The notes beneath the pieces are model-generated. The model searched no databases, was not told the origin of the DNA, and saw only the letters and a program-made list of their open reading frames with translations. From a virus, in the IMG/VR virus record IMGVR_UViG_3300044959_000131, positions 1 through 64,000 of that record: 64,000 nucleotides of DNA. One strand, written 5' to 3'. The translations under genes were made by a program, and so were the position numbers. Numbering within the stretch: the first letter of the stretch is position 1; every line of letters begins with the position of its first letter. Below are positions 1-64,000 of the stretch, piece by piece.

Positions 1-228
1 ACGGCCGAGGCTTTCAAGGCAGTATTGGAGGTTATGTTCCCATTCATTGGAAAGGCCAAAGACGACGGAGACAGGCAACTCATTGAGAAGATGCAACAGG
101 AAGTTAGAAAGGGTCCGCTCTTCTTCAGCCCAGTTGTTATGAATTCTTTGAGGAACGCCGTTAAGAAAGTCACAGTTGCAGACGACTTCAAACAGAAGCT
201 GAAGCAGCGAATCAAGAAGAGGGAATAA
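1..228 (+). CDS. C-terminal part of a hypothetical protein cut by the window edge
   Basis: The reading frame is open from base 1 to the stop at 226-228, so the true start is probably left of the window. An internal TTG at 25 would be the first possible start. The visible part is rich in Lys, Glu and Asp and ends in a basic tail, with no recognised domain. The stop abuts the ATG of the next gene at 229, so the two are likely co-transcribed. Function unknown. Confidence 0.6.
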   Translation, partial: TAEAFKAVLEVMFPFIGKAKDDGDRQLIEKMQQEVRKGPLFFSPVVMNSLRNAVKKVTVADDFKQKLKQRIKKRE

Positions 229-654
229 ATGAAATTGACCCTGAAGAGATTCTATCAAGCAGTCGATCTCGACAATCCAGACAAGGTTACGTACTACCTT
301 GTGCTCGTTACAGATGCTGGAAAGGAAGTTCTACTTCCTGTTCAGAAGGAGACGACTGAAGCGTTGGTACGTATGCTCTATGACAGAGGGCAAGAGGAGT
401 CAGAAGAAAGTAGCAACGAGTTAGAAAATGACTCTTCTGAAGACCAGAGTGAGGTTGGACACGAAGAGGAAGATGAATACCTCTCTGAAGAAACAGAATC
501 TGAAGAATTAGAAGAGGACGAGTTGGAGGGCGATGAATTGGATGATGACGATCTTGGTCCAGCAGCTTACGCTGCAAAACCGGCAATCGTTAGACGGGAA
601 GTGTCTAAGAATCCTCAAACCCCAATCTCTGAAGACGACATCCCGTCGCTATGA
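229..654 (+). CDS. hypothetical protein with a strongly acidic C-terminal half
   Basis: 141 aa. Residues 1-50 look like a small globular beta-strand domain (KVTYYLVLVTDAGKEVLLPV). Residues 55-110 are almost entirely Glu, Asp and Ser and probably disordered; the end is again mixed. It starts directly after the upstream stop and overlaps the next gene by ATGA (651-654), so translation is probably coupled. No family recognised. Acidic tails can mimic DNA or bind basic partners, but nothing here shows that. Confidence 0.75.
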   Translation: MKLTLKRFYQAVDLDNPDKVTYYLVLVTDAGKEVLLPVQKETTEALVRMLYDRGQEESEESSNELENDSSEDQSEVGHEEEDEYLSEETESEELEEDELEGDELDDDDLGPAAYAAKPAIVRREVSKNPQTPISEDDIPSL

Positions 655-1100
655 TCGTCAACTCACTTTGCAACTCCTGTCTTCAACCGTTTCTCCTCAT
701 CATTGAGCCGTCAGAAGTTCATCTCATCAAGGAAATTTCAGACGAACTAGGAGAGACGTGTCCATGTCCAAGACTATGTGGTGGCTCGATCAACCTTGTC
801 GGAGATCCAGTCATCAAGACAATGACGACGGACCGCAGGATGAAAGAGCCGATGACGGTAACAGGTCGTCAGCTTTACCAAGCAGTTCTTGGGATGGGCC
901 TTCCTGACGAAGTGCCAAAATCGATGGAGACGGTTGACTCGCTCCTCAGAGCGAACAAAATCGTGAAGACGCTCATAGAGGAGCATTCTGGAAAGTTGTA
1001 TCTTCATGAACTTCATCTGGAGAATGGTGTTGTCCTCCATCTAGCATCGGGTTTAAAGGGAGCTCAGGTTCTGAAGGTGACGAGGGCGATAAATGGCTGA
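651..1100 (+). CDS. hypothetical protein with N-terminal cysteine pairs
   Basis: 149 aa. The N-terminus carries CNSC at about residues 8-11 and CPCPRLC at about 37-43, consistent with a small zinc-binding treble. The remainder is mixed alpha/beta, with a predicted helix around the TGRQLYQAVLGMGLPDE segment. It overlaps both the upstream gene (ATGA) and the downstream gene (1093-1100), so it sits in a tight operon. No specific family recognised. Confidence 0.75.
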   Translation: MIVNSLCNSCLQPFLLIIEPSEVHLIKEISDELGETCPCPRLCGGSINLVGDPVIKTMTTDRRMKEPMTVTGRQLYQAVLGMGLPDEVPKSMETVDSLLRANKIVKTLIEEHSGKLYLHELHLENGVVLHLASGLKGAQVLKVTRAING

Positions 1101-1422
1101 CGACGTTCTTGCGGAGGCGCTGGCGAGGTTGGAGCACAAGGTAGATGCCATCATTCGGCATCTCAATGTCTCTACTCAGCCAATGCATTTCCCAGGTCAG
1201 GTGTGCCCAGCTTGCGGCTCCTTCATCGACTATCAAATCGACGTGACCAAAGGAGTTGTAGTTCGTCGGTGTAAATGCACGACAGGGAAAGTTCCACCGG
1301 TTATACCACTCATCCCTGTCCAAAAAGGAGTATCAAATGGCAATTCCACTTCAGGCAAAGACTCAGCAGAATCCATCCGAGAGGACCTTGCCGAGATCGG
1401 TACAAGCAGTAAAACTAGTTGA
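1093..1422 (+). CDS. hypothetical zinc-ribbon protein
   Basis: 109 aa. A short N-terminal helix (residues 1-25) is followed by CPACGS at about 38-43 and CKC at about 56-58, a plausible one-zinc ribbon. The last 35 residues are Ser/Thr-rich and likely disordered, and they are encoded in the 86-base overlap with the next gene at 1337. That gene has a clear ribosome-binding site inside this one, so both are probably real. Role unknown. Confidence 0.6.
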   Translation: MADDVLAEALARLEHKVDAIIRHLNVSTQPMHFPGQVCPACGSFIDYQIDVTKGVVVRRCKCTTGKVPPVIPLIPVQKGVSNGNSTSGKDSAESIREDLAEIGTSSKTS

Positions 1423-1603
1423 CCTAGCTCTCGTCTCGTATACGGACGACAGCGGCCTTCAGCATGTCCAGCTTGCCATTGTCGGCGACAACAACGTCAA
1501 CCTTATTAGCGGTCGACTTCTCGGTATATCGGATACGACCAATCAAGGTCCTGCGTCCGATTGGCTCAAGAAGGCTATCTTCGAAAAGCTCGGGAGGAAG
1601 TGA
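1337..1603 (+). CDS. small hypothetical protein
   Basis: 88 aa. The start is supported by AAGGAG about 7 bases upstream of the ATG. A beta-rich core (residues 25-60) is followed by a helical end. It overlaps the previous gene by 86 bases in another frame and ends directly before the GroES-like gene. No family recognised. Confidence 0.65.
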   Translation: MAIPLQAKTQQNPSERTLPRSVQAVKLVDLALVSYTDDSGLQHVQLAIVGDNNVNLISGRLLGISDTTNQGPASDWLKKAIFEKLGRK

Positions 1604-1978
1604 ATGATGAACCCCGAAAAGGTTCTTCCACGTGAAAACTGGGTATTGGTACTCGATGACAAGAGGAAGAAAGAGACATCTGGAGGGATCGTACTTCCAG
1701 ATGAGGAAACGGGAATCGAAAAGGTAACAGAGGGGTCTGGAACTGTTATCAGAGTTGGCCGTGGGGAAAAGAATCATCGACTCGGTCTTGAAAATGGCGT
1801 CCGTGTCGTTTACCGCGCCTTCTTGAAGCACGCGCATCGACTGGATACCGATGAAACGTGGGATGATGGACAGCGGAAGCACTACTTCCTGATGAGCTCA
1901 GATGATATTCTCGCTGTCATTGCGCCTGGTGTGAGTGTCGGCGTGTTCTCTGGACGTCCTCAAGTTCGAGAGAAATAA
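1604..1978 (+). CDS. GroES-like co-chaperonin
   Basis: 124 aa, somewhat longer than the usual ~95. It shows the GroES pattern: an N-terminal strand (PRENWVLVLDD), a mobile-loop region ending in GGIVLPDE (about 28-35), the GTVIRVGRG strand, and a C-terminal strand with MSSDDILAVI (about 97-106) that matches the GroES signature ending. By family knowledge such proteins cap the host GroEL ring. T4 gp31 replaces host GroES to fold the capsid protein, and a similar role is inferred here. Tandem ATG codons at 1604 and 1607 leave the exact start open. The 14 residues after the GroES core are an extension. Confidence 0.85.
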   Translation: MMNPEKVLPRENWVLVLDDKRKKETSGGIVLPDEETGIEKVTEGSGTVIRVGRGEKNHRLGLENGVRVVYRAFLKHAHRLDTDETWDDGQRKHYFLMSSDDILAVIAPGVSVGVFSGRPQVREK

Positions 1979-1998
1979 TATAATGAGGAGGATCGAAT

Positions 1999-2460
1999 AT
2001 GGCTTGGTTCGCCATTGACCTGGACGGCACTCTCGTTTCAAAGGAACTTGACCCGATGACAGGTCAAGAAGTTACGGTCCCTATCGAAGGGGCAGTCGAA
2101 GCAATGCATGAGCTTGCAGCAGCTGGGCATCGATTGACGGTATTCACAGCCCGCTTTGCACCAATGCCTGCTTCAAGAAGAAACGAACTGAAACAATCAA
2201 TCGAGGCAGAACTACGTGGTCTTGGATTCCCAGAGATGGAGGTCTGGACTGGTACGACAAAGCCGGATGCCGATATCTTCATCGGTGACAACAATGTCAC
2301 TTTCGACGGAGACTGGGGTCTAGCACTAGCTCAGGCTCAAACGATGCTTGAAGAGCGCGGCCTTGTCGATATTCCACCAGACGACGGGTTGATGCCAGAC
2401 GAGGTTGAGCAGGAGTATGATCCTAATTTGGCGATGGCCCCGCCGGAGGAAATTCAATGA
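1999..2460 (+). CDS. HAD-superfamily phosphatase-like protein
   Basis: 153 aa. The first motif, DLDGTLV (residues 7-13), holds the nucleophile Asp and the acid/base Asp of HAD hydrolases. Motif II is the TVFTAR stretch around 47-52. A Lys before DADIFIGDNN (about 88-98) gives motifs III and IV. HAD members hydrolyse phosphoesters, often of nucleotides or sugars; the substrate here is unknown. The ATG follows GAGGAGGATCGAAT, an excellent ribosome-binding site. The C-terminal 30 residues are acidic and Pro-rich. It overlaps the next gene by ATGA. Confidence 0.85.
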   Translation: MAWFAIDLDGTLVSKELDPMTGQEVTVPIEGAVEAMHELAAAGHRLTVFTARFAPMPASRRNELKQSIEAELRGLGFPEMEVWTGTTKPDADIFIGDNNVTFDGDWGLALAQAQTMLEERGLVDIPPDDGLMPDEVEQEYDPNLAMAPPEEIQ

Positions 2461-3005
2461 ATCCTACGATGAGGGAAACTCGAGCCTGGATCGAGGTGAC
2501 TCCAGACCTCATCAACACTCCCGAGAATCGATCTGCAGAGAACTACATTCGCACCTTGAAGCAGTTCGAAGTCGAAACAAATCCAAGATACGTTCGAGGA
2601 CGTGCCAATGGTCAGGAGACCTACTGCAACATCTTCCTCTGGGATGCTACCAAAGCAATGAGTTGCGAAGTGCCGCACTGGGTTGATCCGTCAACTGGTG
2701 TCAAGGTTCCGGTAGGAAAGGGCAAGGAACTATCTGCAAACGGCGTTTGTGACTGGTTCACAACTCATGGCCTCAAGTTCGGCTGGATGATGTGTGGACG
2801 GAAGAAGGCGATGGAACGAGCGACAAGAGGGTTCCCAACTGTCGTTCTTTGGAAGAATCCGCGAGGAATTGGACACGTAGCTATGGTTCTGCCTGGGATG
2901 GACTTCACACACATTGCTCAAGCTGGGGCCATTAACTTCTTCGATGACAGATTGGAGAAGGGGTTCGGACAAGTTGGACCATTGATGTTCTACACGCACG
3001 ACTGA
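2457..3005 (+). CDS. papain-like / NlpC-P60-type cysteine peptidase, possible endolysin
   Basis: 182 aa. The TYCNIFLWDATKAM segment (about 55-68) places a Cys at the start of a helix, and GIGHVAMVLP (about 137-146) supplies a His on a strand, the layout of CHAP/NlpC-type cell-wall peptidases. The PHWVD, GVCDWF and AQAG segments also recall bacterial and phage proteins I associate with peptidoglycan cleavage. No signal peptide is seen, so it would need a holin or would act within a virion. Family assignment is from memory; the exact bond cleaved is unknown. ATGA overlap with the HAD gene. Confidence 0.65.
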   Translation: MNPTMRETRAWIEVTPDLINTPENRSAENYIRTLKQFEVETNPRYVRGRANGQETYCNIFLWDATKAMSCEVPHWVDPSTGVKVPVGKGKELSANGVCDWFTTHGLKFGWMMCGRKKAMERATRGFPTVVLWKNPRGIGHVAMVLPGMDFTHIAQAGAINFFDDRLEKGFGQVGPLMFYTHD

Positions 3006-3012
3006 TAAAGAC

Positions 3013-3570
3013 ATGACAACGAGGCCAGCTTCAATAGGGGATTCAAGGACGCCGCTGAAGCGTATTCAGGAATTTTTCGAATTACCTGACACACGAGCTG
3101 GTGTTGTTGCTAAGTTCGAGAAAATACTCGAATCCGGAGGCGTCCAGAAAGTCGTCATTGAGGTCGGACGTCCTATCAGAGTTGAAAGGCTAGTCAGGGC
3201 ATCAGACGCGCCAGATGTCGAAGAGCTTCGAGATGATGATTGGCTGAATGCTGTTCGAAATAACGAACTCCAAGAACTCGATCCAACAGGTGCAAACCCA
3301 TACGTATACCTATTTAGGGCGTTCCATCTCCTGAGTCAAAAGCGCCTCAAGGCGCGAATCATTCTCATCCACAGTACAAAAGAGCTCAAAGAATGGATGG
3401 GTCTAGACTCGTTTATTGATGTCAGGGAGCTGTTTGGAGTCGAGGTTCGAGAGCATCCAGACGTACCGGACCAGACCGCCATCCTCATCTCTTCCAATCC
3501 TGATGAAGTCGATGTGCCAGTGTTTAGTCTGAAGCTGGTGTTCGATAAAGCGACTGGAGATAAGAAATGA
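3013..3570 (+). CDS. hypothetical protein
   Basis: 185 aa of mixed alpha/beta composition with no recognised motif. A stretch of strands and helices (YVYLFRAFHLLSQ, then ARIILIHSTKELKEWMG, about 97-137) suggests a compact globular fold. It begins 8 bases after the peptidase gene and overlaps the next gene by ATGA, so it is in the same operon. Function unknown. Confidence 0.75.
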   Translation: MTTRPASIGDSRTPLKRIQEFFELPDTRAGVVAKFEKILESGGVQKVVIEVGRPIRVERLVRASDAPDVEELRDDDWLNAVRNNELQELDPTGANPYVYLFRAFHLLSQKRLKARIILIHSTKELKEWMGLDSFIDVRELFGVEVREHPDVPDQTAILISSNPDEVDVPVFSLKLVFDKATGDKK

Positions 3571-4031
3571 AACCGATTGTCGAGAAAGTTCTGAAGAGCG
3601 GAATCGTAGACCGTGGAATGGTCGAGCTCCTAGAAAGGTGGGGAAACCTTCCTGAGGGTTCCGTGGAGCTTTTGAATAACGAAACACTCAAGAATGCAAC
3701 GCGGGAACAGCTCCAGAAGTTTGCCGAGGACTTGGCGAACGAGGTGTCAAAGGCTCATGATATGAGGGAGACCAACCTTGACTTGGACCGCCTCCGGTGG
3801 CCGGTCGAGGTATCTGTGCTCGACCAGTACAAATCCTGTATTGCCGACAAGGTGACGGCCGTCATCGACCGTATGGGCCGGTACTTCTTTAGAGTTCAAG
3901 ACGTCAAGAAAGAGTGGTTCACACCTGGCTTCACAATTGTTCGTGGTAACTCGAAGGAGACGATTCTAGAGTCGGACACACTGTTTATTGGGTCGGACGC
4001 GGTCGCAATCCAAGTGACAACTAGGGCTTGA
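3567..4031 (+). CDS. hypothetical protein
   Basis: 154 aa. The N-terminal half is helical and acidic; the C-terminal half is beta-rich and ends with TIVRGNSKETILESDTLFIG. No known motif. It is coupled to the previous gene by ATGA. Its stop overlaps the -35 element of the promoter-like sequence ahead of the ribbon-helix-helix gene. Confidence 0.75.
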   Translation: MKPIVEKVLKSGIVDRGMVELLERWGNLPEGSVELLNNETLKNATREQLQKFAEDLANEVSKAHDMRETNLDLDRLRWPVEVSVLDQYKSCIADKVTAVIDRMGRYFFRVQDVKKEWFTPGFTIVRGNSKETILESDTLFIGSDAVAIQVTTRA

Positions 4032-4055
4032 CAACGTCGAACACCGTTATACACT
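4028..4055 (+). promoter_or_regulatory. sigma70-like promoter for the ribbon-helix-helix gene
   Basis: A perfect TTGACA (4028-4033) is followed 16 bases later by TACACT (4050-4055). Transcription would begin near 4062, at or one base before the ATG at 4063, and there is no Shine-Dalgarno sequence, so the message would be leaderless. Inference from consensus only. Confidence 0.45.
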
Positions 4056-4062
4056 ACCCGTC

Positions 4063-4257
4063 ATGAGCAAGGCGAAGAGCGTTCTTAGGGCGTTCCGCAT
4101 CGAGGAGGACCTCGATAAGCGCCTCAAGAAGATGTCCGAGAGGCTCAACGTGACGAGCTCATGGCTCATCCGGGATTACATCTGGAAGGGCCTTACTAAA
4201 GACGAGGAGGGTGTTCGAAATGGCTCAGTGCGAGAAGTGCGGGACCGGCGGTCATGA
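4063..4257 (+). CDS. ribbon-helix-helix (Arc/CopG-type) DNA-binding protein
   Basis: 64 aa. VLRAFRIEEDLDKRLKKMSE (residues 7-26) reads as the beta-strand and first helix of an RHH domain, and NVTSSWLIRDYIWKGL (29-44) as the second. Such proteins bind operators as dimers. The C-terminal 15 residues are charged and lie in the overlap with the next gene. It has its own promoter-like sequence and apparently no leader, so it may be an autoregulated early regulator. Target sites are not identified. Confidence 0.75.
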   Translation: MSKAKSVLRAFRIEEDLDKRLKKMSERLNVTSSWLIRDYIWKGLTKDEEGVRNGSVREVRDRRS

Positions 4258-4558
4258 CATGCGCGAAATGGGGATTGGTCAGGATGACCAAGGAAGGCAG
4301 ATCTTCGTCGGGCCATGCTGCGTGAGGGCAGATACGAGAAAGCTGGACCAGACGGAGCTTCACTACGGCCTTGAAATATCGTCCCACATGGGAATCAAGG
4401 CGTACGTCTCATATGGTGGACTGACCATCGAATTCAAAAAGACAGCGGAGGACATAAGGAAATGGATCCAAGAGTCGGAGAGGAAGAGGGAGAGGTCGGA
4501 CGAGGAGAGGAGTGGGACTCAGGACAAGATGATGGTGAAGAATCATGGCTTGAACTGA
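4220..4558 (+). CDS. hypothetical zinc-binding protein
   Basis: 112 aa from the ATG at 4220, chosen because GGAGG lies 9 bases upstream; an in-frame GTG at 4211 sits directly on that site and is less likely. The N-terminus has CEKCG (about 4-8) and later PCC with a nearby His, suggesting zinc binding. The last third is highly charged and helical. It overlaps the RHH gene upstream and the next gene downstream. Function unknown. Confidence 0.65.
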   Translation: MAQCEKCGTGGHDMREMGIGQDDQGRQIFVGPCCVRADTRKLDQTELHYGLEISSHMGIKAYVSYGGLTIEFKKTAEDIRKWIQESERKRERSDEERSGTQDKMMVKNHGLN

Positions 4559-4734
4559 CCTCCCCTGAGGACCTGTCGTCCGCTCCCAAAGATGACCTCA
4601 TAAGCGGTCTCTTTGGATTCAATCCGTCGGACGTGGAAGCCGGAAGCCCTTCATGGGCGGACAATTTCCGACAGGAGTACTGGCAGGAGTACTGGAATGA
4701 AAATGACTCGGGAGGATCTCAAGGCGGAGATTGA
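4462..4734 (+). CDS. small acidic hypothetical protein
   Basis: 90 aa, rich in Gly, Glu, Asp, Ser and Trp. It overlaps its neighbours by 97 and 38 bases, and a GGAGG lies 10 bases before the ATG. The C-terminus includes a duplicated QEYW unit encoded by a tandem 12-base repeat at 4672-4695. Heavy overlap on both sides lowers confidence. Confidence 0.45.
   Translation: MDPRVGEEEGEVGRGEEWDSGQDDGEESWLELTSPEDLSSAPKDDLISGLFGFNPSDVEAGSPSWADNFRQEYWQEYWNENDSGGSQGGD
4672..4695 (+). repeat. two tandem copies of a 12-base unit
   Basis: CAGGAGTACTGG occurs twice head to tail (4672-4683, 4684-4695). It encodes a repeated QEYW in the overlapping gene. The second copy provides the AGGAG ribosome-binding site 7 bases before the ATG at 4697. 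Confidence 0.9.
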
Positions 4735-4990
4735 AGAGAAGAAACTTGATCTAGACGCCTTTTTGAGAGCCCGTGACATCATCAGGGCCAGGGTCATTGA
4801 AGTCGCTGACTCTGGATGTAAGCTGACACCGCTGCCAAACTGGTCTGGCACAGATGCTGTTCTTGGCTCTCTGGACCTATCTATCCATGCCATGGAGCGG
4901 ACAATTGAAGAGCTCCAAAGATGGCTTAAGGCCGTCGAAGACGAAGGTCCGAATCTCAAGTTGGTGACGAATGAAGAAACGGAAGAATGA
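4697..4990 (+). CDS. hypothetical coiled-coil protein
   Basis: 97 aa from the ATG at 4697, selected for the AGGAG 7 bases upstream; an in-frame start at 4613 would add 28 residues of atypical composition. Mostly helical with heptad-like Leu and Ile spacing (EDLKAEIEEKKLDLDAFLRA and MERTIEELQRWLKAVEDE). It overlaps the next gene by 20 bases. No family recognised. Confidence 0.65.
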   Translation: MKMTREDLKAEIEEKKLDLDAFLRARDIIRARVIEVADSGCKLTPLPNWSGTDAVLGSLDLSIHAMERTIEELQRWLKAVEDEGPNLKLVTNEETEE

Positions 4991-5537
4991 AGACCTCGTC
5001 AGGGACGCACTCCTTGAGTCGGCTCTTGTCACGCCGATTTCCTCAGAAAGGACATATTCAGGATGGGAGTTCCTGTGCCGACAAGTCCCAGGTCAGGAGA
5101 GAGCTTGGCTTGCCTGTGTAGAGGATCTTCTTCGATGGTCTCAGGGCGCTCTCTCAGATTCTGAGGAATTGTTGATTGCCAGGAAGTATCTTATCAAGGA
5201 CGACCGTATGGTCTACGGTTGGCTCATCCGTCTGAAGGCTAAAAGCGCTCAGAACGCTTCGAACCTCACTGACTCGTTCATTTCGATCCTCAAGAAGAAA
5301 GCCTCATCGATTACTTCGGTATCCGCTCCTTCGAGATCATCTCATATGAACGCAACAATTCCTCAAATCAAGCTCGTCTCGAAGACCACAGATGAGGAAG
5401 GTCGACTCATTGAGGTTACCGAGATGCCACTTCCTCATGTGAGCCGAGATTTGAACGTTCCGAGCAAGCCAATCTGGAGTCCGGAGCATGGTCGATACAT
5501 CGGCGGCGGAAAAGGAGCAAAGCCGACTGGAGGATAA
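4971..5537 (+). CDS. hypothetical protein
   Basis: 188 aa. The N-terminal 110 residues look helical. The C-terminal 60 residues are Pro/Ser-rich and end in a Gly-rich basic tail (GRYIGGGKGAKPTGG), probably flexible. It ends immediately before the next ATG at 5538. No motif recognised. Confidence 0.75.
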   Translation: MKKRKNEDLVRDALLESALVTPISSERTYSGWEFLCRQVPGQERAWLACVEDLLRWSQGALSDSEELLIARKYLIKDDRMVYGWLIRLKAKSAQNASNLTDSFISILKKKASSITSVSAPSRSSHMNATIPQIKLVSKTTDEEGRLIEVTEMPLPHVSRDLNVPSKPIWSPEHGRYIGGGKGAKPTGG

Positions 5538-6209
5538 ATGTTCAAACAGGTAAAGCCTGAGATGCAGCTCATCTCCGAAGCCCACCCAGACTTCGATAAG
5601 ATAGCGGACCCTAGAGTATTGGCTGCTGTAGAGAGGGCGCGGAGGACGGCAAACATATCCTCAGAGCAGGCAGAGAAGAACATCGGCTCTACTCCAGAAA
5701 TTCGAGCCAAGTACAAGATTGAAGTGATGTTCGAGAAAGGCCGTACATCGGCCGGTCCAAACCTCTGTGGAATTCAGATTTGGGAATCTGGAAAGAAGTT
5801 CCACGGAGGTGGGGACGAGCTGATGTACTGGTGCATGGATACGGAATCGAATCAGGGATGTAAGGGTCCTATACCAAGTGACCTCATAAAAGGCCCAGTC
5901 GCCGTATGCCCAAACTGCAACCGGGCCATCAGAATGGACCGAGCGGCCAATATGAGGATTTTGAGGGTTCCGACGAAGGTATTGGCTGCCGAGCTTGTAA
6001 AAATCTTCCGCTCACTCGATTCCAATGCGGATTTGTACTTGAAGTTCCACAAGACCGACGTTCGTTACATTGCTATGGAGAGGGCTAAAGGTCCAGACGT
6101 CGCTCGCAGGCTCAAAGGGATGCATATCTACCCACTCAAGAACATCTTGAAGGATACTGCGAATGGATCTGATCTTGGATCTAGGTTCCTAGCGTTTCTG
6201 ACATCTTAG
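5538..6209 (+). CDS. hypothetical protein with a central zinc-binding cluster
   Basis: 223 aa. Cysteines at LCGI and YWCMD, then GCKG and CPNCNRAI (about 75-130), could form one or two zinc sites. The C-terminal part (ADLYLKFHKTDVRYIAMERA) resembles a strand-helix nucleic-acid-binding segment, but no family can be named. It directly follows the upstream gene, and about 60 bases then separate it from the P-loop gene. Confidence 0.75.
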   Translation: MFKQVKPEMQLISEAHPDFDKIADPRVLAAVERARRTANISSEQAEKNIGSTPEIRAKYKIEVMFEKGRTSAGPNLCGIQIWESGKKFHGGGDELMYWCMDTESNQGCKGPIPSDLIKGPVAVCPNCNRAIRMDRAANMRILRVPTKVLAAELVKIFRSLDSNADLYLKFHKTDVRYIAMERAKGPDVARRLKGMHIYPLKNILKDTANGSDLGSRFLAFLTS

Positions 6210-6268
6210 ACATCTAGCCATTCTCGAACGCCTCCTTCCATCCTTTCAGGGACTTATTGGAGAGCGAC

Positions 6269-6883
6269 GTGACTGATATTGAGAAAAGGGCTGCGCCTCC
6301 AAAGTCAGAAGCCATTGCGAACGCTCGGAAGGCTCTAACAGACCGTGCCGTAGAAGCATTCATCGGCATGGATCGTCAGATTTTGAGAAACATGGCTCAG
6401 GAGGCGCTGTTCAAAATGAAGCCTCCGTATCGAATAGTCGTCTGTGGAGGAGCAGGTTCTGCAAAGACGACGTTCTCTGAGGAGCTCGGCAAGATTCTCG
6501 AAATCCCAACCTTCGACCTCGATCAATACATACCTGGTGGATGGGTCGAGGATGAGAAGGTATATCGAAGAGCGTTCTCGGAAGGGCTAAACAATCTTTG
6601 GAATGACGTCCCCGTTGAAAAGGAATGGATCATCGAGCACGTCGAAGCGGCCGGACCAGAAGTAAGAGACCTCTTCCATCCGAAATGGGCCATTCATCTC
6701 CATCCAGGAGTTTCACAGCTTCGGGCGATTGCAAAACTCCGTGAAATCTTTTCTGGTGAAAGTTCTGGGTCACGGGAGATAAGAGCACTTTCCAGTGACA
6801 AGATTTCCATGTCACAATTCCGAGATGCACCGGGAAGGGTCGTTTCGGAGGGTTATGGCTGGACGCTGAAGGAGCTCAGATGA
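6269..6883 (+). CDS. P-loop NTPase / small-molecule kinase-like protein
   Basis: 204 aa. RIVVCGGAGSAKTTFSEELG (about residues 55-74) is a Walker A loop of GxxGxxK(T/S)T type, followed by FDLDQY, the position where gluconate-kinase- and zeta-toxin-like enzymes carry a catalytic Asp. The preferred start is GTG 6269, with GGAG 6 bases upstream; the TTG at 6257 is inside that site. It overlaps the kinase-fold gene by ATGA, so the two probably act together. Substrate unknown. Confidence 0.7.
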   Translation: MTDIEKRAAPPKSEAIANARKALTDRAVEAFIGMDRQILRNMAQEALFKMKPPYRIVVCGGAGSAKTTFSEELGKILEIPTFDLDQYIPGGWVEDEKVYRRAFSEGLNNLWNDVPVEKEWIIEHVEAAGPEVRDLFHPKWAIHLHPGVSQLRAIAKLREIFSGESSGSREIRALSSDKISMSQFRDAPGRVVSEGYGWTLKELR

Positions 6884-7761
6884 ATCTCCAAATGCTTAAG
6901 AGCTTCCGTATGGAGCTCGAGAAGATTGCTGCTACACGAGCCCTGAAGGAAATAAGAAGGCTTATACGTTTTGGAAGACTGGCTGAGGCTGACGCTCTCG
7001 CGAGACGTCCAGGTGTCCTCAAACCTACTTTCCTTGGTCATCAAATCCACGATCTCGGTGCTGGCGCTGAAGGTGTCGCAACTCTTACAGCTGGTGGGAC
7101 AGCCCACGGAGGAGGTCTTGGTGTTCAGAAGATTTACCAACCTAAAGGCTTGTCCTCACAAGAGATGATTGCTAGGAAAGAGCAGGCCGGAATGGCTCTC
7201 CGATCCAACCCAATATTTGCTCAATTCCGTGGCTCCCAACAAGGTGTCGGAGGAACGACTGCCCACGCGATGGAATTCGTGCGCGGTAAAGCACCGGAGG
7301 TCTCTCCGCAAACCTATGCCCAAATACGAGCAGCTCGTAGAGGAGTTGTAAAAGGGATGAGGCAGGCAGGTTTTGTTGGAGCGGCGGATGTGCGTCCAGA
7401 AAATATGATTCAGACACCATCCGGGCAAGTTAAAGTCATCGACTATATGCCTATACGGAGAGGGGAGTTTGAATCTGGAAACGTAAGATCGAGTATCAGT
7501 AAGGAGTTGCAGTCTAAGGGTCTTGATCCACTTACCAAGGACGTACTCACCCAAACTCCAGGTACAAATCTCTTACGAGAGAAAATCGAGAAGTACTCTC
7601 CTGGTCAGCTTAAAGCGCTGCATTTCCGAGGAGTCCAACCCAAGACGCAAATTGCTAATAGGCCTATCTCTAAACCAGTAGGAAATCCGACTCGCTCGGA
7701 CAAGATCGTGAAAAATCCATCTCATGTCCCTACGAGACCAATGAGACCATCTGTCTTGTGA
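6880..7761 (+). CDS. protein-kinase-fold protein with a virion-type N-terminal motif
   Basis: 293 aa. A nucleotide loop (GAGAEG, 60-65), a candidate ATP-binding Lys84 in GVQKIY, a hinge-like MEFVRG (131-136), a catalytic-loop-like DVRPEN (Asp170, Asn175) and VIDY (Asp188, replacing DFG) follow the order of the protein-kinase superfamily, most like atypical or phosphotransferase-type kinases. The C-terminal 100 residues are basic and Pro-rich. The N-terminus, LKSFRMELEKIA (6-17), matches the start of the protein at 37142, suggesting a shared targeting tag. ATGA overlap with the P-loop gene. Confidence 0.65.
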   Translation: MNLQMLKSFRMELEKIAATRALKEIRRLIRFGRLAEADALARRPGVLKPTFLGHQIHDLGAGAEGVATLTAGGTAHGGGLGVQKIYQPKGLSSQEMIARKEQAGMALRSNPIFAQFRGSQQGVGGTTAHAMEFVRGKAPEVSPQTYAQIRAARRGVVKGMRQAGFVGAADVRPENMIQTPSGQVKVIDYMPIRRGEFESGNVRSSISKELQSKGLDPLTKDVLTQTPGTNLLREKIEKYSPGQLKALHFRGVQPKTQIANRPISKPVGNPTRSDKIVKNPSHVPTRPMRPSVL

Positions 7762-7776
7762 GCTAATAACATGCGC

Positions 7777-7816
7777 CAGCACTCATCATCCCATCGTGGG
7801 CCTGTCACCAGTGCTG
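7777..7816 (+). terminator. stem-loop after the kinase-fold gene
   Basis: CAGCACT (7777-7783) pairs with AGTGCTG (7810-7816), enclosing an inner CCCA-TCG-TGGG hairpin. It lies in the 142-base gap after the stop at 7761. There is no U-tract directly after it, so termination is uncertain; it could be an RNA stability or processing element. Confidence 0.35.
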
Positions 7817-7903
7817 ACTGTCACTCCGATCCAGAGGTGGCCACGTGTCCCAGAATGACAACTGTTTCTTTTCCTTCTTGTACCCTCTTTTTGAGGTATT
7901 TTG

Positions 7904-8212
7904 ATGCCGACATTTTCTGAACTTCATGAAAAGTTGCTGGCGGCCAAGAACCGGCGTCTTGTCTTACTTCACATCGCCGACCTCATTGAAGGGGAATTTC
8001 TGTCACACAATCCAGAGTCTCGGCCTAAGAGGCTTCTTCTGAACGAAGATAAGGTCCCGGTCCCACAGACCGCATTCGATGAAGTCGTAGAGAGTATCCT
8101 CAAGGAAGTTCAGGAACTGGACAAGCACATTCAGCAAATTCTTCAATCGACCTTGCAGGACCACAAGGTAGATGGTACTCAAGACGCTCAAAAGGAAGAG
8201 AACCATGAGTGA
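7904..8212 (+). CDS. small helical hypothetical protein
   Basis: 102 aa from the ATG at 7904 (GAGG 7 bases upstream; a TTG one codon earlier is less likely). Predicted mostly helical, with an EVVESILKEVQELDKHIQQI amphipathic segment near the C-terminus. It overlaps the next gene by 8 bases. No family recognised. Confidence 0.7.
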   Translation: MPTFSELHEKLLAAKNRRLVLLHIADLIEGEFLSHNPESRPKRLLLNEDKVPVPQTAFDEVVESILKEVQELDKHIQQILQSTLQDHKVDGTQDAQKEENHE

Positions 8213-8786
8213 AGGTAACGGTGCAAACGGAGCAGTGACACGTGTCGAGGAAGATGTCAAACAAATGGCATCAGCGAAGAAGATGTCGAAAATCGACATC
8301 AAGCGAATGCAGGCACGTGAAGAACGTCGTCGACGTCTAATCAACAGAGGCGTTCCAGAGGACAAAGTGGACGCCGTAATGGAAGCCGAGGACTACAAGA
8401 ATCTACCAATCGATAAGAGACTCGACCGTTTCGAGCACATCGTATCTCAGGCCCTGCAGGGCTTGCAGATGGACATATTGGCCCTTCGACATAACGATGG
8501 CGTTATTGCTGAAGCCATGGACATCAATCTCAAGGCGATGTCCAGAGCCCTCGAGAAAGCTGGCGTCTCAAAGGAGGTACAGGGCGACATCATCCGCGAG
8601 GTCGAGAAGGAGATTCGCGAGGAGCAAGAGAAGAGGGCGCGAGCTGAGCAGGAAGCCCTTCGTCTAGCCGCAGATCGGTCCGAGATGGAGCGTATTGCGG
8701 CCGAGATAAACGACAATACATCATCGTCTTCGGACGAAGCTCCTGCCGTAGAGATCCCAGAAGGCGCAACAGTGTTTGGGGGCTAA
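8205..8786 (+). CDS. coiled-coil hypothetical protein
   Basis: 193 aa from the ATG at 8205, preceded by AAGGAAGAG. Residues 20-55 are basic and helical, and residues 125-175 form a long charged coiled coil (EVEKEIREEQEKRARAEQEA). The end is a Ser/Asp-rich tail. Such layouts are common in phage scaffolding or internal proteins, but nothing here proves that role. Last gene of the rightward run; a terminator follows at once. Confidence 0.75.
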   Translation: MSEGNGANGAVTRVEEDVKQMASAKKMSKIDIKRMQAREERRRRLINRGVPEDKVDAVMEAEDYKNLPIDKRLDRFEHIVSQALQGLQMDILALRHNDGVIAEAMDINLKAMSRALEKAGVSKEVQGDIIREVEKEIREEQEKRARAEQEALRLAADRSEMERIAAEINDNTSSSSDEAPAVEIPEGATVFGG

Positions 8787-8788
8787 AA

Positions 8789-8809
8789 AAGGGGCCGAGG
8801 CAGCCCCTT
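8789..8809. terminator. bidirectional intrinsic terminator
   Basis: AAGGGGC / GCCCCTT stem with a 7-base loop, A-rich on the left and TTCTT on the right, between the convergent genes ending at 8786 and 8816. It can serve both strands. Confidence 0.75.
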
Positions 8810-8815
8810 CTTGAC

Positions 8816-9865
8816 TTACTCTACATCCATGACACGGCTGTAACCGGTGATTTTTGCGAGCGCAGCCTGCCCTGCCTCTTTGGCAATGTCATCTAAGGCA
8901 TATTTGCCGATGGTCTCAAGTAGTTCCTTGAGGTTCGACATTGCGTTCGGGTTATTGTTGAGCATCGTCGCTGATGCCTCGTAGTCGATTCCGTCTTTGT
9001 CACTCAAGGTGTAGGCATACTTCTCCTTGATGTCGTCCAATGTCTTTTGGACATCGGAGTTTGTGAAGTCGAGTGACTTGAATACTGCAAAGGCGTCGAA
9101 GAGCGGCTTCAAGTTCTTAGGGTTCAACTTGCCCTGTTTTTCGAGCAGCTCTTTAGCGTGCTTTGCAGCCTCACCGAGCGTCTTGTGCATCAGGGCCGCC
9201 GTTTCCGCAACCCACTCTTGAAGATCGGATTGGAGCTTTTTGTGGGCCTCAATGGCTTGGTCGGCGCTTACCTTGGATAGGCTATCCGCCGCCGAGATTT
9301 TGAACATTCGCCACTCAAACCTGAACTTCGACTTCAGCTCGTCGATATCCAAGAACGATTCTTCGTTCTTGAGATACTGCTTCTTTACCCAGGCATCGAT
9401 TTCGTACTTCTTTTCCTTCGTTATTGGATAGGAGTTCTCGATCCTCTTTGCGGCAATCTTATCCACCTGTGCGTTGAGGACCTCAAGCTGAGCTCTCTTG
9501 AGCTCTGGGTAGTTGTCGATGAGGTTCTTTACTTCCTTCAAGAACTCCAACTTTAGGGCCGTCAGCTTTTCCAGCAGGTCTTCCAAGACTGGATATCTAA
9601 CGAATCGCGCCCCAGCAATTGGAAAATCTGAGGAGCGTGAAGCCAAGGTTGACCTTGCCTTGCTTTCGATCTCCTGAATCCTTGAGATAGCGTCCTTCGG
9701 TAGGAGTTTCTTATGTCCCAGCTTGAAGGCTCCTGGATCCAAGTTTGGCAGGTCCAGATCATCGGCATTGAGCTTCTTGATCGCTGCCCACCTACCTACA
9801 TCGAGGTCGAATAGAATTCCTTGTTTGAAGATTACATCCTCAATTCCTTGATTGACGGAACCCAT
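8816..9865 (-). CDS. DUF3150-like protein
   Basis: 349 aa. The N-terminus KQGILFDLDVGRWAAIKKL (about 14-32), followed by an ADDLDLP segment, matches my memory of DUF3150 proteins, which in phages and plasmids often neighbour AAA+ ATPases. The rest is long helices with coiled-coil character (residues 85-250). The ATG has GGAG 7 bases upstream. It is the last gene of the leftward operon carrying the Ycf46-like ATPase, so a role with that ATPase is inferred. The biochemical activity of the family is not known to me. Confidence 0.7.
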   Translation of the reverse strand: MGSVNQGIEDVIFKQGILFDLDVGRWAAIKKLNADDLDLPNLDPGAFKLGHKKLLPKDAISRIQEIESKARSTLASRSSDFPIAGARFVRYPVLEDLLEKLTALKLEFLKEVKNLIDNYPELKRAQLEVLNAQVDKIAAKRIENSYPITKEKKYEIDAWVKKQYLKNEESFLDIDELKSKFRFEWRMFKISAADSLSKVSADQAIEAHKKLQSDLQEWVAETAALMHKTLGEAAKHAKELLEKQGKLNPKNLKPLFDAFAVFKSLDFTNSDVQKTLDDIKEKYAYTLSDKDGIDYEASATMLNNNPNAMSNLKELLETIGKYALDDIAKEAGQAALAKITGYSRVMDVE

Positions 9866-9867
9866 AC

Positions 9868-10113
9868 CTAGTCTCCAACTATCCCAGTTTTCTCTCTAGG
9901 TCCTGGACACGGTCCGTTTTGGCACTCAGGTTTTGTACACGGAATGCACCCTGTGCCGTGGCATATCTCACAGTTATCGCAATTCTCGCCATCGGCATGG
10001 TGCCGAGGACAAGAGGGCCATTTGCACTCGGCGGCGCAAATCTCCCGTCTGTCCTCGGCACCACAGTCCAGGCATCGAGCACCGGGCCATCCTGACCAGC
10101 GGTGTTCTGACAT
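9868..10113 (-). CDS. Cys-rich zinc-binding protein
   Basis: 81 aa with about 13 Cys. CLDC, CAAEC, CPRHH, CDNCEICHGTGC and CTKPEC units resemble DnaJ-type and rubredoxin-like zinc centres; CDNCEICHGTGC in particular is DnaJ-like. ATG 10113 is taken as the start (a GTG one codon earlier is possible). It lies between the DUF2997-like and DUF3150-like genes, almost without spacing. Confidence 0.75.
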   Translation of the reverse strand: MSEHRWSGWPGARCLDCGAEDRREICAAECKWPSCPRHHADGENCDNCEICHGTGCIPCTKPECQNGPCPGPREKTGIVGD

Positions 10114-10115
10114 CA

Positions 10116-10319
10116 CTACTTATTCCCGACAGACACCGTTCCCTTAGCGGTGCGAAGAGCCTCTGGCTTCTTGGTCTGTTTCACTACGGAACCGAGCGCC
10201 TTGATGATTCCCTCTGTTTCCTTGAGACATGCAGAGTCGCTGAATCCGTCTGCCTCGATGTTGACGTGTCCCGGGTCCTTAGGATCGATGCTGATGATGA
10301 TTCTCTTCTCGGATGCCAT
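10116..10319 (-). CDS. DUF2997-like small protein
   Basis: 67 aa. RIIISIDPKDPGHVNIEADG, then SDSACLKETEGIIKALG, follows the DUF2997 pattern: a strand with a Dx(D/N)G-like turn, a conserved S-x-C and a helix. AGGAG lies 6 bases before the ATG. By memory, DUF2997 and DUF1257 genes occur together near Ycf46-type ATPases in cyanobacteria and other bacteria, as they do here. Confidence 0.7.
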   Translation of the reverse strand: MASEKRIIISIDPKDPGHVNIEADGFSDSACLKETEGIIKALGSVVKQTKKPEALRTAKGTVSVGNK

Positions 10320-10328
10320 TTGCTTCTC

Positions 10329-10715
10329 CTAGATGTCCATCTTCCGCTCGTACTTTATGGACGAGCCGGTCTTGTGGACCGTAATTGGGATGGACTCATG
10401 CACGATCTGCAGGCTGTCTTCTATTTCTGGAAGTGATTCGCCACTCTTCCACTTCTTGTAGATGTCTTTTGATGACGGACTGGACTCAAGAACCTGTTTG
10501 GTGTGCTTGCATGATCGAATCTTCTCTCCAGTCTTGGCATTCTTCTTTGGGAAGATCCAGCCGGGGCAGTTGCAGGAGAGACTGCCGTCCTCCCAGAGGA
10601 GAGTCTGGTATTGAGCTTTCATACCCTCAACTTCTCTGTTGGAGGTGAAAACCCAACTGTAGATTGCCCTCCCCCTATCTTGTTTCTTGTTGGTTTTTCT
10701 CTTCTTGTCTATCAC
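10329..10715 (-). CDS. SWIM-type zinc-finger protein
   Basis: 128 aa. SCNCPGW (about 49-55) followed by SCKHTKQV (about 69-76) gives the CxCx(n)CxH signature of SWIM domains, which bind DNA or protein partners, with a basic N-terminus ahead. The GTG start at 10715 has only a weak ribosome-binding site. It lies between the DUF2997-like and DUF1257 genes of the same operon, so it may be an accessory of that module. Confidence 0.65.
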   Translation of the reverse strand: MIDKKRKTNKKQDRGRAIYSWVFTSNREVEGMKAQYQTLLWEDGSLSCNCPGWIFPKKNAKTGEKIRSCKHTKQVLESSPSSKDIYKKWKSGESLPEIEDSLQIVHESIPITVHKTGSSIKYERKMDI

Positions 10716-10776
10716 TTGTAATCTCTACTGATTTCTATGCATGAAGAATGTTTTCTTGCGATGTCGTGATCTCGAC

Positions 10777-11223
10777 TCAAGAGTACTTCGTGGCGTAGAG
10801 CTTTATGGTGCCGTCCTTCTCTTTCACGCGCTTCAGTGAGTAGCCCTGGCTCTTGAGCTGCTTTTCCGCCACCCTAGCTGTGTACTCCTGCATGACGAAA
10901 TTCTGCTTCTCGACGTCGAAGTTCCTTTTCTTGTCGAATTCAGAGATGTAGGCCACGTACTTTCCATCCCCGGTCCGTCGATACCCGACGTCGTTGGCCG
11001 CGCTGCCAACATTGTTCCTGCGAATGATGATGTGGCACGGCGGGGCGTAGTCGGGCGAGCTCCTGTCTAGGAGCGACCTGTTGTCACCTTGGTACCCGTA
11101 GAGTGGAGCTCCATCTTCGTGAACTTCGACGTTTCCAGCTCCGAATTGAGCTTCCAAAGCTTCGATGAGCTGCCTTTCGTACTTCTGGAGGAAGTCGACC
11201 TTGATTTCCGTAAAGTGGCTCAT
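10777..11223 (-). CDS. DUF1257 / Ycf35-like protein
   Basis: 148 aa. The opening MSHFTEIKVDF is the hallmark of Ycf35/DUF1257, followed by an alpha-beta region with CHIIIRRNNVGSAANDVGYR (83-102) and a DGKYVAYISEFD strand, and ending in a basic strand pair. Ycf35 is encoded in red-algal plastids and cyanobacteria; its activity is unknown to me. Here it is one gene downstream of the Ycf46-like ATPase. Confidence 0.8.
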   Translation of the reverse strand: MSHFTEIKVDFLQKYERQLIEALEAQFGAGNVEVHEDGAPLYGYQGDNRSLLDRSSPDYAPPCHIIIRRNNVGSAANDVGYRRTGDGKYVAYISEFDKKRNFDVEKQNFVMQEYTARVAEKQLKSQGYSLKRVKEKDGTIKLYATKYS

Positions 11224-11243
11224 GTGTAGTTCCCATCTAAGAA

Positions 11244-11274
11244 GGATGCCGGCTCATACTTCGAGCCGGCATCC
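11244..11274 (-). terminator. 12-bp hairpin after the Ycf46-like gene
   Basis: GGATGCCGGCTC and GAGCCGGCATCC form a perfect 12-bp stem with a 7-base loop, 22 bases beyond the ATPase stop. On the minus strand TTCTT follows, so it is a probable terminator or attenuator between the ATPase and DUF1257 genes. Confidence 0.6.
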
Positions 11275-11296
11275 GTTGTACCATACTACTCTGACA

Positions 11297-12847
11297 TCAG
11301 GCATCGATGGCCCGACCGATTGCAACTTCTCGCTTCTTTACGACATTGGCAGGTCGTGTGCGGCCCTTGCACCACTGCTGCATGGCCTCGATTTGTGACT
11401 TCATCATCTCGGACAGAGGAACCGTCTCATCAACGGCCATCTGAATGTCGATCATCCCAAGCTCCCGGTTTGCGGAGAAGGCCGTGAACATGGCCTCGTT
11501 GATGACAGCTTCGATCTCTGCACCCGAGAAGCCCTCGGTGTCCTTGACGAGGCCATCCATGTTGAGGTTCTTGATGAGCTTTTCACGTCCCCTCTTGGCT
11601 AGGTGGATGTGGAAAATCTCCCTCCTTTCGTCTTCGTTCGGCAGGAGCACCGAGAACGTTTCGTCAAAACGACCCTTCCGAAGGAGTTCTGGTGGAAGGG
11701 ACGATACGTCGTTGGCGGTCGCGTAGACGAAGACGGGACTTGTCTTCTCTTGCATCCATGTCAGGAATGTTCCTAGGACACGAGCCCCGACGCCCGAGTC
11801 CAAGTTCCCTGACCCAGAACCGGCGAAGCCCTTCTCAATCTCGTCCAGCCACAAAACGCACGGGGCAACGGCCTCGGCCGTCTGGATGACTCTCCTGGCG
11901 TTTTCCTCGGATGCGCCGACCAGTCCAGCGAATATACGGCCCATGTCACACCGAAGAAGTGGGAGACCGAGCTCTTCGCTGATGGCCTTTGCTCCCAATG
12001 ACTTTCCAGAGCCAGGAGGCCCAACCATGAGAATGCCTTTTGGTGATGGGAGGCCGTATTCTCTGGCTTTCTCAGTGAAAGCCTGCTTCCTCTTGGAAAT
12101 CCATTCCTTGAGGTTTGCCATCCCACCTACCTGCTTCAGTCCATTACCCTGTGGAGGGTAGTAGGTCAAAAGGCCAGTCTTCTTCAATGTCTGGCACTTT
12201 TCCTCCATGACCACCGCTGGGTCCCATCGCTTCGTGCTGTTGTTCATCTTGGACCGAACGTACGACAGTGTGAATGCGTTCTCGGCCTCAGATGTCGTCA
12301 GCCCAAGCGCAGCATCAATCAGTTGTTTCCTTAGCTCTGGACTCGGGATGCTGTCCCCCTTCAGCTTGGTACCATCGATGATACCCTGAATGACTCTGTC
12401 GAGCTCCTCCGGTCCAGGAAGATTCATCTCGACGAGTGCGAACTCCTTTTCAAGCTCTGGAGGAAGCTTGACGACCGGTGATATCACGACAACCGTCTTC
12501 TGGCTGGCCTTGTAGTGCTGTATGAGGTCGATGACCTTGGCCTGGATCCCTGGGTCTTCGAAGAAGTGGTGCATCAGTGGCATTGCCACGATGGACTTCG
12601 GGTTCATCTTTATCATGAAGTCGAGTGCGTTCGATGGTCCGTCTGTGTCATCGACCACCTTTGCGGTCCCCTCCCTCATGAGACCCTTCGATAGAGTCCA
12701 CACCCACAATTCTCGGTTCGTCTCCTTCGCGGCGAGACGAATCTCCTGCAAAGAGCGCATGTACTCCGAGCTCTGCAGGTAGATAGCCGGGTAGCCAGCC
12801 TTCACCTTCTCAATGATGGCCCTAGCGGTGCTGATGTTATTCGCCAT
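11297..12847 (-). CDS. Ycf46-like AAA+ ATPase
   Basis: 516 aa from ATG 12847 (GAGGGG 7 bases upstream; an in-frame start nine codons earlier is weaker). The N-terminal 220 residues contain the VVVISPVVKLPPELEKEFALV segment typical of Ycf46. The AAA+ core has Walker A GPPGSGKS (about 276-283), Walker B CVLWLDEIEKG (about 330-340), a sensor-1-like VYATAND and the arginine-finger region RKGRFDETF. The helical lid follows, with SGAEIEAVINEAMFTAF. Such ATPases are cytoplasmic remodellers; the plastid and cyanobacterial member has been linked to carbon metabolism. The upstream gene overlaps by 11 bases. Confidence 0.85.
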   Translation of the reverse strand: MANNISTARAIIEKVKAGYPAIYLQSSEYMRSLQEIRLAAKETNRELWVWTLSKGLMREGTAKVVDDTDGPSNALDFMIKMNPKSIVAMPLMHHFFEDPGIQAKVIDLIQHYKASQKTVVVISPVVKLPPELEKEFALVEMNLPGPEELDRVIQGIIDGTKLKGDSIPSPELRKQLIDAALGLTTSEAENAFTLSYVRSKMNNSTKRWDPAVVMEEKCQTLKKTGLLTYYPPQGNGLKQVGGMANLKEWISKRKQAFTEKAREYGLPSPKGILMVGPPGSGKSLGAKAISEELGLPLLRCDMGRIFAGLVGASEENARRVIQTAEAVAPCVLWLDEIEKGFAGSGSGNLDSGVGARVLGTFLTWMQEKTSPVFVYATANDVSSLPPELLRKGRFDETFSVLLPNEDERREIFHIHLAKRGREKLIKNLNMDGLVKDTEGFSGAEIEAVINEAMFTAFSANRELGMIDIQMAVDETVPLSEMMKSQIEAMQQWCKGRTRPANVVKKREVAIGRAIDA

Positions 12848-13190
12848 TGACTTTCCCCTCACGTTTTGGAGCAAGAAGCTCCCAGAAGAAATTCACTTCC
12901 AATTCCAATGCGATGTTCCGTGTTTTGAAAAACACCAGCTCTCCTGTACGACTACATACGATCTCACTTATCCCGTCCTTTTTAGCGCATCGAATGGCTA
13001 GATTTCGGTCGTACGCAGACCTGACCGTCCATCCCTTCTTTCCGTCTGACTCCTCCCACTCCACATTTGATGCCCGGCAGGATGTCGCTATTTCTCCGCC
13101 GATGTCTTTTGCGAATTGCTCGATGCCATCCTGGTACATCATCTGGATGGTACCGTCCGGTGCAATCTCGACTTCGAATTTGTCCTTCAT
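12837..13190 (-). CDS. hypothetical protein in the Ycf46 operon
   Basis: 117 aa from ATG 13190, which overlaps the upstream stop (13187) as ATGA; a longer reading from 13259 runs far into that gene and is less likely. The opening KFEVEIAPDGTIQMMYQDGI has a strand-turn-strand pattern somewhat like DUF2997. Two Cys (TSCRASN, AIRCAKK) and an EWEESDGKKGWTVRSAYD segment follow. No family named. Tight overlaps tie it to the ATPase. Confidence 0.7.
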   Translation of the reverse strand: MKDKFEVEIAPDGTIQMMYQDGIEQFAKDIGGEIATSCRASNVEWEESDGKKGWTVRSAYDRNLAIRCAKKDGISEIVCSRTGELVFFKTRNIALELEVNFFWELLAPKREGKVNGE

Positions 13191-13903
13191 CGCTGATGTG
13201 CCTTCTCTATCCGGCTCTTCGATTCTGAGATGATAGAGTCGGCGTTCTCCGCTATCCACTTATGTGGCGACATCACTCCATCATTTGCCTTGTCAACGAG
13301 GTTCTTGATGTAAGTCCCAGTCTCCCCAGACATGTCGGATTCGTCGACAATCTTTTTCATCGCCCATAGGACGGTTATAGAAATTGGTGCGCAGACTGGT
13401 GCTTGGTTCTGTCTGAATTCGGCATCGAGCATCCAGACTTGTTTCTCAAGGTGTATGAGGTTGAGTAGCCGTACACTAGTTCCCTTTGGTGCATCAGGTG
13501 AGCAGTTTTCTGGTGGGCTGGAGACGAAATGGTAGCGGCACATGCTTGGCCTGAACGGGTATATGCTACACTCGTTCTGGTCCGTCAAAAACGGACACCT
13601 CAGCTTCTTCTCAAAGTAGTTCTCTCTGGTGACGTTCTTGTAGCTCGCCGCGATGGCGTTCCTTTTAAGTGCCTCTAGCAGCTCTCCCAGTCTTGGACGA
13701 ATTGACTCGTCCACCAAGAGCCGTTCAGCGATGTTCAGGCCCTCCGTCAGAGTCAGTGTTGCAAGGAGATAACAACAGTGAGCGCAGCCCTTTTTGCAGC
13801 TCACACCTCCAACTTTTTGGATTGCCTCCTGAGCTTTCTTATCTAGTATCTCGAAGAGACGATCAAATTCGTCCGTCAGGAAGACGGTTTCATCCAACGT
13901 CAA
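13187..13903 (-). CDS. YkgJ-family cysteine-cluster (Fe-S or zinc-chelating) protein
   Basis: 238 aa. CKKGCAHCCYL (about 36-46) is the CxxxCxxCC signature of the YkgJ family, and a second cluster CPFLTDQNECSIYPFRPSMCRYH (about 103-125) completes it. The family is thought to chelate Fe-S or zinc, and some members act as metal-dependent modifying enzymes. It is the first gene of the leftward operon ending at 8816, preceded by a promoter-sized gap with a short inverted repeat (13919-13936). Confidence 0.8.
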   Translation of the reverse strand: MTLDETVFLTDEFDRLFEILDKKAQEAIQKVGGVSCKKGCAHCCYLLATLTLTEGLNIAERLLVDESIRPRLGELLEALKRNAIAASYKNVTRENYFEKKLRCPFLTDQNECSIYPFRPSMCRYHFVSSPPENCSPDAPKGTSVRLLNLIHLEKQVWMLDAEFRQNQAPVCAPISITVLWAMKKIVDESDMSGETGTYIKNLVDKANDGVMSPHKWIAENADSIISESKSRIEKAHQR

Positions 13904-13973
13904 TCTCCTCTGTGACGTCAGGACTTAATTGTCCTGGCAAGATATTTATTCCGACAAAAGCGGATTTTCTTCC

Positions 13974-14014
13974 GATGCAATGATGATCGAATCAGATTCG
14001 ATCATCATTGCATC
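13974..14014. repeat. perfect 20-bp inverted repeat with 1-base centre
   Basis: 13974-13993 and 13995-14014 are exact reverse complements around one A. The palindrome lies three bases past the 3' end of the tRNA-Arg gene and ahead of the YkgJ-type gene, so it could end or trim the tRNA transcript. It has no U-run. It shares no sequence with the similar palindrome at 16747. Confidence 0.9.
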
Positions 14015-14016
14015 AA

Positions 14017-14090
14017 CGACCCCAGCAGGACTCGAACCTGCAACACCTGGCTTAGAAGGCCAGTGCTCTATCCGATTGAGCTATGGGGCC
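14017..14090 (-). tRNA. tRNA-Arg (anticodon TCT)
   Basis: 74 bases. The acceptor stem GGCCCCA/TGGGGTC has one G-U pair and G73. The anticodon loop CTTCTAA reads AGA. The T-arm CAGG-TTCGAGT-CCTG is standard. The 3' CCA is not encoded. Confidence 0.95.
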
Positions 14091-14114
14091 ATCACCGTGC
14101 TTGTCTTCTACGTG

Positions 14115-14187
14115 TGCCTCCGGCAGGATTCGAACCTGCATCGACCTGGATTTTAAGTCCAGCGCTTTACCATTTAGCTACGGAGGC
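14115..14187 (-). tRNA. tRNA-Leu-like (anticodon TAA) with a short variable loop
   Basis: 73 bases. Acceptor GCCTCCG/CGGAGGC with A73, D-arm with GG, anticodon stem CTGGA/TCCAG and loop CTTAAAA give anticodon TAA for UUA codons. The variable loop is only about 6 bases, unlike the long arm of normal tRNA-Leu, so its charging identity is uncertain. CCA is not encoded. Its 5' acceptor bases, read on the other strand, form the GGAGG of the next plus-strand gene. Confidence 0.9.
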
Positions 14188-14192
14188 TAACT

Positions 14193-14750
14193 GTGAGAGT
14201 CATCATCTATGACAAGAACCCGGGAGTAGGATTCACTCAATGGCTCCTGAAGCTATCTTGGTCTATCGGGTGCTGGTTTCAAAAACTCATCGGAGCAGTA
14301 GATGACTACTACGGAGCATCATCTTGGGATGATGCGAAGCAGTGGCTTCTCTCACGGCCGCGCCCACTGACAGTTATCCAGTACTGGGGTCATGGGAGCC
14401 CCGCTCGAGTGTGGCTTGCTCAGAAACTCGTTCCATCATATGAATGGCTGACGTTGAAAGAAGCTATAGCCCCAGACTCTCTTCTCTGGTTCAGGGCCTG
14501 TAGTGTCTTTCAAGGAAATTCCGGAATCGACTTCTCGAAAGAGCTCGCTGACGGTCTGAACTGCACCATCGCTGGACACACAAGAGTCATCGGGCTATTT
14601 CAAGGTGGTCTCTACACGCGCAAGCCGCACCAACCACCAAGTTGGTCACCGTTGGAGGGAACGACGCGGGGTTGGTTGCCAGACCATTTGAAGTGGTGGA
14701 ACAAGAACACCATATTCTGTCTTAGAACCAAAGTCCCCGAGGGTTGGTAA
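14193..14750 (+). CDS. caspase/CHAT-fold-like protein
   Basis: 185 aa, starting at GTG 14193 with GGAGG 6 bases upstream (inside the opposite-strand tRNA gene). VIQYWGHGSPARVWL (61-75) ends a strand with His67-Gly, and LLWFRACSVFQG (97-108) ends another with Cys103. A helix and the AGHTRVIG strand follow. This is the His...Cys arrangement of clan CD peptidases and related CHAT/DUF4347-type domains. It is a lone plus-strand gene among minus-strand tRNAs. It could be a protease or an inactive relative. Confidence 0.55.
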   Translation: MRVIIYDKNPGVGFTQWLLKLSWSIGCWFQKLIGAVDDYYGASSWDDAKQWLLSRPRPLTVIQYWGHGSPARVWLAQKLVPSYEWLTLKEAIAPDSLLWFRACSVFQGNSGIDFSKELADGLNCTIAGHTRVIGLFQGGLYTRKPHQPPSWSPLEGTTRGWLPDHLKWWNKNTIFCLRTKVPEGW

Positions 14751-14782
14751 AGTAGAAGAATCTGCCGAATTTTCCGTCGTAG

Positions 14783-15049
14783 TCACTTGAATCTCTTGTT
14801 GACGGAAGCGATGAGGGCCTCGGCGAGGTCCACGTACATCTCGATTTCCGTCTTCAACGCACCGAGCTGCGAAGCGGTAAGCCCAAAGCACATGGCTACT
14901 CTTGAGGCCAATATGGCCGTCGCCACATTCAGCAACTCAGCGCGCGCCACCTTCCAGGATTCGAGGTCGGTCGTGGACGCGAGCATCAAAACATCGCTCA
15001 CTGTGACGGGCTTCACTTCTGGTTCCTTCTGTTCCGTTGGTTCTTTCAT
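14783..15049 (-). CDS. small hypothetical protein
   Basis: 88 aa from ATG 15049, which has GGGGGTG 5 bases upstream. In-frame upstream codons run back into the tRNA-Ser gene and are not credible as coding. The N-terminus is Glu/Pro/Lys-rich; residues 20-85 are helical (VARAELLNVATAILASRVAM). No family recognised. Confidence 0.65.
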   Translation of the reverse strand: MKEPTEQKEPEVKPVTVSDVLMLASTTDLESWKVARAELLNVATAILASRVAMCFGLTASQLGALKTEIEMYVDLAEALIASVNKRFK

Positions 15050-15114
15050 TTCTTCACCCCCTTCTTTTTGACGAACAGTTTCTGGCGCGTTTAGGCTCAC
15101 TGCTTTTGACATTG

Positions 15115-15202
15115 TGGAAGAGGTGAGATTCGAACTCACGGGGCCTTTCAGGGGCCCTCCGGTTTTCAAGACCGGTGCCTTAAGCCGCTCGGCCACTCTT
15201 CC
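15115..15202 (-). tRNA. tRNA-Ser (anticodon TGA)
   Basis: 88 bases with the long variable arm of tRNA-Ser (GGGCCCC...GGGGCC-type stem). Acceptor GGAAGAG/CTCTTCC, loop CTTGAAA reading UCA. CCA is not encoded. Confidence 0.95.
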
Positions 15203-15249
15203 ATAGTCCAGCTCATCTGAGACGCCAGACGAGAAGGAGTTATTTCGAT

Positions 15250-15798
15250 TCAGTTGTCGTTATCTATTTCCGTGTGCCAGTAGGCTACGGACTTCATCCA
15301 TTGCTTCCAAGCGTCCGGCATTCCTTTCTGCCATGTAAATGTGATGTTGAATGTGTATGGAAGCTTATTAGGCTTTGTTGGTCTCTGAATCAAGTTCATA
15401 TTTGCTTGCTCAGGAGTACGACCAGCCTTCTTCTGGTTACATGGCGTGCAGCATACAACGACGTTCTCCCATGTCGTCGGACCACCTTGTGACCGTGGAA
15501 TGACGTGATCATAGGTGAAGTCGCTTCTCGGAACCTTGACTCCGCAGTACTGACATTTTCCGTTGTCCCTCAAGTAGACGTTCTCTCTCGAGAATCTGAT
15601 CGCCCTCTTACGTCCTCTGATGGATCTGAGGAGTCTGATCACACACGGCATCTTGAATTGAAGCGTAACGGAGCGAACGATTCTATCTTCGTACTCCTCT
15701 ACGACCTCAACCTTCCCTTCCCAGAGCAGAGTAATCGCCCTCTGCCAAGATACTTTTGCTATCGGCTCATAAGAAATACTCAGGACCAGAGTGTCCAT
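15250..15798 (-). CDS. HNH endonuclease
   Basis: 182 aa. CQYCG (about 82-86), then TYDHVIPRSQGGPTTWENVV and CCTPCNQKKAG, give two CxxC zinc pairs around the HNH core (His in DHV, Asn in WENVV, and the CNQKK segment). It resembles McrA/HNH family nucleases with a TPEQA tail. The ATG has GAGG 8 bases upstream. It lies between two tRNA genes. It may be a free-standing homing-type nuclease or a DNA-packaging or defence nuclease; context favours a mobile gene. Confidence 0.85.
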   Translation of the reverse strand: MDTLVLSISYEPIAKVSWQRAITLLWEGKVEVVEEYEDRIVRSVTLQFKMPCVIRLLRSIRGRKRAIRFSRENVYLRDNGKCQYCGVKVPRSDFTYDHVIPRSQGGPTTWENVVVCCTPCNQKKAGRTPEQANMNLIQRPTKPNKLPYTFNITFTWQKGMPDAWKQWMKSVAYWHTEIDNDN

Positions 15799-15818
15799 CC
15801 GTCGAGCCTCATTACCAA

Positions 15819-15897
15819 TGCCCCGGGAGGGAATCGAACCCTCACGCCTGAGCAGCGGATTTTGAGTCCGCCGTGTCTACCGTTCCACCACCGGGGC
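15819..15897 (-). tRNA. tRNA-Leu (anticodon CAA)
   Basis: 79 bases. Acceptor GCCCCGG/CCGGGGC, A73, loop CTCAAAA reading UUG, and a variable arm of about 11 bases. CCA is not encoded. Confidence 0.93.
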
Positions 15898-15899
15898 GT

Positions 15900-16079
15900 T
15901 CACAATTCAATTCGGTACGGTGACCGATGCGCCCCACATTTTGTACACTCCCCAGTAGATTCGAATAGATGCTCAGTCTCAGACTTGCAGTACTCTGTTC
16001 TCTCCTTTCTTCTGAACAAACTTTCGGCCTTATTGGCCTTTCCTAACTCCATATCTTCCTTGGTCAACATGCTTGTCAT
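15900..16079 (-). CDS. small zinc-knuckle-like protein
   Basis: 59 aa from the second of two ATGs (16079), AAGG 7 bases upstream. A charged helix is followed by CTKCGAH, with a further Cys and His upstream (EYCKSETEHLF), a possible single zinc site. It fits exactly between two tRNA genes. Confidence 0.55.
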   Translation of the reverse strand: MTSMLTKEDMELGKANKAESLFRRKERTEYCKSETEHLFESTGECTKCGAHRSPYRIEL

Positions 16080-16104
16080 CATCGTACCTTACTCCACTCC
16101 TTTT

Positions 16105-16186
16105 TGGGCCAGGAGAGACTCGAACTCTCACGCCTGTTAGGCGCCGGATCCTAAGTCCGGTGCGTCTACCATTCCGCCACTAGCCC
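16105..16186 (-). tRNA. tRNA-Leu (anticodon TAG)
   Basis: 82 bases. Acceptor GGGCTAG/CTGGCCC, A73, loop CTTAGGA reading CUA, and a long variable arm (CGCCTAACAGGCG hairpin). CCA is not encoded. Confidence 0.95.
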
Positions 16187-16191
16187 GTACC

Positions 16192-16356
16192 TCAATGAGG
16201 TTTTTTGACCGTGAAGCCAGAACCTATGCACATTCCACTATAGGCATAGTGCGGTGAGTATCCTCCCTTCTTCGTGATATCTACAATTTTCGAACACCAC
16301 GGGCACTTTACCTTCTTTGTCCCACTCTTCGTCTTCTTAACGTTCTTCTTAGGCAT
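16192..16356 (-). CDS. small zinc-finger protein
   Basis: About 54 aa. A lysine-rich N-terminus (MPKKNVKKTKSGTKKV) precedes CPWCSK, then a His and a Cys (PHYAYSGMC) that could complete a zinc site. The start is either ATG 16356 or the ATG two codons earlier; it overlaps the preceding gene's stop. Probably nucleic-acid binding; not named. Confidence 0.55.
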   Translation of the reverse strand: MPKKNVKKTKSGTKKVKCPWCSKIVDITKKGGYSPHYAYSGMCIGSGFTVKKPH

Positions 16357-16546
16357 GCTCATTCGTAACGTTCTTAGGCACTTGTTCAGGGCTGGAGTGG
16401 CTGGTGAGGTGCCATCCATCACAATACTTACAACGATATGCACGTTGGCCGTGCTTATGAGCTTCTCTTCTCGCTTGGCCTTCGTGCTTGAACTTCACCT
16501 TCCTTGAACAGCTCTTCCACATCTTCCACGCTTTCCAGTCTGTCAT
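16349..16546 (-). CDS. small zinc-finger phage protein
   Basis: 65 aa. YRCKYCDGWHLTSH (about 38-51) is a CxxCxxWH motif seen in many small phage proteins; a basic helical segment with Trp and Lys precedes it. ATG 16546 begins two bases past the tRNA-Val 3' end. The longer frame upstream is tRNA sequence and is rejected. It overlaps the next gene by 8 bases. Confidence 0.65.
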   Translation of the reverse strand: MTDWKAWKMWKSCSRKVKFKHEGQARREAHKHGQRAYRCKYCDGWHLTSHSSPEQVPKNVTNEHA

Positions 16547-16547
16547 G

Positions 16548-16620
16548 TGGCCGACCCCGGAATTGAACCGGGCCCTCCGGTGTGTAAGACCAGCGCTCTC
16601 ACCAAGTGAGCTAGTCAGCC
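16548..16620 (-). tRNA. tRNA-Val (anticodon TAC)
   Basis: 73 bases. Acceptor GGCTGAC/GTCGGCC with one G-U pair, A73, loop CTTACAC reading GUA. CCA is not encoded. A coding gene starts two bases downstream. Confidence 0.94.
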
Positions 16621-16640
16621 GGTTACGGTTATATATTTTG

Positions 16641-16713
16641 TGGACTCCACGGGAGTCGAACCCGTCACCTCCGCCGTGCAAAGGCGGCGCTCTACCAGAT
16701 GAGCTAGGAGCCC
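16641..16713 (-). tRNA. tRNA-Ala (anticodon TGC)
   Basis: 73 bases. Acceptor GGGCTCC/GGAGTCC, A73, anticodon stem CCGCC/GGCGG with loop TTTGCAC reading GCA. CCA is not encoded. Confidence 0.95.
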
Positions 16714-16746
16714 AAGTACGGTACCTGTCCGCATCTCCTTAAGTGA

Positions 16747-16789
16747 TAATAGATGGATTCAGACCATAATGGTCTGAATCCATCTATTA
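16747..16789. repeat. perfect 21-bp inverted repeat with 1-base centre
   Basis: 16747-16767 and 16769-16789 are exact reverse complements around a single A. It sits between the minus-strand gene ending at 16820 and the tRNA-Ala gene, so it may separate those transcripts. There is no U-tract. With the 13974 palindrome it brackets the first tRNA block. Confidence 0.9.
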
Positions 16790-16819
16790 CTTATACCAAG
16801 AGAGGGAGTCTTTTTCGAT

Positions 16820-17059
16820 TCAATCCGAGATGAGCTCGGCTTCGATCTTCTTCTTTTTCAGTCGAGCAAGTGCCTTCTTTGCGGAGCTTTCGTCCTTGAA
16901 TAAGAAGCTGATATCGCGAATCCTTGTAACGAGGTTCGTCCCTGCTCCTTCTTCTGGACGTCCGACGATTCCACGAATAGTGGAGTCGAGACCGAACCCT
17001 GGGTAGCGGTCGATGTCGTAATACACGTTCAGCCGGAACGACTTGGACTGCTTCCTCAT
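16820..17059 (-). CDS. small hypothetical protein
   Basis: 79 aa from ATG 17059 (AAGGAG about 10 bases upstream). Beta-rich N-terminal half, then a Lys-rich helix (SSAKKALARLKKKKIEAEL), suggesting a small alpha/beta domain. It is followed by the 21-bp inverted repeat. Function unknown. Confidence 0.65.
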   Translation of the reverse strand: MRKQSKSFRLNVYYDIDRYPGFGLDSTIRGIVGRPEEGAGTNLVTRIRDISFLFKDESSAKKALARLKKKKIEAELISD

Positions 17060-17104
17060 TACAAGTGCTCTCCTTTGTTTATGGGTCCACAATTCTTGAG
17101 ATCT

Positions 17105-17554
17105 TCAATTCTTGAGATCTTCTACGTACCACTCCAACTGACGTTCGCTCCATCTACGACGAAGTGTGCGAACGAACTTGCGGCCGTGTTTCGATACTAT
17201 CGTAACGTTGATGTACTTCGGTCTTGCGAAGTCGAAGGCCAGTTCCCACATTTTTAATGCGATGCCGCGCCTTCTATACGCCGCCTCGACCCATGTACCA
17301 GCGGCATGTAGTTCCGGCACAGGATGGTCGTCTTTGGTTGGGTACTCGAACACGTTGAATCGAAAGAATCCGATGACTCTATGGTTTGTCGTCGCGACAA
17401 TAACGTAATCGCAAGGAAGATACGCCCACTCCTTGAAAAAATTATGCCCATGATTAGAAATTCTTGGACGTTGAACGTGCGATGTGAAAGGCCCTGCGAG
17501 GTAGTGCGTTGAGCTGATTCTATAGTTGATACGCTTTGTTGGGTCTAGCGTCAT
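17105..17554 (-). CDS. GNAT-type N-acetyltransferase-like protein
   Basis: 149 aa from ATG 17554, which overlaps the upstream stop as ATGA. VIVATTNHRVIGFFRFNVFE (about 52-71) is a beta2-beta3-like pair. GTWVEAAYRRRGIALKMWELAFDFA (about 87-111) matches the beta4/alpha3 acetyl-CoA-binding motif (R-x-x-G-I/A). Family members acetylate small molecules or proteins; substrate unknown. A much longer upstream extension is antisense-like sequence and is rejected. Confidence 0.7.
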   Translation of the reverse strand: MTLDPTKRINYRISSTHYLAGPFTSHVQRPRISNHGHNFFKEWAYLPCDYVIVATTNHRVIGFFRFNVFEYPTKDDHPVPELHAAGTWVEAAYRRRGIALKMWELAFDFARPKYINVTIVSKHGRKFVRTLRRRWSERQLEWYVEDLKN

Positions 17555-18339
17555 TGCAGCTTCTCCAGCAGCCCAATCCACTCCTGCATGCTGCTGCGGA
17601 GGCAGGACAGACACACTGCGCTCGTCATCCACGAGTCGTTGTACTGCTTCCACGTCCCGAAGTGCCGTCTTTCCCCGCTTTCGCCGTGGCAGACGATGCA
17701 GCGGCCCGGCTCCACGTTTGCGACTGCAAAACCGTTGTTTTCGACGTGGTAGGCCGGTGCATCTCCCTTCGAGTACTGCCCCGGCGGCTGGATGGTGAAG
17801 AAATTTTCCATGCGCGCACCGAGGTGCCACGAGTGACGCACCTCGTCTGGCGAGTCTATGGCCTCACTTTGTGCAAACCAGATGCACGACAACGGCCCAG
17901 TCTTGTGCTGTGCGACGAATGGCTTCAACTCGTCAGGGACTTGGTGCTTTTTCTGTGAGAAAGAAACGGACGCCGTATTGAGACCAACGCGCAACCCGGC
18001 CGCCTCGAAATGCTTTCTCACGTCTTCTTTGTGTTCCCGCGGCATGAGGGGCACGACAATGCGTAGCGTCCGGGCGGGCACCAACTCGTAGTAGCTGTAC
18101 ACCTTGTTCTCTTCTTCGTCTCTCTCGTGGCGCACACAAATTCCCCTGTCGGTGAGGCGCGAGAGAAACAACTCCACCGGGTTGACGTCCGTCCGGTACC
18201 CGTCCTCTCCGGGGAATTTGTAGTGGGTACCGTGTTTGGCGCAGCAGCTTGCAACGTATGCCGGTCTCTGGCTTGCTTCTTCGACTTTCTTTCTGAGCGA
18301 CTCCAGGCTTTGTTTTTCGGATAGGTTGAGAATGCTCAT
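17551..18339 (-). CDS. hypothetical protein with a C-terminal zinc site
   Basis: 262 aa. CIVCHGESGERRHFG (about 217-231) and CLSCL (about 245-249) form a probable zinc-binding pair; the N-terminal half is mixed, with SCCAKHGTHY near residue 31. Base composition looks GC-richer than the surrounding genes. GGAGG precedes the ATG. It overlaps both neighbours by ATGA, so a three-gene operon is likely (18686 to 17105). Confidence 0.7.
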   Translation of the reverse strand: MSILNLSEKQSLESLRKKVEEASQRPAYVASCCAKHGTHYKFPGEDGYRTDVNPVELFLSRLTDRGICVRHERDEEENKVYSYYELVPARTLRIVVPLMPREHKEDVRKHFEAAGLRVGLNTASVSFSQKKHQVPDELKPFVAQHKTGPLSCIWFAQSEAIDSPDEVRHSWHLGARMENFFTIQPPGQYSKGDAPAYHVENNGFAVANVEPGRCIVCHGESGERRHFGTWKQYNDSWMTSAVCLSCLRSSMQEWIGLLEKLQ

Positions 18340-18686
18340 TTCGCCTCCGATTCAGATGTCTGATCGTGATCGTCGGAGAGCTCGTCGAGAACGGACCTCA
18401 CGTCTGGAATTTTGCCCTCGTTGATGATGGTCGCCAGGCGATAGATGACCAAATACCAGTCGTGGTTTTCCCACAGCTTCTGGTCCGCCTTTTCGACTTC
18501 GGTGAGATCGTATGCGGTTTTAACGACTAGGTTTCGCAGGAAGGAACGAGATCCATCGTTTTTCTCGATGTTGATATCTCGTTTCAGATGCGCTTCTTTG
18601 GCCTTGTCGAAATCCAACTCCCTTGCCAGCTCGAAGACGTTTTCTCCAAACCGTTCACTGTTCTCGTCCATGTGACCGTTCAACAT
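18336..18686 (-). CDS. hypothetical protein
   Basis: 116 aa, acidic and helical, without a recognised motif. AGGAG sits directly against the first ATG at 18686, and the sixth codon ATG (18671) is rather far from it, so the start is uncertain. Its stop overlaps the next gene. Confidence 0.6.
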   Translation of the reverse strand: MLNGHMDENSERFGENVFELARELDFDKAKEAHLKRDINIEKNDGSRSFLRNLVVKTAYDLTEVEKADQKLWENHDWYLVIYRLATIINEGKIPDVRSVLDELSDDHDQTSESEAK

Positions 18687-18689
18687 CTC

Positions 18690-19034
18690 CTAACACACTT
18701 TGTCTTTTCCTGCATTCCTACGAGCCATTATTTCAGCGACTAGCTTCTCATGACCGCGCCTTGCATCTTCCTCATTCGTATATCGACGGCACTCTCTCCA
18801 ACCACCGTCGTAATACGCCATCGTCTCGAAGATGACGGGTTTGTCGGACAGCGGATCATGGTCAATTCCAAGCCACACCGTCGAGACGTACTCACCTTCC
18901 TTGGAAAGAGAAGTCCAACAGATTCGCCAGTATGATTCGTCTCCTCCCCTCTTCCGGAAGAACTCGTCTCTAGATAGAGGAGAACCATCTCTGTCGTAGT
19001 AGATATGACTCCTGTCATGGTGTGTTTTGTCCAC
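18690..19034 (-). CDS. hypothetical protein
   Basis: 114 aa from GTG 19034, with GGAG 8 bases upstream. Beta-rich centre (SYWRICWTSLSKEGEYVSTVWLGID) and a basic C-terminal helix. No family recognised. It lies just downstream of the tRNA-Pro gene on the same strand. Confidence 0.65.
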   Translation of the reverse strand: MDKTHHDRSHIYYDRDGSPLSRDEFFRKRGGDESYWRICWTSLSKEGEYVSTVWLGIDHDPLSDKPVIFETMAYYDGGWRECRRYTNEEDARRGHEKLVAEIMARRNAGKDKVC

Positions 19035-19078
19035 AGTGCTTACTCCATAAGAGGAACCAGATCATTTCGATGTTTGCT

Positions 19079-19152
19079 TCTGGGTGGCCGGATTCGAACC
19101 GACGACCTTCTGCTCCCAAGGCAGACGCTCTACCAGGCTGAGCCACACCCAG
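19079..19152 (-). tRNA. tRNA-Pro (anticodon TGG)
   Basis: 74 bases. Acceptor CTGGGTG/CACCCAG, A73, anticodon stem TCTGC/GCAGA, loop CTTGGGA reading CCA. The 3' CCA is not encoded. Confidence 0.94.
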
Positions 19153-19172
19153 TTAATTGCTATCTGACTTAC

Positions 19173-19400
19173 TTATTCTCCGAGGTACGGAACGTTCTCG
19201 TCTTCCGAAAAGATGAAGTACTGAACGCCATTACGGACGATGGTTTTAGGTGGTGAGTGGTTGACCATCTTGACTCGTTGTCTTGGTGGCCAACTTATGA
19301 ACAGCTTCACTTTCTTGTCTGTCTTACTACTCATCGTCCTTTCGTAGCACTCGATGGCACTTCGAAGAGAAGTGTGTGGGTGTCTCCTGCAAAACTTCAT
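19173..19400 (-). CDS. small basic hypothetical protein
   Basis: 75 aa with AAGG 8 bases before the ATG. N-terminal CRRHPH and a basic middle, ending in a beta strand (VQYFIFSEDENVPYL). No family recognised. A hairpin (19443-19476) separates it from the upstream gene. Confidence 0.6.
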   Translation of the reverse strand: MKFCRRHPHTSLRSAIECYERTMSSKTDKKVKLFISWPPRQRVKMVNHSPPKTIVRNGVQYFIFSEDENVPYLGE

Positions 19401-19442
19401 CTTACTGACCTTAGAAGTCGAAACTCATAATTAATAATTTCA

Positions 19443-19476
19443 ACGTGTGACTGGGATAATCCCCCCAGTCACACGT
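19443..19476 (-). terminator. 13-bp hairpin after the repeat-rich gene
   Basis: ACGTGTGACTGGG and CCCAGTCACACGT form a perfect 13-bp stem with an 8-base loop, 14 bases past the stop at 19491. On the minus strand a T/A-rich stretch follows. Probable terminator. Confidence 0.6.
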
Positions 19477-19490
19477 CGTCTGTATTCACC

Positions 19491-20480
19491 TCAAGGTGTT
19501 ACCTCCCATCCGTTCCAAGCAACACGAACTAGGCGCTGGCGACGCATCTCCTCGAGTGTCTCTCCGGGTCCTTCCAACTCCAGCTCGCTAGGCCGCTCAC
19601 AGAGAATGGCAAACTCGCGGTGCGGCCAGATGAGGCAGCAACTCTCACACAGCGCCGCGTAGGCGCGGGCCCGTAACTCCATGTCGCGCCCAATGTCGAG
19701 TCGCAGTACGTCGAGGGCATAGGATACAGCAGCGGGGCCCCACCACCAGCTGCCAACCGAGAACTGGGCCTCAAGGTAGCGCCGCCAGAGGTCGGCCACA
19801 GCAACGCCCGCCGCACTGTGCAACCCGTAGCACACTGCATCGCCAATCGCTCGATGGGTGGTGTTGCTCACTTCGAAGTGAACCACACGTCGCATTACAC
19901 CATGCACGGCACGATGTACCGCTCCATGCACCGTGTCGCCCACAGCGCTACATAATGCATCCTCCAGCTCTCTGGTCACGCTGTCGTGTACCGCGTCATG
20001 CACCGCCGAATGTACATCGGTGTGCATCAAGTCGCGTACCACGCCTTGCACGACAATAAACACTTCGCCCCGTACTGCGCCGCTGACGGAGTCGTACACC
20101 ACGCTGTCACCAGACAGCTGGAGCGCAGCCCGCGCACCCGCGAGGCACGCCACCAACGGTGACGACGCCCAAATGAGTCGCTTTGGAGGATGAAGTCGAG
20201 AGAGGCGATAGCAGGCGAGTAGAGCAGCCTCTGCTAGCGCCCTGTCGGCGGGCTGTATGCATCGGCCAACAGCAATCCACCGTCGTGCGTGCTCGTCGAG
20301 CTGCGCGCGCTCTTCGTCGGTAAGCGACTCCACACGCTTGCGCAGCGGCCCCTCGCGCTGCGGCAACTCGTCCCGGTACAGACGCGCCACGTCGATGCGG
20401 CCCTGCTCATCGTACCAGTCGCCGAGGACTTCGCGTCCATCGGCGGTGGAGGCGAGGGTGAGTATTTCCTGCTGCGTCAC
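19491..20480 (-). CDS. repeat-rich hypothetical protein, probably acquired
   Basis: 329 aa from GTG 20480 (GAGG 7 bases upstream). The N-terminus ADGREVLGDWYDEQGRIDVARLY recalls TIGR02996-type openings (leader of large paralogous families in Gemmata and myxobacteria). Residues about 130-215 are a run of short VHxAVHxxV repeats. The C-terminus has a WWWGPAAVSYALDVLRLDIG segment. Its GC content is visibly higher than the flanking genes, a sign of transfer from a GC-rich bacterium. Role unknown. Confidence 0.7.
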   Translation of the reverse strand: MTQQEILTLASTADGREVLGDWYDEQGRIDVARLYRDELPQREGPLRKRVESLTDEERAQLDEHARRWIAVGRCIQPADRALAEAALLACYRLSRLHPPKRLIWASSPLVACLAGARAALQLSGDSVVYDSVSGAVRGEVFIVVQGVVRDLMHTDVHSAVHDAVHDSVTRELEDALCSAVGDTVHGAVHRAVHGVMRRVVHFEVSNTTHRAIGDAVCYGLHSAAGVAVADLWRRYLEAQFSVGSWWWGPAAVSYALDVLRLDIGRDMELRARAYAALCESCCLIWPHREFAILCERPSELELEGPGETLEEMRRQRLVRVAWNGWEVTP

Positions 20481-20542
20481 AGAATCACCTCGACGAGGAG
20501 AAAATCATCGCGCAGCCTCTGTCGGCATGGTGCCCTCCATTC

Positions 20543-20746
20543 CTACGCCTTGAGCGGTGATGATGGCGTAGTCACCTCTTGTTTCCTACGAGGCACAGCC
20601 AGCAGGCGCTCCCCTTCTGCCTTGTACTCCGCCCTCTTCTTCTCGTTTTTCTCTTTCTTCGCTCGATCAAGAAACATCATCGCTTGTTGGCAGCGGTGGC
20701 ATTCCTTACCCAGACCCTTGTGGCCACACTTGAACAATCGACGCAT
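20543..20746 (-). CDS. small zinc-binding basic protein
   Basis: 67 aa from ATG 20746 (AAAGGGAG 6 bases upstream). FKCGHKGLGKECHRCQQA (5-22) holds a Cys/His cluster for one zinc, followed by a highly basic helix. Function unknown; possibly nucleic-acid binding. Confidence 0.6.
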   Translation of the reverse strand: MRRLFKCGHKGLGKECHRCQQAMMFLDRAKKEKNEKKRAEYKAEGERLLAVPRRKQEVTTPSSPLKA

Positions 20747-20803
20747 GTACGTACTCCCTTTTGGTGGATACTTCGTTTCGTGACGCACGACCATCATGTG
20801 TAG

Positions 20804-21082
20804 TCAGAGCGTCAAACTCACTGTGACGCGCCAACGACAATTCGGACAAATACTACTCCAAGCAATTTGATCAAAGCGTGGTCCTTGGAGCAGTAGAACC
20901 AGTGGTCTCCCACAGACACATGTCGTGGGCATCTCTGTAAAGTTCATCGGCTTAGTCTTCGACTTCCTGTGACAGCGACTTTTCGCGGAAAACTCTTTCG
21001 AAGAGGCCTTCTTCTCTTTCTCCTTCGTTATCTTCATCTTGAGCATCGTGTCCTCGGATCCAGATCCGTCCAAATAGCCCAC
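20804..21082 (-). CDS. small zinc-ribbon protein
   Basis: 92 aa. CVCGRP (about 55-60) and CPNCRW (about 79-84) give a CxC...CxxC ribbon after a basic, Lys/Ser-rich N-terminus. The start (GTG 21082) is uncertain because the AAAGGAGG upstream is about 20 bases away. No family named. Confidence 0.55.
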   Translation of the reverse strand: MGYLDGSGSEDTMLKMKITKEKEKKASSKEFSAKSRCHRKSKTKPMNFTEMPTTCVCGRPLVLLLQGPRFDQIAWSSICPNCRWRVTVSLTL

Positions 21083-21098
21083 ACGATATCGAACGTAC

Positions 21099-21470
21099 CT
21101 ACTCCCTCCTTTCTAGAATTGAATCGATTACCTCTATGATCTCTCGTCGAGATATTGGCTTCGTCAATACTGCGTTCGCACCGGCCAAGCTCGAATCTCG
21201 TTGTAAATCTCCGCTCCCGCCCGTCAAAACGACGATGGGCGTATCTTTGAGTTTTTCATCTGCCCGAATTGATCTCACCAAGGCGATTCCATCCATCACC
21301 GGCATCATGAGGTCTGTGATGATGAGGTCTGGCTCGAACTGCCTGGCCATTCCATATCCCTCAAGACCGTTCTTGGCCTCGTATATTTTGTAGCTCAGTC
21401 GAACGAGGAAGAGCTTGAGAATTGTACGGATCGGTTCCTCGTCCTCAACGATGAGAATCTTCTTTGTCAT
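21099..21470 (-). CDS. CheY-like response-regulator receiver domain
   Basis: 123 aa, a single receiver domain with no output domain. ILIVEDEEP (5-13) holds the acidic Mg-binding residues. DLIITDLMMPVMDG (48-61) places the phospho-acceptor at Asp53, VLTGG has Thr83, and VLTKP has Lys104; all key residues are present. By family knowledge it would take phosphate from a histidine kinase. No kinase gene is seen here, so it may rewire a host two-component pathway. Confidence 0.9.
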   Translation of the reverse strand: MTKKILIVEDEEPIRTILKLFLVRLSYKIYEAKNGLEGYGMARQFEPDLIITDLMMPVMDGIALVRSIRADEKLKDTPIVVLTGGSGDLQRDSSLAGANAVLTKPISRREIIEVIDSILERRE

Positions 21471-21510
21471 GAGTGTAGTTATTTTCTCATGACTTGATAT
21501 GTGGGAAGTA

Positions 21511-21583
21511 TTGGCCCGGCGGGACTCGAACCCGCATCTGTTCGGTTATGAGCCGACGGCTCTACCAATTGAGCTACAGGCCA
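21511..21583 (-). tRNA. tRNA with CAT anticodon (Met, or Ile2)
   Basis: 73 bases. Acceptor TGGCCTG/CGGGCCA with one G-U pair, A73, loop CTCATAA. The anticodon stem lacks the three G-C pairs of an initiator, so it is elongator Met or an Ile2 tRNA that would read AUA after lysidine modification; sequence alone does not decide. CCA is not encoded. Confidence 0.9.
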
Positions 21584-21584
21584 G

Positions 21585-21656
21585 AGCCCACAGAGGGATT
21601 CGAACCCCCGACCTGTCGCTTACAAAGCGAAAGCTCTACCACTGAGCTATGTGGGC
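21585..21656 (-). tRNA. tRNA-Thr (anticodon TGT)
   Basis: 72 bases. Acceptor GCCCACA/TGTGGGC with T73, loop TTTGTAA reading ACA, and T-arm GGGGG-TTCGAAT-CCCTC. CCA is not encoded. It starts one base from the CAT tRNA. Confidence 0.95.
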
Positions 21657-21662
21657 TTCGTT

Positions 21663-21733
21663 CTGGGGCGCAGGGACTCGAACCCTGATGCGTGGCTTCA
21701 AAGGCCACTGTCCTACCTTTAGACGACACCCCA
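21663..21733 (-). tRNA. tRNA-Gln (anticodon TTG)
   Basis: 71 bases. Acceptor TGGGGTG/CGCCCCA with one G-U pair, G73, stem GTGGC/GCCAC and loop CTTTGAA reading CAA. CCA is not encoded. Confidence 0.95.
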
Positions 21734-21740
21734 ACTACAT

Positions 21741-22217
21741 TTATTTTAGATGGACGACAGTAACCATCGTCTCAGCACCGGCGTCGAAGATTTGATCTTC
21801 GGTGTCAAATATTCCCTCGTCCCTGTAGAACTCTTTGTAGACGATTCGATTGATACCAGCGTTGGCGATTAGCTTGAAGCATGTCCAACATGGAGATGTT
21901 GTAGTGTAGATTGTCGATCCATCGAGTCTTACTCCGTTTTTCGCGGCTTGTACGATAGCGTTGGCCTCTGCATGAACCGTCCTCACGCAGTGACCATTGT
22001 GCATCATGCAGCCAATGTCTATATTTCCATCCTCGCAGTGTAGGGATCCTCTGATAGAACCATTGTAGCCAGTTGAAAGAATGATTCGGTCCCGGACGAT
22101 GACGGCGCCTACGTGTTTCCTTGGGCAAGTTGCTCGCGTCGATACTTCTCGCGCAATTCTCATGAAGTAACGGTCCCAGTCTAACCTCTTCTTCTGAAGC
22201 TTCTTCTTTCTCTTCAT
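21741..22217 (-). CDS. dCMP deaminase
   Basis: 158 aa. The zinc site is HAEA (His82, catalytic Glu84) and SPCWTC (Cys110, Cys113). STGYNGSIRG (48-57) and the cysteine-rich insert CEDGNIDIGC-MMHNGHC (61-77) match phage and ComE-type deoxycytidylate deaminases. The enzyme makes dUMP from dCMP and feeds dTMP synthesis, consistent with the ribonucleotide reductase gene nearby. It lies between two tRNA groups on the same strand and is probably co-transcribed. Confidence 0.92.
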   Translation of the reverse strand: MKRKKKLQKKRLDWDRYFMRIAREVSTRATCPRKHVGAVIVRDRIILSTGYNGSIRGSLHCEDGNIDIGCMMHNGHCVRTVHAEANAIVQAAKNGVRLDGSTIYTTTSPCWTCFKLIANAGINRIVYKEFYRDEGIFDTEDQIFDAGAETMVTVVHLK

Positions 22218-22247
22218 AAAGTCTCAAAGATGATGAAGGAGTTGAAG

Positions 22248-22319
22248 AGCGGGCGAAGGGAATCGAACCCTCGACATTCAGCTTGGAAGGCTGACGTTCT
22301 ACCTCTGAACTACGCCCGC
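22248..22319 (-). tRNA. tRNA-Gly (anticodon TCC)
   Basis: 72 bases. Acceptor GCGGGCG/CGCCCGC with T73, stem TCAGC/GCTGA, loop CTTCCAA reading GGA. CCA is not encoded. Confidence 0.95.
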
Positions 22320-22340
22320 AGACGACATCGTAAAGAGTAA

Positions 22341-22516
22341 CTATGTCGGTTAGAGGTTCACTGCTAACTTCACATAGACCATTCCCGCATAGGTCGCGAC
22401 CCTAGTCCTCTCCGAATCTACCCCGCTCATTTCGAGCTTTCACGGGCTCGCCATGAGCGGATTCGGCTGTGCTTAACCTCTCCAGGGGCCTAGACAAGGA
22501 TGAGTTGTTGTCTAGG
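22341..22516 (-). ncRNA. unidentified structured RNA between tRNA genes
   Basis: The 308-base gap 22320-22627 has no credible gene but is rich in paired segments. CTATGT/ACATAG with GTTAG/CTAAC forms a hairpin at 22341-22377. GGTCGCGACC is a palindrome at 22392-22401. CCGAAT, CCGCTCAT and CGAGC pair with GCTCG, ATGAGCGG and ATTCGG as a three-tier hairpin at 22412-22466. CCTAGACA/TGTCTAGG forms 22489-22516. AGAGGTT (22352) and AACCTCT (22475) could close the domain. The strand is assumed from the flanking tRNAs. Not tmRNA, RNase P RNA or 6S by their motifs. Confidence 0.5.
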
Positions 22517-22627
22517 GATTCAAGGATTGGCGTCCACTTTATGTGTGGCTCGCTTACACCACGGGTAGCAGTCTATACAGTTGAGTTATCTATAAGCATT
22601 TGTGCTCGATTACTACAATCAAATGAT

Positions 22628-22699
22628 TACCGCCGGAGGGAATTGAACCCTCGACCCTTCGCTTAAAAGGCGAGTGCTCTACCACTGAGCTACGGCGGT
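22628..22699 (-). tRNA. tRNA-Lys (anticodon TTT)
   Basis: 72 bases. Acceptor ACCGCCG/CGGCGGT, A73, loop CTTTTAA reading AAA. One mismatch at the base of the anticodon stem. CCA is not encoded. Confidence 0.93.
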
Positions 22700-22739
22700 T
22701 TGATATTCGGACTTCAGCTTCAACAGGTTTTGGAGTCGC

Positions 22740-23879
22740 CTAGAACTTCTCAGCAAATCTCCAAACCACAGGAAATCTGGGCTTGTTGTACTTGGTCCAC
22801 CCTTGGAACTTGACCGTGACCTCTCTGCCGATGACCAGATTTGGGTTCTCGTAGTACCTTTTCAGGTCTTCTAGCTTACCCTTCATCTTAGCGTCGAAAG
22901 TGTCCCCATTTGGGTAATCCTTCCCGGGAGGAAGCTGACATACGAATAGCGCATGTCCTGCCATCTTTCCACGACCTTCTTTCACTCCGATGACGGTGAA
23001 TTCCTCATCCATGAATGTCTTCAACTTCTGAAGGTCAACGCTTCGCCTCTCCACGTACTTACCGTGCGCGTTGCGAACCATGGCTCCCTCATATCCGAGG
23101 GCATTGAATTCCTCGAACGCAACCATCATCTCATCCTCATCCTCAACTTTGATGGTCTCAACGAGCTTGATGGGAGAGCTTGTTGAATTGCGCGCCGAGA
23201 ATACACTTCTGAGCCAGTTGAATCGCTCCTCGAAGGTTCCTGGCATGTTGATATCGTAGATATGGTACTCCACCACCTCATGACCGGGCTCCGGAGCTGA
23301 AGAACGGATGAAGTGTGTGAGCTCCTCGAACCGATTTCGGAAATCGTGATTGTAGAGTTCTCCATCGGGGAGAATCTTCCCAGGGAACTCATGAAACAGT
23401 TCGTAGAGAGCCTCTGCAATATGAGGCATCGACGTGATGGGTTTCCGAGTCCGAGACCAGAGCGTTACGTCCCTATCAGCTATGACCGCCGTGCAGCGAT
23501 GGCCGTCAAGCTTCGGCTGAACATAGGCCGGGAACACGATTGAGTCGCCCCTCTCGCTGTAATTGTGAGCCAGCATAGGGAAGTATCCTCCTTCGATTAC
23601 GGAGTCCACCTTCCCTTGTTTTGCATCTTCCAGGCTCTGGACGTACCCGTTCTTGAGCTTTTTCTTCCACTGTGACTCTGCTTCTGCCTCTGCTTGTTGA
23701 ACTGGTGTTGTCTCGTTGGAGCGGCCTATATTCTTGCCCTCCTTTACAACATCTTCAATTTCCTGAATCTTACCGCCAACTTGACCGAACCGGGTTATGA
23801 TTACGTTTCCCCTGGTCTCGATCTCCCACATCTGGTATGCGCCGGTACTTGTCTTCTTGAAAAGTCTTGGAAACTTCAA
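22740..23879 (-). CDS. ATP-dependent DNA ligase with an N-terminal WGR domain
   Basis: 379 aa from TTG 23879, chosen because GGAG lies 6 bases upstream; an open frame continues to 24032 but enters the divergent gene. Residues 1-80 form a WGR domain (YQMWEIETRGNVIITRFGQVG). The ligase catalytic core follows: YVQPKLDGHR with the adenylation Lys123, then DGELYNHDF, YEGAMVRN and KLKTFMDEEFTVIG, nucleotidyltransferase motifs III-V. A C-terminal OB-fold (REVTVKFQGWTKYNKPRFPVVWRF) ends the protein. WGR domains bind DNA in PARPs and some bacterial proteins, so this fusion may direct the ligase to ends or nicks. Confidence 0.85.
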   Translation of the reverse strand: MKFPRLFKKTSTGAYQMWEIETRGNVIITRFGQVGGKIQEIEDVVKEGKNIGRSNETTPVQQAEAEAESQWKKKLKNGYVQSLEDAKQGKVDSVIEGGYFPMLAHNYSERGDSIVFPAYVQPKLDGHRCTAVIADRDVTLWSRTRKPITSMPHIAEALYELFHEFPGKILPDGELYNHDFRNRFEELTHFIRSSAPEPGHEVVEYHIYDINMPGTFEERFNWLRSVFSARNSTSSPIKLVETIKVEDEDEMMVAFEEFNALGYEGAMVRNAHGKYVERRSVDLQKLKTFMDEEFTVIGVKEGRGKMAGHALFVCQLPPGKDYPNGDTFDAKMKGKLEDLKRYYENPNLVIGREVTVKFQGWTKYNKPRFPVVWRFAEKF

Positions 23880-23993
23880 GGCTGACTCCAGTTGAATCTT
23901 TGGATCGTATCTGAGAAGATGTAAACGCTCTGATTTACAACCCTCGCCCAAATTACTACCCGAGACTATTGATATATTGGAGAAGGACGCTCG

Positions 23994-24200
23994 ATGAAAG
24001 ACGTCATCGTTCGTTTCGCCGACGAACATCAAGGGAAATCGAAAGAGGAGCTGTCTGCAATCCTGGACAGAGAGATTGAGAAGTTTTCTCAGTACATGTC
24101 GACGATCGGAGATTGGAAAGCCGTAGGTCCGTTAAGCGCACCCGAACGGGCGCTCATAAAGACCTACCTGGTCCAGAAAGTCACCGGCAAAATCGATTGA
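23994..24200 (+). CDS. small helical hypothetical protein
   Basis: 68 aa with GGAGAAGG upstream of the ATG. Entirely helical in appearance, with charged heptads. It is divergent from the ligase gene, sharing the 114-base region 23880-23993. It is followed closely by the Zn-binding gene. No family named. Confidence 0.7.
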   Translation: MKDVIVRFADEHQGKSKEELSAILDREIEKFSQYMSTIGDWKAVGPLSAPERALIKTYLVQKVTGKID

Positions 24201-24211
24201 GGAGTTCATTG

Positions 24212-24526
24212 ATGGCCAGGCAAGAAGTCGTAATGATCAAGTGCGACCGATGCGGGCGGGAGGAGCTCCAGCCTGCGTCCACTCAAGTAGAGAAACTGGC
24301 TCCAGACTTTGAAAGCCAGTTCAAGGGTAATAGGATATGCTATCAGGATGTCTGCAAGCGGTGCGAGGATACAATCAGCTTGGCACTCCAGAGACTAAAA
24401 GAGTGGGATCGTGACCTGAAGTCGTTGATGGGTCCTATCGTCTCGCCAAACGAGGCACCGCCTGTAACTCCTGCTCCAGACTATAGTCCGCCGAAGCCAC
24501 ATTCGGCAGCTTCTATGAAGCGGTAA
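24212..24526 (+). CDS. zinc-finger hypothetical protein
   Basis: 104 aa from ATG 24212 (GGAG 7 bases upstream); an upstream in-frame reading overlaps the preceding gene and is rejected. CDRCGREE (about 11-18) and CKRCED (about 48-53) form a two-pair zinc finger; the C-terminal 30 residues are Pro/Ser-rich. It ends before the terminator at 24561. Confidence 0.7.
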   Translation: MARQEVVMIKCDRCGREELQPASTQVEKLAPDFESQFKGNRICYQDVCKRCEDTISLALQRLKEWDRDLKSLMGPIVSPNEAPPVTPAPDYSPPKPHSAASMKR

Positions 24527-24560
24527 TACCCTTTCCGAGAAGTCCCCCACCGGCAAGGGT

Positions 24561-24600
24561 GAGCCGGCCAGGTTGCAGCCTGGCCGGCTCTTCTTTCTAT
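24561..24600. terminator. strong intrinsic terminator between convergent genes
   Basis: GAGCCGGCCAGG and CCTGGCCGGCTC form a perfect 12-bp stem with a 6-base loop, followed by TTCTTTCTAT. It lies between the plus gene ending at 24526 and the minus gene ending at 24662 and probably serves both. Confidence 0.85.
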
Positions 24601-24661
24601 AAGGCTAAGAAAACCGACGACTATGGGTCGTCTGGCCATCTACTCTCTTATGCCGAAATAA

Positions 24662-27610
24662 CTACCGAATTGGGCAACCGCCTTTGCACTCGTCCTCGAC
24701 CTGTACGACTTCCTTACGACCTGTATAGGCGTCCCACTCTTCCTTGCTTACCTTCTGGTATGGGGCATTCTTTCGGCTCTTCTCCGGGAAGAACGTTGTT
24801 CCTTTGATGAATGGGATGGCCTCGATGAAGAGCCTCTCCATCTCTTCCTCAGAGGGCATCTTGTCCTCTGGCATGTTGATTGTGAAAGAGATAGCGTTGT
24901 CGGCGTAGCATTCCTGTAACATCATCTGCGTGCCCAAGGAGTCTTCGAGGCTGATCTCATCTTGACTCTCGATGAGTTCGTCTGGGTCGAGACCTTTTGA
25001 TCTGAGAATCTCCATTATCGGATCCTCGCACCAGTACTCGACAATCTCGGTATTATTCGCGTCTTCGTCTTTGTATGTCTTGTATCCCTCAATCTTCTTT
25101 ACCTGGAGCTCTGGGTCCGTATCAGCGTATCTGACGAGCCTCTTGAACCTCTTGTAAATGATGGCTTGCCCACTTGCCGATACACCCGGCATGAGGGAAA
25201 TGGTTCCTGTTGGAGCAAGAGCAGTATTCTTTACCGGAGTCGGAATTCCCAACATCTGAGAGTAACGACGTGCCTCGCTTTCTACGACGTTCTTGAAACG
25301 TCGCAGCTCTTGCTTGACGTTTTCATTCTTCCAGGCAGATGAATACTTTTCTTGGAATCGAAGAGCGAGCCATCCATGGTATCCTAAGAATCCGACTCCG
25401 ATTCTGCGGTTCCTTGATACGACCTCCCGCTGGCGAGGTTGTGGAATGTCGCCGTATGTGGCTCTGATGAGCCATCTTGTCATCAACCTGAATGCTTCCT
25501 CTGCATCAGCTTGAGGTCGGTTCGCGAAATACTGCAGGTTGACGTGTCCCAAGTTGCAGTTGCAAGTCAAGACACCTGCGGCAAGTGTGAACCTCTCGAC
25601 ACCTGGAACCGTCACGCAGTAGACCGGCACCTTCTCTTCAAGAGGTTCGATGGACACCACCTGCCACGCGAGTCCGTCTGTATCGGGGCGGCAGAGAGTG
25701 AAGAACATAAGAGGGTTCTTCCTCTTTCCGTAGTTAGTCTCGGTTGTGCCACTATCTTTCGCGGCCCTGAGAACCCAACCCGCTGCGGCTGCATTCTCCC
25801 TCAACCATGTCTCAGCTTGTGGGTGCGAGGATCCGAGGTGTAGGGTCCCATTTTCCTTTTCAGTGGCGTCTGCCATTCCCCAACCAGTGATGAAGCCCGA
25901 GAGGTAGTCTGAACCTTCAGAACCGTCTGGAAACTCTTTGAGGTTCTTCTCGGACTTCAACCACGCCTCAGGAGCCCCGTCGCACGACTGTGGGTAGGTG
26001 AGATGGTCGAAGAACTTGGCCATCTCTTCAGCTTTGTCTCCAAAGAGGCGAATGCGGTGACGCCACGCACCGTCGGCATACTGCCTATCTGCAGAGCCGT
26101 CTCCGAAGATGATGCCGTGTTGAACTCCTTTCTTATAGTCCTCGTTCTTTTCGAACGGGGCAGCGCTCATTGGGATGACGTCACCAACATGGAGAGAGTC
26201 TGTGACAGTACCGTCGATCCTCTCCCAGCGATGATTTGGGGTCACAACGATGTCGACGCGATAGTTGCTCCTCGTTTTCTGATAGCCCTCAGAACCGGTG
26301 TTCCGACGTACTGGGGCGAGTACGACGCGCTGAACGATTTGCTCACCGAATTGCCTGACGACACCAGGCTTCCAGCCCTGCGGTGTTGGTACGGTTACTG
26401 TCTGCCCAACTACGTCGATGAAGCGAACAGCTCCGTACTCTTTCGTTATGAATTTAACGTCACCAGCAAAGCAATTTTCCCACATCTGCAATCCGATTTC
26501 ACCGCACGGATTTGGGCAGAACATCTTCTCTGGCTCTCGCTCCCCTTTCATTGCGAGGCTTCGATTCCAGAGTCCTGGCTCTCCATTCAATCTCTTACCA
26601 AGGATGACTGCTCGAGCCACTTCCTTGGCATGTTTGTCTCCAATCTTGTAGGCCTCGATGAACTCGTCATCGACTTCAACAGAGATGTTCGTACTCCAAT
26701 GCAGTCCATCTGTTCTCTTGCAGTTAATGAACTCGAAGATGTCACTGTCCTTCCAGTTCTTGACAGACATCCTAGACGAACGACGCTTTCCACCTGAAAT
26801 GACACAAGAGGCGAGAATATGGTCCATCATCATTGCGTCGAGAGATGTCAGTCTACGTCCGTGGCAAGAGTTTAACTGCTTGCATACGTCGTGAAGCATC
26901 AAGACGAGAGGACCTGGTCCGCACGAGATTCCGCCAGAAGTTTTTAGAGGAAGGCCACGTGCTCTGATCTTCGACACGTCTATGACGAGCGTGGCCTCCT
27001 CACCTGACGATCGGTCCCATGCGGTCTTGAGCAAGAAATCGATCGCTTCGCACCATCCTTCTCGACTGTCTTCAACGACAAGTCTACTTGCCCTAGAGAG
27101 ACCGTTGTGGTCTGAGATCAGATGGAAGAAGTCCGAGTAGTTTGGGTGGTCTTTTCGGCAGGTGATGTGGAGATCAATTCGGCGGGCGATTGGAGGTAGC
27201 TGCTCCAGATAACGATTCGAGTAGTTCGAACCAACACCTCCTCCCTGCATCAGTTCATCAAATAGGAAAGTGAAGTGGTCTTCCGGCCTCTCTGGATCCC
27301 AGCCCGATGCGTTGCAGTTGAACAGGAACTGACGACCTTTCACACCTGAGGCGTAGAGATGGCGGCCTGCTGGGATAATCCCAAACTCCAGCATCAAGTT
27401 AATTAGCTTCCCTCGTTCATCCGGTTCGATGAAGGAGGAATCTACGAGTGATAGGTTTCCATCGACGGCCCTGATGACAGTTTCTTGATAAGTCTCGTTC
27501 TCGCCGTTCGATTTAGTCCGACTGTAGGAGCGTTTGTATACCTGTTCTCCGATAGGTCCCCACTTCACTCTGTAGTTCTTGATGTTCTCTGGGATTTTGC
27601 TTTCGATCAT
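24662..27610 (-). CDS. nrdJ: class II (adenosylcobalamin-dependent) ribonucleotide reductase with intein
   Basis: 982 aa, of which 677 are extein. FLFNCNASG has the first redox Cys (99), the thiyl-radical region MFCPNPCGEIG (363-373) contains Cys369 and Glu371, and DECKGGCPIR ends the protein with the dithiol pair Cys975/Cys979. This is the layout of Lactobacillus-type ribonucleoside-triphosphate reductase; the KGTTFFPEKSRKNAPY segment also fits. It would make dNTPs without oxygen or a partner subunit but needs B12. An intein interrupts residues 380-684. ATG 27610 has AAGGAG upstream and a promoter-like sequence at 27779-27808. Confidence 0.9.
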   Translation of the reverse strand: MIESKIPENIKNYRVKWGPIGEQVYKRSYSRTKSNGENETYQETVIRAVDGNLSLVDSSFIEPDERGKLINLMLEFGIIPAGRHLYASGVKGRQFLFNCNASGWDPERPEDHFTFLFDELMQGGGVGSNYSNRYLEQLPPIARRIDLHITCRKDHPNYSDFFHLISDHNGLSRASRLVVEDSREGWCEAIDFLLKTAWDRSSGEEATLVIDVSKIRARGLPLKTSGGISCGPGPLVLMLHDVCKQLNSCHGRRLTSLDAMMMDHILASCVISGGKRRSSRMSVKNWKDSDIFEFINCKRTDGLHWSTNISVEVDDEFIEAYKIGDKHAKEVARAVILGKRLNGEPGLWNRSLAMKGEREPEKMFCPNPCGEIGLQMWENCFAGDVKFITKEYGAVRFIDVVGQTVTVPTPQGWKPGVVRQFGEQIVQRVVLAPVRRNTGSEGYQKTRSNYRVDIVVTPNHRWERIDGTVTDSLHVGDVIPMSAAPFEKNEDYKKGVQHGIIFGDGSADRQYADGAWRHRIRLFGDKAEEMAKFFDHLTYPQSCDGAPEAWLKSEKNLKEFPDGSEGSDYLSGFITGWGMADATEKENGTLHLGSSHPQAETWLRENAAAAGWVLRAAKDSGTTETNYGKRKNPLMFFTLCRPDTDGLAWQVVSIEPLEEKVPVYCVTVPGVERFTLAAGVLTCNCNLGHVNLQYFANRPQADAEEAFRLMTRWLIRATYGDIPQPRQREVVSRNRRIGVGFLGYHGWLALRFQEKYSSAWKNENVKQELRRFKNVVESEARRYSQMLGIPTPVKNTALAPTGTISLMPGVSASGQAIIYKRFKRLVRYADTDPELQVKKIEGYKTYKDEDANNTEIVEYWCEDPIMEILRSKGLDPDELIESQDEISLEDSLGTQMMLQECYADNAISFTINMPEDKMPSEEEMERLFIEAIPFIKGTTFFPEKSRKNAPYQKVSKEEWDAYTGRKEVVQVEDECKGGCPIR
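25559..26473 (-). mobile_element. intein with LAGLIDADG homing endonuclease, inside nrdJ
   Basis: 305 aa, residues 380-684 of the host protein. It begins CFAGDVKF (Cys1, block A); block B is VVTPNHRWER (T457-H460). The C-terminus is PVYCVTVPGVERFTL...GVLTCN followed by Cys+1. The penultimate residue is Cys where His is usual. The two endonuclease motifs are HGIIFGDGS (498-506) and LSGFITGWGMAD (570-581). Removal joins WEN to CNLGHVNLQYF, restoring the conserved reductase run. Splicing and homing activity are inferred. Confidence 0.88.
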
Positions 27611-27716
27611 TTGCGGCTCCTTGAGAAAAGAGGACCCCCCAGCCGTGTGTTGGTCACACGTTGTCGGAGAGTCCTATGTGGGTGAGTTGACTAAGACCAG
27701 GAGGAACCTGGATTTG

Positions 27717-27776
27717 TCGAACGGCACGATGAAGTCCCCATTCACCAGTCACGCCTTGCAGAGCGTGGCCGTTCGA
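27717..27776 (-). promoter_or_regulatory. structured leader element upstream of nrdJ
   Basis: TCGAACGGC and GCCGTTCGA make a 9-bp closing stem enclosing a CACGC/GCGTG hairpin (three-way-junction shape). Further hairpins lie nearer the gene: CCAGG/CCTGG (27697-27711) and CGTGTG/CACACG (27644-27660). With the promoter at 27779 they would form a leader of about 160 bases. A regulatory RNA is plausible. The cobalamin riboswitch core sequences I know are not visible. Confidence 0.4.
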
Positions 27777-27778
27777 GA

Positions 27779-27808
27779 CTTATACGACCGACCCTAGAAG
27801 CTTGGCAA
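27779..27808 (-). promoter_or_regulatory. sigma70-like promoter for nrdJ
   Basis: On the minus strand TTGCCA (27808-27803) and TATAAG (27784-27779) are 18 bases apart, with transcription predicted near 27773. Consensus-based inference only. Confidence 0.5.
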
Positions 27809-27863
27809 CAGAATCGTGATTCCCTTACTGTTTCTGAGGGTTACGCGAATGAAGTCCATAGAG

Positions 27864-27912
27864 CAAGGGAAGCTGTCAGATGGCTAAGTCCGCCACCTGA
27901 CAGCTTCCCTTG
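27864..27912 (-). terminator. 16-bp hairpin after the membrane-protein gene
   Basis: CAAGGGAAGCTGTCAG and CTGACAGCTTCCCTTG form a perfect 16-bp stem with a 17-base loop that can itself fold (TGG/CCA). It begins 10 bases past the stop at 27922. There is no clear U-tract. The rest of the 27611-27921 gap holds the nrdJ promoter and leader. Confidence 0.55.
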
Positions 27913-27921
27913 TACCGTCAT

Positions 27922-28350
27922 CTACGCAGTTTTTGACGAGATGGCCTCCATGAACAGTTCATCGTTGAATCGGGCTTCGCTTATCTCGATGAACCGATTG
28001 AAGTTCACCGGTACGACAGCCTCTCCCGATTCGACGGACTCGATCGCCTTCGAGAGAAAGAAGGCTTCCTCGTCCGTCAGAATGAGCTTCTTGCCCCTCA
28101 AAAACTGCAACCGTGGGTGAGAATAGTCGTCTGAGAATTCGATGAGGTGGAAAGTTTGGTTGCCAATCGACATTTCTTCGATGTTTCTAACTATGTCGAA
28201 TCCTAGACGAGCAATTCTTCGAAGATTCTCGTTTTCGCTCTTCTCTTTCAGCAGAAGAGCTCCAGTAGACAGGCTCAAGACCTTCGGGGTCTGACGAACT
28301 ACCCAAGAGGCCGCGTACATGAATCCAAGAGCCATCAAACCTGCTACCAT
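27922..28350 (-). CDS. small membrane-anchored hypothetical protein
   Basis: 142 aa. An N-terminal hydrophobic segment (MVAGLMALGFMYAASWVV, 1-18) should insert in the membrane; the rest is soluble and mixed alpha/beta (LEFSDDYSHPRLQFLRGKK region). GGAGGA lies before the ATG. It is divergent from the tape-measure gene, with a palindrome between them. Function unknown. Confidence 0.7.
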   Translation of the reverse strand: MVAGLMALGFMYAASWVVRQTPKVLSLSTGALLLKEKSENENLRRIARLGFDIVRNIEEMSIGNQTFHLIEFSDDYSHPRLQFLRGKKLILTDEEAFFLSKAIESVESGEAVVPVNFNRFIEISEARFNDELFMEAISSKTA

Positions 28351-28374
28351 TTATTTTCCTCCTCCAGTAAAGTG

Positions 28375-28391
28375 TGGGAGCTCAGCTCCCA
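28375..28391. promoter_or_regulatory. operator-like palindrome in a divergent intergenic region
   Basis: TGGGAGCT-C-AGCTCCCA is a perfect 8-bp palindrome with a one-base centre, 25 bases upstream of the minus gene start and 82 upstream of the tape-measure start. AT-rich -10-like tracts (TATACT, TATACC) follow at 28392-28403. A binding site for a dimeric repressor is an inference. Confidence 0.4.
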
Positions 28392-28472
28392 TATACTTAT
28401 ACCCTGAATTGTCGTTGGATTTGCTATAGGTTCGTCATACCCATCACTCGTACTCCCACAAACTAGTACAGC

Positions 28473-31400
28473 ATGGCGAACAGCTACGAAATCGCCCAAA
28501 TGTTTGCCCAACAGAACGAAATGTTCATGGGGCAAAATCAGTTTGCTCAATCAATCGGCATCCCGACTACATCTGCATTCAATCAAGTCGGAATGGGTGG
28601 TCAGGGACTCGGATACATGGGATTTTTGACTCCGAGAGGGCCGGGAGGGGGATTCAATTGGGGTCAGCCTGGGATTATGGGCTACGGGCCAGGTAATACA
28701 ATTTCATCTGGTCTCATTTCTGGAGCTGGCGCTGCATTCACTGGCGGCACAATGGCTCTTGGTGCCGCAAGCATGTTCGGCATGCTTGGGAAGGCCGGAG
28801 CTATCATGGACCCGCTCGCATGGGGCGTGACAGCATTTCGGGCGATGGGTGGAGGTCTCGCAGGTGGTATCGCAGCCGCAGGTTCGGCGGCGATACCAAT
28901 TGCCGCAGGTTTGGTCATCGAGCACGGAGTCAAATCATTCGTAACCGGTGCCCAGCAACAAGCAATGATGAACACGATGCTGGGAAGCCAGTATCAGTTC
29001 TTCAATCCACTCTCGCGCACAGGTTCTGGATTTACGAGAGACGACGCCAAGTCCATTGGCGACATGATACGTCATCTGTCTCATGTACCAGAATTGATGA
29101 CGTCATACGAAGAGCTTACCAGGTTGGCAGGCAAGCTCAAATTTTCAGGCGTCATGCAGGGAGTAAGAAGCGCCGCTGAATTCCAGTCGAGATTCCGTGA
29201 GGCAATAATAACTATCCGCGAGACGGCCAAGATTCTTGGCACCACGATGGAAGAGGCGGAGCAGTTCTTTACGCAGAGCCGTGGTGCAGGTTTCTATGGG
29301 AGGAGCGCCCAGCTCAGGAACATCATGGCCGTTCAATTCACCTCTGGTTTGACCGGAGCAACAATCGGCCAGGTTGTAGCTCTTCAACAAGCCGGAGCAG
29401 ACATGGCGATGCAGATTGGTGCTCGCCGTGGATTAGGAGCAACAGCGGTTACAAACATCGCCCAGAACATAGCCCTGGCTCAACGAGAAGGCCGTCTTAG
29501 GGAGGGAGCAGTAGAAGACGTAACCGGTCTTCAAGGGCCGGAGGCACAACTCGCCCTGGCTCAGCGAATGTTCCAGGCAATGGTGCGATTTGGACAGATG
29601 GCACCTGGACGTCTGTTGATGGCTGGCATGATGAAGTACGAAGGAGGTCGGGCTGTCGGTGTCGATGAAGAACTAGCAAGAAGATTCAGCCAGGGCCTTA
29701 TCTCCGTAGAGGAGCTCAAGGAGAGGGCGAGTCGCCTAACAAATGATCAGAAGATCTCATTCACTGCACGACAGGCTGACCTCATCGCTTCTCTTGCTGG
29801 TCAAATCGGTCCAGGGGCTGCCTACAGAATGATGAGGAGTGTACTTGGTGAGGGTCGTAGCGAAGATGCCACCAATCTCATCATGCAGCGCCTTACCGGA
29901 CTGAGCGCTGGCGAAATAGACATCGCCCAAGGTATGGCTGGTATATCTGGAGACAGTGAGCAAGCACTATTTGCTCGTATCCGACAGCGTCAAGCCGAGC
30001 TCCGTGAAAGAGCGAGCCCATCAGCCATAATCAAAAGGATCAAAACACGTCTTCACGCAGCCACGTTTGGGAAGCTCGAGCAGCTTGGCGCGGAAGTGCA
30101 GCACTCAATTGCCAAGAGCGTTGACCAGTTCTTCGACGATCTCGTAGGTAGAGAAGTGTCGATGCTTACAGAGGATCGCGCAAAGGCAATCGCACAAGCC
30201 TTTGCCGGAAGCCAATCTGCCGAGGCTCGGGAGATGCTCAAGAGCCTCACTAAAATTGACACTCAAGGACTCGCAACGGTTAACCGTAGCAGAGGATTTT
30301 TGAAGACTGATAGAATCTCTGCACGGAGGTTTGCTACAGTTCTAGGGACTGGTGGACTGGCGCTTCCGTACTACGCCTTCAAGGATGCCTTGGAAGACAT
30401 TGGTTCGTTGGGAGGGCCAGAGTCTGGAATCGCACGTTTTATCGCCGGTCTCGGTGGCAAAATGACCGAAGGCCAGGTGAGGGAATTCGCAAATAAGGTG
30501 TTCGGTACATCTGACATCGCAAAACAAGTAGAGATTGCAAGGCAGCTTGCTTCTGGAGGCATCGCTGGAACTGGTGCTCAAGGTGCGATCCTTGAGATCA
30601 TGGGGGAGAAGGAATTTGACACCAAGACTAAAGCTGAACAGATGCAGTTAGTAATTGAGGGCCTTCGTACAAGAGTCCAAGACGTGGCCAGAAAGCTTGG
30701 ATTACCAGTGGATCCATCCTCGCTTGAGAAGATATCAGAGGAATCTCTTACCAACATACTTAATCAATCAAAGCTCTCTGAGAAGGAGAAGAGACTATTC
30801 AGATCATTCATCGGCGCCGCGAAGCATAGGGTTGGAGATATGGATGTATTTGCCCAGATGGCAGCGGCATCTGGATTTGGCGCGGACTTCGCTGAGATTG
30901 TAGGAGGAACTGGCAGTATAGCTGGTGACAGGGCATTTCTCCAGAACAAGCTAAAAGAGCTTGAGGGCAATAAAGAAAACAAGGCTAGTCTACTAGGTCT
31001 TATAGGTGCGACAGCTACAGAGTACCTGAAATCAAAAGGGTCGAGGGGAAGACAACTCTTGTTGGAGGTTATTAAAGATGAAGATCTTCGACTTGCATTG
31101 AAGCGTGGAAACATGAGTAACGTAATACAGAACCTTGCCACAAAGGGAATCGCGGTATCGGAAAAGGATCTGCTGGAGCTGTCTGGAATAGTCAAAAGCG
31201 AAGATTTTAACTTACGTAGCGACAAAGATGTCGCAACAGCCACAAAGCTAGTAACGGAGTACGAAACGTCTGCCAAACAGCTAGCAGGTCTACAGAGTCG
31301 AGAATTGTTATCTGAATCAGGCTCCAAGTTGTTGGCCGCTACTGATAAGGCAGGAAGAGCAGGAGAGGCGCAGAGGCGACTTGCGAAAGTACTCATCGAC

Positions 31401-31976
31401 ATTGGACAAGGAGGAATCTCAGACCAAAAACAAGAAGAGCTACGAGCTGCGATGAAGGAATACTCGGAGGTACTCGGCGGCCTGAAAGGAGATGAACTTG
31501 ATAGGGCGTTGAGAGCCGGAGGTTTCGCTGCTGAACAAGCTCTGGGAGCTTCAAAGAAAAGAAAGGATCTAGCAGGACGTTTCTTCAAGAACGTGAAAGA
31601 GGCGGCTGCCGCACTTGGTGTTTCTGAAGAAGACCTGGCATTGGCCGGTTTCCAGTCTGGCAAACTCACCAAAGAGCAACTCGATAGATTCGTGTTAATG
31701 GGGGCCACCTCTCGTATGTTGGTCGGGTCAATGGGAGGCGCGCCGGATGGGAAGCCTCAGTCAGAGACGAATAAACTGGTCGAAGCAATCAACACACTCA
31801 ACAATAACCAACGTGGCATCGCGACCCTTCTTGCCACACTCTCCAATGATCCAGACATCAAGAAGCAGCTTGCAACTGTTCTGGCCGGAATGAATGAGAC
31901 TGGAAATGCAGGACCGGCAGGCAACACACAGCTTCCAGGCGAACAAGGACAGCCGAAACAAGGACGGCCGAGATGA
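28473..31976 (+). CDS. tail tape-measure-like protein
   Basis: 1167 aa. Gly/Ala/Met-rich hydrophobic stretches near the N-terminus (about 80-165) are followed by long Ala/Gln/Glu-rich helical segments to the end, the layout expected of a tape-measure protein or large tail-tube-associated protein. It is the first gene of the tail module. The start lacks a good Shine-Dalgarno sequence. The C-terminus (about 1130-1167) is Pro/Gly/Gln-rich. Tail length would scale with this protein if the role is right. Confidence 0.6.
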   Translation: MANSYEIAQMFAQQNEMFMGQNQFAQSIGIPTTSAFNQVGMGGQGLGYMGFLTPRGPGGGFNWGQPGIMGYGPGNTISSGLISGAGAAFTGGTMALGAASMFGMLGKAGAIMDPLAWGVTAFRAMGGGLAGGIAAAGSAAIPIAAGLVIEHGVKSFVTGAQQQAMMNTMLGSQYQFFNPLSRTGSGFTRDDAKSIGDMIRHLSHVPELMTSYEELTRLAGKLKFSGVMQGVRSAAEFQSRFREAIITIRETAKILGTTMEEAEQFFTQSRGAGFYGRSAQLRNIMAVQFTSGLTGATIGQVVALQQAGADMAMQIGARRGLGATAVTNIAQNIALAQREGRLREGAVEDVTGLQGPEAQLALAQRMFQAMVRFGQMAPGRLLMAGMMKYEGGRAVGVDEELARRFSQGLISVEELKERASRLTNDQKISFTARQADLIASLAGQIGPGAAYRMMRSVLGEGRSEDATNLIMQRLTGLSAGEIDIAQGMAGISGDSEQALFARIRQRQAELRERASPSAIIKRIKTRLHAATFGKLEQLGAEVQHSIAKSVDQFFDDLVGREVSMLTEDRAKAIAQAFAGSQSAEAREMLKSLTKIDTQGLATVNRSRGFLKTDRISARRFATVLGTGGLALPYYAFKDALEDIGSLGGPESGIARFIAGLGGKMTEGQVREFANKVFGTSDIAKQVEIARQLASGGIAGTGAQGAILEIMGEKEFDTKTKAEQMQLVIEGLRTRVQDVARKLGLPVDPSSLEKISEESLTNILNQSKLSEKEKRLFRSFIGAAKHRVGDMDVFAQMAAASGFGADFAEIVGGTGSIAGDRAFLQNKLKELEGNKENKASLLGLIGATATEYLKSKGSRGRQLLLEVIKDEDLRLALKRGNMSNVIQNLATKGIAVSEKDLLELSGIVKSEDFNLRSDKDVATATKLVTEYETSAKQLAGLQSRELLSESGSKLLAATDKAGRAGEAQRRLAKVLIDIGQGGISDQKQEELRAAMKEYSEVLGGLKGDELDRALRAGGFAAEQALGASKKRKDLAGRFFKNVKEAAAALGVSEEDLALAGFQSGKLTKEQLDRFVLMGATSRMLVGSMGGAPDGKPQSETNKLVEAINTLNNNQRGIATLLATLSNDPDIKKQLATVLAGMNETGNAGPAGNTQLPGEQGQPKQGRPR

Positions 31977-32182
31977 GTTTTAGAAACGAAGTTGAGCAGA
32001 GATTCATCGTCGATGGTAGACCTGTCATCATCAAACTCATCAACAACCCGACCATCGACGACATCGTTGTTACCGAGGCCCGTGTCTACGCAACGTCCAT
32101 CGAACGTGGGAACGTAGACACGAATCGTCGTGTATCAAGAGGCTTGAGAGATTTCCTCATCCGACTTGGAGTCGAAAGATGA
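31973..32182 (+). CDS. small tail-module protein
   Basis: 69 aa, beta-rich start (EVEQRFIVDGRPVIIKLINN) and basic helical end. It overlaps the previous and next genes by ATGA, so it is translationally coupled in the tail operon. No family recognised. Confidence 0.7.
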   Translation: MSFRNEVEQRFIVDGRPVIIKLINNPTIDDIVVTEARVYATSIERGNVDTNRRVSRGLRDFLIRLGVER

Positions 32183-33522
32183 TCGCCATCTCCGTCATTG
32201 AGGACCGCTTCAGTGCAATTCAGAAAGACAAGTCGTTTTTCGAAGACATCTTCAATTGGTCGAAGAGTGCAGAAAGGACCGTACGTCGGCCGGTTCGTGG
32301 AATCACATTGAAGGAAGACTCTTTTGCGACTCTTCGTGTCGTAACAGGTGGTAAAAAACACATCCTTCTTACAGATGCTGGAGGGAAGGAGGGCAGTCAA
32401 GATCACCGTCAGACTCAGATCTACTCCAACTTCCTACTACAGCAAGTTAGCGAAGAGAGAATGGAGAAACAGCAAATTCTCGAGACATTCGGTGAGCCGT
32501 ACATCTTCCTCTTTGGCGAAAGAGCAAGGGTCATGACGTTTGCCGGTGTTCTGCTGAACACCTTCGATTTCAATTGGGAGGCGGAGTGGTGGGAAAACTA
32601 CGAAAAGTACCTTCGAGGAACGAGATGTATAGAGAATGACGCAAGAGTCTTCCTGTCATTCGACCAGACACTCGTCAGTGGATACATCATCGGTGCCAGC
32701 TCATCGAAGAATACGCAGGAACCGAATCACGTGAACTTCCAGTTCACGATGTTTCTTACTGGATACACGAACTTTTCAGAAATCGGAAATGGAACGGCTG
32801 TTCCTCTTCGATCTCGTGAGAGGGCTAAAAAGATCAACGGCCTACGTACTGACAAGGCACGAGAAATCGTCGATGCCGAATTCGCCGTACAGGGACCGAA
32901 AGAGCTACAATCTGGACAAGTCATTACCGGACGAGTCGTTGATGGGAAGGTCCAGCCACAATCACTTGTGGAGGGTTTGACGGCTGGTATTTCTACTGTC
33001 GTTAATACATGGAACCGAGCTCAAGAACTTGTTAATAGTGTGGCACGACAACTCTCAAACGTAGCAAAGGGGGACATCTTACGTGTTCCATTTGGTTTTG
33101 CCGGAGTCATGGCGTATGACGCTGTTGACATTGTGAGAGATCCAATCGTCACATCTTACGGCGTCGTAAAGTACGGAGAGTTCAACGAGAACACGGACGA
33201 ATACATCGGGTCCTCATCCCACTATGGGAGCTCGACAATTACCAACCTCCTATCGTCCGATCAGATCCTACAATCAGCGACGAGAAATCAGGAGCTCGTG
33301 AACAGGGCAAAAGAGGCTTGGGAATCGGCTGGATTCAAGATGCCATCAGATGCGGAGGCTGAAGTTGCGAGCTTCATCATCAGAAACGGAGTTGGACTCA
33401 TACCAGTTGGAAACACGGCTGTATGGCAAGCGGCTGAGTTAGCGAACACCGGGCTCTCAGTTCTGAACGTGACACCTCAAACGGCGGCACGAGCTGTTTC
33501 ACCAGTTCCAATTCCTGGATAA
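32179..33522 (+). CDS. tail/baseplate structural protein
   Basis: 447 aa. The segment ETFGEPYIFLFGERARVMTF... with FNWEAEWWENYEKYLRGTRC (about 135-155) and SGYIIGASSSKN looks like a phage tail assembly or tail-completion domain with a loop-rich beta core. The C-terminal third is helical. I cannot name a family. Position between tape measure and hub-like protein supports a structural role. Confidence 0.6.
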   Translation: MIAISVIEDRFSAIQKDKSFFEDIFNWSKSAERTVRRPVRGITLKEDSFATLRVVTGGKKHILLTDAGGKEGSQDHRQTQIYSNFLLQQVSEERMEKQQILETFGEPYIFLFGERARVMTFAGVLLNTFDFNWEAEWWENYEKYLRGTRCIENDARVFLSFDQTLVSGYIIGASSSKNTQEPNHVNFQFTMFLTGYTNFSEIGNGTAVPLRSRERAKKINGLRTDKAREIVDAEFAVQGPKELQSGQVITGRVVDGKVQPQSLVEGLTAGISTVVNTWNRAQELVNSVARQLSNVAKGDILRVPFGFAGVMAYDAVDIVRDPIVTSYGVVKYGEFNENTDEYIGSSSHYGSSTITNLLSSDQILQSATRNQELVNRAKEAWESAGFKMPSDAEAEVASFIIRNGVGLIPVGNTAVWQAAELANTGLSVLNVTPQTAARAVSPVPIPG

Positions 33523-33534
33523 GGAGTCGATGAC

Positions 33535-36500
33535 GTGGCTTCTGGAGTCGGTAGACCTTTAAAGCTGCGTCTTTTCCTGGAGGGCCAGGAAGTCCCAGTC
33601 ATTGCTGCGAACGTCAGCATTGGTGTTAACCAACCTGCTGCGGCTTCGATTCAAATCGTCCCTCTTGACTCCGGCATGGAATTCAAGCCGAGGACGATGG
33701 TCCATCTGTTCTACTTGGACAGCGTATCGCTGCTTGAAAAAGAGATACAGTCGGCCCGTGAGGTCGGTATAGACCCGAACGAAACCAATCTCAGGTACAA
33801 GCTTCTCTTCGCCGGAGAGATAATCGGATTCGCGTTCGCCCAGACACCCATATCCAGAAGTCTGGTGCTTCAGTGCTTGGACTTCTCAAGCTACTGGGAC
33901 TCATGCCATGCGACAGCAATAGAGTACGGGCCTGGTGGAAACGCATTCCACAATCTGTCGTCCGTCTATGCTTCGAACGCATCTCTTTTTGACGATATCG
34001 TCAATTTCCAATCAGAGAGATTGGTCTCGTGGCTCAGAACAAAACCAAAAACACCCGGTCTCCAGACCGTTTCGGGTCTAGCTGGAGGAATCATATCCAT
34101 CCTTGAAGCGATGGGAGGTGTCCCGAATCACTTCAAGGGCGTGAACGACTTCTTTACGTTTGCCGAACTTCGGTGCCGTCTACTCGCTCAAATTACCGCC
34201 GAAGAGAATGATAGCACGGCGAGCAATCTGATTTCAGTAAAAGTCTTTGATGAGTGGCTACGTAATGGCCTTCAGAATATTGGCCAGCAAGTCACATTCA
34301 GAGACATGATCAATCTACTCTGCAGGTACATCTACTACGACTTCGTACCGAATCCAGCAGCGAAGTATGATCGTAGCATCGATGGAACGACAGAGAAGAC
34401 GACAACAACATCGAATCTAAACCAGCACCCAGTTGTCCGTTCTGCCAAATCTGACCTTGAGAACATCAATATCAACGTTAGCGCAGCGTTGAGCTATGAC
34501 ACTGTAGATAATGCTGGTGCAATAGCGAATACAGCCCGTATTAACTCAGACGCTTTGGGCGCTGTAAACAACAAGCTGAGAACAGTTGGTCAAGCGGCAA
34601 AAGACATCATCTCCAGCATTGAGTCCGCTAAAATAAAGTTGCAGCTCCTAGCTAATGATATCGTTAAAGAAGGAAAGAGAGGAGCTGATCTGAAGACATC
34701 GTTACAAAAAGCTCTAGAGGACATCGGAGACGCGATACTCAAAATTGATGGAAGCACTACCAAGATAACATTCACATCTGGAGTTCGCTCTTCGGTAACG
34801 ACCTCCAGATTGCGATCTCAAATCTTCAGGCCTGATTGCTTCTTCGCTCCAGCTCCGCGTTGTAACGTCATCTTTCCGGAGCACTACGTCCACGTTGCAT
34901 TCGATAGGAATTACCTGTCGGAGGTGACACGCTCACTGACGATGGGATACCTCACTATTGTCGGTAAAGACCCACTCTTGGCCACTGACAAAGTGATGGC
35001 CCCGAACATCGGGCTCGATATGGAAAAAATTCAGAAGCAGACCGGAGCTTCTGGATATCGAATCCTCATGCCACATGAGAGGCATACGGGTATCATTCCA
35101 AGAACTGAATGGCTAGCAAATACGGCAACTTTCAATCACAGCACCGACAGCAACAAGTCTAAGTTACGTGGCGCCAGGTTGAGCTGGATGAACCGTGCCG
35201 CCCTGTTTCACTTCTTCAAGTACAGGTTCGGACCGAGGCGTGTCACTCTAGCTGGAAGGTTCAATCCGTATGTCGTCTGTGGATTCCCGGCTGTCATCAT
35301 CCTCAAACCATTCATCCCAGACGCCGCCAAGCTTCGAGAAGCCTTGAAGCTCAAGGAAGACGAGCCAATCGACGCGACGAGCAAGAAGGTCTTGAACGTT
35401 GTTCAGTCAAACGGAACAGCTGGTGTCTCTCTCGGAGCTCCGTTCCAGCTTATTGGAATGATAGGTAGCGTGACGCATTCTATCGATCAGCGTGGAGGGA
35501 CGACAAGCCTTTCGATGCACCACGTTCGTAGGCATCTTGGCTCAGACGACGAGTTCGTTGGCGTCTTCTCCGAGCAGCTTGAAAAAGCCAAGTCCCGCAT
35601 TCGTATACCTATAACGGCAGATGCCGCGTTCAATCAATCAAATGCAAGAGACCGAGACAGCCTGACGAAAGTTCTCGTCGGAGTCACCCCTCAGAACGGG
35701 GTCAAGACAACGGTCTCTTCGACGGTAAAAGGGAAGAATGAACGTTCAATCAGTTTTGTTAGGTACACTGTGGACCCTCAGTCCAAGAAGGTCGTCACAG
35801 AGGTTCTGACAAAGACAATCTCTCAAGGAAAAGAAACGACCAAGACAGTCCAAAGAGACCCAGTCAATCCACATGGCCGGATTGATGGTCTAAGCAGAGA
35901 AGTTCAGATTCCAGACCCTCCTGGATCGATTACGACTGGTTCGAAGGCGGTTTTTGGAGCGAGAGGGAAAGTTCTCGGTGTCGAGGTCGTAGATCCGACA
36001 CTTGTAACGGTTCCATCTGGTACTTTCAAAGGAAAGAAGGTCTTTCGGTCCGTCATCATTCATGAGGAAATTGAGGTAACCGTAAAGGACCTTGCTCCGG
36101 TAGAGGAGATCATTCGACCAACTTGGTTCTCTCCAAACTACGCAAACTCGAAGATCGGGCAGAACATCTACATGCCGTTCTTCGGAACGACCTCTATCAT
36201 CGACGAGCTGAAGTTTACAGGTCTTGTGCAGGGTGGATTGAATAACGTCGATGATGTCGAAGGAACCGTCTACGACCCGAATACGCCATTTGAGAAGATT
36301 CAGCAAGTAGAGATAGAAAAGCACAAGATCAGGACGCAGCTCTCCATAGAGAAGGCTGTCAACATACTTGCGTACTTTTACGGTCTGGTTCGGAGCGGCC
36401 GAAATGACATCGACCAATTCATCCGTGAGTACACCCAACGTCCGATCGCTACGATGATCGACATCTTTGGTACGCCAGACTTGGAAATCACGTACAATTC

Positions 36501-36744
36501 AAAGGGAGCCCCAACAATCACGAAGGGGAAGCCTGGATTCCACAGTCTTGCTGTAGATCGGCTGGCTATCGAGAAAGGTAACCTCGCAGGACTTTTGGAA
36601 GACCCAGACAAGCATCTACCCAGAATCAATGGGACTGGTAAAAAAGAGCCAATCTCTCCCGTGTACGACGTTCGAAAGGAGAAGCTTGAGATGGTCGACA
36701 AGTACGTACTTGAGCTCAAGAAGGGTCCAGGATTGCGTGGATAA
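33535..36744 (+). CDS. baseplate hub-like structural protein
   Basis: 1069 aa from GTG 33535 (AAGGAG 8 bases upstream; an ATG at 33529 is out of frame). The N-terminus, with VSIGVNQPAAASIQIVPLDS and a FAGEIIGFAFAQTPISRSLVLQCLDF stretch (about 95-125), resembles the beta-barrel of hub proteins of the gp27/gp44 type. The middle is helical, and a second beta region follows (about 500-620). The C-terminal 80 residues are Lys-rich. It is too divergent to name with confidence. Confidence 0.55.
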   Translation: MASGVGRPLKLRLFLEGQEVPVIAANVSIGVNQPAAASIQIVPLDSGMEFKPRTMVHLFYLDSVSLLEKEIQSAREVGIDPNETNLRYKLLFAGEIIGFAFAQTPISRSLVLQCLDFSSYWDSCHATAIEYGPGGNAFHNLSSVYASNASLFDDIVNFQSERLVSWLRTKPKTPGLQTVSGLAGGIISILEAMGGVPNHFKGVNDFFTFAELRCRLLAQITAEENDSTASNLISVKVFDEWLRNGLQNIGQQVTFRDMINLLCRYIYYDFVPNPAAKYDRSIDGTTEKTTTTSNLNQHPVVRSAKSDLENININVSAALSYDTVDNAGAIANTARINSDALGAVNNKLRTVGQAAKDIISSIESAKIKLQLLANDIVKEGKRGADLKTSLQKALEDIGDAILKIDGSTTKITFTSGVRSSVTTSRLRSQIFRPDCFFAPAPRCNVIFPEHYVHVAFDRNYLSEVTRSLTMGYLTIVGKDPLLATDKVMAPNIGLDMEKIQKQTGASGYRILMPHERHTGIIPRTEWLANTATFNHSTDSNKSKLRGARLSWMNRAALFHFFKYRFGPRRVTLAGRFNPYVVCGFPAVIILKPFIPDAAKLREALKLKEDEPIDATSKKVLNVVQSNGTAGVSLGAPFQLIGMIGSVTHSIDQRGGTTSLSMHHVRRHLGSDDEFVGVFSEQLEKAKSRIRIPITADAAFNQSNARDRDSLTKVLVGVTPQNGVKTTVSSTVKGKNERSISFVRYTVDPQSKKVVTEVLTKTISQGKETTKTVQRDPVNPHGRIDGLSREVQIPDPPGSITTGSKAVFGARGKVLGVEVVDPTLVTVPSGTFKGKKVFRSVIIHEEIEVTVKDLAPVEEIIRPTWFSPNYANSKIGQNIYMPFFGTTSIIDELKFTGLVQGGLNNVDDVEGTVYDPNTPFEKIQQVEIEKHKIRTQLSIEKAVNILAYFYGLVRSGRNDIDQFIREYTQRPIATMIDIFGTPDLEITYNSKGAPTITKGKPGFHSLAVDRLAIEKGNLAGLLEDPDKHLPRINGTGKKEPISPVYDVRKEKLEMVDKYVLELKKGPGLRG

Positions 36745-36750
36745 GTGTCG

Positions 36751-36779
36751 TTGGCACGCGGATGAATAACGTGTACAGT
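36751..36779 (+). promoter_or_regulatory. sigma70-like promoter in the tail module
   Basis: TTGGCA (36751-36756) and TACAGT (36774-36779) are exactly 17 bases apart, directly after the hub-like gene and 35 bases before the next start, which has AAAGGAGAAGGAA upstream. It would allow separate expression of the small-gene and sigma-like block from 36815. Confidence 0.5.
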
Positions 36780-36814
36780 TGTACCGCTGCTAAACTCTCA
36801 AAAAGGAGAAGGAA

Positions 36815-37138
36815 ATGGATTACTTCTCGGCAATGAAAGCTGGTTTCGAGGATGAGCTCTTAAGCATCTGCCGGATGACGAAGTATGCCGGATTTCTAAG
36901 ATCCGGTCGTCGCCCATTCAAGGCAACGACCCTCTTGCACAAGAGCATCCAACCGCCGAAACCCAAGCTTGCTACAATGGTAAAGCTCTCGTCTGAAGCG
37001 CCAAAGGGATTTCTGAGACGTCATGGGAAGTCGATTGGCCTTCTCGGCTTAGGAATGCTCGCCATGGACCAAGTACAGAAGGCCAAGAGAGATTGGGAAC
37101 TTGGACGTGCTATCAGGCTTCAACAACAGGGTTCGTAA
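36815..37138 (+). CDS. small protein with a DELEKIA-like N-terminus and a hydrophobic segment
   Basis: 107 aa. The N-terminus MKAGFEDELLSICRMTK (about 7-23) resembles the motif at 37142 and 6880. A hydrophobic segment (GLLGLGMLAMDQV, about 75-87) lies near the C-terminus, and the middle is basic. It lies in a block between the hub-like and fibre genes, next to other motif-bearing genes. Confidence 0.65.
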   Translation: MDYFSAMKAGFEDELLSICRMTKYAGFLRSGRRPFKATTLLHKSIQPPKPKLATMVKLSSEAPKGFLRRHGKSIGLLGLGMLAMDQVQKAKRDWELGRAIRLQQQGS

Positions 37139-37141
37139 TAC

Positions 37142-37624
37142 ATGGACTGGGAATCCATCATGAGTTCGTTCTCGGACGAACTCGAAAAGATCGCCTCTGA
37201 GTTAAAGAAAAAAAAGCCTCTTCATGAGAAAATTGTCGAAGTCGGTGCTCCTGTACTTGTAGGTTCTGGCGTCGGAAGGACTCTCAGCGAACTATCGTTC
37301 TCGAAGACTCATGGGGCCTCTCCAAGAAGGAAAACAATCGGCACCATTCTTGGTGCTCTTGGAGGTCTGGGATGGAATAGGCTTAAGGCCGAAAAGAAGC
37401 GTAGAAAGCGTTTAGAAAGACGTTTACGTGTATCGATGAAGCATCATCCGGTAGCGACTACAGCAGTGACTCCGCCTCAACCAACATCACAGATCAAGAC
37501 TGCTGCCGACCTGTTCAAATTCAAAGGAGTGGCCACGCCGAGATTCCTCAGCAAACCTGGAAAAAGCATTAGTAGCCAAGTACCAAAGATTGGGCGTCTA
37601 GGGACTCTTCCGAAGATGCCATAG
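37142..37624 (+). CDS. basic protein with a SFSDELEKIA N-terminal motif
   Basis: 160 aa. MSSFSDELEKIASELKKK (about 7-24) closely matches the start of the kinase-fold protein at 6880. A Gly-rich hydrophobic stretch (RTIGTILGALGGLGWNRL) and a run of Lys/Arg (KAEKKRRKRLERRLRV) follow, then a Pro/Thr-rich tail. The composition suits packaging with DNA or membrane contact. No enzyme motif. It starts three bases after the upstream stop. Confidence 0.65.
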   Translation: MDWESIMSSFSDELEKIASELKKKKPLHEKIVEVGAPVLVGSGVGRTLSELSFSKTHGASPRRKTIGTILGALGGLGWNRLKAEKKRRKRLERRLRVSMKHHPVATTAVTPPQPTSQIKTAADLFKFKGVATPRFLSKPGKSISSQVPKIGRLGTLPKMP

Positions 37625-37632
37625 GAGAAACG

Positions 37633-38070
37633 ATGAGCAAGAATAAAGAAGCGGTTGGGAATCTTGGTGAGGAGGAGCTAAACTTCCTCAGGCTCGTTCG
37701 TCAATCGAGGCAGGATACTCGACGCGATGCCGACGCTCTATTCAAGACCGCACCACAAAACAGAGAGCGTGACATCAAGCTGATGAATAAGCTCTTTGTC
37801 CAAGCACCAGGCGCAATAACGATGGCCGACAACCTACTGAAGAATGCCTCGGCCGAGGAGTTCGAGAAGTTTGAGAAGATGAAGATTGCATATAACGTTT
37901 ATGCTTTCTTCGATGGTGGATTTCACTATTCACCAGCACAACGTCGTTACCCAGAACTCTTGAAAGTCGCAAAGAGCAGACCGGCAGTCGTAATGAAGAA
38001 AACTCCAGATCCAGAAACCAAAACTGGAAATACATCTGGAGGCAGGACTCTTTCCGGTGCTATCGACTAA
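37633..38070 (+). CDS. hypothetical protein in the small-gene block
   Basis: 145 aa, helical and charged, with AGGAG upstream of the ATG. No DELEKIA-type motif is clear at its N-terminus (GNLGEEELNFLRLVRQSRQD). The end is Thr/Lys-rich. Function unknown; position suggests a virion or assembly role. Confidence 0.65.
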   Translation: MSKNKEAVGNLGEEELNFLRLVRQSRQDTRRDADALFKTAPQNRERDIKLMNKLFVQAPGAITMADNLLKNASAEEFEKFEKMKIAYNVYAFFDGGFHYSPAQRRYPELLKVAKSRPAVVMKKTPDPETKTGNTSGGRTLSGAID

Positions 38071-38073
38071 GAA

Positions 38074-39039
38074 ATGCAACTTTCCTCCGACAGACTCGGA
38101 GCTCTCGAATGGGCGTTGCAGAAGCTTTCGGCTAAGAAAGCTGGAACAAAGAAGAATCAGCCTCCAATCGGCATCCCAAAGGCAGAAGTTCTAAAGCCAG
38201 CCGAGGTGACTTTCTTCCCAGCCAAGCCAAAGGCGCCGAAAGCTCCAGCAGCAGTTACTCCTCTAATTACTGCTGCACCATCGCCAATCGTTTCTACTTC
38301 GACGCCTGCTCAGAAGAAAAAAGAGCTCGGATCGAAGAAGAAGAGCGAGCTTGAGCTGTGGGAGAAGTGGAATAGCGGTGGACGGAAGCCACAAGACCTA
38401 GACCCTCTACTCAAGTCTCTGCAACCGCTCATTGAAAATCGAGCCCGAATCTACAAGAACAACGTCGAGATTCCAAACGCGGCGATAGACTTCGAGCACA
38501 AGAGACTCGCCGTCGAGGCCCTTCAGAAGTACGACCCTTCAAAAGGCGCTTCTCTTGGAACATGGGTCTCGAACTACTTGAAGAAGGCAAGTCGATTCAT
38601 TCAAACCAACCAGAACTTTGCTCGAATTACTGAGCCCATTGCCGCAAAGATCGGAAAGTTCAACGCAGCTCGTGCCGAACTTACAGAGCGCCTAGGATTC
38701 GAACCGGATGCGCAGACGTTGGCCGAGGAGACCGGGTTCTCATTGAAGGAGATCAAGCGTCTGACCAAAGAACAGAGGAAAGGACTTGTTTCATCAGGTA
38801 TTACAGGAACAGAAGTAAGCCCTGCCCATTTACTCTCCTCACGCGAACAGGAAGTCATACACCTTATCTACCACCAGCTCACTCCTGAAGAGAGAGTCGT
38901 TCACGAGTACACTTTTGGGTTGATGGGTAAGCCGGCTCTAAAGCCGGGACAAATTGCTAAACAGCTCAAGATGGACAGCTCGAAGGTGGCCAAGATTCGG
39001 ACCTCCATCTTCAACAAGATGAAGCCTTACTTGGAGTAG
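38074..39039 (+). CDS. sigma-70-family-like transcription factor
   Basis: 321 aa. Residues 1-90 are a Lys/Pro/Ala-rich extension. AVEALQKYDPSKGASLGTWVSNYLKKASRFI (about 149-179) fits sigma region 2; AELTERLGFEPDAQTLAEETGFSLKEIKRL (about 206-235) fits region 3; LTPEERVVHEYTFG plus GQIAKQLKMDSSKVAKIRTSIFNKM (about 269-317) fits a region 4 helix-turn-helix. It could redirect host RNA polymerase to late genes. The first 20 residues (LEWALQKLSAKK) weakly match the nearby N-terminal motif. Confidence 0.75.
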   Translation: MQLSSDRLGALEWALQKLSAKKAGTKKNQPPIGIPKAEVLKPAEVTFFPAKPKAPKAPAAVTPLITAAPSPIVSTSTPAQKKKELGSKKKSELELWEKWNSGGRKPQDLDPLLKSLQPLIENRARIYKNNVEIPNAAIDFEHKRLAVEALQKYDPSKGASLGTWVSNYLKKASRFIQTNQNFARITEPIAAKIGKFNAARAELTERLGFEPDAQTLAEETGFSLKEIKRLTKEQRKGLVSSGITGTEVSPAHLLSSREQEVIHLIYHQLTPEERVVHEYTFGLMGKPALKPGQIAKQLKMDSSKVAKIRTSIFNKMKPYLE

Positions 39040-39043
39040 CTCG

Positions 39044-39253
39044 ATGGCAGATAGACTATCGAGGCTCAAAGAGCTCGAAAATGCTGCCAAGGAATACATC
39101 AAGGCAGAGCGTAAGAGGGTAGAGAACGAGGTAAAGTCACTGCAGGACATTCTAGATGGCCGTACCGGTGGAGCTGGAATTCAGGCCATAAGCGTGAATA
39201 TCGTGGCGGCGGTCGCCAAAAAGGACCTTGAGGAGTATCTGAAGGGGAAGTAA
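39044..39253 (+). CDS. small coiled-coil protein
   Basis: 69 aa with GGAG 7 bases before the ATG. Heptad-rich helix (LKELENAAKEYIKAERKRVE), then a Gly-rich turn and a short second helix. No family recognised; in the small-gene block before the fibre-type genes. Confidence 0.65.
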   Translation: MADRLSRLKELENAAKEYIKAERKRVENEVKSLQDILDGRTGGAGIQAISVNIVAAVAKKDLEEYLKGK

Positions 39254-39257
39254 GTAA

Positions 39258-39551
39258 ATGGAAGACTTGGCTCAGCTCGTCATAAAAACGTACGGAATAG
39301 CTGGGCTCATAATGATTAGCCCGTTCATAGCTGTTGTGTTCCTCTGGAGACACTGTGTCTCTCAAGCTAAGGAACAGGCGGCTGAAATTTCACGTATCAA
39401 CGAACAGCGCGTGGCTGAGCTCAAGGCTACGACTGAAAAGCTCGTCGCGTTGATTAGTGAGCAAAGCGCCTTGAATAAAGAAACGAACATGGCTCTTGAG
39501 AGAGTCGGTGATGTACTGTTGCATCTTCCGAGTATCAACCAGAAGCGGTAG
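39258..39551 (+). CDS. membrane protein with a coiled coil
   Basis: 97 aa. One hydrophobic helix (GIAGLIMISPFIAVVFLW, about 13-30) is followed by a Glu/Ala-rich coiled coil to the end. This layout fits a holin, antiholin or inner-membrane spanin partner but is not specific. ATG preceded by GGGGAAG. Confidence 0.6.
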   Translation: MEDLAQLVIKTYGIAGLIMISPFIAVVFLWRHCVSQAKEQAAEISRINEQRVAELKATTEKLVALISEQSALNKETNMALERVGDVLLHLPSINQKR

Positions 39552-39562
39552 CCGGAGGTTCC

Positions 39563-39790
39563 ATGTTATTTCGAAGGAAGAAGAGAATCGAGCCAGAAGA
39601 ACAGAAAGCTCTTGCTGAAACTTTTTCCGAGATCGGTGACGTGGAATCGCCGACTGGCGTATTCAAGATTGCAATGAACCGCTTAGACGATGCAATTAAG
39701 CAGAAGAAGAAAGTCATCGCCTCGGTAAGAGACATCACCAAAAAGCTTGCTGACAGTGTTCCTCAGACAACTAGCAAGGCGCGAACCTAA
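39563..39790 (+). CDS. small basic hypothetical protein
   Basis: 75 aa with GGAGG before the ATG. Starts RRKKRIEPEEQ and is helical with a Lys-rich middle (AIKQKKKVIASV). Function unknown. Confidence 0.65.
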   Translation: MLFRRKKRIEPEEQKALAETFSEIGDVESPTGVFKIAMNRLDDAIKQKKKVIASVRDITKKLADSVPQTTSKART

Positions 39791-39828
39791 TTTGATCCGT
39801 CTGTAACCTGTGACTGTAGAGAGACCAA

Positions 39829-40761
39829 ATGGTTGTCCAGTTCTCGATTTTGGTTGCGAATAATGACGACCTGATTGGTCTTGGCTACACGACCATCGAA
39901 ATTTGGCAGTCGGTTGACCATGGAAATTCCTACCAAGAAATTACTGCTCCGACTCCACAATCTGCATACGTGGATTCCTTACAGGCTCAGACGACATTTC
40001 AGATGGGAGGTCGTCTGTTAAAGGTCATCGTCAATGGTGGTTCTGAGCAATCAATACCGTTCAGCCATCTGACTCAACATTGGACCCCTCAGCAGGTTGT
40101 TGATCGAATAAACGAAGTTGTCCCTGGTCTCGCTTCACTCGCCTCTCCGAACGTCGTACGGTTATCGTCTCCAACGACTGGTAGAGCATCGAGTATCGGA
40201 GTTACGTACTGCGATGCTTACGACCTGTTCCCAACAGGTCTCTCCTCATATGGTCGAGACGCAAGGATTGCCCTCGTTCCAGGGACGACAATCTATCAAT
40301 ACTCAGACGTCGCTGGATCTACATCCGCTCGATACAAATGGCGATTTACGGCGAATGGATCCAATCCAAAGTCGAACTTCTCGCCATACGTTTTCGGATC
40401 CACAGCTCCGCTTGTAAACCCAGCGAATCTGTCTGTATGTCATGCCAAGTTTGTCGGCTTGGATGGAAAGCCAGTCAAGACGAAACTGGTCATTGTGAGT
40501 GAGCAGAATCCGTCGTCGACAGGCAACCTTATCGTAACTAGCACCGCGCCACTTCAACTCGAGTCAGACGATCTCGGATTCATCCAGTTCAGCTTGGTGC
40601 GTGGGACTCGAGTCAAGGTAGCTATTGAGGGTACTTCATTCGTTCGGGAATTCACTGTACCAGATGCCGCATCTTTCGATCTCCTTGCGGCGATGGCATC
40701 GGCTCCAGACCCATTTACGGTTCAGACGGTCCCACCGTTCCTTATTCGGAGGAGCGTCTAA
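39829..40761 (+). CDS. virion protein with a flagellin-hook-IN-like domain
   Basis: 310 aa, beta-rich. The N-terminal 50 residues look like a small beta domain. GRLLKVIVNGGSEQSIPF, then WTPQQVVDRINE and a VVRLSSPTTGRASSIGV strand (about 60-130), match the pattern of a flagellin-hook IN-type domain (see also 42208, 50309, 57962). A C-terminal Ig-like region follows. Part of the tail module; likely a surface or baseplate component. Confidence 0.6.
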   Translation: MVVQFSILVANNDDLIGLGYTTIEIWQSVDHGNSYQEITAPTPQSAYVDSLQAQTTFQMGGRLLKVIVNGGSEQSIPFSHLTQHWTPQQVVDRINEVVPGLASLASPNVVRLSSPTTGRASSIGVTYCDAYDLFPTGLSSYGRDARIALVPGTTIYQYSDVAGSTSARYKWRFTANGSNPKSNFSPYVFGSTAPLVNPANLSVCHAKFVGLDGKPVKTKLVIVSEQNPSSTGNLIVTSTAPLQLESDDLGFIQFSLVRGTRVKVAIEGTSFVREFTVPDAASFDLLAAMASAPDPFTVQTVPPFLIRRSV

Positions 40762-41784
40762 ATGGCTGTCGCCGTCAACGTCTTCGTAAAAGATACCAAC
40801 GTCCCTCCGCAGCCCATACCTGGGGTTGTAGTCAACGTCTATGACGCATCGACTTTGACATTTGTTACGAGCGGAACGACAGACGCACTCGGAAAAGCCT
40901 CTTTCCTCCTACCAGGATCGCCTGCACCCGGAACAAGCTACGAACTTCGTTTTTTCAAGTCTGGGGTCGTCTTCCAGAATCCAAAGTTGATCGCCGTTCT
41001 TGAACCAGTAGCCCCACCGAACACAAATGACTTCGATGTTTCTGGAACCGTTGTCAATCTGCCAATCGCAACGGACCCAAGGATGTGTCGTTGCACTGGC
41101 CAATTTGTAAACTTCGGTGGGCAACCGGTTCGAAACACACTCGTCAAGGTGAGTTCGATACTTGGGGCTGGAAACCTTACGAAGCCACCTGACAAGCCAA
41201 TTGTACCTTGGCTTCAGGTCCCACCTCCGTCTCCTCCAAATATTCTTACCGGATTTCAAGTCCCGAAAGTCGTCGACGGAAAGATGGTCTCTGTATCGAC
41301 GATGGAGTACAGGACAGATGATAATGGGAAAGTCACATTCGATCTCATTCGTAATGGACAGTACTACGTTACGTTCGCTGGTGAAGAGGACCACATCTGG
41401 CCTATAGTTGTCCCGGACCGACCTTCGGCCAATCTCATCGATCTCATTCACCCAGAGCCAAAAACCCTTACCTGGGATCCAGTCGACGCTCCAGGAGATT
41501 CAGTCTCGTTATCTGTCGGTCAAACTAAGAGCGTCAAGTTCTCAGTTCTTTTCTCGAACTTCATTTCGTACTCCGCACACCTGTCTCACATCATCCAATT
41601 CACTAACTCCGACGGTAACAAGGCTGATGTTTTCTACGATTCCGGTAACGGGGTCTTGAAAATCACTGGGAAGTCAGTAGGAGCTCTAAACGTCACAGTC
41701 TCTGTACTTCCAAACCTTACTCCTGTAAGAGTCCCGCCATATTCTATTACATCAGCCCCTCTCTCGGTAACTGTCACTCCATAA
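40762..41784 (+). CDS. virion protein with carboxypeptidase-regulatory-like and Ig-like domains
   Basis: 340 aa. Residues 1-70 (AVNVFVKDTNVPPQPIPGVVVNVYDA...TDALGKASFLLPGSP) match the carboxypeptidase-regulatory fold. A second similar unit includes YRTDDNGKVTFDLIRNGQYYVTF (about 180-205), and the C-terminal 90 residues look like a Big-type Ig domain (SLSVGQTKSVKFSV). These domains are common in phage surface proteins. GGAGGAG before the ATG. Confidence 0.65.
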   Translation: MAVAVNVFVKDTNVPPQPIPGVVVNVYDASTLTFVTSGTTDALGKASFLLPGSPAPGTSYELRFFKSGVVFQNPKLIAVLEPVAPPNTNDFDVSGTVVNLPIATDPRMCRCTGQFVNFGGQPVRNTLVKVSSILGAGNLTKPPDKPIVPWLQVPPPSPPNILTGFQVPKVVDGKMVSVSTMEYRTDDNGKVTFDLIRNGQYYVTFAGEEDHIWPIVVPDRPSANLIDLIHPEPKTLTWDPVDAPGDSVSLSVGQTKSVKFSVLFSNFISYSAHLSHIIQFTNSDGNKADVFYDSGNGVLKITGKSVGALNVTVSVLPNLTPVRVPPYSITSAPLSVTVTP

Positions 41785-41793
41785 GGTCGTATC

Positions 41794-42180
41794 ATGATAG
41801 AGACGTGGACTCCGCCTCAAGATGAGTTCGCTGGGACAGTATCTACAGGAAACAGAACCGTTGAGAGGTACGCTGGCTATAAGGCGCTTTGGATGAGAGT
41901 TATCATCCGAGCAGCTTTCGACTTGGCCTCATACAAAGACGACCGTCGAGTGGCGTTGCGAAAGTACGCCGAAAGCGCCCACAAATGGCTGTTCGAAAAG
42001 AGCCTGCTGTTCAACTCGTTTGAGAATATCTGTGCGATGCTAGGCATCGAGCCAGATCCTATTCGGGAGTGGGCCTCGACATTGACCAAAGAAGATGTTC
42101 AGAAGATGGAGCATCTAGAGAGAGGCGGGGTCAGGGACGTGGTCAAAGACGTGAGGCTTATGCTATCGAGGCGAAGTTGA
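41794..42180 (+). CDS. conserved-looking small tail-module protein
   Basis: 128 aa, helical. SLLFNSFENICAMLGIEPDPIREWA (about 70-95) reads like a conserved phage element, but no family is named. The C-terminus is basic (DVVKDVRLMLSRRS). AAGG lies 7 bases before the ATG. Confidence 0.65.
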   Translation: MIETWTPPQDEFAGTVSTGNRTVERYAGYKALWMRVIIRAAFDLASYKDDRRVALRKYAESAHKWLFEKSLLFNSFENICAMLGIEPDPIREWASTLTKEDVQKMEHLERGGVRDVVKDVRLMLSRRS

Positions 42181-42207
42181 GAGCGAACATGTCGAGGATC
42201 GAAAACA

Positions 42208-44388
42208 ATGAGGTCTGTGTCAGACCAATCTCGATTCCTCCTATCCAGGAGAGTTGCAGAAGCTAGACGTTCCGGGGCGATGTCTCCGGATGCAGAAGCC
42301 CTGGCATTGTTCGAGAGCATTGCACTTAATCTCCTGCTGCATCCAAGAAGCGTTCTTCTCTTCGCCATCCTCGCTAAAAATGGCTTGAGGAAGGCAGTTC
42401 TCGACGAACGGTCTGTTATTTCAGATATCAAGTCTGCTCTCGAAGACATCGGAAACGTAAGCTTAGATGTCACTTCGACAAAGCATCTGAAGACAGCTCG
42501 TAATGCACTTCTTCGGCTTGAGGAACTCGACCGAATCTCTACGGACCACAATCAGTACAAGAAGTTCGATGCGTCGGTTTCGGAGTTTCTCAACAATGTA
42601 ATCTCGAAGAGCGTCCGTAGGCCTGGAGCCACAAGCCTGGTGCGTCCTGGAACAGAGGCGAGCCTGGACTTCGCATCGTCTTTAGATTTGCTGACTGAAC
42701 TTCACTCGGATCTACTTGACCGTCTCTATGCCATTGCAGTCGGCGTCAACAACTTCTTGACGTCTCCGATATCGACGGTCATTGGTGTGACAACGGCGGC
42801 GAGGGCCAGATCCGACATAGAAGATATCATTCAAAAAATCGAGGAGAATGGAAGTGCTCCGGCTGATAGAGACATGGCCATACGTCTCATTACCGATAGA
42901 GCCGCTGTGAAGGCCATTGGCTCTCTGCCCAACATCTTCGATCCAGTCATTGATTCTACAAGGCAATTACCTCTCACTTACAGTCTGAGAGCAGCGAGCG
43001 ATTTGTCGAGAGCATCCGTCAAATCGCTCCAAGGACCGTTTGTACTTCCGGCACTCGCAAAGATTGCCATCACTGTAAACGGGACGTCGATTCCTTTAAC
43101 AAGCTTTCCTCAGACGGATGTCGACCTCAACAACAAAGCTGCCATCGTAGGGAACCCTGTCAGCTTCCCAATTTCTATTCCTCCGAACAGCTACCTTTTT
43201 GTCATCGTTAATGATACATCTCACAAGATTGGCCCTCTGACACCAGGTTCAATTTCGAAGAGCGCCTTCCTTGCCGACATCGCAGCAAAAATCTCAAGCT
43301 CAACACTCTCCGGAGAGTTGGTCGTAAAGGAATTCGTCAAGCCTGGTACAGACCGTATTCTCATCTATGCCAACACGGCGTCCAAGCTTCGAATCGTCGA
43401 CCTCCACGTTGGTAATGACACGGACATCATCGGAGGAAGTGAGGCTACTACACCAAGTCGTGCCATTTACGACAGGTCGATCCATGGACTCATCGGATTC
43501 GAAGGGACAGAAATCGGATACGCTGGCGCAACTACGTTACAGGTCGTAGTAGATGCGCTGAATTACATCTTCGGTTCCATTGTCACAGTCACTCGTAACG
43601 ATGATTCGAGATTCACATTAACAACAAACTCATCGTCGATTGGGACGTCGATGACCATCGATGCTCCTACTGTCTTGGGAATCTCTGGCACCTTCAAGGC
43701 GTCTTCTCCGACGTTCAGACTGTACGGAACTGTAAATGGCGTACCGACTGACCCAGTGAGCCCGGTTGGATTGTTGGACATCGGAGATGTAGTCGAGACT
43801 CCAACTGGTTCAGGGAAGGTTGTTGGTGTCACAAAGTCACGTGTAACTCTGTCCAACTCAATTCCAACATTCGATGGTAATATCGTCGTCAAAAGCGCAC
43901 TTACGATTGCCTATCAATCACTGGAATCGATGTTGCGGCCGTTTCTTGAGAAATGGCTCAATGAAGAATTCGCAAGTGACTTGCGGAAGTTGATCATTGC
44001 AGCCTCTTCAATACGAGCCGGGTCTCCGCAGTCCCAGAGGAATGTTGTTCTAGATTTTCTGAATCGACTTGATCAACAGCTTGCAGATCTTCTATCGAGG
44101 CTCGATGACCCGTCTACAGTCCTTCCGAGCCAATCGGCATCGAAGGAGAGAATCATCGTTGACGGAATAACCACTTCTTTGGAGGAGAGGAAGTTTGATA
44201 GGGCTTTGGATCTTTTCCTACGCTGCAAAATCCAAGAGGCCCTTGAGTCAACTTTAGATACAGCTTCCTATGGAGGGTCCCTTCTCAAAGCGATTTCTGA
44301 TTTTGCCAGGACGGATATGGTCGTTCCAAATCGCGCTTTGGACGAGGGTCTTGAGAGTACTCATTCACAGGATATCAAGGGTCTATGA
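42208..44388 (+). CDS. large virion protein with hook-IN-like beta domains
   Basis: 726 aa. Residues 1-270 are largely helical. From about 286 come beta domains: LAKIAITVNGTSIPLTSFPQ, then FVIVNDTSHKIG, SISKSAFLADIAAKISSS and GTDRILIYANTASKLRIV; a second copy is at TTLQVVVDALNYIFGS with RFTLTTNSSSIGTSMTI. These are two flagellin-hook-IN-like units. The C-terminal 150 residues are helical. Likely a baseplate or tail-tip component. Confidence 0.55.
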   Translation: MRSVSDQSRFLLSRRVAEARRSGAMSPDAEALALFESIALNLLLHPRSVLLFAILAKNGLRKAVLDERSVISDIKSALEDIGNVSLDVTSTKHLKTARNALLRLEELDRISTDHNQYKKFDASVSEFLNNVISKSVRRPGATSLVRPGTEASLDFASSLDLLTELHSDLLDRLYAIAVGVNNFLTSPISTVIGVTTAARARSDIEDIIQKIEENGSAPADRDMAIRLITDRAAVKAIGSLPNIFDPVIDSTRQLPLTYSLRAASDLSRASVKSLQGPFVLPALAKIAITVNGTSIPLTSFPQTDVDLNNKAAIVGNPVSFPISIPPNSYLFVIVNDTSHKIGPLTPGSISKSAFLADIAAKISSSTLSGELVVKEFVKPGTDRILIYANTASKLRIVDLHVGNDTDIIGGSEATTPSRAIYDRSIHGLIGFEGTEIGYAGATTLQVVVDALNYIFGSIVTVTRNDDSRFTLTTNSSSIGTSMTIDAPTVLGISGTFKASSPTFRLYGTVNGVPTDPVSPVGLLDIGDVVETPTGSGKVVGVTKSRVTLSNSIPTFDGNIVVKSALTIAYQSLESMLRPFLEKWLNEEFASDLRKLIIAASSIRAGSPQSQRNVVLDFLNRLDQQLADLLSRLDDPSTVLPSQSASKERIIVDGITTSLEERKFDRALDLFLRCKIQEALESTLDTASYGGSLLKAISDFARTDMVVPNRALDEGLESTHSQDIKGL

Positions 44389-44699
44389 GCGACTTGAGAA
44401 AGATCCTTCACTCGGCCTACACCTTCATCCGTAGCCAGGAAATAAACAAGGCCACGGCTTCTCTGACTCTTGACCACCTGATCCAAGAACAGATTACGAG
44501 GCTCAAGAAAGGAGAAACACGGGCAGTACTTGATGCAAAGGGCGAGAGCATGGGGAACAGAATCTCGTACCTTGACACTTTGGACTCACTTGAGAAGGAG
44601 CTGAGCGACGTCATCAAGGCAGTACAGAACGCAGGAAATGACCAAGATAAGCTTGCAGAACTCGGTCTTGAGGTTCTCGATAAGGAGACCGAATCGTGA
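44385..44699 (+). CDS. small coiled-coil tail-module protein
   Basis: 104 aa. Almost wholly helical with heptads (LDTLDSLEKELSDVIKAVQN). It overlaps the preceding gene by ATGA and the next by 4 bases, so it is coupled within the baseplate operon. Confidence 0.7.
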   Translation: MSDLRKILHSAYTFIRSQEINKATASLTLDHLIQEQITRLKKGETRAVLDAKGESMGNRISYLDTLDSLEKELSDVIKAVQNAGNDQDKLAELGLEVLDKETES

Positions 44700-45343
44700 A
44701 AGATTTCAAAATCGTCCACACTAGAAGCCTGCTTGATGTCTACTCGATAGCTCCGATTCGAGGTTTCAGCCCTCCATCCATAGTGGTCGTAGGTCCAGAC
44801 ATGGCTTCAGCGAGTGAAGTCATTTACAATGGTATCTTGGCGACCGAGTTCATTGTATCTTCGCCAACAAGACTAATCGTCCGAATTCCGCCAACTCAGG
44901 TTGGTAAGGACCTTACAGACTTCAAGGTTTTTGCGTCAAAGCCAGTTCTTCGTGGAGATGCGTCACTTGTCTTGGAACTTTCAAAACCACTTCAGTCCGT
45001 ATCAGGGATGGACAGACTTGTTCAGAGCTGGGTGATGATTTTCCTGACGACTCCTGGCTCAGATGTGTTCTCTCCGCAGAGCGGTGGTGGAGCAATGTCA
45101 ATCATCGGCGCACCAATTAATAGAAGGGGGAAGAGCGCGGCTGCGGATTTAAGCCTCGCAATCGACAATACACAAAGAGAGCTCATCAAGCTCCAATCTC
45201 AAACTCGAGGTATTCCACCGGAAGAACGTCTCTTGTCGAGCTCTCTTGAATCTATCGTGTCAGACGAGTCGACAGGAACATTGTCAGCTCGGGTTTTGAT
45301 CAAAAACATGGTAAACCAAACCGCCCAAGTATCGCTGAGCTAA
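44696..45343 (+). CDS. gp25-like baseplate wedge protein with an N-terminal IPT/TIG domain
   Basis: 215 aa from GTG 44696 (AGGAG 8 bases upstream). Residues 15-80 have the IPT/TIG pattern (IRGFSPPSIVVVGPDM...VIYNGILATEFIV). Residues about 100-210 resemble T4 gp25/lambdoid W: WVMIFLTTPGSDVFSPQSGG, then a helix and strand ending SARVLIKNMVNQTAQVSL. In T4, gp25 nucleates sheath and wedge assembly. The gene directly precedes the J-like gene, as gp25-like and wedge genes usually do. Confidence 0.7.
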   Translation: MKDFKIVHTRSLLDVYSIAPIRGFSPPSIVVVGPDMASASEVIYNGILATEFIVSSPTRLIVRIPPTQVGKDLTDFKVFASKPVLRGDASLVLELSKPLQSVSGMDRLVQSWVMIFLTTPGSDVFSPQSGGGAMSIIGAPINRRGKSAAADLSLAIDNTQRELIKLQSQTRGIPPEERLLSSSLESIVSDESTGTLSARVLIKNMVNQTAQVSLS

Positions 45344-45346
45344 ACA

Positions 45347-48300
45347 ATGGCCAAGTCAAACCTCAGATCATTCTTAGAAGATCGTCTACGGTCTCTTGAC
45401 CCTACTATTGACCTTAGTCCTGGGTCTCCGGCTCAGGTCCAGTTTATCGAACCTGTTCTGAAGTACCTTGGAACTGATCCGTTCGAGACTGATATTGACT
45501 CATTTATCACCGACAGGTTCGCTCAAGAGTTCCCAGACATCTTCGCCGGGGATCCAGGTGTCGTACGGGACATCTTTATCAAGCCTCTCATCCTACTTCT
45601 CGAGCCTTTCAAGCGAGAGACGGAAGCCATCAAGAGGAACCAGTCTCTAAAAGACCCGACTGTCCTATCAGACGAGGATGCTGATGCCCTCGTTGCAAAC
45701 GTCTTCGATGAACGAGATTCTGGATCATTCGCGACCGGGACCGCGAGGGTTATTTTTCCGAACCCGACAAACGTCCAGATCGAAATTACCACTCGGTTCT
45801 TCACCGCCGACGGATTGAGCTACTACCCAACAAATCCCATCTCCATCACTGCAGAGGAGATGGCATTTAACAAGACTGGCACACAGTACTTCATCGACGT
45901 TCCTGTAAAGGCCGAGAAGCAAGGATCGGAGTACAATATCGACGTTGGGACTCTCTCTGGAGTGGATGGCCTCTTCGGAGCCGTCCGAGTCACGAATCTA
46001 CACAAGTTTGAGAACGGAACAGCCAAGGTCGACACACCAACATTCATTGCACAAGCCAGAGAGGCAATGAATGAGAGATCCCTTGTTACGAGACGTGGAG
46101 CCACGGCTCGAATTGGTGATGTCTTTCAGACAGAGATCAGAGCTATTCAAGTAATCGGAGCCAAAGATCCAGAGATGGAGAGAGATATCTTAGTTGCTCT
46201 TTCCCCTGGACATCAGTGGATTACTGGCGTCGTCTCTTTTTGGAAGAAGATGGCCCTTGTTCGTGCAAGAACGATCGAGGGAGACGAAACAGACATCCCT
46301 GTTCCAGGAGATACACTTTACTGCTATCTCCCTAAGTCATTATTTCCAGCACTGGATCAGAGGTCACGTCTCGTAAGGTTGAAGGTTGAGCAGTTATACA
46401 TCGGACCTCTACCTATATCATCGCCATATCAGACGATGTACATCGTTCAGTGGTCCGGGAGCTTCCCGCCTGGCGTGGTCATCGCCGACGGAAGTTCTTT
46501 TGAAGGTGGCTTCTCTAAGAAGGGAAACATCGCCATCAGATCTCTCCCAGGACTTGGTTCTACGAGTATCACCGTACCAAACGGAGAGGTTCATGTATTT
46601 GGCCATACAGACTTCTACGTGCGGCCAATACTTCAGAAGACCTCGACCGCTATCATCAATGAACTCGCAGATAGCAGGTCAATAGTGGAGAGACTGACAC
46701 TCCAAACATTTGGTCTGACAACGGAGAAGAACAAGGTACAGGACACTGGGGCTCCCTCAATTGACTTTGTAAGTCTTGGCGTAGAGCCAGGAGACCTTCT
46801 CAGCATCGAGACAGGAGACGACACCGGCGTATACACCATTCGCGAGGTTACACCTTCGACTTTGTGGCTCGGATCGAATCTTACAAAGTCTCAGTCAAAC
46901 ATTAGATACCGAATTATCAAGAGCATCACCATAGACCCATTCGAGCCAAAGATTCACAAGTTCCCGTTTGCATCTATACTAGCCAACGATTTGCAAACGA
47001 CAATCGGTTCGAACCTCTTCAAGCTCACGTCAAACGACATGACAAGTTTTGGCGTGAAAGTAGGGGATGTCATCAGGGTAAAAAGCGATATTATCGCTGG
47101 CGACTACACGATAGTTGGATTCGACTCAGTTCTCGGTGGACGAGGTCTTCTCGTAGACAGGAAGGCGTCAGCGACGATATCAGGTCTGCAGTACGAGATT
47201 TTCACTCCGCTTGAAAAGATTGAAAGGCCGCTTGTCAGAATCAAGGACATCACTCTTCTAGACTCCGCTGGTCAAGCAACTGGCATCTCAATTCCACTTG
47301 CACAGCCAGTTGGAGTCGTACCAACAAGTAACTTCTCCTCTGCAAGAGTTCGCGGATCCAGCCAGAGACGAAGTGGATTTGTACTACCGAGCTTCAAGAC
47401 CACACCTTTCACAACATACCTTTCTGGAGGACCGGTAAGTGCTCCATCAGGAGACCGTAGATACTCACTTGGATTTGACACTCCAGAAGGGTGGTACTTC
47501 CCGGTCCAATTTGCCGACTTGACGTACGCTGAGTTGGACTACAGAGCAAATCCGTTATCTGGCAAAGGGGATCAGCTTGAACCAGCAAGTTACTTTGTCT
47601 GCGTAGCTGAAGAACTCGATGATTCAGAGAACTTCCCGCCGATCGATCCGAAGCCTGGAGAGTGCCTGAGCATCAAAAACGGCCCGAACAAGGGAAATTA
47701 CATCATCAAGGACGTCATCAAATTCAAGCATCGTCTTACGGCTCCATCGAGGACCGTTTGGACATACTTCATCAAAATCTATGGCTCCTTCCCTGTTGAC
47801 GTTCTCGGCCAACTCTTTGACTTCTTGAACGACGTCGGAGGCGCGGCCGCAGTAACAGAACTGCCGATAACGGGAACCGTCCCTTACCCAGACTTCTTCA
47901 AGAACCTCTACAACTCGCTCGGTACGAAAATTCATGCCGCGCTTTCCATTCTTGGAGTCTCTAGTCCTCCATCTGCAAGCGATCTTCAGGCGGCCCTCGA
48001 TTCGCTTGTCTTCAGCGATTATGACTGGGGAGACCCAGCCCGAGGTGTACTACGTACGTTCTTCCAGAGCCCTACTCTCTTTGAGCAGAGAACAGGTGAT
48101 AAAAACCCAACGACGTACAGCTTCGTCACCAAATCCGGTGAAACAATTCGATTCAGGTGCGACACCAATCGGTACAGGAAGCAGGAGATCATTCCTCCAA
48201 GACTGACGTCTGATGCAGATCCTTTGGACTATCCAAGAGATCTCGACGTTGCGATAACTCTCACCTACTCGGCTCAGACATCGAACTTCACGGTCGGCAA

Positions 48301-50026
48301 GAAATTGACTGGACAGTCGAGTGGGGCATCAGCAATCATCATCGCTGATACCGATTCTGGTTCCACAGGAACACTAACCCTGAAGAACGTAGTCGGAGCA
48401 TTCGAGCCTGGAGAAGTAATCGTCGACGATAATGCTGTTCCTGGTAGTGCTACGGCTGGGTCGGTTGGTGCATCGAATATCGTCAACTTTACCGACATCT
48501 CTCGACCATCGATCTTCTCTCTTGGGGTCGTCCCTGGAGATGTCCTTTCTGTGCATGAGGAGATCTTCTTCCACGGAACAGACAATAGCCGTCAGACAGC
48601 TGTTCAGACGATTGCTGGGACCCCTCAAATCACAGCTCCATCGACATCTGGAAACATCTTCACTCCCGACATGGTTGGCAACTTGCTCTACATCGAACAA
48701 GGGCAAGACGCTGGTGCCTACCGCGTCGTCAAGTTCATCGATGGTAGAAACATTGTTCTCGATAAAGCCCTGACAGAGTCGACTCCGACAATCCTAGCAC
48801 AGGGTATTTTGACCTCTTGGGGGCACGATGGTGGGGCCAATAAAATCATGTCCGTTCCTCCACCTCCTTCTCCTCCATTCGACTTCAGCCCATACATAGG
48901 GAAGTTCATCACCATCTATGGGATGAGCTACAAGTTCCAAGGCTCTTACGAGATTACTGGAGCCCCTGCTCTTGGTGCATGTATCATCTCGAAACCGTCT
49001 CCAGACTTCCCAGGATCGCCCATACTTCACTCTGAGACGGACGCGCATTGGGTCATTACTGATGCCCCGGTCTCCCCTCCAGCAACATCTGAGAGTGGTA
49101 CTGAACTCTACGCTTTGCGTCCGATTCGGATGTACAAGTCGGCCGCAAAAGACATTGTGATAACTTCTAGAGTCAACAACGACCTGTCTCTATCTCAGGC
49201 CGTCATAGCGACTTCTCCAACCTTGACGCCCGGTCTCAGGCAGCCTTTCAGGATCTATCGAAAGGACGTTCGTCGTGTAACTCCATCAGAGATGGAAGAG
49301 AACAGGTTCGGTCAGCTTGTGTACTTCGACACCGAGGTGAGCTCTTTATCACCGTATGAATCGGCAAACATCGATGCGGAGTCGTTCCTAACTGTCGATG
49401 AGGGAACGTACTCCTCATTTGGGTACAGACACCACCCGGACGACAGAACACTGACCTACTCGATGAAGGAGAGCGGTACTCTGAGTATTTCTCCACGTAT
49501 CCTACCGGTTGGAAGTCCGGATAGCGAGGATAATTTCATCAATCTCCTAGGCTCGTCGGTGAGGGTCACCTACGAGAGGTCAGACTTGGTAGAGAAGGTC
49601 CAAGAGTTCGCTGATTCCGCTCAAGACCGTGTTACGTCAGCAAACATCTTGGTCCGGCACTTCCTGCCTGCTTATGTCTCGTATGATGCAGAGTACTTTG
49701 GAGGAAGCGCTCCTAGTGTCATTGCATCGGATATAATCAATTACATCGACAATCTACCTGTTGAGCAGCCGCTGGACGTCTCAGAGATTCAAGACTTGAT
49801 ATCAAGACGTGGTGGCAACATAGTCACTCCAACGACTGTTCAGATTCTAATTCATGACTGGTCGAGGAGAGTATGGCTTGAGTTCAGCTCTAATCAGGTT
49901 GGTGGGACTGTTACCAAGGTACCATACGATGGTACTCCTCGGGTCTCATTCTTCATCCCAGGTCCGGATGTTTCTGGGCAAGACCCAATCCCTGAAGGAG
50001 AGCGAATCAATCTGACTCGGTATTAG
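45347..50026 (+). CDS. baseplate J-like wedge protein with repeated PGD modules
   Basis: 1559 aa. The N-terminus (LSPGSPAQVQFIEPVLKYL and RDIFIKPLILLLEPFKRE) and the NERSLVTRRGATARI motif near 248-262 fit baseplate J/gp6-like wedge proteins. From about residue 470 to 1210 at least five beta modules recur, with signature xPGDxxxI...GxYxI (46.77, 47.05, 47.65, 48.52, 48.67 kb). The C-terminal quarter ends with a strand-rich segment. The gene overlaps the convergent zinc-ribbon gene by 20 bases. Confidence 0.75.
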   Translation: MAKSNLRSFLEDRLRSLDPTIDLSPGSPAQVQFIEPVLKYLGTDPFETDIDSFITDRFAQEFPDIFAGDPGVVRDIFIKPLILLLEPFKRETEAIKRNQSLKDPTVLSDEDADALVANVFDERDSGSFATGTARVIFPNPTNVQIEITTRFFTADGLSYYPTNPISITAEEMAFNKTGTQYFIDVPVKAEKQGSEYNIDVGTLSGVDGLFGAVRVTNLHKFENGTAKVDTPTFIAQAREAMNERSLVTRRGATARIGDVFQTEIRAIQVIGAKDPEMERDILVALSPGHQWITGVVSFWKKMALVRARTIEGDETDIPVPGDTLYCYLPKSLFPALDQRSRLVRLKVEQLYIGPLPISSPYQTMYIVQWSGSFPPGVVIADGSSFEGGFSKKGNIAIRSLPGLGSTSITVPNGEVHVFGHTDFYVRPILQKTSTAIINELADSRSIVERLTLQTFGLTTEKNKVQDTGAPSIDFVSLGVEPGDLLSIETGDDTGVYTIREVTPSTLWLGSNLTKSQSNIRYRIIKSITIDPFEPKIHKFPFASILANDLQTTIGSNLFKLTSNDMTSFGVKVGDVIRVKSDIIAGDYTIVGFDSVLGGRGLLVDRKASATISGLQYEIFTPLEKIERPLVRIKDITLLDSAGQATGISIPLAQPVGVVPTSNFSSARVRGSSQRRSGFVLPSFKTTPFTTYLSGGPVSAPSGDRRYSLGFDTPEGWYFPVQFADLTYAELDYRANPLSGKGDQLEPASYFVCVAEELDDSENFPPIDPKPGECLSIKNGPNKGNYIIKDVIKFKHRLTAPSRTVWTYFIKIYGSFPVDVLGQLFDFLNDVGGAAAVTELPITGTVPYPDFFKNLYNSLGTKIHAALSILGVSSPPSASDLQAALDSLVFSDYDWGDPARGVLRTFFQSPTLFEQRTGDKNPTTYSFVTKSGETIRFRCDTNRYRKQEIIPPRLTSDADPLDYPRDLDVAITLTYSAQTSNFTVGKKLTGQSSGASAIIIADTDSGSTGTLTLKNVVGAFEPGEVIVDDNAVPGSATAGSVGASNIVNFTDISRPSIFSLGVVPGDVLSVHEEIFFHGTDNSRQTAVQTIAGTPQITAPSTSGNIFTPDMVGNLLYIEQGQDAGAYRVVKFIDGRNIVLDKALTESTPTILAQGILTSWGHDGGANKIMSVPPPPSPPFDFSPYIGKFITIYGMSYKFQGSYEITGAPALGACIISKPSPDFPGSPILHSETDAHWVITDAPVSPPATSESGTELYALRPIRMYKSAAKDIVITSRVNNDLSLSQAVIATSPTLTPGLRQPFRIYRKDVRRVTPSEMEENRFGQLVYFDTEVSSLSPYESANIDAESFLTVDEGTYSSFGYRHHPDDRTLTYSMKESGTLSISPRILPVGSPDSEDNFINLLGSSVRVTYERSDLVEKVQEFADSAQDRVTSANILVRHFLPAYVSYDAEYFGGSAPSVIASDIINYIDNLPVEQPLDVSEIQDLISRRGGNIVTPTTVQILIHDWSRRVWLEFSSNQVGGTVTKVPYDGTPRVSFFIPGPDVSGQDPIPEGERINLTRY

Positions 50027-50285
50027 CCCGAGTGACAATGTTGCTATAAGGATCAAACTCTGATTGACACTGGACGCATTTGAGGAGCTTGTTTGGTAGT
50101 GGTACTCCGGCGGTGAAGGGGTTTTTCGTGTTCAAGAATACTTCGTGGTTGCGTGAGCCACAGACAGGACACGAAGAATTTCTGAAGAAGGCATCTTCCT
50201 TCTTCGCCATCGGTGTGAGTACATCTTCATGTCCTTCAAGCGCCTTTATGATGATTTCTGGATCCAACTCTCTGAACGCGGGCAT
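50007..50285 (-). CDS. zinc-ribbon protein on the minus strand inside the tail module
   Basis: 92 aa. CPVCGS (about 39-44) and CVQCQS (about 70-75) form a two-pair zinc ribbon. AAGGAG lies 6 bases before the ATG. It converges on the J-like gene (20-base overlap) and diverges from the next gene. It is the only credible minus-strand gene between 28.5 and 64 kb. It may be a regulator or a late inserted gene; role unknown. Confidence 0.7.
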   Translation of the reverse strand: MPAFRELDPEIIIKALEGHEDVLTPMAKKEDAFFRNSSCPVCGSRNHEVFLNTKNPFTAGVPLPNKLLKCVQCQSEFDPYSNIVTRANTESD

Positions 50286-50308
50286 CTACGGCTCCTTGTG
50301 AGGTTTCA

Positions 50309-53020
50309 GTGGGTCTTCGACTCGTAAATACAGCACCCGGAGAGGTTACCGACCCGATCAAACCTGGTCAGCTCATTCACATGGGTTTGAAGTCTGAAAC
50401 CCTCTCTGTGCAGCTCGCAAGCGTAAATGTCGATATTGGTCTGTCTAGCTTCTGCCACTTTGGAACTCTACCAGAAGATAGTACTAAGCTGGCTGATATC
50501 GGGGTCATCCAATCTTTCGAGACCTCCGAGCGTCGTCGACCTATTACTGGAGAAGTTGCGAAGTCTCTATCGGCTGGTAGCATTGTTCTCACCAAGACAT
50601 CGAACAGTCTTGGTGAAAAGGGAATCTACGAGCTCAAGATTCCTATCACTCCCGTCAGCTCTATACTTGCATACTTCAAGTTTCGAAAGAAGTCTGCTTG
50701 GACGACCTATAACCCGGATTGGTGCAGCCTCACTAACATGGTGGGGATGTACTTTGGGGTTGAGCACGGGACGTTCAATACTGCTGCCTATGCCTTTTTG
50801 AGGGACAACGGAAGCGGAGGCTCAATCGTCTTCTGTGGTCCTTTGCAATCCTACAACACTGCACGACCTGGGCAGATAGAGCTCGCAACGGATCTAGACC
50901 CTGCAAGCGCGGGCTCTCAGGGATGGATGAGTCTTGCAGATAACGCAGTTATCGAGCTCTTCATCCGGATCAATACCTACACAAACCCATTTAGAGCAGA
51001 GCTGTGGACGAGGATTGCATCGACTCCGGCTCCTGTTTTTCAAGGCAGCATCCCTCTTGCCAGCCTTGGCCAGTTTCCAAATAGCGTATTTACGAACTCC
51101 AGGTCAGGTACGTCAGAAACAGCAACTCTCTTCTTTGGAAACATTGGCAGAGCCGGAGACGTGCTTCAAATCGACGATTGGGCTCTCTTCCCAGACTTTC
51201 GGACCAATATCAAGTCTGGCATTCCAATGTCGAACTGCGGCAGGCTGATCGTTCCAGACGTACCGATTCTGTACCGAAGCGCGGATAGAAAACTTCCGTC
51301 AGAACTCAAAGTCGCTCGTTGGTTCCAGGTTACCGGTCCTGGTACCATTCAACCAGATCCAAAACTTTTCTACCAACCTGGAACGTACCTAAAACCGGCT
51401 TGGATGAGCCTTACCAAGTCAGAGGCCGGTGTCAAAGCGTTCAAGAGGACTGAGCCTCGGCTTGAGACTATGAGCGATGGGTTCATGGTTGAGGCTTTCC
51501 TAGCCGGTACGAGTAAAAATCGAGATGGTGACTTGGTAGGTCCTGGATTCGTCGTCGAAGATGGGACGCGAGCTTACCGAGTCGTAATGCTTGAGACATC
51601 GTCTCAAAAGCTATACGGTCTACACTCGTCCGGGCCAGTGACGGCGTCGTCGAGCTATTACCTACCTGACCACGAAATAGACTTCAGAAGCCTGAAGCTC
51701 GTACGTCTCACGGTCGATAGATTGAGGTCAAAGGTCTACGTACACGTGGACAACGAGAAAGTTATCGAGGCCCCAATTAATACCAGGCCACAAATCAACT
51801 CTGGTATTCAATCGTTCCCTGTTACGAACGTCAGCGGGAATGATCTCATCATCGATGTGACGACAGACGGTGGGGCCTCGTGGACTCCTCACACGCATAC
51901 CTTTTCGTCGAACCCAACAAGCATCTCTGCAATCGTCTCAGAACTGAATGGAGATGCTGGGTTTGTTGGAGTCGGACCTTCTCAAATCGAAGCTCTGGAC
52001 AGAGGTAACACTTTCGCGATCAGAACCATTCACTCTGGTCCTCTCATGGGAATCAGAATCAACGGGGCCAGCTCGGCAGTTGGTGTGGGCGGTCTCAATA
52101 TGACCATCCCGAGCACGACGTTTGGTGAGTCTGGTGTGTTCCCGTCCGCATCTGACACAGTCGGAAAAGTCATCTTTGGTCATCCTCTCCAACAGACTTA
52201 CGACGCCGAACTGAAGTTGGCCTCCATCAGCTACATGACTCGGTATCTGGCGTGGGAGGCTGAGGACTCTCTTGCCCCAGACTCTGTAGGAATCGAGCCA
52301 GCCCGTCGATTTAACCTCGTATCTATTGGCGCAGGATCGTCTGATATAGATTCATCAAAGTTGACGATTACGAAGGCCGACTTTTCGAACATCAACGCAA
52401 GGCGCTACTACAAAAAGGACCAGCCATTAAGTAACGTTGGAGGCATCGTCGTAGACTTCGGATTCAGGGTTACTAACTACACCAATCATCTCGGTCGAGT
52501 AAACGCCCCGAACGTTGCTTTGGGAGCCGGGGTCGTCATCTTCTTGGGAGATAAAAGGGTCTTCTTAAATCTATACGATTGTGGGTTGAGTGGAAGGAAG
52601 ATCGGCATCATTCCAGGGTCTGGATCTGAGAATGACATTATCAACCAGACTGAGTTGGGTCTGAAATTCTCGGCTCCAGTCGATTGGACCCGTCACAACT
52701 TCTACAGATTGTCAGTACGAAGCTTCCACGCAATCGAGCTCTGGGCTGGTTCTGTGACTCAGGATCCAATTGTTTCGATACCATGGAGAAACGATATAGA
52801 CGGGTTCGATTTGCCGAATGATCTGACGAGCCCAGGTGTCGCCTTTGGGCACTTTCACTTTTTGACGAGTCCAAGTTCTACTGCCGTAGAGTGGACACAC
52901 TTCAGGTGGGGGTTCTCGAACGGCTACGAAATGGCTCTGAAACAGGAGTACCCAGAAGGGATGCCAAAATATCTGTTTGGCGGAAGGGCCTTCATTCTCA
53001 CCGATTTTGATGAAGCCTAA
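50309..53020 (+). CDS. large virion surface protein with lectin-like and hook-IN-like domains
   Basis: 903 aa from GTG 50309 (GAGG 5 bases upstream). The region about 120-300 (VGMYFGVEHGTFNTAAYAFLRDNGS... and ELWTRIA) looks like a concanavalin/laminin-G beta sandwich; a similar unit follows at about 390-490 (VYVHVDNEKVIEAP). DLIIDVTTDGG..., ISAIVSELN and FAIRTIHSGPLMGIRING (about 510-590) are hook-IN-like. The C-terminal third is again lectin-like. Probable receptor-contact or baseplate-periphery protein. Confidence 0.6.
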   Translation: MGLRLVNTAPGEVTDPIKPGQLIHMGLKSETLSVQLASVNVDIGLSSFCHFGTLPEDSTKLADIGVIQSFETSERRRPITGEVAKSLSAGSIVLTKTSNSLGEKGIYELKIPITPVSSILAYFKFRKKSAWTTYNPDWCSLTNMVGMYFGVEHGTFNTAAYAFLRDNGSGGSIVFCGPLQSYNTARPGQIELATDLDPASAGSQGWMSLADNAVIELFIRINTYTNPFRAELWTRIASTPAPVFQGSIPLASLGQFPNSVFTNSRSGTSETATLFFGNIGRAGDVLQIDDWALFPDFRTNIKSGIPMSNCGRLIVPDVPILYRSADRKLPSELKVARWFQVTGPGTIQPDPKLFYQPGTYLKPAWMSLTKSEAGVKAFKRTEPRLETMSDGFMVEAFLAGTSKNRDGDLVGPGFVVEDGTRAYRVVMLETSSQKLYGLHSSGPVTASSSYYLPDHEIDFRSLKLVRLTVDRLRSKVYVHVDNEKVIEAPINTRPQINSGIQSFPVTNVSGNDLIIDVTTDGGASWTPHTHTFSSNPTSISAIVSELNGDAGFVGVGPSQIEALDRGNTFAIRTIHSGPLMGIRINGASSAVGVGGLNMTIPSTTFGESGVFPSASDTVGKVIFGHPLQQTYDAELKLASISYMTRYLAWEAEDSLAPDSVGIEPARRFNLVSIGAGSSDIDSSKLTITKADFSNINARRYYKKDQPLSNVGGIVVDFGFRVTNYTNHLGRVNAPNVALGAGVVIFLGDKRVFLNLYDCGLSGRKIGIIPGSGSENDIINQTELGLKFSAPVDWTRHNFYRLSVRSFHAIELWAGSVTQDPIVSIPWRNDIDGFDLPNDLTSPGVAFGHFHFLTSPSSTAVEWTHFRWGFSNGYEMALKQEYPEGMPKYLFGGRAFILTDFDEA

Positions 53021-56000
53021 TGAGTCTAAAAACCCTTATCACCGCATCCGTACTACCGGAGAAAAAGATTCCTACGGCATCGGTCAAAGTTGACCCTGCC
53101 TTCGGAGTCATTGGCTCCGTCGTGAAATTGGATGGCCGACAGAGCTCGGACCCGGACAAGTCGCCACTCACATATACGTGGACTTTCGACTCCGTTCCTA
53201 TTGGTTCCAGAGTAGCCAGGGAGGGTTTCCGTCTACTTGATCCTGATGGATCTGTCGTCTCGTTCTCTCCAGACGTCGTTGGCGAGTACGTCATCGGTCT
53301 GACTGTGTCGAACGGCATGTTCGAGAGCGAGAAAGTTCAAGCCGTCACCAGCATCCGAGCAATATTGGTCCCTCACGGGCGCGGACTAGTACCAGATGGA
53401 AAGTGGATTTGGAGTTACATCAGAGACGTTTGGCAGAGTGTCGAAAACAAAGAGATGTTCGAGACACTCTGGTCAGCTCTCATTCAAATCGTAGGTGCCG
53501 AGCTTTTGAAGCTCTATCAGGTCGATTTCAACAAGAGCATCAGAGACATACAAGACCTATATCAAAGAAGATGGCTATCGTACGAGCCAAAGCTGGACAT
53601 TAAAGCCAACGGACCAAACTTCTTCTTCGGTAACCACTATGCCGGTGTCAATGCATCGACCGTCAACTTAGGTCTGGAAGGATTGGCAATAGTTCTTAGC
53701 AGCACTGAGGTCGTAATCATTGAGGGATCTGTTCTACAGAACGTGGCTGGTGAGTCTTTTACTCTGAAATCGAGCATCGACCCTGCCAACAACAAGTCCT
53801 TCAAGATTACTGGCACAAACAGTTACGGTAACGGGTACAGGCTATCTATTACGTCTCCAATCCCGAACCCTGAGTCAGAGCATATTGACTCGGGAGTTGG
53901 CTTTGTATTCGCTGCGCGCTCCACTCAATGGAATATACATGGCGCTCATGGTAAGCCGTACGCAGAGTTGATGTCAGAGTATGGCTCTCCTCTCGACTAC
54001 CTTTTGCCTCTGTTCATGAATAAATCTGGTGGGGTTCTAGAGACACAGGTCGGTGATGTCATTCACTTCAAGACTGGACCGAACAAGGGCTTCTATCGAA
54101 TCGTTCAGAAGAGCGGTACTTTCATCACCGTCGACCGTGCTCCACCAAGTTTCTCCGACGAGACAACCATACTGAACCATACTGCAGACATTTACCGCCC
54201 AATACGGTTTGAGGTAACCCAGCCGGACAACCTCCTCACCGACACGATTGCCATTCCGTACGATGCCTCAAAGGACATCAGCTCGCTCGCGCCAGGTCGT
54301 GTAATCATCATCAATGGTCTGACATACACCATCGTTCGATGCAAGATCGATAAAAATCAACACACGCCATCCGTTCTCATCACCATCGACCGGCCGATTC
54401 TTCAGAGTGGTCTCCAAGGTTTAAGTTGGAGAACACCTCCAACGCTTGTATCGACGACTCAGAACTTTGAAGAAGAGGGTGTTTCACCGGGCGACGTTAT
54501 TGTGTTTGATATCGTTCAGGACGGAGCCGAAATCTCACATGTTCCGTGCCAAGTTGTAGGTGTCGACAGAGGAAGGATCGGGTTCGTGTTTACCACAGAA
54601 CCTGTAGCTCTTGGTCAGACACCTGAAGTACCGGCTGATGTCATTCTTAAGCTTGCTGATGACTTCCACATCGATGGTCTCATAAAGAACGGCGATGGAT
54701 CACTGACGTACACAGGACAAGCTAAGAAGTACTACGAAACAATAAACTCTACACAGTTCAAGAGGTTGTACTGGAACAAAGAGTTGACTCCAACGACTGA
54801 TATCAGCGTCAATCCGAACTACCAAATCAAGCCTAGGTGCATCTATAGAACGAAGCTCATACCCGTCGACTCGAGCCTTCGCTCTATCCCTCTCCTCCAA
54901 AACCACATCGCTCCGAATAATGTGGTTGAGAGGAACGGCAAGTTCTACAAGCAAAGGAACGGCGTGGAGTATGAAGTACCAGCTCCAGTGTTCCTCAAGG
55001 AGAACATCGACTACATCATTGATGGTGAGTACGCTTTCAGTGGTCGGATGACGTTCAAGACTGGAAGTGACATCATCGAGGTAGATGATGGAGACTTCGT
55101 CGACCGTGGGATTGGACCTGGAGATCAATTCATCATCAAAGAGCCAGTTACACTGGCCAAGACGTACTATGTACAGGCGGTTCTCAGTCCAACCAAACTG
55201 AAGCTCACGAGAGAGGTCCCACTATACGCATTTGGTGACTACGTCACAGCCAATGTTCAAATCAAGCGTAACCGTTCGGGACACTTCATCCGGTTTGCTC
55301 CGGGTCGGTTTACCGCAAAATCTCCTCCCCCAGATAGGCTCTGGGCAGAAGTCTCATTCTTCGACAACAACGAGAACATCGAGAACAACTTCGGAATCCT
55401 TGTTGGTCTTACAAGAGAAGATATCCAAGCAGTCTCGAAAAATCTGAATTACCGGCAAGCTGTGTCCGGTATCATGTATGCCTATCTTCGCGGATCTTCC
55501 ATCGAGAAAGTCAGGCTCGGGGCTCAGATTCTTCTCGGACTTCCTTTTGCTGAACACCGAGGAATCATTCGTTCCATCGAAGATGACTACCGCCTGGACA
55601 TCCATGGGAAGCCGGTTCTTGGACGTATTCTCATAGAAGACGTCGACAATACTGGAACCCCTCTTGGAATTCTCCGTATCTACACATTCCCGATTGAGCC
55701 AGGATCCGAGCTTGCCGGTCTTGAGAAGAATCCAGCAACGGGAGACGTCTACAAGGTTGGAGATATCGTAGAGAAGTTTGCGGCCCTTAGTAAGGGAGTT
55801 GAAATCACCGACTACATCATCAATCCTCTGGACAAGAACCACTCCGTCGAGAGACTTCTTCAGCAGTTCCACTCGATCAGAGTACGTATCAATGACAACA
55901 TCTTTAATCTCAATGAGATTAGCCTTGTCTCTAAGTTCTTGAGGAAGATTACACCCTCGTATATCGCGTTCTTCGTCTCCAGCCTGTCTGAGTTCTTCGA

Positions 56001-57282
56001 CGACGCAAATGTTCTGGACAAGATCGCTCTCAAGAACTCTCTGGGTCCGAGTACGTTGGTGGACAATGCATCTCTGTGCATCCCACCAACTATCAAGATG
56101 GATTCGAGGAGCGTCTCTGGGTTCCATCAAATCTACTTCGATGGTGGAGTCTTCTGGGTCAGAAGAGTAGGAAGTGACCTGACCACATCGACAGGGTCGT
56201 TGGATGTCAGCATACCATCTGGAGGAATACTAAACCCCAAGGCTGGTGAAGTCTTCGAGAGCCCACTGACTAAGGTCGGAGACAGTGTCATCATTCAAAA
56301 CGGTGTCAACAAAGGCATCTACACCATCACGGCAATCGCCAATGACCATACGATGACGCTTGACGGACCGGCCTTTGGATTCACCGGAGAGACCGGCATT
56401 CGATATGCCATCGTACGTCGCATCGGTACCATCATAAGGTCGAGCGAACCCTACTCCTTCTCTTCTGGAAGCCCAGTCGTAACTGGGACTGGAGGGCTCA
56501 GAACTGATGGTGTATCTCCAGGAGATTGGTTCTTGAACATCAACAACACGGCTGGTTTCCGAAGCCGACACCAGATCATTGAGGTTCTTGAGTCGACTCC
56601 TGGTTCTGGTGTATGGGACCAGCTGCGAATCAGCCCTGCACCGACAGCGACAGGTTCAGATAACTTCGCCATCGTCAGGTCCAAGGTCTTTGAATCCCCA
56701 TTCCCAACGATTTTTACAGTAACAGGAATCCCTGGTAACAGAATCAGCGTTCCAGCCGGTTCACTTCTCAAGGGCCTCGTTGAAACGGGCGATATTCTTC
56801 AAGAGTACGATGTATTCTACGACCGGTTGGGCAAAGAGCACATTGTCATTGACAGAGAGGAGCTATACCTGTCTCCACCCATCCCTCCTCTCACGACTGT
56901 CAACGTCAAACTATTCAAGAAGAATAGACCAAGCACTGGTATCGGATGGGACACCATTTCTCAGTGGGATCCGATCGACGTTTTGGATGTGTCCATTGTT
57001 GAGACGCAGTCTCTCGCGTCTTGTGTTGCATCGTCTACCGACGTCACTCTGCAAATGGAAAGAACGACGCCACCGGCCTCGGGGCCGTCGCCTGTCGACC
57101 CAACTCTCCTGAACATTCGTCCGATGGACTATCTGAAGCTGGAGGGAATGTCGTCTCCGTTGGATATCGGCTACGGTGCTGGAGTTTTCCCGATCGTTGA
57201 AGTAACCCCTACTCTTGTTCGCCTTTCCGTGGCATTACCAACTACTGAGACCCTTCCGTGGAGCATCATTCGGAGAGTGTGA
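53020..57282 (+). CDS. large baseplate/tail protein with PKD and PGD modules
   Basis: 1420 aa. GSVVKLDGRQSSDPDKSPLTYTWTFDSV (about 31-58) is a PKD domain (GxxxxxxxxSxDPD, YxWxF). A helical linker follows (about 130-200), then a beta-rich body with PGD-type modules at 54.04, 54.48, 55.11, 56.27 and 56.51 kb. The gene's first base is the last base of the preceding stop codon. Likely a tail-tip or baseplate-periphery protein. Confidence 0.65.
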   Translation: MSLKTLITASVLPEKKIPTASVKVDPAFGVIGSVVKLDGRQSSDPDKSPLTYTWTFDSVPIGSRVAREGFRLLDPDGSVVSFSPDVVGEYVIGLTVSNGMFESEKVQAVTSIRAILVPHGRGLVPDGKWIWSYIRDVWQSVENKEMFETLWSALIQIVGAELLKLYQVDFNKSIRDIQDLYQRRWLSYEPKLDIKANGPNFFFGNHYAGVNASTVNLGLEGLAIVLSSTEVVIIEGSVLQNVAGESFTLKSSIDPANNKSFKITGTNSYGNGYRLSITSPIPNPESEHIDSGVGFVFAARSTQWNIHGAHGKPYAELMSEYGSPLDYLLPLFMNKSGGVLETQVGDVIHFKTGPNKGFYRIVQKSGTFITVDRAPPSFSDETTILNHTADIYRPIRFEVTQPDNLLTDTIAIPYDASKDISSLAPGRVIIINGLTYTIVRCKIDKNQHTPSVLITIDRPILQSGLQGLSWRTPPTLVSTTQNFEEEGVSPGDVIVFDIVQDGAEISHVPCQVVGVDRGRIGFVFTTEPVALGQTPEVPADVILKLADDFHIDGLIKNGDGSLTYTGQAKKYYETINSTQFKRLYWNKELTPTTDISVNPNYQIKPRCIYRTKLIPVDSSLRSIPLLQNHIAPNNVVERNGKFYKQRNGVEYEVPAPVFLKENIDYIIDGEYAFSGRMTFKTGSDIIEVDDGDFVDRGIGPGDQFIIKEPVTLAKTYYVQAVLSPTKLKLTREVPLYAFGDYVTANVQIKRNRSGHFIRFAPGRFTAKSPPPDRLWAEVSFFDNNENIENNFGILVGLTREDIQAVSKNLNYRQAVSGIMYAYLRGSSIEKVRLGAQILLGLPFAEHRGIIRSIEDDYRLDIHGKPVLGRILIEDVDNTGTPLGILRIYTFPIEPGSELAGLEKNPATGDVYKVGDIVEKFAALSKGVEITDYIINPLDKNHSVERLLQQFHSIRVRINDNIFNLNEISLVSKFLRKITPSYIAFFVSSLSEFFDDANVLDKIALKNSLGPSTLVDNASLCIPPTIKMDSRSVSGFHQIYFDGGVFWVRRVGSDLTTSTGSLDVSIPSGGILNPKAGEVFESPLTKVGDSVIIQNGVNKGIYTITAIANDHTMTLDGPAFGFTGETGIRYAIVRRIGTIIRSSEPYSFSSGSPVVTGTGGLRTDGVSPGDWFLNINNTAGFRSRHQIIEVLESTPGSGVWDQLRISPAPTATGSDNFAIVRSKVFESPFPTIFTVTGIPGNRISVPAGSLLKGLVETGDILQEYDVFYDRLGKEHIVIDREELYLSPPIPPLTTVNVKLFKKNRPSTGIGWDTISQWDPIDVLDVSIVETQSLASCVASSTDVTLQMERTTPPASGPSPVDPTLLNIRPMDYLKLEGMSSPLDIGYGAGVFPIVEVTPTLVRLSVALPTTETLPWSIIRRV

Positions 57283-57283
57283 G

Positions 57284-57946
57284 ATGTTCAAAGACATCGT
57301 TCGAGTCGCAGACTCAGGATTCACGAAGCTTCGTAGCCGTGTTGGGAAGCTTCTTGATGCGAGAGCTTGGTTCGAGCCATCCGACGAAAAGTCCGTTGTC
57401 GAGGTCAAGGGGTGGGTCAGCCTATGCCTACGGGAAAGGGGTAAGATCGTCCCTGGCTCTAGGCGTGAGGGTCATAACATTTGGACCAACACGGGCCGAG
57501 AGTACCTCGCCCTCTTGATGAGCATCGAGACGCCGCCAACTTCGGCGTTCAGAAACGACAGAATCGCGTACATTGGTGTAGGTACTGGGTCCACTGTCGA
57601 GGACGTAGGAGTCATTAGACTCGCCAATCCAGTGCAGTACGTCATTGGACAGTTCCTCGCGCCTCTGGATGTGCCGCCGACCTTCCCACTCACTCCAACA
57701 CGAACGACTGTCCGTTACCATAGGACCTTTGCTGAAAACGAAATTACGATTACTCCTGGATCGCGGGTCGACATCAGCGAGATGGGATTGTTCACGAACG
57801 GTTCGCCAACGTCTCATGTCCCAGGTACGAGGGATACCGGAATCGCGAATGCTGGTTCTCAGTCTCCATGCGCATACAAGACGTTTGAACCTATCGGTAA
57901 GACGGACTCCCTAGAGCTCGAGGTCTCTTGGGAGATCAGGTTCTAA
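57284..57946 (+). CDS. virion protein, fibre-connector type
   Basis: 220 aa from ATG 57284 (GGAGAG 6 bases upstream; a longer reading from 57215 overlaps the upstream gene). HNIWTNTGREYLALLMS and FRNDRIAYIGVGTGSTV (about 65-110) look like a conserved phage tail segment. EISEMGLFTNGS and VSWEIRF end a beta-rich body. It sits between the large tail protein and the fibre, so a connector or assembly role is inferred. Confidence 0.6.
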   Translation: MFKDIVRVADSGFTKLRSRVGKLLDARAWFEPSDEKSVVEVKGWVSLCLRERGKIVPGSRREGHNIWTNTGREYLALLMSIETPPTSAFRNDRIAYIGVGTGSTVEDVGVIRLANPVQYVIGQFLAPLDVPPTFPLTPTRTTVRYHRTFAENEITITPGSRVDISEMGLFTNGSPTSHVPGTRDTGIANAGSQSPCAYKTFEPIGKTDSLELEVSWEIRF

Positions 57947-57961
57947 TTAGGAGAGTTTCCA

Positions 57962-60900
57962 ATGGCTCAGATGGAATTCTTCCGTAGGCCACAGCTTGCT
58001 GGAAACAACATCCCTCGTCTCATTTCCGCGACAGTTCGAGGAAGTATTCGCCGTTCTGACCCAGATGGAATCTCACCGAGTCCGTACTTTCCAGGAGTCT
58101 CGGCAGGTCAGACACTAGACCTGAAGATCGATGGCGCTCCAGTTTCCGTGACATTGACTGGAAACACGCTATCGACAGTTTTAGACGACATCAATACGGC
58201 ACTTGGGCCTTCAGGGTACGCATACTCAGAAGACGGCGTCATCGCTATTCAGACGAATCAGCTTGGCGCAAATGGGTCGGTTGAAATCGTTGGTGGTACT
58301 GCGGCAGCCGCTCTTGGATTCGATATCTCTCTTGGACAGATTCGTTCTACCGGTGGAGACATTCCGAGCACGCCAGAGGGTCGAGTTGGGAACTGGTTCG
58401 GTGTCAGCTTCCCGAACAGGAATGACAATCTCACATCTGAGAGTCTGAACCGGCCTTTGGCACGTCTGGCCGGTAACCTCGACGTTCTGTTCTCAGAGCA
58501 CGTTCGTGAGGATGCGCTTCCGAGGAAGATCAACTTCACCGTTTCTCCAGACGGTAGGATTCTTACGCCGAACTCTGCAGACGATGTTCGCGTATTTACA
58601 GGACTTGGACTCCTCTCAAAGGACTCTACAAAGGAAGAGTTGGCCCCGTTTTTCTTCCTGGTAGACACAGTTACCAAACTTCCTCCCGCAAGCCGAGTGG
58701 TTGGAGTCGTTCGCGGAACTCCGTCAGGCTTGCCTCCGTACGCCGACGCAACGTCCTGGACAGGACCTGGCAGCACCGGAAACGTTCTTGGTGTCGACCT
58801 TCAAAAGTCGGCTGGAACCATCACCAGCATCAAGAACGGTCGGGTCATCCAAGTCGCTGGGGCAAACTTCATAGCAGACAAGGTCCGGCCTGGAGACTAC
58901 GTCAAAATCACTGGCGCCACCAACCTAACGCCGTGGAGCAACAACGGATACAGATGGGTCGTTGAGGAGGTCATCGACGCTCAGCACATCGCCGTGAGGC
59001 CGATGTCGAAGTCCGAACTGGCTCATGTAGGAACGTCATCGACTGAGGCTCAGCCGATCGTCGAACTCAACATGGCCAAGTCTGCGACCGAGGTCTACGG
59101 TTCCGTCGAAATCTGGACCGGAACGTACATGAACGACGTCCGTATCGTCGTCGACCCGCCAATTCCTTCCGGTGCAACGTATGAACTCTTCTTGTCATCT
59201 CCTGGAGACCTCAGGTCAAAGCGTACCTACGAGTCTCAGTTCAAAGACGTTGCAAATAGAGAATGGGCATCTGACCTGCGCCCATCTCCAAACGTGCTGT
59301 TGGTGTCTCCGACCGTAGCCTCGTGGAACTCATCTTCTGTCGTTCTAACAGGAGGCTACGCACGGTTCTCAGACCGTGTTGTTTACATCCCACCAAAGAC
59401 CTTCACCGCAGCCGATTTCAGCACTCCAGGTGTCAACTACGTCTACTGGGACAAGGACACAAACGAAATCAAGACTACCAGAAGCCACGTCAAGGTGGTG
59501 AACTCAGACCCGACTCAGCCACCCGGTTCTGGGTTCGCTGGAGATACACAGGCATCTCAACACATCATCGCGGAAGTCTGGAAGAGCGGTTCGAACATCT
59601 CGTCTGTACTCTTCGAGGGTCGGGCAGTTGGAGAAGAGGCTTCTCATCGAGTTGTAACAGTCGGCGTCGGAGGGCAGTTCTCCAAGCTCGAGGACGCTGT
59701 CAAATTCATCAATCGATGGGCCAAGGGAAACAACTTCCGAACCAGCACATACCCGCAGTTCGAGATTGTAATTGTCAGTGACACAACTGTCGACTTCTCG
59801 ACAATCACGAATAACAACAACGACTATCCGGGTTTACCAAGCATCTTTTTTGATGCTTCAGTCAGAGTTCGTGGAGCTAGTCCAAACGTAAAGCTCGTCC
59901 TCAAGAACTACGCTTCTGGAACTCCATTCGACTGCGGGTACTCTGGTTCTGGTACCTACCAGTTCGAAGATTTGACCATCACGTGTGATAGCTCGTTCTC
60001 GTCTGCCACACTATTCTTTGCCAGATCTGGATCCAACATCTTCTTCAAGAATGTCAGGACTCTTACTGATCAAGGTGTTGGCGGATTCCTTGAGTCTAGT
60101 GGCCTGACCGCCGTAATCGACTCCTGCGTCATTACAGGAATCAGGGCGTCTCTCGTCAAGACATCTGTTGCGAGCTCATCCTGCGACTTCGAAGTTTTCA
60201 ATTCGAAGGTCTCGATGCACTCGGTCGTAAACAGCTCACCGGGCATCTTCTACGGCACGGTCGGTGAAGTATTCTATGCAAGAAGACTCGTTGTTAGAGA
60301 CTGTGCGTTTACCGATCTTAGTACCGACCAGGGATACGCTGGACGACCGTTGATTGGGAAATTCTTCTTATACACTGTGTTCGATGGATGTACTTTCTCA
60401 GGGGTCTCAGGAGGTCTAACACCGGGACAGAACTCCGTTCTTTTCAAGTTTGTAGCCGGTGGTGATGGGGGACTTTTCATCTCGAAGTGCCAGACGTCTC
60501 TGTTACTACCTCCAACGAGGTGCTTCATCGACTCTGGCTCTCAGCAGGACCGTTGCTACATCGACAGCTGCCGAATCGTACTCAGTCCAGATGACCCAAG
60601 CGCTCCTGGCATCAGAGCAGGATCCGTTACCAACTGTGACATTATTGGCTTGACAGGAACGAATCAAACACTTGTCGCCGTCTCAAGAAGGTTTGCCGGA
60701 AACCACGTCTCTGGATCTGCGGCAATTGGCGTACGAAATGACCTGACGTATCAAACGGGCTCGAACTTCTTCGCGGACATTTCGTACAACAGATTTGAAC
60801 TCTCTGGCGGTACTTCGATCCTTGTCACGTCCAACGGACAGAACAACAACGGTGTAACGGTTCATGGAAATCAAATCTTGTTGCAGGGAGCCAACGCGGT

Positions 60901-63223
60901 AGGGATCAAGACGTGGGAAGGTTCCAATGACCTGCCTCACGGAGAGATTTCTGGAAACATCGTTCGAATCCGTACCGGTGACGGAGGTAATAACAAGATC
61001 GGCATCTACGCCAGAGGTTCTTGCAGCCTAATCGGAAATCAAATCTTCAACGCCGCCGGAGAGGTAACAGGTACAACAGGACACATCGGAATTCGTCTTG
61101 ATTCAGAAACAGAGACGAGGGTCATTGGTAACTCAGTCATCTTCTCTGCTGGTAGCTACATATGCATGTCAGTTGAGGGTGTCACACATGCAGCCCTCAT
61201 CAATAACAACGTATTCCAGTCAACCGGAAAGGCACTCGTTTTCTCTGGCGGTTCGTCGACAAGGCTCGTTGCCTCTTACAATAGAATTGTAGGAACCGCA
61301 GCAGCTGTTGAGGTACTGATCGCGGATATCTTCAACGGTAACTACCTCGTCGGTCCTGTAACGAGGCCCAATCCTGGTAGATTCCGTTCCATCGACGGGA
61401 ATTTCTTCTATGGAGACGTCAACATAACAATCAATGGTTCTACTTATGGTGGATCTTCTGTATCGAACAACTGGTTCAATGGAACTCTTGATCTTGAAGG
61501 GTCGGGATCCGAGCACGTAGACTTCTTTGGAAACCTTTTTGGTGGAGCATTCTCGACAACAGACGTAATTGTAAATGCACACAAGAACTATTTTGTTGGA
61601 TCCGAAACAACAGTCAATTTCGGATATGCAGGAATACAGCCACACATCATCAAAGACAACGTCTTTAGCGGATCGAATCAGACTATTAACATCGACGCAT
61701 CGGCTAGGGTCATAGGCAATAGTTTTATTGGTATCTCTCAAACATTGAACTTCGGAGATTCTGGTCACGGTAGTAATTCATACCGCCAAGAGTTCAAAGA
61801 CAATTACTGTCTCTGTAATACGAACATCTACTCGGATTTTACAACTTATTTGGTTGTCGAAGGAAACTTCATGATCGGACCTTCATCAATTGAGGAGGTA
61901 GACCGATTTAGCAACAACGTATTGTACGCTCTATACGCTCCTGCAAGTGGAAAGATCGTAGGACGTAGTTTTCTCGATACTGGAGGTAGAGCACCTGCAT
62001 CTGGAAATGTTATCTTCATTCCCTCTGGTAGCTTGAGCTTCGAGAATCTCGATTTCAGTTCTTGTGATATCAGAATAGTGAGTGGTGGATTAGCTCGATT
62101 CAAGGACTGCTCTATCCTTGGATGCAGTCTTCGTGTACAAGGATCTGGAGGATTCCCACTTGCTACATATGGTGGATCAACTGGTGGTTGTAGGATTGTC
62201 GGTTGCAAGGCCTACTCTGGTTTGTCTATTACGGTTAACGATGCCGACACTGAAGTACTCGTCGCCGACACGAAAGTATCAGGAGTATCAAGCGCGTTGA
62301 CCATCTCAAAGACTAACAACAATCAGAGGGCTGTCGTCAAAGACTGTGTCGTATCTGGAAATTTGATCGTCTCTGGAGGCTTCTTCCAGGACAGCATCGA
62401 TATTTCCGGCTGTATCGTAGGCGGCTATCTGAGCGCGCAGTCCGGTGGCGGTGTTGGTCGATGCACGGTATCGAACAGTACATTTAACTCCCTCGCCATA
62501 CATTCTGTAGGAGCTGGACAAGAGGTTCATGTAGATGGATGCCTATTCAAAGGTAAACTTACCATAGGAGGATATGGCAATATAGTTACTATCAGCAGTA
62601 ACTTCATTGGAAATGGACTTGAGTTTGTCAACGATGCTTCAGGCGGTACAGGTCTCCGCTACACAATTGATGGTAATACCATCATCTCTGATCACGGTAC
62701 TCACGGTATCTCTTTCCCAGCCATTAATTTAGGAGTCGACGGTTTTCAGCATATCGTCATTTCTAACAACAACATCAATGTCGCAGAAGGAACAGCCAGC
62801 GCCGGACCAGCTGTCATGGCTTCTGGGATCTACTTTGCTGATGGAGTTAGTAATGTAGTAATTGTTGGTAACTCCATCTCTCTGGGCAACGGAGTTGGCG
62901 ACCCAGGAGGAACGGGCTCTTACGTGTACGCCGGTATTCAAGCTGGTAGTGTCAACACGGGTGGTGGACCGGTCTCAGCCTGTAGAAACTGGGTCATCTC
63001 AGGTAATCGAATCTCCATTGGTAGTTCCTTAAGTGGGCATTCTTTCAGATCAGGTGCATTGACGATTTCCTACATGTACATTCGACTTAACGGAAACGCT
63101 TATGGAACAAGCGTCTCCGGGAACATAATGACCCAATCGTACGGTTTACCGTCAAACACTGCTCCACAGAACGGAGCTCACTACTTTAGAGACGTTACAA
63201 CTGCACCTTACACTGTTCCATAA
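57962..63223 (+). CDS. tail fibre/spike with a long parallel beta-helix
   Basis: 1753 aa, AGGAGAG 6 bases before the ATG. Residues 45-125 are hook-IN-like (LDLKIDGAPVSVTLTGNTL and LDDINTALGPSGY). A PGD module lies near 308-345, and a strand-rich region near 560-620. From about 620 to 1750 the sequence runs in short Ser/Gly/Asn-rich turns with recurring ISGN-, VSN- and IDG-type rungs (such as VHGNQILLQG and ISGNIVRI), typical of a right-handed beta-helix. Receptor or polysaccharide binding is likely; catalysis is not shown. Confidence 0.75.
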   Translation: MAQMEFFRRPQLAGNNIPRLISATVRGSIRRSDPDGISPSPYFPGVSAGQTLDLKIDGAPVSVTLTGNTLSTVLDDINTALGPSGYAYSEDGVIAIQTNQLGANGSVEIVGGTAAAALGFDISLGQIRSTGGDIPSTPEGRVGNWFGVSFPNRNDNLTSESLNRPLARLAGNLDVLFSEHVREDALPRKINFTVSPDGRILTPNSADDVRVFTGLGLLSKDSTKEELAPFFFLVDTVTKLPPASRVVGVVRGTPSGLPPYADATSWTGPGSTGNVLGVDLQKSAGTITSIKNGRVIQVAGANFIADKVRPGDYVKITGATNLTPWSNNGYRWVVEEVIDAQHIAVRPMSKSELAHVGTSSTEAQPIVELNMAKSATEVYGSVEIWTGTYMNDVRIVVDPPIPSGATYELFLSSPGDLRSKRTYESQFKDVANREWASDLRPSPNVLLVSPTVASWNSSSVVLTGGYARFSDRVVYIPPKTFTAADFSTPGVNYVYWDKDTNEIKTTRSHVKVVNSDPTQPPGSGFAGDTQASQHIIAEVWKSGSNISSVLFEGRAVGEEASHRVVTVGVGGQFSKLEDAVKFINRWAKGNNFRTSTYPQFEIVIVSDTTVDFSTITNNNNDYPGLPSIFFDASVRVRGASPNVKLVLKNYASGTPFDCGYSGSGTYQFEDLTITCDSSFSSATLFFARSGSNIFFKNVRTLTDQGVGGFLESSGLTAVIDSCVITGIRASLVKTSVASSSCDFEVFNSKVSMHSVVNSSPGIFYGTVGEVFYARRLVVRDCAFTDLSTDQGYAGRPLIGKFFLYTVFDGCTFSGVSGGLTPGQNSVLFKFVAGGDGGLFISKCQTSLLLPPTRCFIDSGSQQDRCYIDSCRIVLSPDDPSAPGIRAGSVTNCDIIGLTGTNQTLVAVSRRFAGNHVSGSAAIGVRNDLTYQTGSNFFADISYNRFELSGGTSILVTSNGQNNNGVTVHGNQILLQGANAVGIKTWEGSNDLPHGEISGNIVRIRTGDGGNNKIGIYARGSCSLIGNQIFNAAGEVTGTTGHIGIRLDSETETRVIGNSVIFSAGSYICMSVEGVTHAALINNNVFQSTGKALVFSGGSSTRLVASYNRIVGTAAAVEVLIADIFNGNYLVGPVTRPNPGRFRSIDGNFFYGDVNITINGSTYGGSSVSNNWFNGTLDLEGSGSEHVDFFGNLFGGAFSTTDVIVNAHKNYFVGSETTVNFGYAGIQPHIIKDNVFSGSNQTINIDASARVIGNSFIGISQTLNFGDSGHGSNSYRQEFKDNYCLCNTNIYSDFTTYLVVEGNFMIGPSSIEEVDRFSNNVLYALYAPASGKIVGRSFLDTGGRAPASGNVIFIPSGSLSFENLDFSSCDIRIVSGGLARFKDCSILGCSLRVQGSGGFPLATYGGSTGGCRIVGCKAYSGLSITVNDADTEVLVADTKVSGVSSALTISKTNNNQRAVVKDCVVSGNLIVSGGFFQDSIDISGCIVGGYLSAQSGGGVGRCTVSNSTFNSLAIHSVGAGQEVHVDGCLFKGKLTIGGYGNIVTISSNFIGNGLEFVNDASGGTGLRYTIDGNTIISDHGTHGISFPAINLGVDGFQHIVISNNNINVAEGTASAGPAVMASGIYFADGVSNVVIVGNSISLGNGVGDPGGTGSYVYAGIQAGSVNTGGGPVSACRNWVISGNRISIGSSLSGHSFRSGALTISYMYIRLNGNAYGTSVSGNIMTQSYGLPSNTAPQNGAHYFRDVTTAPYTVP

Positions 63224-63236
63224 GGAGGAAAAGACC

Positions 63237-63818
63237 ATGAGAACGATTGTACTTTCTGCTCTACTTACATCCTCTGTTGCTTTCGCAGACGTCGAAATCC
63301 AAGATTCCGGCACCAATTTAGATGGTGGAGTTTCATCTTCTGTCGAAGCTCCTGCTCCGATGGGTCTAGGAGAGGCATCGAATCTCGTGAAAACCGTGTT
63401 CACGAGCGTCAAAGAGGGCAACTGGTGGATGGCAGCCGGTGCCTTACTCGTTTTGGTTGTCGGCCTCTTGAGAGGCATCGGCAGAAAGTTCCACGAGTGG
63501 CTTCCAGACAACAACATCATGGATAAGCCACTTATCTTCCTCTACGACACAAAGATTGGTGGATGGGTGCTGAACTGGTTGACTGCGACAGCCGGAGGCA
63601 TCGCAACAGCCATGGCTGCTGGTGTAACCGTTGACTGGTCTCTCTGGAAGTCAGTTCTCATGGTCTCGACATCCGGCACGGCTCTGTTCGAGCTCTACTC
63701 CGACATCAAGGAGTGGTGGGTTGCGAGACAAGAGGCCAAGAAGAAGGCTGCCGAAGAAGAAGCTGCAAAGAAAGAAGCACTTGTATCCACTCAGCCGACG
63801 GACGTTCAAAATCCCTGA
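63237..63818 (+). CDS. membrane protein with signal peptide
   Basis: 193 aa. MRTIVLSALLTSSVAFA followed by DVE is a convincing signal peptide, cleavage after AFA. Two or three hydrophobic helices follow: AAGALLVLVVGLLRG, LTATAGGIATAMAAGV and VLMVSTSGTALFEL. The C-terminus is a Glu/Lys coiled coil. Position after the fibre and just before a coiled-coil membrane gene suggests lysis or holin-like function. GGAGGAAA precedes the ATG. Confidence 0.6.
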   Translation: MRTIVLSALLTSSVAFADVEIQDSGTNLDGGVSSSVEAPAPMGLGEASNLVKTVFTSVKEGNWWMAAGALLVLVVGLLRGIGRKFHEWLPDNNIMDKPLIFLYDTKIGGWVLNWLTATAGGIATAMAAGVTVDWSLWKSVLMVSTSGTALFELYSDIKEWWVARQEAKKKAAEEEAAKKEALVSTQPTDVQNP

Positions 63819-63822
63819 CCAA

Positions 63823-64000
63823 TGGCTACTGCTATCCTGTCCGCACTGGCCGCTCTCTTTGGCCTCATCAGCACAGCCCTGACTTCTGGAGTGAATACGC
63901 TCAAGAAGGAGAACGAGGCTCTCAAGAAGGAGAACGCCGACCTCAAGGCTCAACTACAGTCGGCCAAGGAGACGGCGGCGACCGAGCTCAATGAGGCTAT
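63823..64000 (+). CDS. N-terminal part of a coiled-coil membrane protein, cut by the window edge
   Basis: The frame from ATG 63823 stays open to the last base, giving at least 59 residues. AILSALAALFGLISTALT (3-20) is hydrophobic and may be a membrane anchor or signal; from about 27 a strong Lys/Glu/Leu heptad coiled coil follows (LKKENEALKKENADLKAQLQ). This shape fits an inner-membrane spanin or a holin-associated protein, but the rest is outside the window. It starts 5 bases after the upstream stop. Confidence 0.6.

Follow-up and report, generated by a model that had tools for sequence, protein, structure and literature searches.

An N-terminally tagged, divergent kinase-fold protein as a probable head cargo of an environmental phage

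Several described systems are close to the gene discussed here. In phage T4, the first 10 residues of IPIII are enough for targeting, and targeting and processing residues are separable; Alt of the same phage is a delivered ADP-ribosyltransferase (excerpts of PMC9026906, also of PMC7411985 and PMC5694885). For gp21 of T4, LIE is named as the cleavage motif (excerpts of PMC9026906). Iyer and colleagues describe polyvalent proteins, predicted virion proteins that contain reduced kinase domains as well as ART, GNAT and InPase domains (excerpts of PMC5512222), and the T7 protein kinase (gp0.7), cited in the same excerpts, is a phage kinase with host-protein targets. The open-licence PMC literature contained no paper with DELEKIA, nothing joining capsid targeting with effectors, no paper on phage Arash (which is used for comparison below) and, by title, no virion kinase of the present kind. 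The T7 kinase is made after infection and is not known to be virion-borne.

The window (the whole stretch of DNA that was analysed, 64,000 nucleotides) covers the opening 64 kb of a phage record of 176,945 bases, here called G000. The gene under study, P0001, has the following surroundings.

5538 to 6209, plus strand: a conserved gene, which marks the upstream border of a cargo locus in relatives
6257 to 6883, plus strand: P-loop NTPase/kinase-like protein (phrog_2071 ATPase, E 9e-4)
6869 to 6874, plus strand: AAGGAG, Shine-Dalgarno-like by its sequence, ending 5 bases upstream of the P0001 start
6880 to 7761, plus strand: P0001, tagged kinase-fold protein of 293 aa (an open reading frame with kinase homology by profile and by homolog)

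P0001 starts with ATG and is coupled to the upstream P-loop reading frame through a 4-base ATGA overlap; a P-loop gene likewise adjoins the tagged kinase gene in the relative G002. The same plus-strand block holds a GroES-like co-chaperonin gene at 1604-1978 (+; Cpn10, E 1.5e-10). Elsewhere in the window, a ribonucleotide-reductase-like reading frame of 982 aa at 24662-27610 (-) seems, judged by its motifs, to contain an intein, and the product of a 329-aa frame at 19491-20480 (-) shows an uncommon series of VHxAVH-like repeats.

As a single sequence P0001 matched no Pfam family and no PHROG family, and among solved structures it found PknA at E 0.25 only. With the terminase used as query, 8 related records were obtained, and P0001 matches at E <= 1 were seen in 5 of them (G004 was matched in this way). 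This count includes a false place in G006, at 74997-75188 (E 0.005), which we rejected because the reading frames there look unrelated. Alignment A1 was then built of four sequences, namely P0001, L016 (from G002, 43% identical to P0001), L017 (G005) and L019 (G003). Its profile matched the solved structures of PknA at E = 2e-7, StkP at 1.4e-5 and PknB at 0.0016, in register at the D-x-x-P-x-N loop and at the DFG strand. The best 60 of 106 rows were all protein kinases except for one OS-9 row (E 0.05), which aligned outside the kinase region. Reversed A1 sequences, used as a control, gave one match at E 0.32, and that was no kinase. L016 alone reached StkP at E = 1.5e-4 among solved structures and PF00069 at E 0.0077, while L019 alone matched no kinase. 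The kinase fold that a sequence-only reading had suggested thus finds good support in the profile, its control and L016, and we regard it as very probable. By sequence comparison, the reading frame 6880-7761 is confirmed as a genuine gene for a divergent protein of the protein-kinase superfamily.

At E <= 0.1 the A1 profile matched 5 of 41 records (G002, G003, G005, G058 and G006); of these, G002, G003 and G005 had already supplied rows of A1. The match at G006 7604-8032 is genuine. Another match, at G003 20234-20473, was rejected as a kinase, since it covers only profile positions 8-86 in a 109-aa protein; that protein has a tag-like start. Single-sequence searches with P0001 gave 0 of 49 capsid-related records, no relative in viral contigs or genome contigs, and no match in cultured phages by tblastn at E 10. 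Likewise, the A1 profile found nothing in bacterial genome contigs and L019 found nothing in phages, and L016 had 8 weak matches in phages (best E 0.1). Such absence of relatives is a weak result, because peptide-pattern scans are insensitive. Still, homologs of P0001 are few, and we count this against the reading preferred below. The capsid protein had 268 relatives in one IMG/VR scan.

The catalytic elements of P0001 are as follows.

7054 to 7074, plus strand: glycine loop LGAGAEG, residues 59-65 (G60, G62 and E64 invariant in five sequences)
7129 to 7131, plus strand: K84, predicted ATP-binding lysine of beta3 (invariant; beta3 is 80-86 in a low-confidence model)
7387 to 7404, plus strand: catalytic-loop motif D170-VRPE-N175, aligned to the catalytic loop of the kinase PknA
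7435 to 7446, plus strand: VIDY (V186-I-D188-Y), the DFG equivalent (D188 invariant; aligned to ITDF of PknA)
7624 to 7758, plus strand: basic, Pro-rich C-terminal tail, residues 249-293, not kept in every homolog

The Gly loop, Lys84, DVRPEN and VIDY had been read from the letters at these residues, and indeed all of them are present, in that order. G60, G62, E64, K84, N175 and D188 are invariant in the five aligned sequences. D170 is found in three of the four A1 rows (P0001, L016 and L019) and N175 in every row; in L017 an Ala is aligned to D170, with an Asp two places earlier. The G006 homolog has, by eye, HIGDLGKN and VFDW, and MAFFT placed a gap in the HIGDLGKN loop. P0001 therefore has the complete residue set of the kinase superfamily (Gly loop, Lys, catalytic Asp/Asn and DFG Asp), and the homologs keep the same set except for D170 in the L017 type.

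What is missing from P0001 is the His of the HRD motif, as there is no His before D170, and a full C-lobe, since the PDB alignments stop near the DFG strand, at profile position ~203-214. Both are missing from known minimal kinases too. In view of their absence we claim no more than a kinase that is divergent and reduced. Past D188 the protein has just 105 residues left, of which 45 make up the low-complexity tail, and the model of this part is poor; from the shortness of the region we take the C-lobe to be probably reduced or replaced. Counted by eye, the tail (last 45 residues) contains Pro 8 times, Lys/Arg 9 times and an acidic residue once. The description of a basic Pro-rich tail was correct for P0001, while its suggested role as a packaging feature finds no support, because homologs do not all keep such a tail.

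Structure prediction is in agreement with a kinase in the order of its elements, at low confidence. AlphaFold2 with the single sequence was unusable (pLDDT 42.8), and with 5 sequences it reached pLDDT 46 and pTM 0.35. The low-confidence model from the 5 sequences has the order beta1-beta2-beta3-alphaC-beta4-beta5-alphaE-beta7-beta8. When it was submitted to Foldseek, each of the best 50 rows was a kinase, alone or in a complex (lowest E 2.2e-4, TM-scores ~0.2), and VIA-align gave Z ~8 over 78-81 residues of the N-lobe. Since the model itself is poor, these matches carry little weight alone. The proposed check by structure prediction thus returned the kinase element order and kinase fold matches, with a pLDDT of 46 that leaves the model at low confidence.

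Do these residues make an enzyme? In our opinion it is reasonably likely, judging from the residues kept, that P0001 is an active phosphotransferase. The best surviving alternative, which we consider unlikely, is a packaged pseudokinase or scaffold, whose fold was kept to bind ATP, the head core or a partner and which does not transfer phosphate; just as unlikely in our view, it would help to assemble the head or would be ejected and act by binding. The missing HRD His, the loss of D170 in homologs of the L017 type and the reduced C-lobe would all fit such a protein. On the contrary, K84, N175 and D188 do not vary in five sequences, P0001, L016 and L019 retain D170, and the G006 homolog reads HIGDLGKN, all of which speaks against such a protein.

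The second part of the argument concerns the N-terminus of P0001 and its relation to other proteins of the same phage.

6880 to 6930, plus strand: N-terminal tag, residues 1-17 (MNLQMLKSFRMELEKIA), predicted capsid-targeting propeptide
37142 to 37624, plus strand: the second tagged protein of the window, SFSDELEKIA, 160 aa (by tag pattern)

The tag MLKSFRMELEKIA corresponds to residues 5-17 of P0001, and K15 and A17 are invariant in A1 though the remaining tag has diverged. FxDELxKIA is found in plus-strand reading frames of G000 at 6880, 37142, 87092, 119037, 137011 and 169275. Codons differ among the six G000 copies compared, hence the tag is conserved as a peptide and not as DNA. With a fixed tag pattern, 6 of 211 reading frames are positive in G000 (0.22 in shuffled N-termini), 6 of 258 in G002 (0.14), 4 of 274 in G022 (0.14) and 7 of 241 in G010 (0.06). 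The strict pattern gave none in G003 (0/45 reading frames) or in the parts of G005 (0/31) and G006 (0/25). Across 113 loci, which overlap and lie mostly around capsid genes, there were 37 N-terminal matches in 1454 reading frames, whereas 20 shuffles gave 0.75 on average and never more than 2. Inside proteins the tag was ~1/5 as dense as at N-termini. Reading frames were picked greedily by length, a procedure that dropped at least one tagged frame, at 171950-172201 (minus). This short frame (in L007) has a clear tag, AFLDELTKIG, and is the seventh tagged one of G000. The 38 tagged proteins fall into 18 unrelated body families (E <= 1e-3), and in 18 of the 38 the motif opens at residue 9. Judged by these counts, the N-terminal motif of P0001 is no chance match.

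A further alternative, in which kinase motifs as well as tag would be chance resemblance, is very improbable: it can point to the absence of a Pfam or PHROG family for P0001 alone, and it is already contradicted by the profile value of 2e-7, a reversed control empty of kinases and the tag enrichment.

In G005 the kinase homolog does not have FxDELxKIA and carries HYKSAEYIYDLYEKVA instead. The best N-terminal pair among 95 reading frames of that record consists of this homolog and protein 26029 (VKSAEYVYELYEKVG). Its score is 62, whereas none of 10 shuffled sets went above 46. Another common N-terminus, absent from the kinase, occurs in G006 (66 against a maximum of 55 in 5 shuffled sets).

Some further starts resemble the tag. 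A Sigma-70-like factor is encoded at 38074-39039 of the window (+; Sigma70_r3 E 2.6e-6, phrog_351 E 1.5e-11) and begins with ALEWALQKLSA, its G002 and G010 homologs having AIQWVLEKISA and ALEWVLGKIAA; this factor may be packaged too. Tagged proteins with Gly-rich, zipper-like C-terminal parts occur at 87092-87607 of the record (+; L003:4092-4607), at G002 63087-64085 and at G010 122415-123320. The first of them (Gly-zipper E 0.0064) is encoded just before the portal gene, and proteins of this type could be membrane-inserting ejection proteins.

The tag ends in hydrophobic-x-K-x-A (hxKxA), and this end is what relates it to head proteins. The G000 capsid protein has FFEKVA and KEKIA near its N-terminus; its distant homologs in Salmonella phage Arash (29% identity) and Vibrio phage D69 show, by eye, KEA at the corresponding place. 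In Arash, 9 head-region proteins contain 38 hxKxA motifs where 5.6 were expected, and in D69, 10 such proteins contain 36 where 5.7 were expected, often with many copies per protein, as is expected for core proteins that are cut up. Observed and expected numbers in head clusters are 27/11.0 for G000, 31/13.6 for G002, 31/11.9 for G010 and 38/10.2 for G022, and outside the clusters 59/47.4, 58/57.1, 70/46.6 and 70/57.2, respectively; in these counts cluster borders were set by hand and, for the G records, proteins of at least 1500 aa were excluded. The excess outside the cluster of G010 counts against a strict head-only reading of the motif. A match to phrog_18299, a family of head maturation proteases, was obtained with Arash gp222 (E 2e-6) and with its homolog at G002 87390-88970 (E 9e-6); the best match of both is phrog_2774, a family of unknown function. 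The G000 homolog of gp222, at 113249-118273 of the record (+; L004:11249-16273), is interrupted by inteins. From its enrichment in the head proteins of this clade, hxKxA is a likely processing motif. We consider that the tag is probably, by analogy with phage T4, a capsid-targeting propeptide with a prohead-protease site.

Two observations belong beside these head genes. The protease-like protein at 113249-118273 has intein/LAGLIDADG stretches (three, by Pfam Intein_splicing), which its 526-aa homolog in G002 does not have. A LigD-type 3'-phosphoesterase joined to an ATP-dependent DNA ligase (E 3.7e-13 and 1e-6) is encoded at 103846-105276 of the record (+; L004:1846-3276), next to the terminase; it has a K-x-A start (FILQKLAEYAPG) and is possibly head-associated.

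The genes around P0001 and its homologs give the third line of evidence. In L103 and G005 the homolog is directly behind the portal gene. The portal-position protein of L103 had itself no PHROG match; it is 42% identical to the G000 protein 87614-89674, for which portal families were matched (best E 3.8e-6). The G003 homolog is surrounded by genes for the terminase, an InPase (PF18823, E 8e-34) and a GNAT protein. The 868-aa product of G003 10114-12720 (L106:1090-3696, +), beside the kinase homolog, contains GNAT (E 1.4e-7) and SWIM parts. In G000 and G002 the surroundings of the kinase gene are collinear, and the gene is outside the head cluster, in a block of mixed genes.

Downstream of homologs of the marker gene at 5538-6209, the content changes from record to record. 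It is a P-loop protein and the tagged kinase in G000; the same two, preceded by a tagged ART-like protein, in G002; a tagged MazG/P-loop protein in G010 (MazG label E 7e-5); a 730-aa fusion of a kinase homolog with a SWIM module in G006; and a SWIM protein in G022. No such cargo was seen at the marker locus of G007, so that it is present in 5 of the 6 records that have the marker gene. The SWIM module, ~95 residues long, is common to proteins of G002, G010, G003 and G006 (pairwise E ~1e-9 to 1e-20, at a set database size) and owes its label to weak Pfam matches (E 0.05-0.6) and a C-x-C...C-x-H pattern. The ART-like label of the G002 protein comes from weak PARP and KptA matches (E 0.029 and 0.051). 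We take the YHGT motif of this protein to be an ART motif. PDB searches with it, and with G022 86201 and G022 62737, returned nothing useful; the latter two had been considered as an ART and, from HEVGH, as a metalloprotease, and both labels were dropped for want of library support. By the sequences compared, the kinase gene sits in a variable locus at which cargos are exchanged.

How likely is it, then, that P0001 is packaged? As a prediction, the suggestion that it may be packaged now has strong support: unrelated proteins of the phage carry its N-terminal segment, the end of this segment is the motif over-represented in head proteins, and in relatives the homologs directly follow the portal gene or have structural genes around them. 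On these grounds we believe packaging in the head to be quite probable. It would be natural to object that, in G000 and G002, the gene is in a block of mixed genes and not in the head cluster; P0001 might then be an enzyme of kinase fold that the infected cell produces and that stays unpackaged, with an N-terminus that serves, say, as an interaction or localisation helix. We find this rather improbable, because the tag occurs on unrelated proteins, some of them (119037) inside the head cluster, its K-x-A end matches the head-enriched motif and a homolog adjoins the portal gene.

Our preferred reading of P0001 as a packaged kinase can be put as follows. The minimal, divergent kinase would be made late, and its first ~17 residues would target it into the prohead core. 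The prohead protease of the phage would trim it after the K15-I-A17 motif, and the trimmed protein, sealed in the head with the DNA, would be ejected at the next infection. In the new host it would phosphorylate a target of that host ahead of phage gene expression. P0001 would be one cargo of a variable effector locus, the other cargos being ART-like and nucleotide-handling enzymes. We infer late expression, packaging, cleavage, injection and catalytic activity in this scheme. Ejection into the host, taken by itself and by analogy, appears moderately probable to us, and for the whole reading (a late-made, tagged, trimmed, packaged and injected divergent kinase acting on a host target) our confidence is moderate.

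A wider proposal, slightly favoured in our opinion, is that in this large clade of environmental phages a lineage-specific N-terminal code (here FxDELxKIA with a protease site) loads interchangeable effectors into the head: kinase, ART-like, MazG/P-loop and GNAT proteins and perhaps a sigma factor. The swapping of cargo at a fixed locus and the common SWIM module imply that packaged effectors of uncultured phages could be read from sequence. If this is true, there would be a packaging code readable from sequence for a clade with 268 capsid-protein relatives, and the capsid-targeting principle of T4 would be extended to a different protease motif. It would further provide a list of predicted injected effectors, a kinase-fold enzyme included, and proteins of uncultured phages that are now merely hypothetical could be tested as virion cargo. 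The question of what enters the host with the DNA of a large phage would become open to direct test.

It remains to compare P0001 with the known systems. PknA, StkP and PknB are the best sequence relatives among solved structures; they have a full C-lobe and the HRD motif, which in P0001 are reduced or missing. Like Kinase-PolyVal (PF18762), as described in excerpts of PMC5512222, P0001 has a probably reduced kinase domain that retains active-site residues, near GNAT, InPase and ART domains, has the Glu before strand 2 (E64, invariant) and is predicted to be injected. Unlike Kinase-PolyVal, P0001 has by eye no Gln in strand 127-132 (the last N-lobe strand), no His-Asp insert and no His before D170, and it is a stand-alone protein with a tag. 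The Kinase-PolyVal family model found 0 of 8 records at E <= 10, and Pfam searches that included P0001 gave no PF18762 row. Since neither the family model nor two described features agree, we do not file P0001 as Kinase-PolyVal.

Ejection proteins of SPN3US and phiKZ offer another parallel, as they are head proteins with N-terminal propeptides that are removed by the prohead protease before ejection, which is predicted here as well; their propeptides are mostly longer than 100 residues with another cleavage motif, in which P0001 differs (excerpts of PMC5694885 and PMC7411985). There is a close likeness to the capsid-targeting sequence (CTS) of T4 Alt and IPI-III, a short N-terminal segment on unrelated proteins with a likely prohead-protease end, and to Alt also in that an enzyme is the delivered cargo, delivery being predicted in our case (excerpts of PMC9026906 and PMC7411985). 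In this phage, too, a short N-terminal segment is common to unrelated proteins, and its end motif is common to head proteins, as seen from the motif enrichment and the protease family match, the cutting itself being predicted. The differences from the T4 CTS are FxDELxKIA ending in hxKxA, a kinase-fold protein as cargo and a cleavage that is predicted. The cleavage consensus of gp21 we take to be L/I-x-E. The tag ends in EKIA and does not agree with that consensus, hence it is not a T4 CTS and only resembles one. The proposed style of delivery is already known from T4 Alt and the polyvalent proteins, and P0001 is a variant of it.

Follow-up and report, generated by a model that had tools for sequence, protein, structure and literature searches.

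A phage operon linking a Ycf46-type AAA+ ATPase with DUF1257 and DUF2997 proteins, and its relatives in viruses, cells and plasmids

The Ycf46, Ycf35 (DUF1257) and DUF2997 families have long been annotated as 'hypothetical' and have mostly been met in work on photosynthetic organisms. In cyanobacteria, loss of Slr0374 (Ycf46) leads to lower activity of the EcaB carbonic anhydrase, and the slr0373-0374-0376 operon is stress-induced (PMC7496141); judging by gene order, slr0376 presumably encodes a DUF1257 protein. A second cyanobacterial gene cluster, duf2997-ycf35-fed7, includes Fed7, which is needed under iron limitation and binds a DnaJ-like protein (PMC4284462). In the literature that we searched, the AAA ATPase, DUF1257 and DUF2997 are nowhere described together as one system. 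Here, we describe a phage operon that encodes all three.

The operon shares features with both cyanobacterial arrangements. Its ATPase has the same two-ring AAA architecture as cyanobacterial Ycf46 (Slr0374), with approximately 42-44% identity to cyanobacterial copies, and in the cyanobacterial loci examined a DUF1257 gene directly follows the AAA gene, as it does here. Unlike the phage operon, these loci have a CopG-like/Cys-motif gene upstream, and neither DUF2997 nor the small protein p140 was detected adjacent to them. The duf2997-ycf35-fed7 cluster (PMC4284462) has adjacent DUF2997 and DUF1257 genes in common with the phage module, whereas a ferredoxin takes the place of the AAA gene there and the phage has no ferredoxin neighbor.

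The window, that is, the whole stretch of DNA analysed, comprises bases 1-64000 of a 176,945-base virus record (177 kb, possibly a fragment). Eight minus-strand ORFs were confirmed from 13903 down to 8816, packed so tightly that neighbors overlap or lie no more than 73 bases apart. In order of transcription, they encode a YkgJ-type CxxCxxCC protein (13187..13903), the p140 family small protein (12837..13190), the Ycf46-type AAA+ ATPase (11297..12847), the DUF1257 (Ycf35-family) protein (10777..11223), a SWIM-finger-like protein (10329..10715), the DUF2997 protein (10116..10319), an 82-aa Cys-rich protein (9868..10116) and a DUF3150 protein (8816..9865). Read from the sequence, the likely AAA start is the ATG at 12847, preceded by GAGGGG (TTG 12874 opens the longest ORF), and that of p140 is the ATG at 13190, overlapping the YkgJ stop (the longest ORF, of 140 aa, begins at GTG 13259). 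Because the window encodes a baseplate wedge protein and a terminase-like match lies at 107.3 kb of the record, the virus is a tailed phage whose tail is probably contractile. Elsewhere in the window, 13 minus-strand tRNA genes interspersed with small genes are clustered at 14016-22699, with an HNH endonuclease (15250-15798) inside the cluster; a 329-aa protein with repeated V-H-x-A-V-like units is encoded at 19491-20480 (minus strand), and a class II (B12-dependent) ribonucleotide reductase of 982 aa at 24662-27610 (minus strand). The reductase is apparently interrupted by an intein, given a weak Intein_splicing match, below the cut-off, at residues 446-682.

A preliminary description of this DNA recognized a Ycf46-type AAA+ ATPase with intact Walker motifs, an assignment that is borne out. 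The protein matches Pfam AAA (97.5 bits) and AAA_lid_3 (34.8 bits) as well as phrog_8638 (462 bits, 4.3e-138), a PHROG family without assigned function, and shares up to 46% full-length identity with cellular homologs; a degenerate N-terminal ring, an intact C-terminal AAA and the full-length match place it among COG0464-like, Ycf46-type proteins. The second ring has every catalytic motif: Walker A (GKS), Walker B (DE) and the arginine finger are each kept in 61/61 homologs. In the first ring, the P-loop is replaced by T/S-x-E-E-x-R (SSEYMR in the window), and at the expected P-loop site E26 is found in 61/61 and R29 in 60/61 homologs. From these motifs, the first ring is likely inactive and the second active. 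The pore loop mostly reads [L/Y/I/W/M]-V-G among homologs, being L-V-G in the window; some relatives have an aromatic residue.

Structure prediction, with alignments built from the window and the fetched loci, gave an AF2 model of the ATPase with a pLDDT of 93.4 (61 sequences). In Foldseek, this model matched p97/Cdc48, Rix7 and Drg1 over approximately 550 columns spanning both rings, at query-normalised TM scores of up to 0.63. As in these proteins, two stacked AAA folds with a classic-clade second ring are predicted; the window ATPase differs in having no first-ring P-loop and shares only approximately 20% identity with them. It does not belong to p97/Cdc48 proper, as its first ring has no Walker A and the protein is too short for the N-domain. 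The ATP-driven remodelling role proposed for the operon fits the predicted p97-like fold. PADLOC IetA models also match the AAA domain (best 4.5e-26), which would be expected of a relative of the IetAS anti-phage system and might suggest a host takeover or counter-defence factor; we consider this highly improbable, since the match covers the generic AAA domain only, is far weaker than that to phrog_8638, and is accompanied by neither IetS nor another defence protein among the eight operon products. Thus, the operon was not assigned to IetAS.

The two core partners were also identified as proposed. The DUF1257 protein scores 23.2 bits against PF06868 (cut-off 22.2, Pfam hmmscan), which is marginal by itself; it also matches phrog_20456, shares 53-70% identity with homologs at the same position in loci L003 and L032, and has relatives in L061 and L063 that score 35-37 bits. 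With these intermediates and the conserved place of the gene, the assignment is secure despite the marginal score. A fast PF06868 search of the virus record, less sensitive than hmmscan, missed the protein, and tblastn of DUF1257 against phage records gave no match, though HMMs detect DUF1257 in four of them; single-sequence searches are therefore blind for this family. Its AF2 model (pLDDT 92.7) had no PDB match at E<=0.001 and structurally matches one viral model; matches to Bcs1 and GAF were weak, with TM below 0.35. The DUF1257 alignment was too divergent to be scanned. The DUF2997 protein scores 32.4 bits against PF11211 (cut-off 24.1), and one cysteine is invariant in 50/50 proteins of this family; the window protein (GFSDSAC) keeps the cysteine of the GxxGxxC motif, with the second Gly replaced by Asp. 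In Clostridia (L067), the two families are fused in one protein (DUF2997 38.8 bits; DUF1257 21.2 bits, just under the cut-off).

Searching viral contigs with the window ATPase yielded 60 loci (61 with the window), around which partners within 4 kb of the AAA gene were counted using iterated profiles built on the window proteins. DUF1257 or DUF2997 lies within this distance in 18/61 loci and both do in 11, frequencies that are not population estimates because the loci were picked by AAA similarity, and some of the partner-bearing loci are near-identical (L001/L002, L036/L037). Since the profiles were iterated on the very loci counted, absolute counts may hold a few false members; many members were confirmed by Pfam and independent record annotation. 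Comparing matches near the AAA gene with those elsewhere in the same loci gives ratios of 16:1 (DUF1257) and 13:2 (DUF2997), so that both are genomic partners of the ATPase, as had been claimed, and the linkage is far beyond chance. Indeed, profile matches and linkage in other phages, on whose absence the preliminary description said its proposal would fall, were both found. The nearest relative, L032, has 62% AAA identity and the same gene order without the 82-aa protein. Among isolated phages, Rhizobium phage L338C, Aeromonas phage HJ05, Pseudomonas phage SM1 and Rhodobacter phage RcTiptonus have AAA, DUF1257 and DUF2997 in the same order as the window, with DUF1257 independently Pfam-supported in three of the four and p140 present in L338C, HJ05 and SM1. 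They differ from the window in an unassigned gene of approximately 210 aa between AAA and DUF1257 (with a second additional gene there in SM1), and neither SWIM nor DUF3150 was detected in them.

The remaining operon products are accessories of varying reach. The p140 protein was absent from the protein list of the preliminary description and yet recurs with the trio in other phages: homologs adjoin the module in L003, L032, L015, L030 and L001 and occur in the isolated-phage loci L061, L063 and L066, and p140 lies near AAA in seven viral loci. It was rejected as a DUF2997 paralog (hhalign probability 55% over only 23 columns), as was a candidate p140 in an IncA plasmid (E 0.06). For the SWIM-like, 82-aa and 140-aa proteins, searches of Pfam, PHROG and NCBIfam gave nothing significant. 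The SWIM-like protein nevertheless shows a C-x-C...C-x-H pattern (SCNCPGW...SCKHT) that is kept in relatives, and its homologs sit between DUF1257 and DUF2997 in L032, L001, L002 and L003, marking it as an accessory of this phage clade. DUF3150 (PF11348; 58.1 bits, cut-off 24.9), correctly named beforehand, is a frequent accessory, lying near AAA in 10 viral loci including the window and found in one cellular locus (L113) among the matches listed; with the single window protein as query, nothing was confirmed in viral contigs and nothing was found in plasmids. The YkgJ-type cysteine cluster (PF03692; 32.2 bits, cut-off 23.0) is likewise upheld, as a clade-specific accessory with a clear homolog only in L032 among the viral loci, a minus-strand ORF in L011 being doubtful. 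For the 82-aa protein, no homolog was found in the 60 viral loci, including the same spot of L032; it is probably outside the module, and its description as 'DnaJ-like' finds no profile match. Of the metal-binding partners envisaged earlier, the SWIM-like protein recurs near AAA in five viral loci, while YkgJ is clearly found only in the window and L032 and the 82-aa protein only in the window.

A scan of cellular genomes with the window ATPase extended the module well beyond viruses. Among the best 80 loci of the matches listed, 55 have at least one same-strand partner (DUF1257, DUF2997 or an NrdG-like radical-SAM gene) no more than 3 kb away, with a near-to-far ratio over all partners of 88:2. 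Partner-bearing hosts among these matches include Clostridia, Melainabacteria, Spirochaetes, Chloroflexi, Myxococcota, Planctomycetes, Omnitrophota and Hodarchaeota contigs. In spirochaetes, the AAA gene is surrounded by contractile-injection genes (gp19 tube, CIS_tube, Phage_base_V), in operons that also hold a radical-SAM gene (L069 4660-10152, L086 6016-10739 and L148), with DUF2997 additionally present in L069 and L086. A helix-hairpin-helix (ComEA-like) protein adjoins the module's radical-SAM gene in L119, L124, L138 and L144 (Melainabacteria, Paenibacillus).

These cellular neighbors bear on a second reading, raised in the preliminary description as a metallo-cofactor system, in which the operon matures metallo-cofactor or radical proteins: the ATPase would open a client so that an Fe-S cluster, a metal or a radical-SAM-made modification could be installed, and the DUF2997 cysteine would serve as carrier or target. 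The NrdG-like radical-SAM gene adjoins AAA in 19/80 of the best cellular loci and lies near it in viral loci L004, L006, L008 and L036; the proteins tested match Fer4_12 and Radical_SAM, resemble NrdG below the cut-off, and keep CxxxCxxC in 20/20 cases. Together with the linkage of DUF2997 and Ycf35 to Fed7, its iron-limitation role and its DnaJ-like binding partner (PMC4284462), and with the invariant DUF2997 cysteine, these neighbors suggest a metallo-cofactor link, leaving aside the partners named in the preliminary description. However, just 8 of the 43 loci among the best 80 cellular matches with DUF1257 near AAA have a radical-SAM gene nearby, no radical-SAM gene stands beside the module in the isolated phages or the IncC copy examined, and YkgJ and the 82-aa protein are not conserved with the module. 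The 177-kb record, moreover, gave no radical-SAM or Fer4_12 match (PF13353, PF04055) in a search that also missed the marginal DUF1257, and so does not show the radical-SAM-bearing form of the module. We regard maturation as a possible but unlikely function.

Plasmids provide a further set of carriers. Annotated plasmid records contain the AAA gene with DUF2997, DUF1257 and 4Fe-4S proteins, and on one plasmid the order is AAA-DUF1257-DUF2997-4Fe-4S, a point in favor of metallo-cofactor maturation. The IncA plasmid pRSE15 and an E. coli IncC plasmid have AAA (WP_001280522.1), DUF1257-like (WP_000018404.1) and DUF2997 (WP_000757530.1) genes in the same order as the window; they differ in that a 394-aa protein follows, with an extra 110-aa gene in IncC, and in the long branch of their ATPase in the tree. 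This IncC/IncA module lies at L156 3048-5636, where the DUF1257 gene is annotated as 'hypothetical'. The pRSE15 DUF1257 protein, counted alone and not as the full trio, occurs in 588 plasmid records; its identity is >=95% in 574 of these, and 543 are classed as conjugative.

In a tree of 117 AAA sequences, made by a quick method with a short search and with many open forks, the window ATPase forms a group with L032, L003 and L001 (support 100) whose neighbor, at a weaker support of 81, is a cellular sequence. The cyanobacterial sequences form a separate clade (support 100) that excludes the window ATPase, and viruses with the module turn up in several clades. This topology argues against close kinship with the cyanobacterial sequences without fixing the details of origin. 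Because the module occurs in phages, diverse bacteria, archaea and plasmids, it is not a cyanobacterial trait borrowed by a phage, and the earlier idea of a cyanobacterial or plastid module carried for infection is not supported.

No DUF1257 or DUF2997 was detected near the AAA gene in 43/61 viral loci, so the ATPase either works alone there or has partners that were missed. Some partnerless relatives (L010, L014, L016, L023, L025-L027 and others) adjoin genes for a DnaB helicase, a loader of IstB type and a DnaG zinc-ribbon primase. In a narrower form of the remodeller reading, the ATPase would be a replication or partition factor acting on a nucleoprotein complex of the mobile element (helicase, initiator, ParB or recombinase), which it would load, unload or take apart. 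For this speak the 15-17 viral loci in which a related AAA stands beside DnaB_C helicase, IstB/DnaC-like loader and DnaG zinc-ribbon primase genes, a DnaB-like helicase close to the module on p7, a Rhizobium plasmid, a ParB gene close to the IncA copy, and a PD-(D/E)XK nuclease adjoining DUF3150 in cellular locus L113. The helicase-adjacent viral clades, however, are mostly without DUF1257 and DUF2997, the window operon is flanked by tRNAs, an HNH endonuclease and unidentified genes, and cellular copies lie in unrelated operons. So specific a role appears possible, if rather doubtful.

The broader reading, that the operon encodes an ATP-driven protein remodeller with a DUF1257-DUF2997 accessory unit, is the one that we favor, with slightly better than even confidence. 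Co-linearity of the module in viral contigs, isolated phages, cellular genomes and plasmids counts toward it, as do the match of the ATPase model to p97, Rix7 and Drg1, the conserved motifs of both rings, the DUF1257-DUF2997 fusion, the DUF2997 cysteine and the DNA-metabolism neighbors (DnaB-like helicase, ParB). Against it count the Leu in the phage pore loop, where an aromatic residue is usual, the 43 viral loci without detected partners and the wide differences in neighborhood between hosts. The ATPase would form a p97/Cdc48-like ring with a dead first tier and an active second tier, pulling on or threading a client protein. DUF1257 and DUF2997 would together form a small accessory unit, bound to the ATPase, whose task is to choose or present the client; the domain fusion and the constant gene order suggest such a physical partnership. 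The hexamer, complex formation, the client and the timing of action are what we infer around these observations. The invariant DUF2997 cysteine may be chemically important, either as a metal, Fe-S or redox site or, in genomes with a radical-SAM partner, as the residue modified. The p140, SWIM and DUF3150 proteins may be phage-side additions that tune the ATPase to phage clients, among which protein-DNA complexes are the likeliest. Because neighborhoods vary by host (contractile injection operons, plasmid backbone, stress operon), no single client is indicated. Module neighbors on mobile elements hint loosely at DNA metabolism; in cells, metal or radical chemistry is suggested by the links to radical-SAM and ferredoxin genes and by the invariant cysteine. 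A scheme uniting both strikes us as distinctly improbable: the trio would be a widespread remodelling system whose p97-like motor, its first ring dead, acts via the single-cysteine DUF2997, activated by radical-SAM or ferredoxin proteins in cells, and phages and conjugative plasmids would have acquired a slimmed form that controls their own protein-DNA complexes.

The novelty of these findings lies in the breadth of the AAA-DUF1257-DUF2997 module. With the trio in phages, diverse bacteria, Hodarchaeota contigs and IncA/IncC plasmids, the question of its function leaves photosynthesis, and it extends to plasmids that carry antibiotic resistance. The IncA/IncC and phage copies open the trio to tractable E. 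coli and phage genetics, with the DUF2997 cysteine, the Glu/Arg pair of the dead ring and the pore loop as residues that can be tested.
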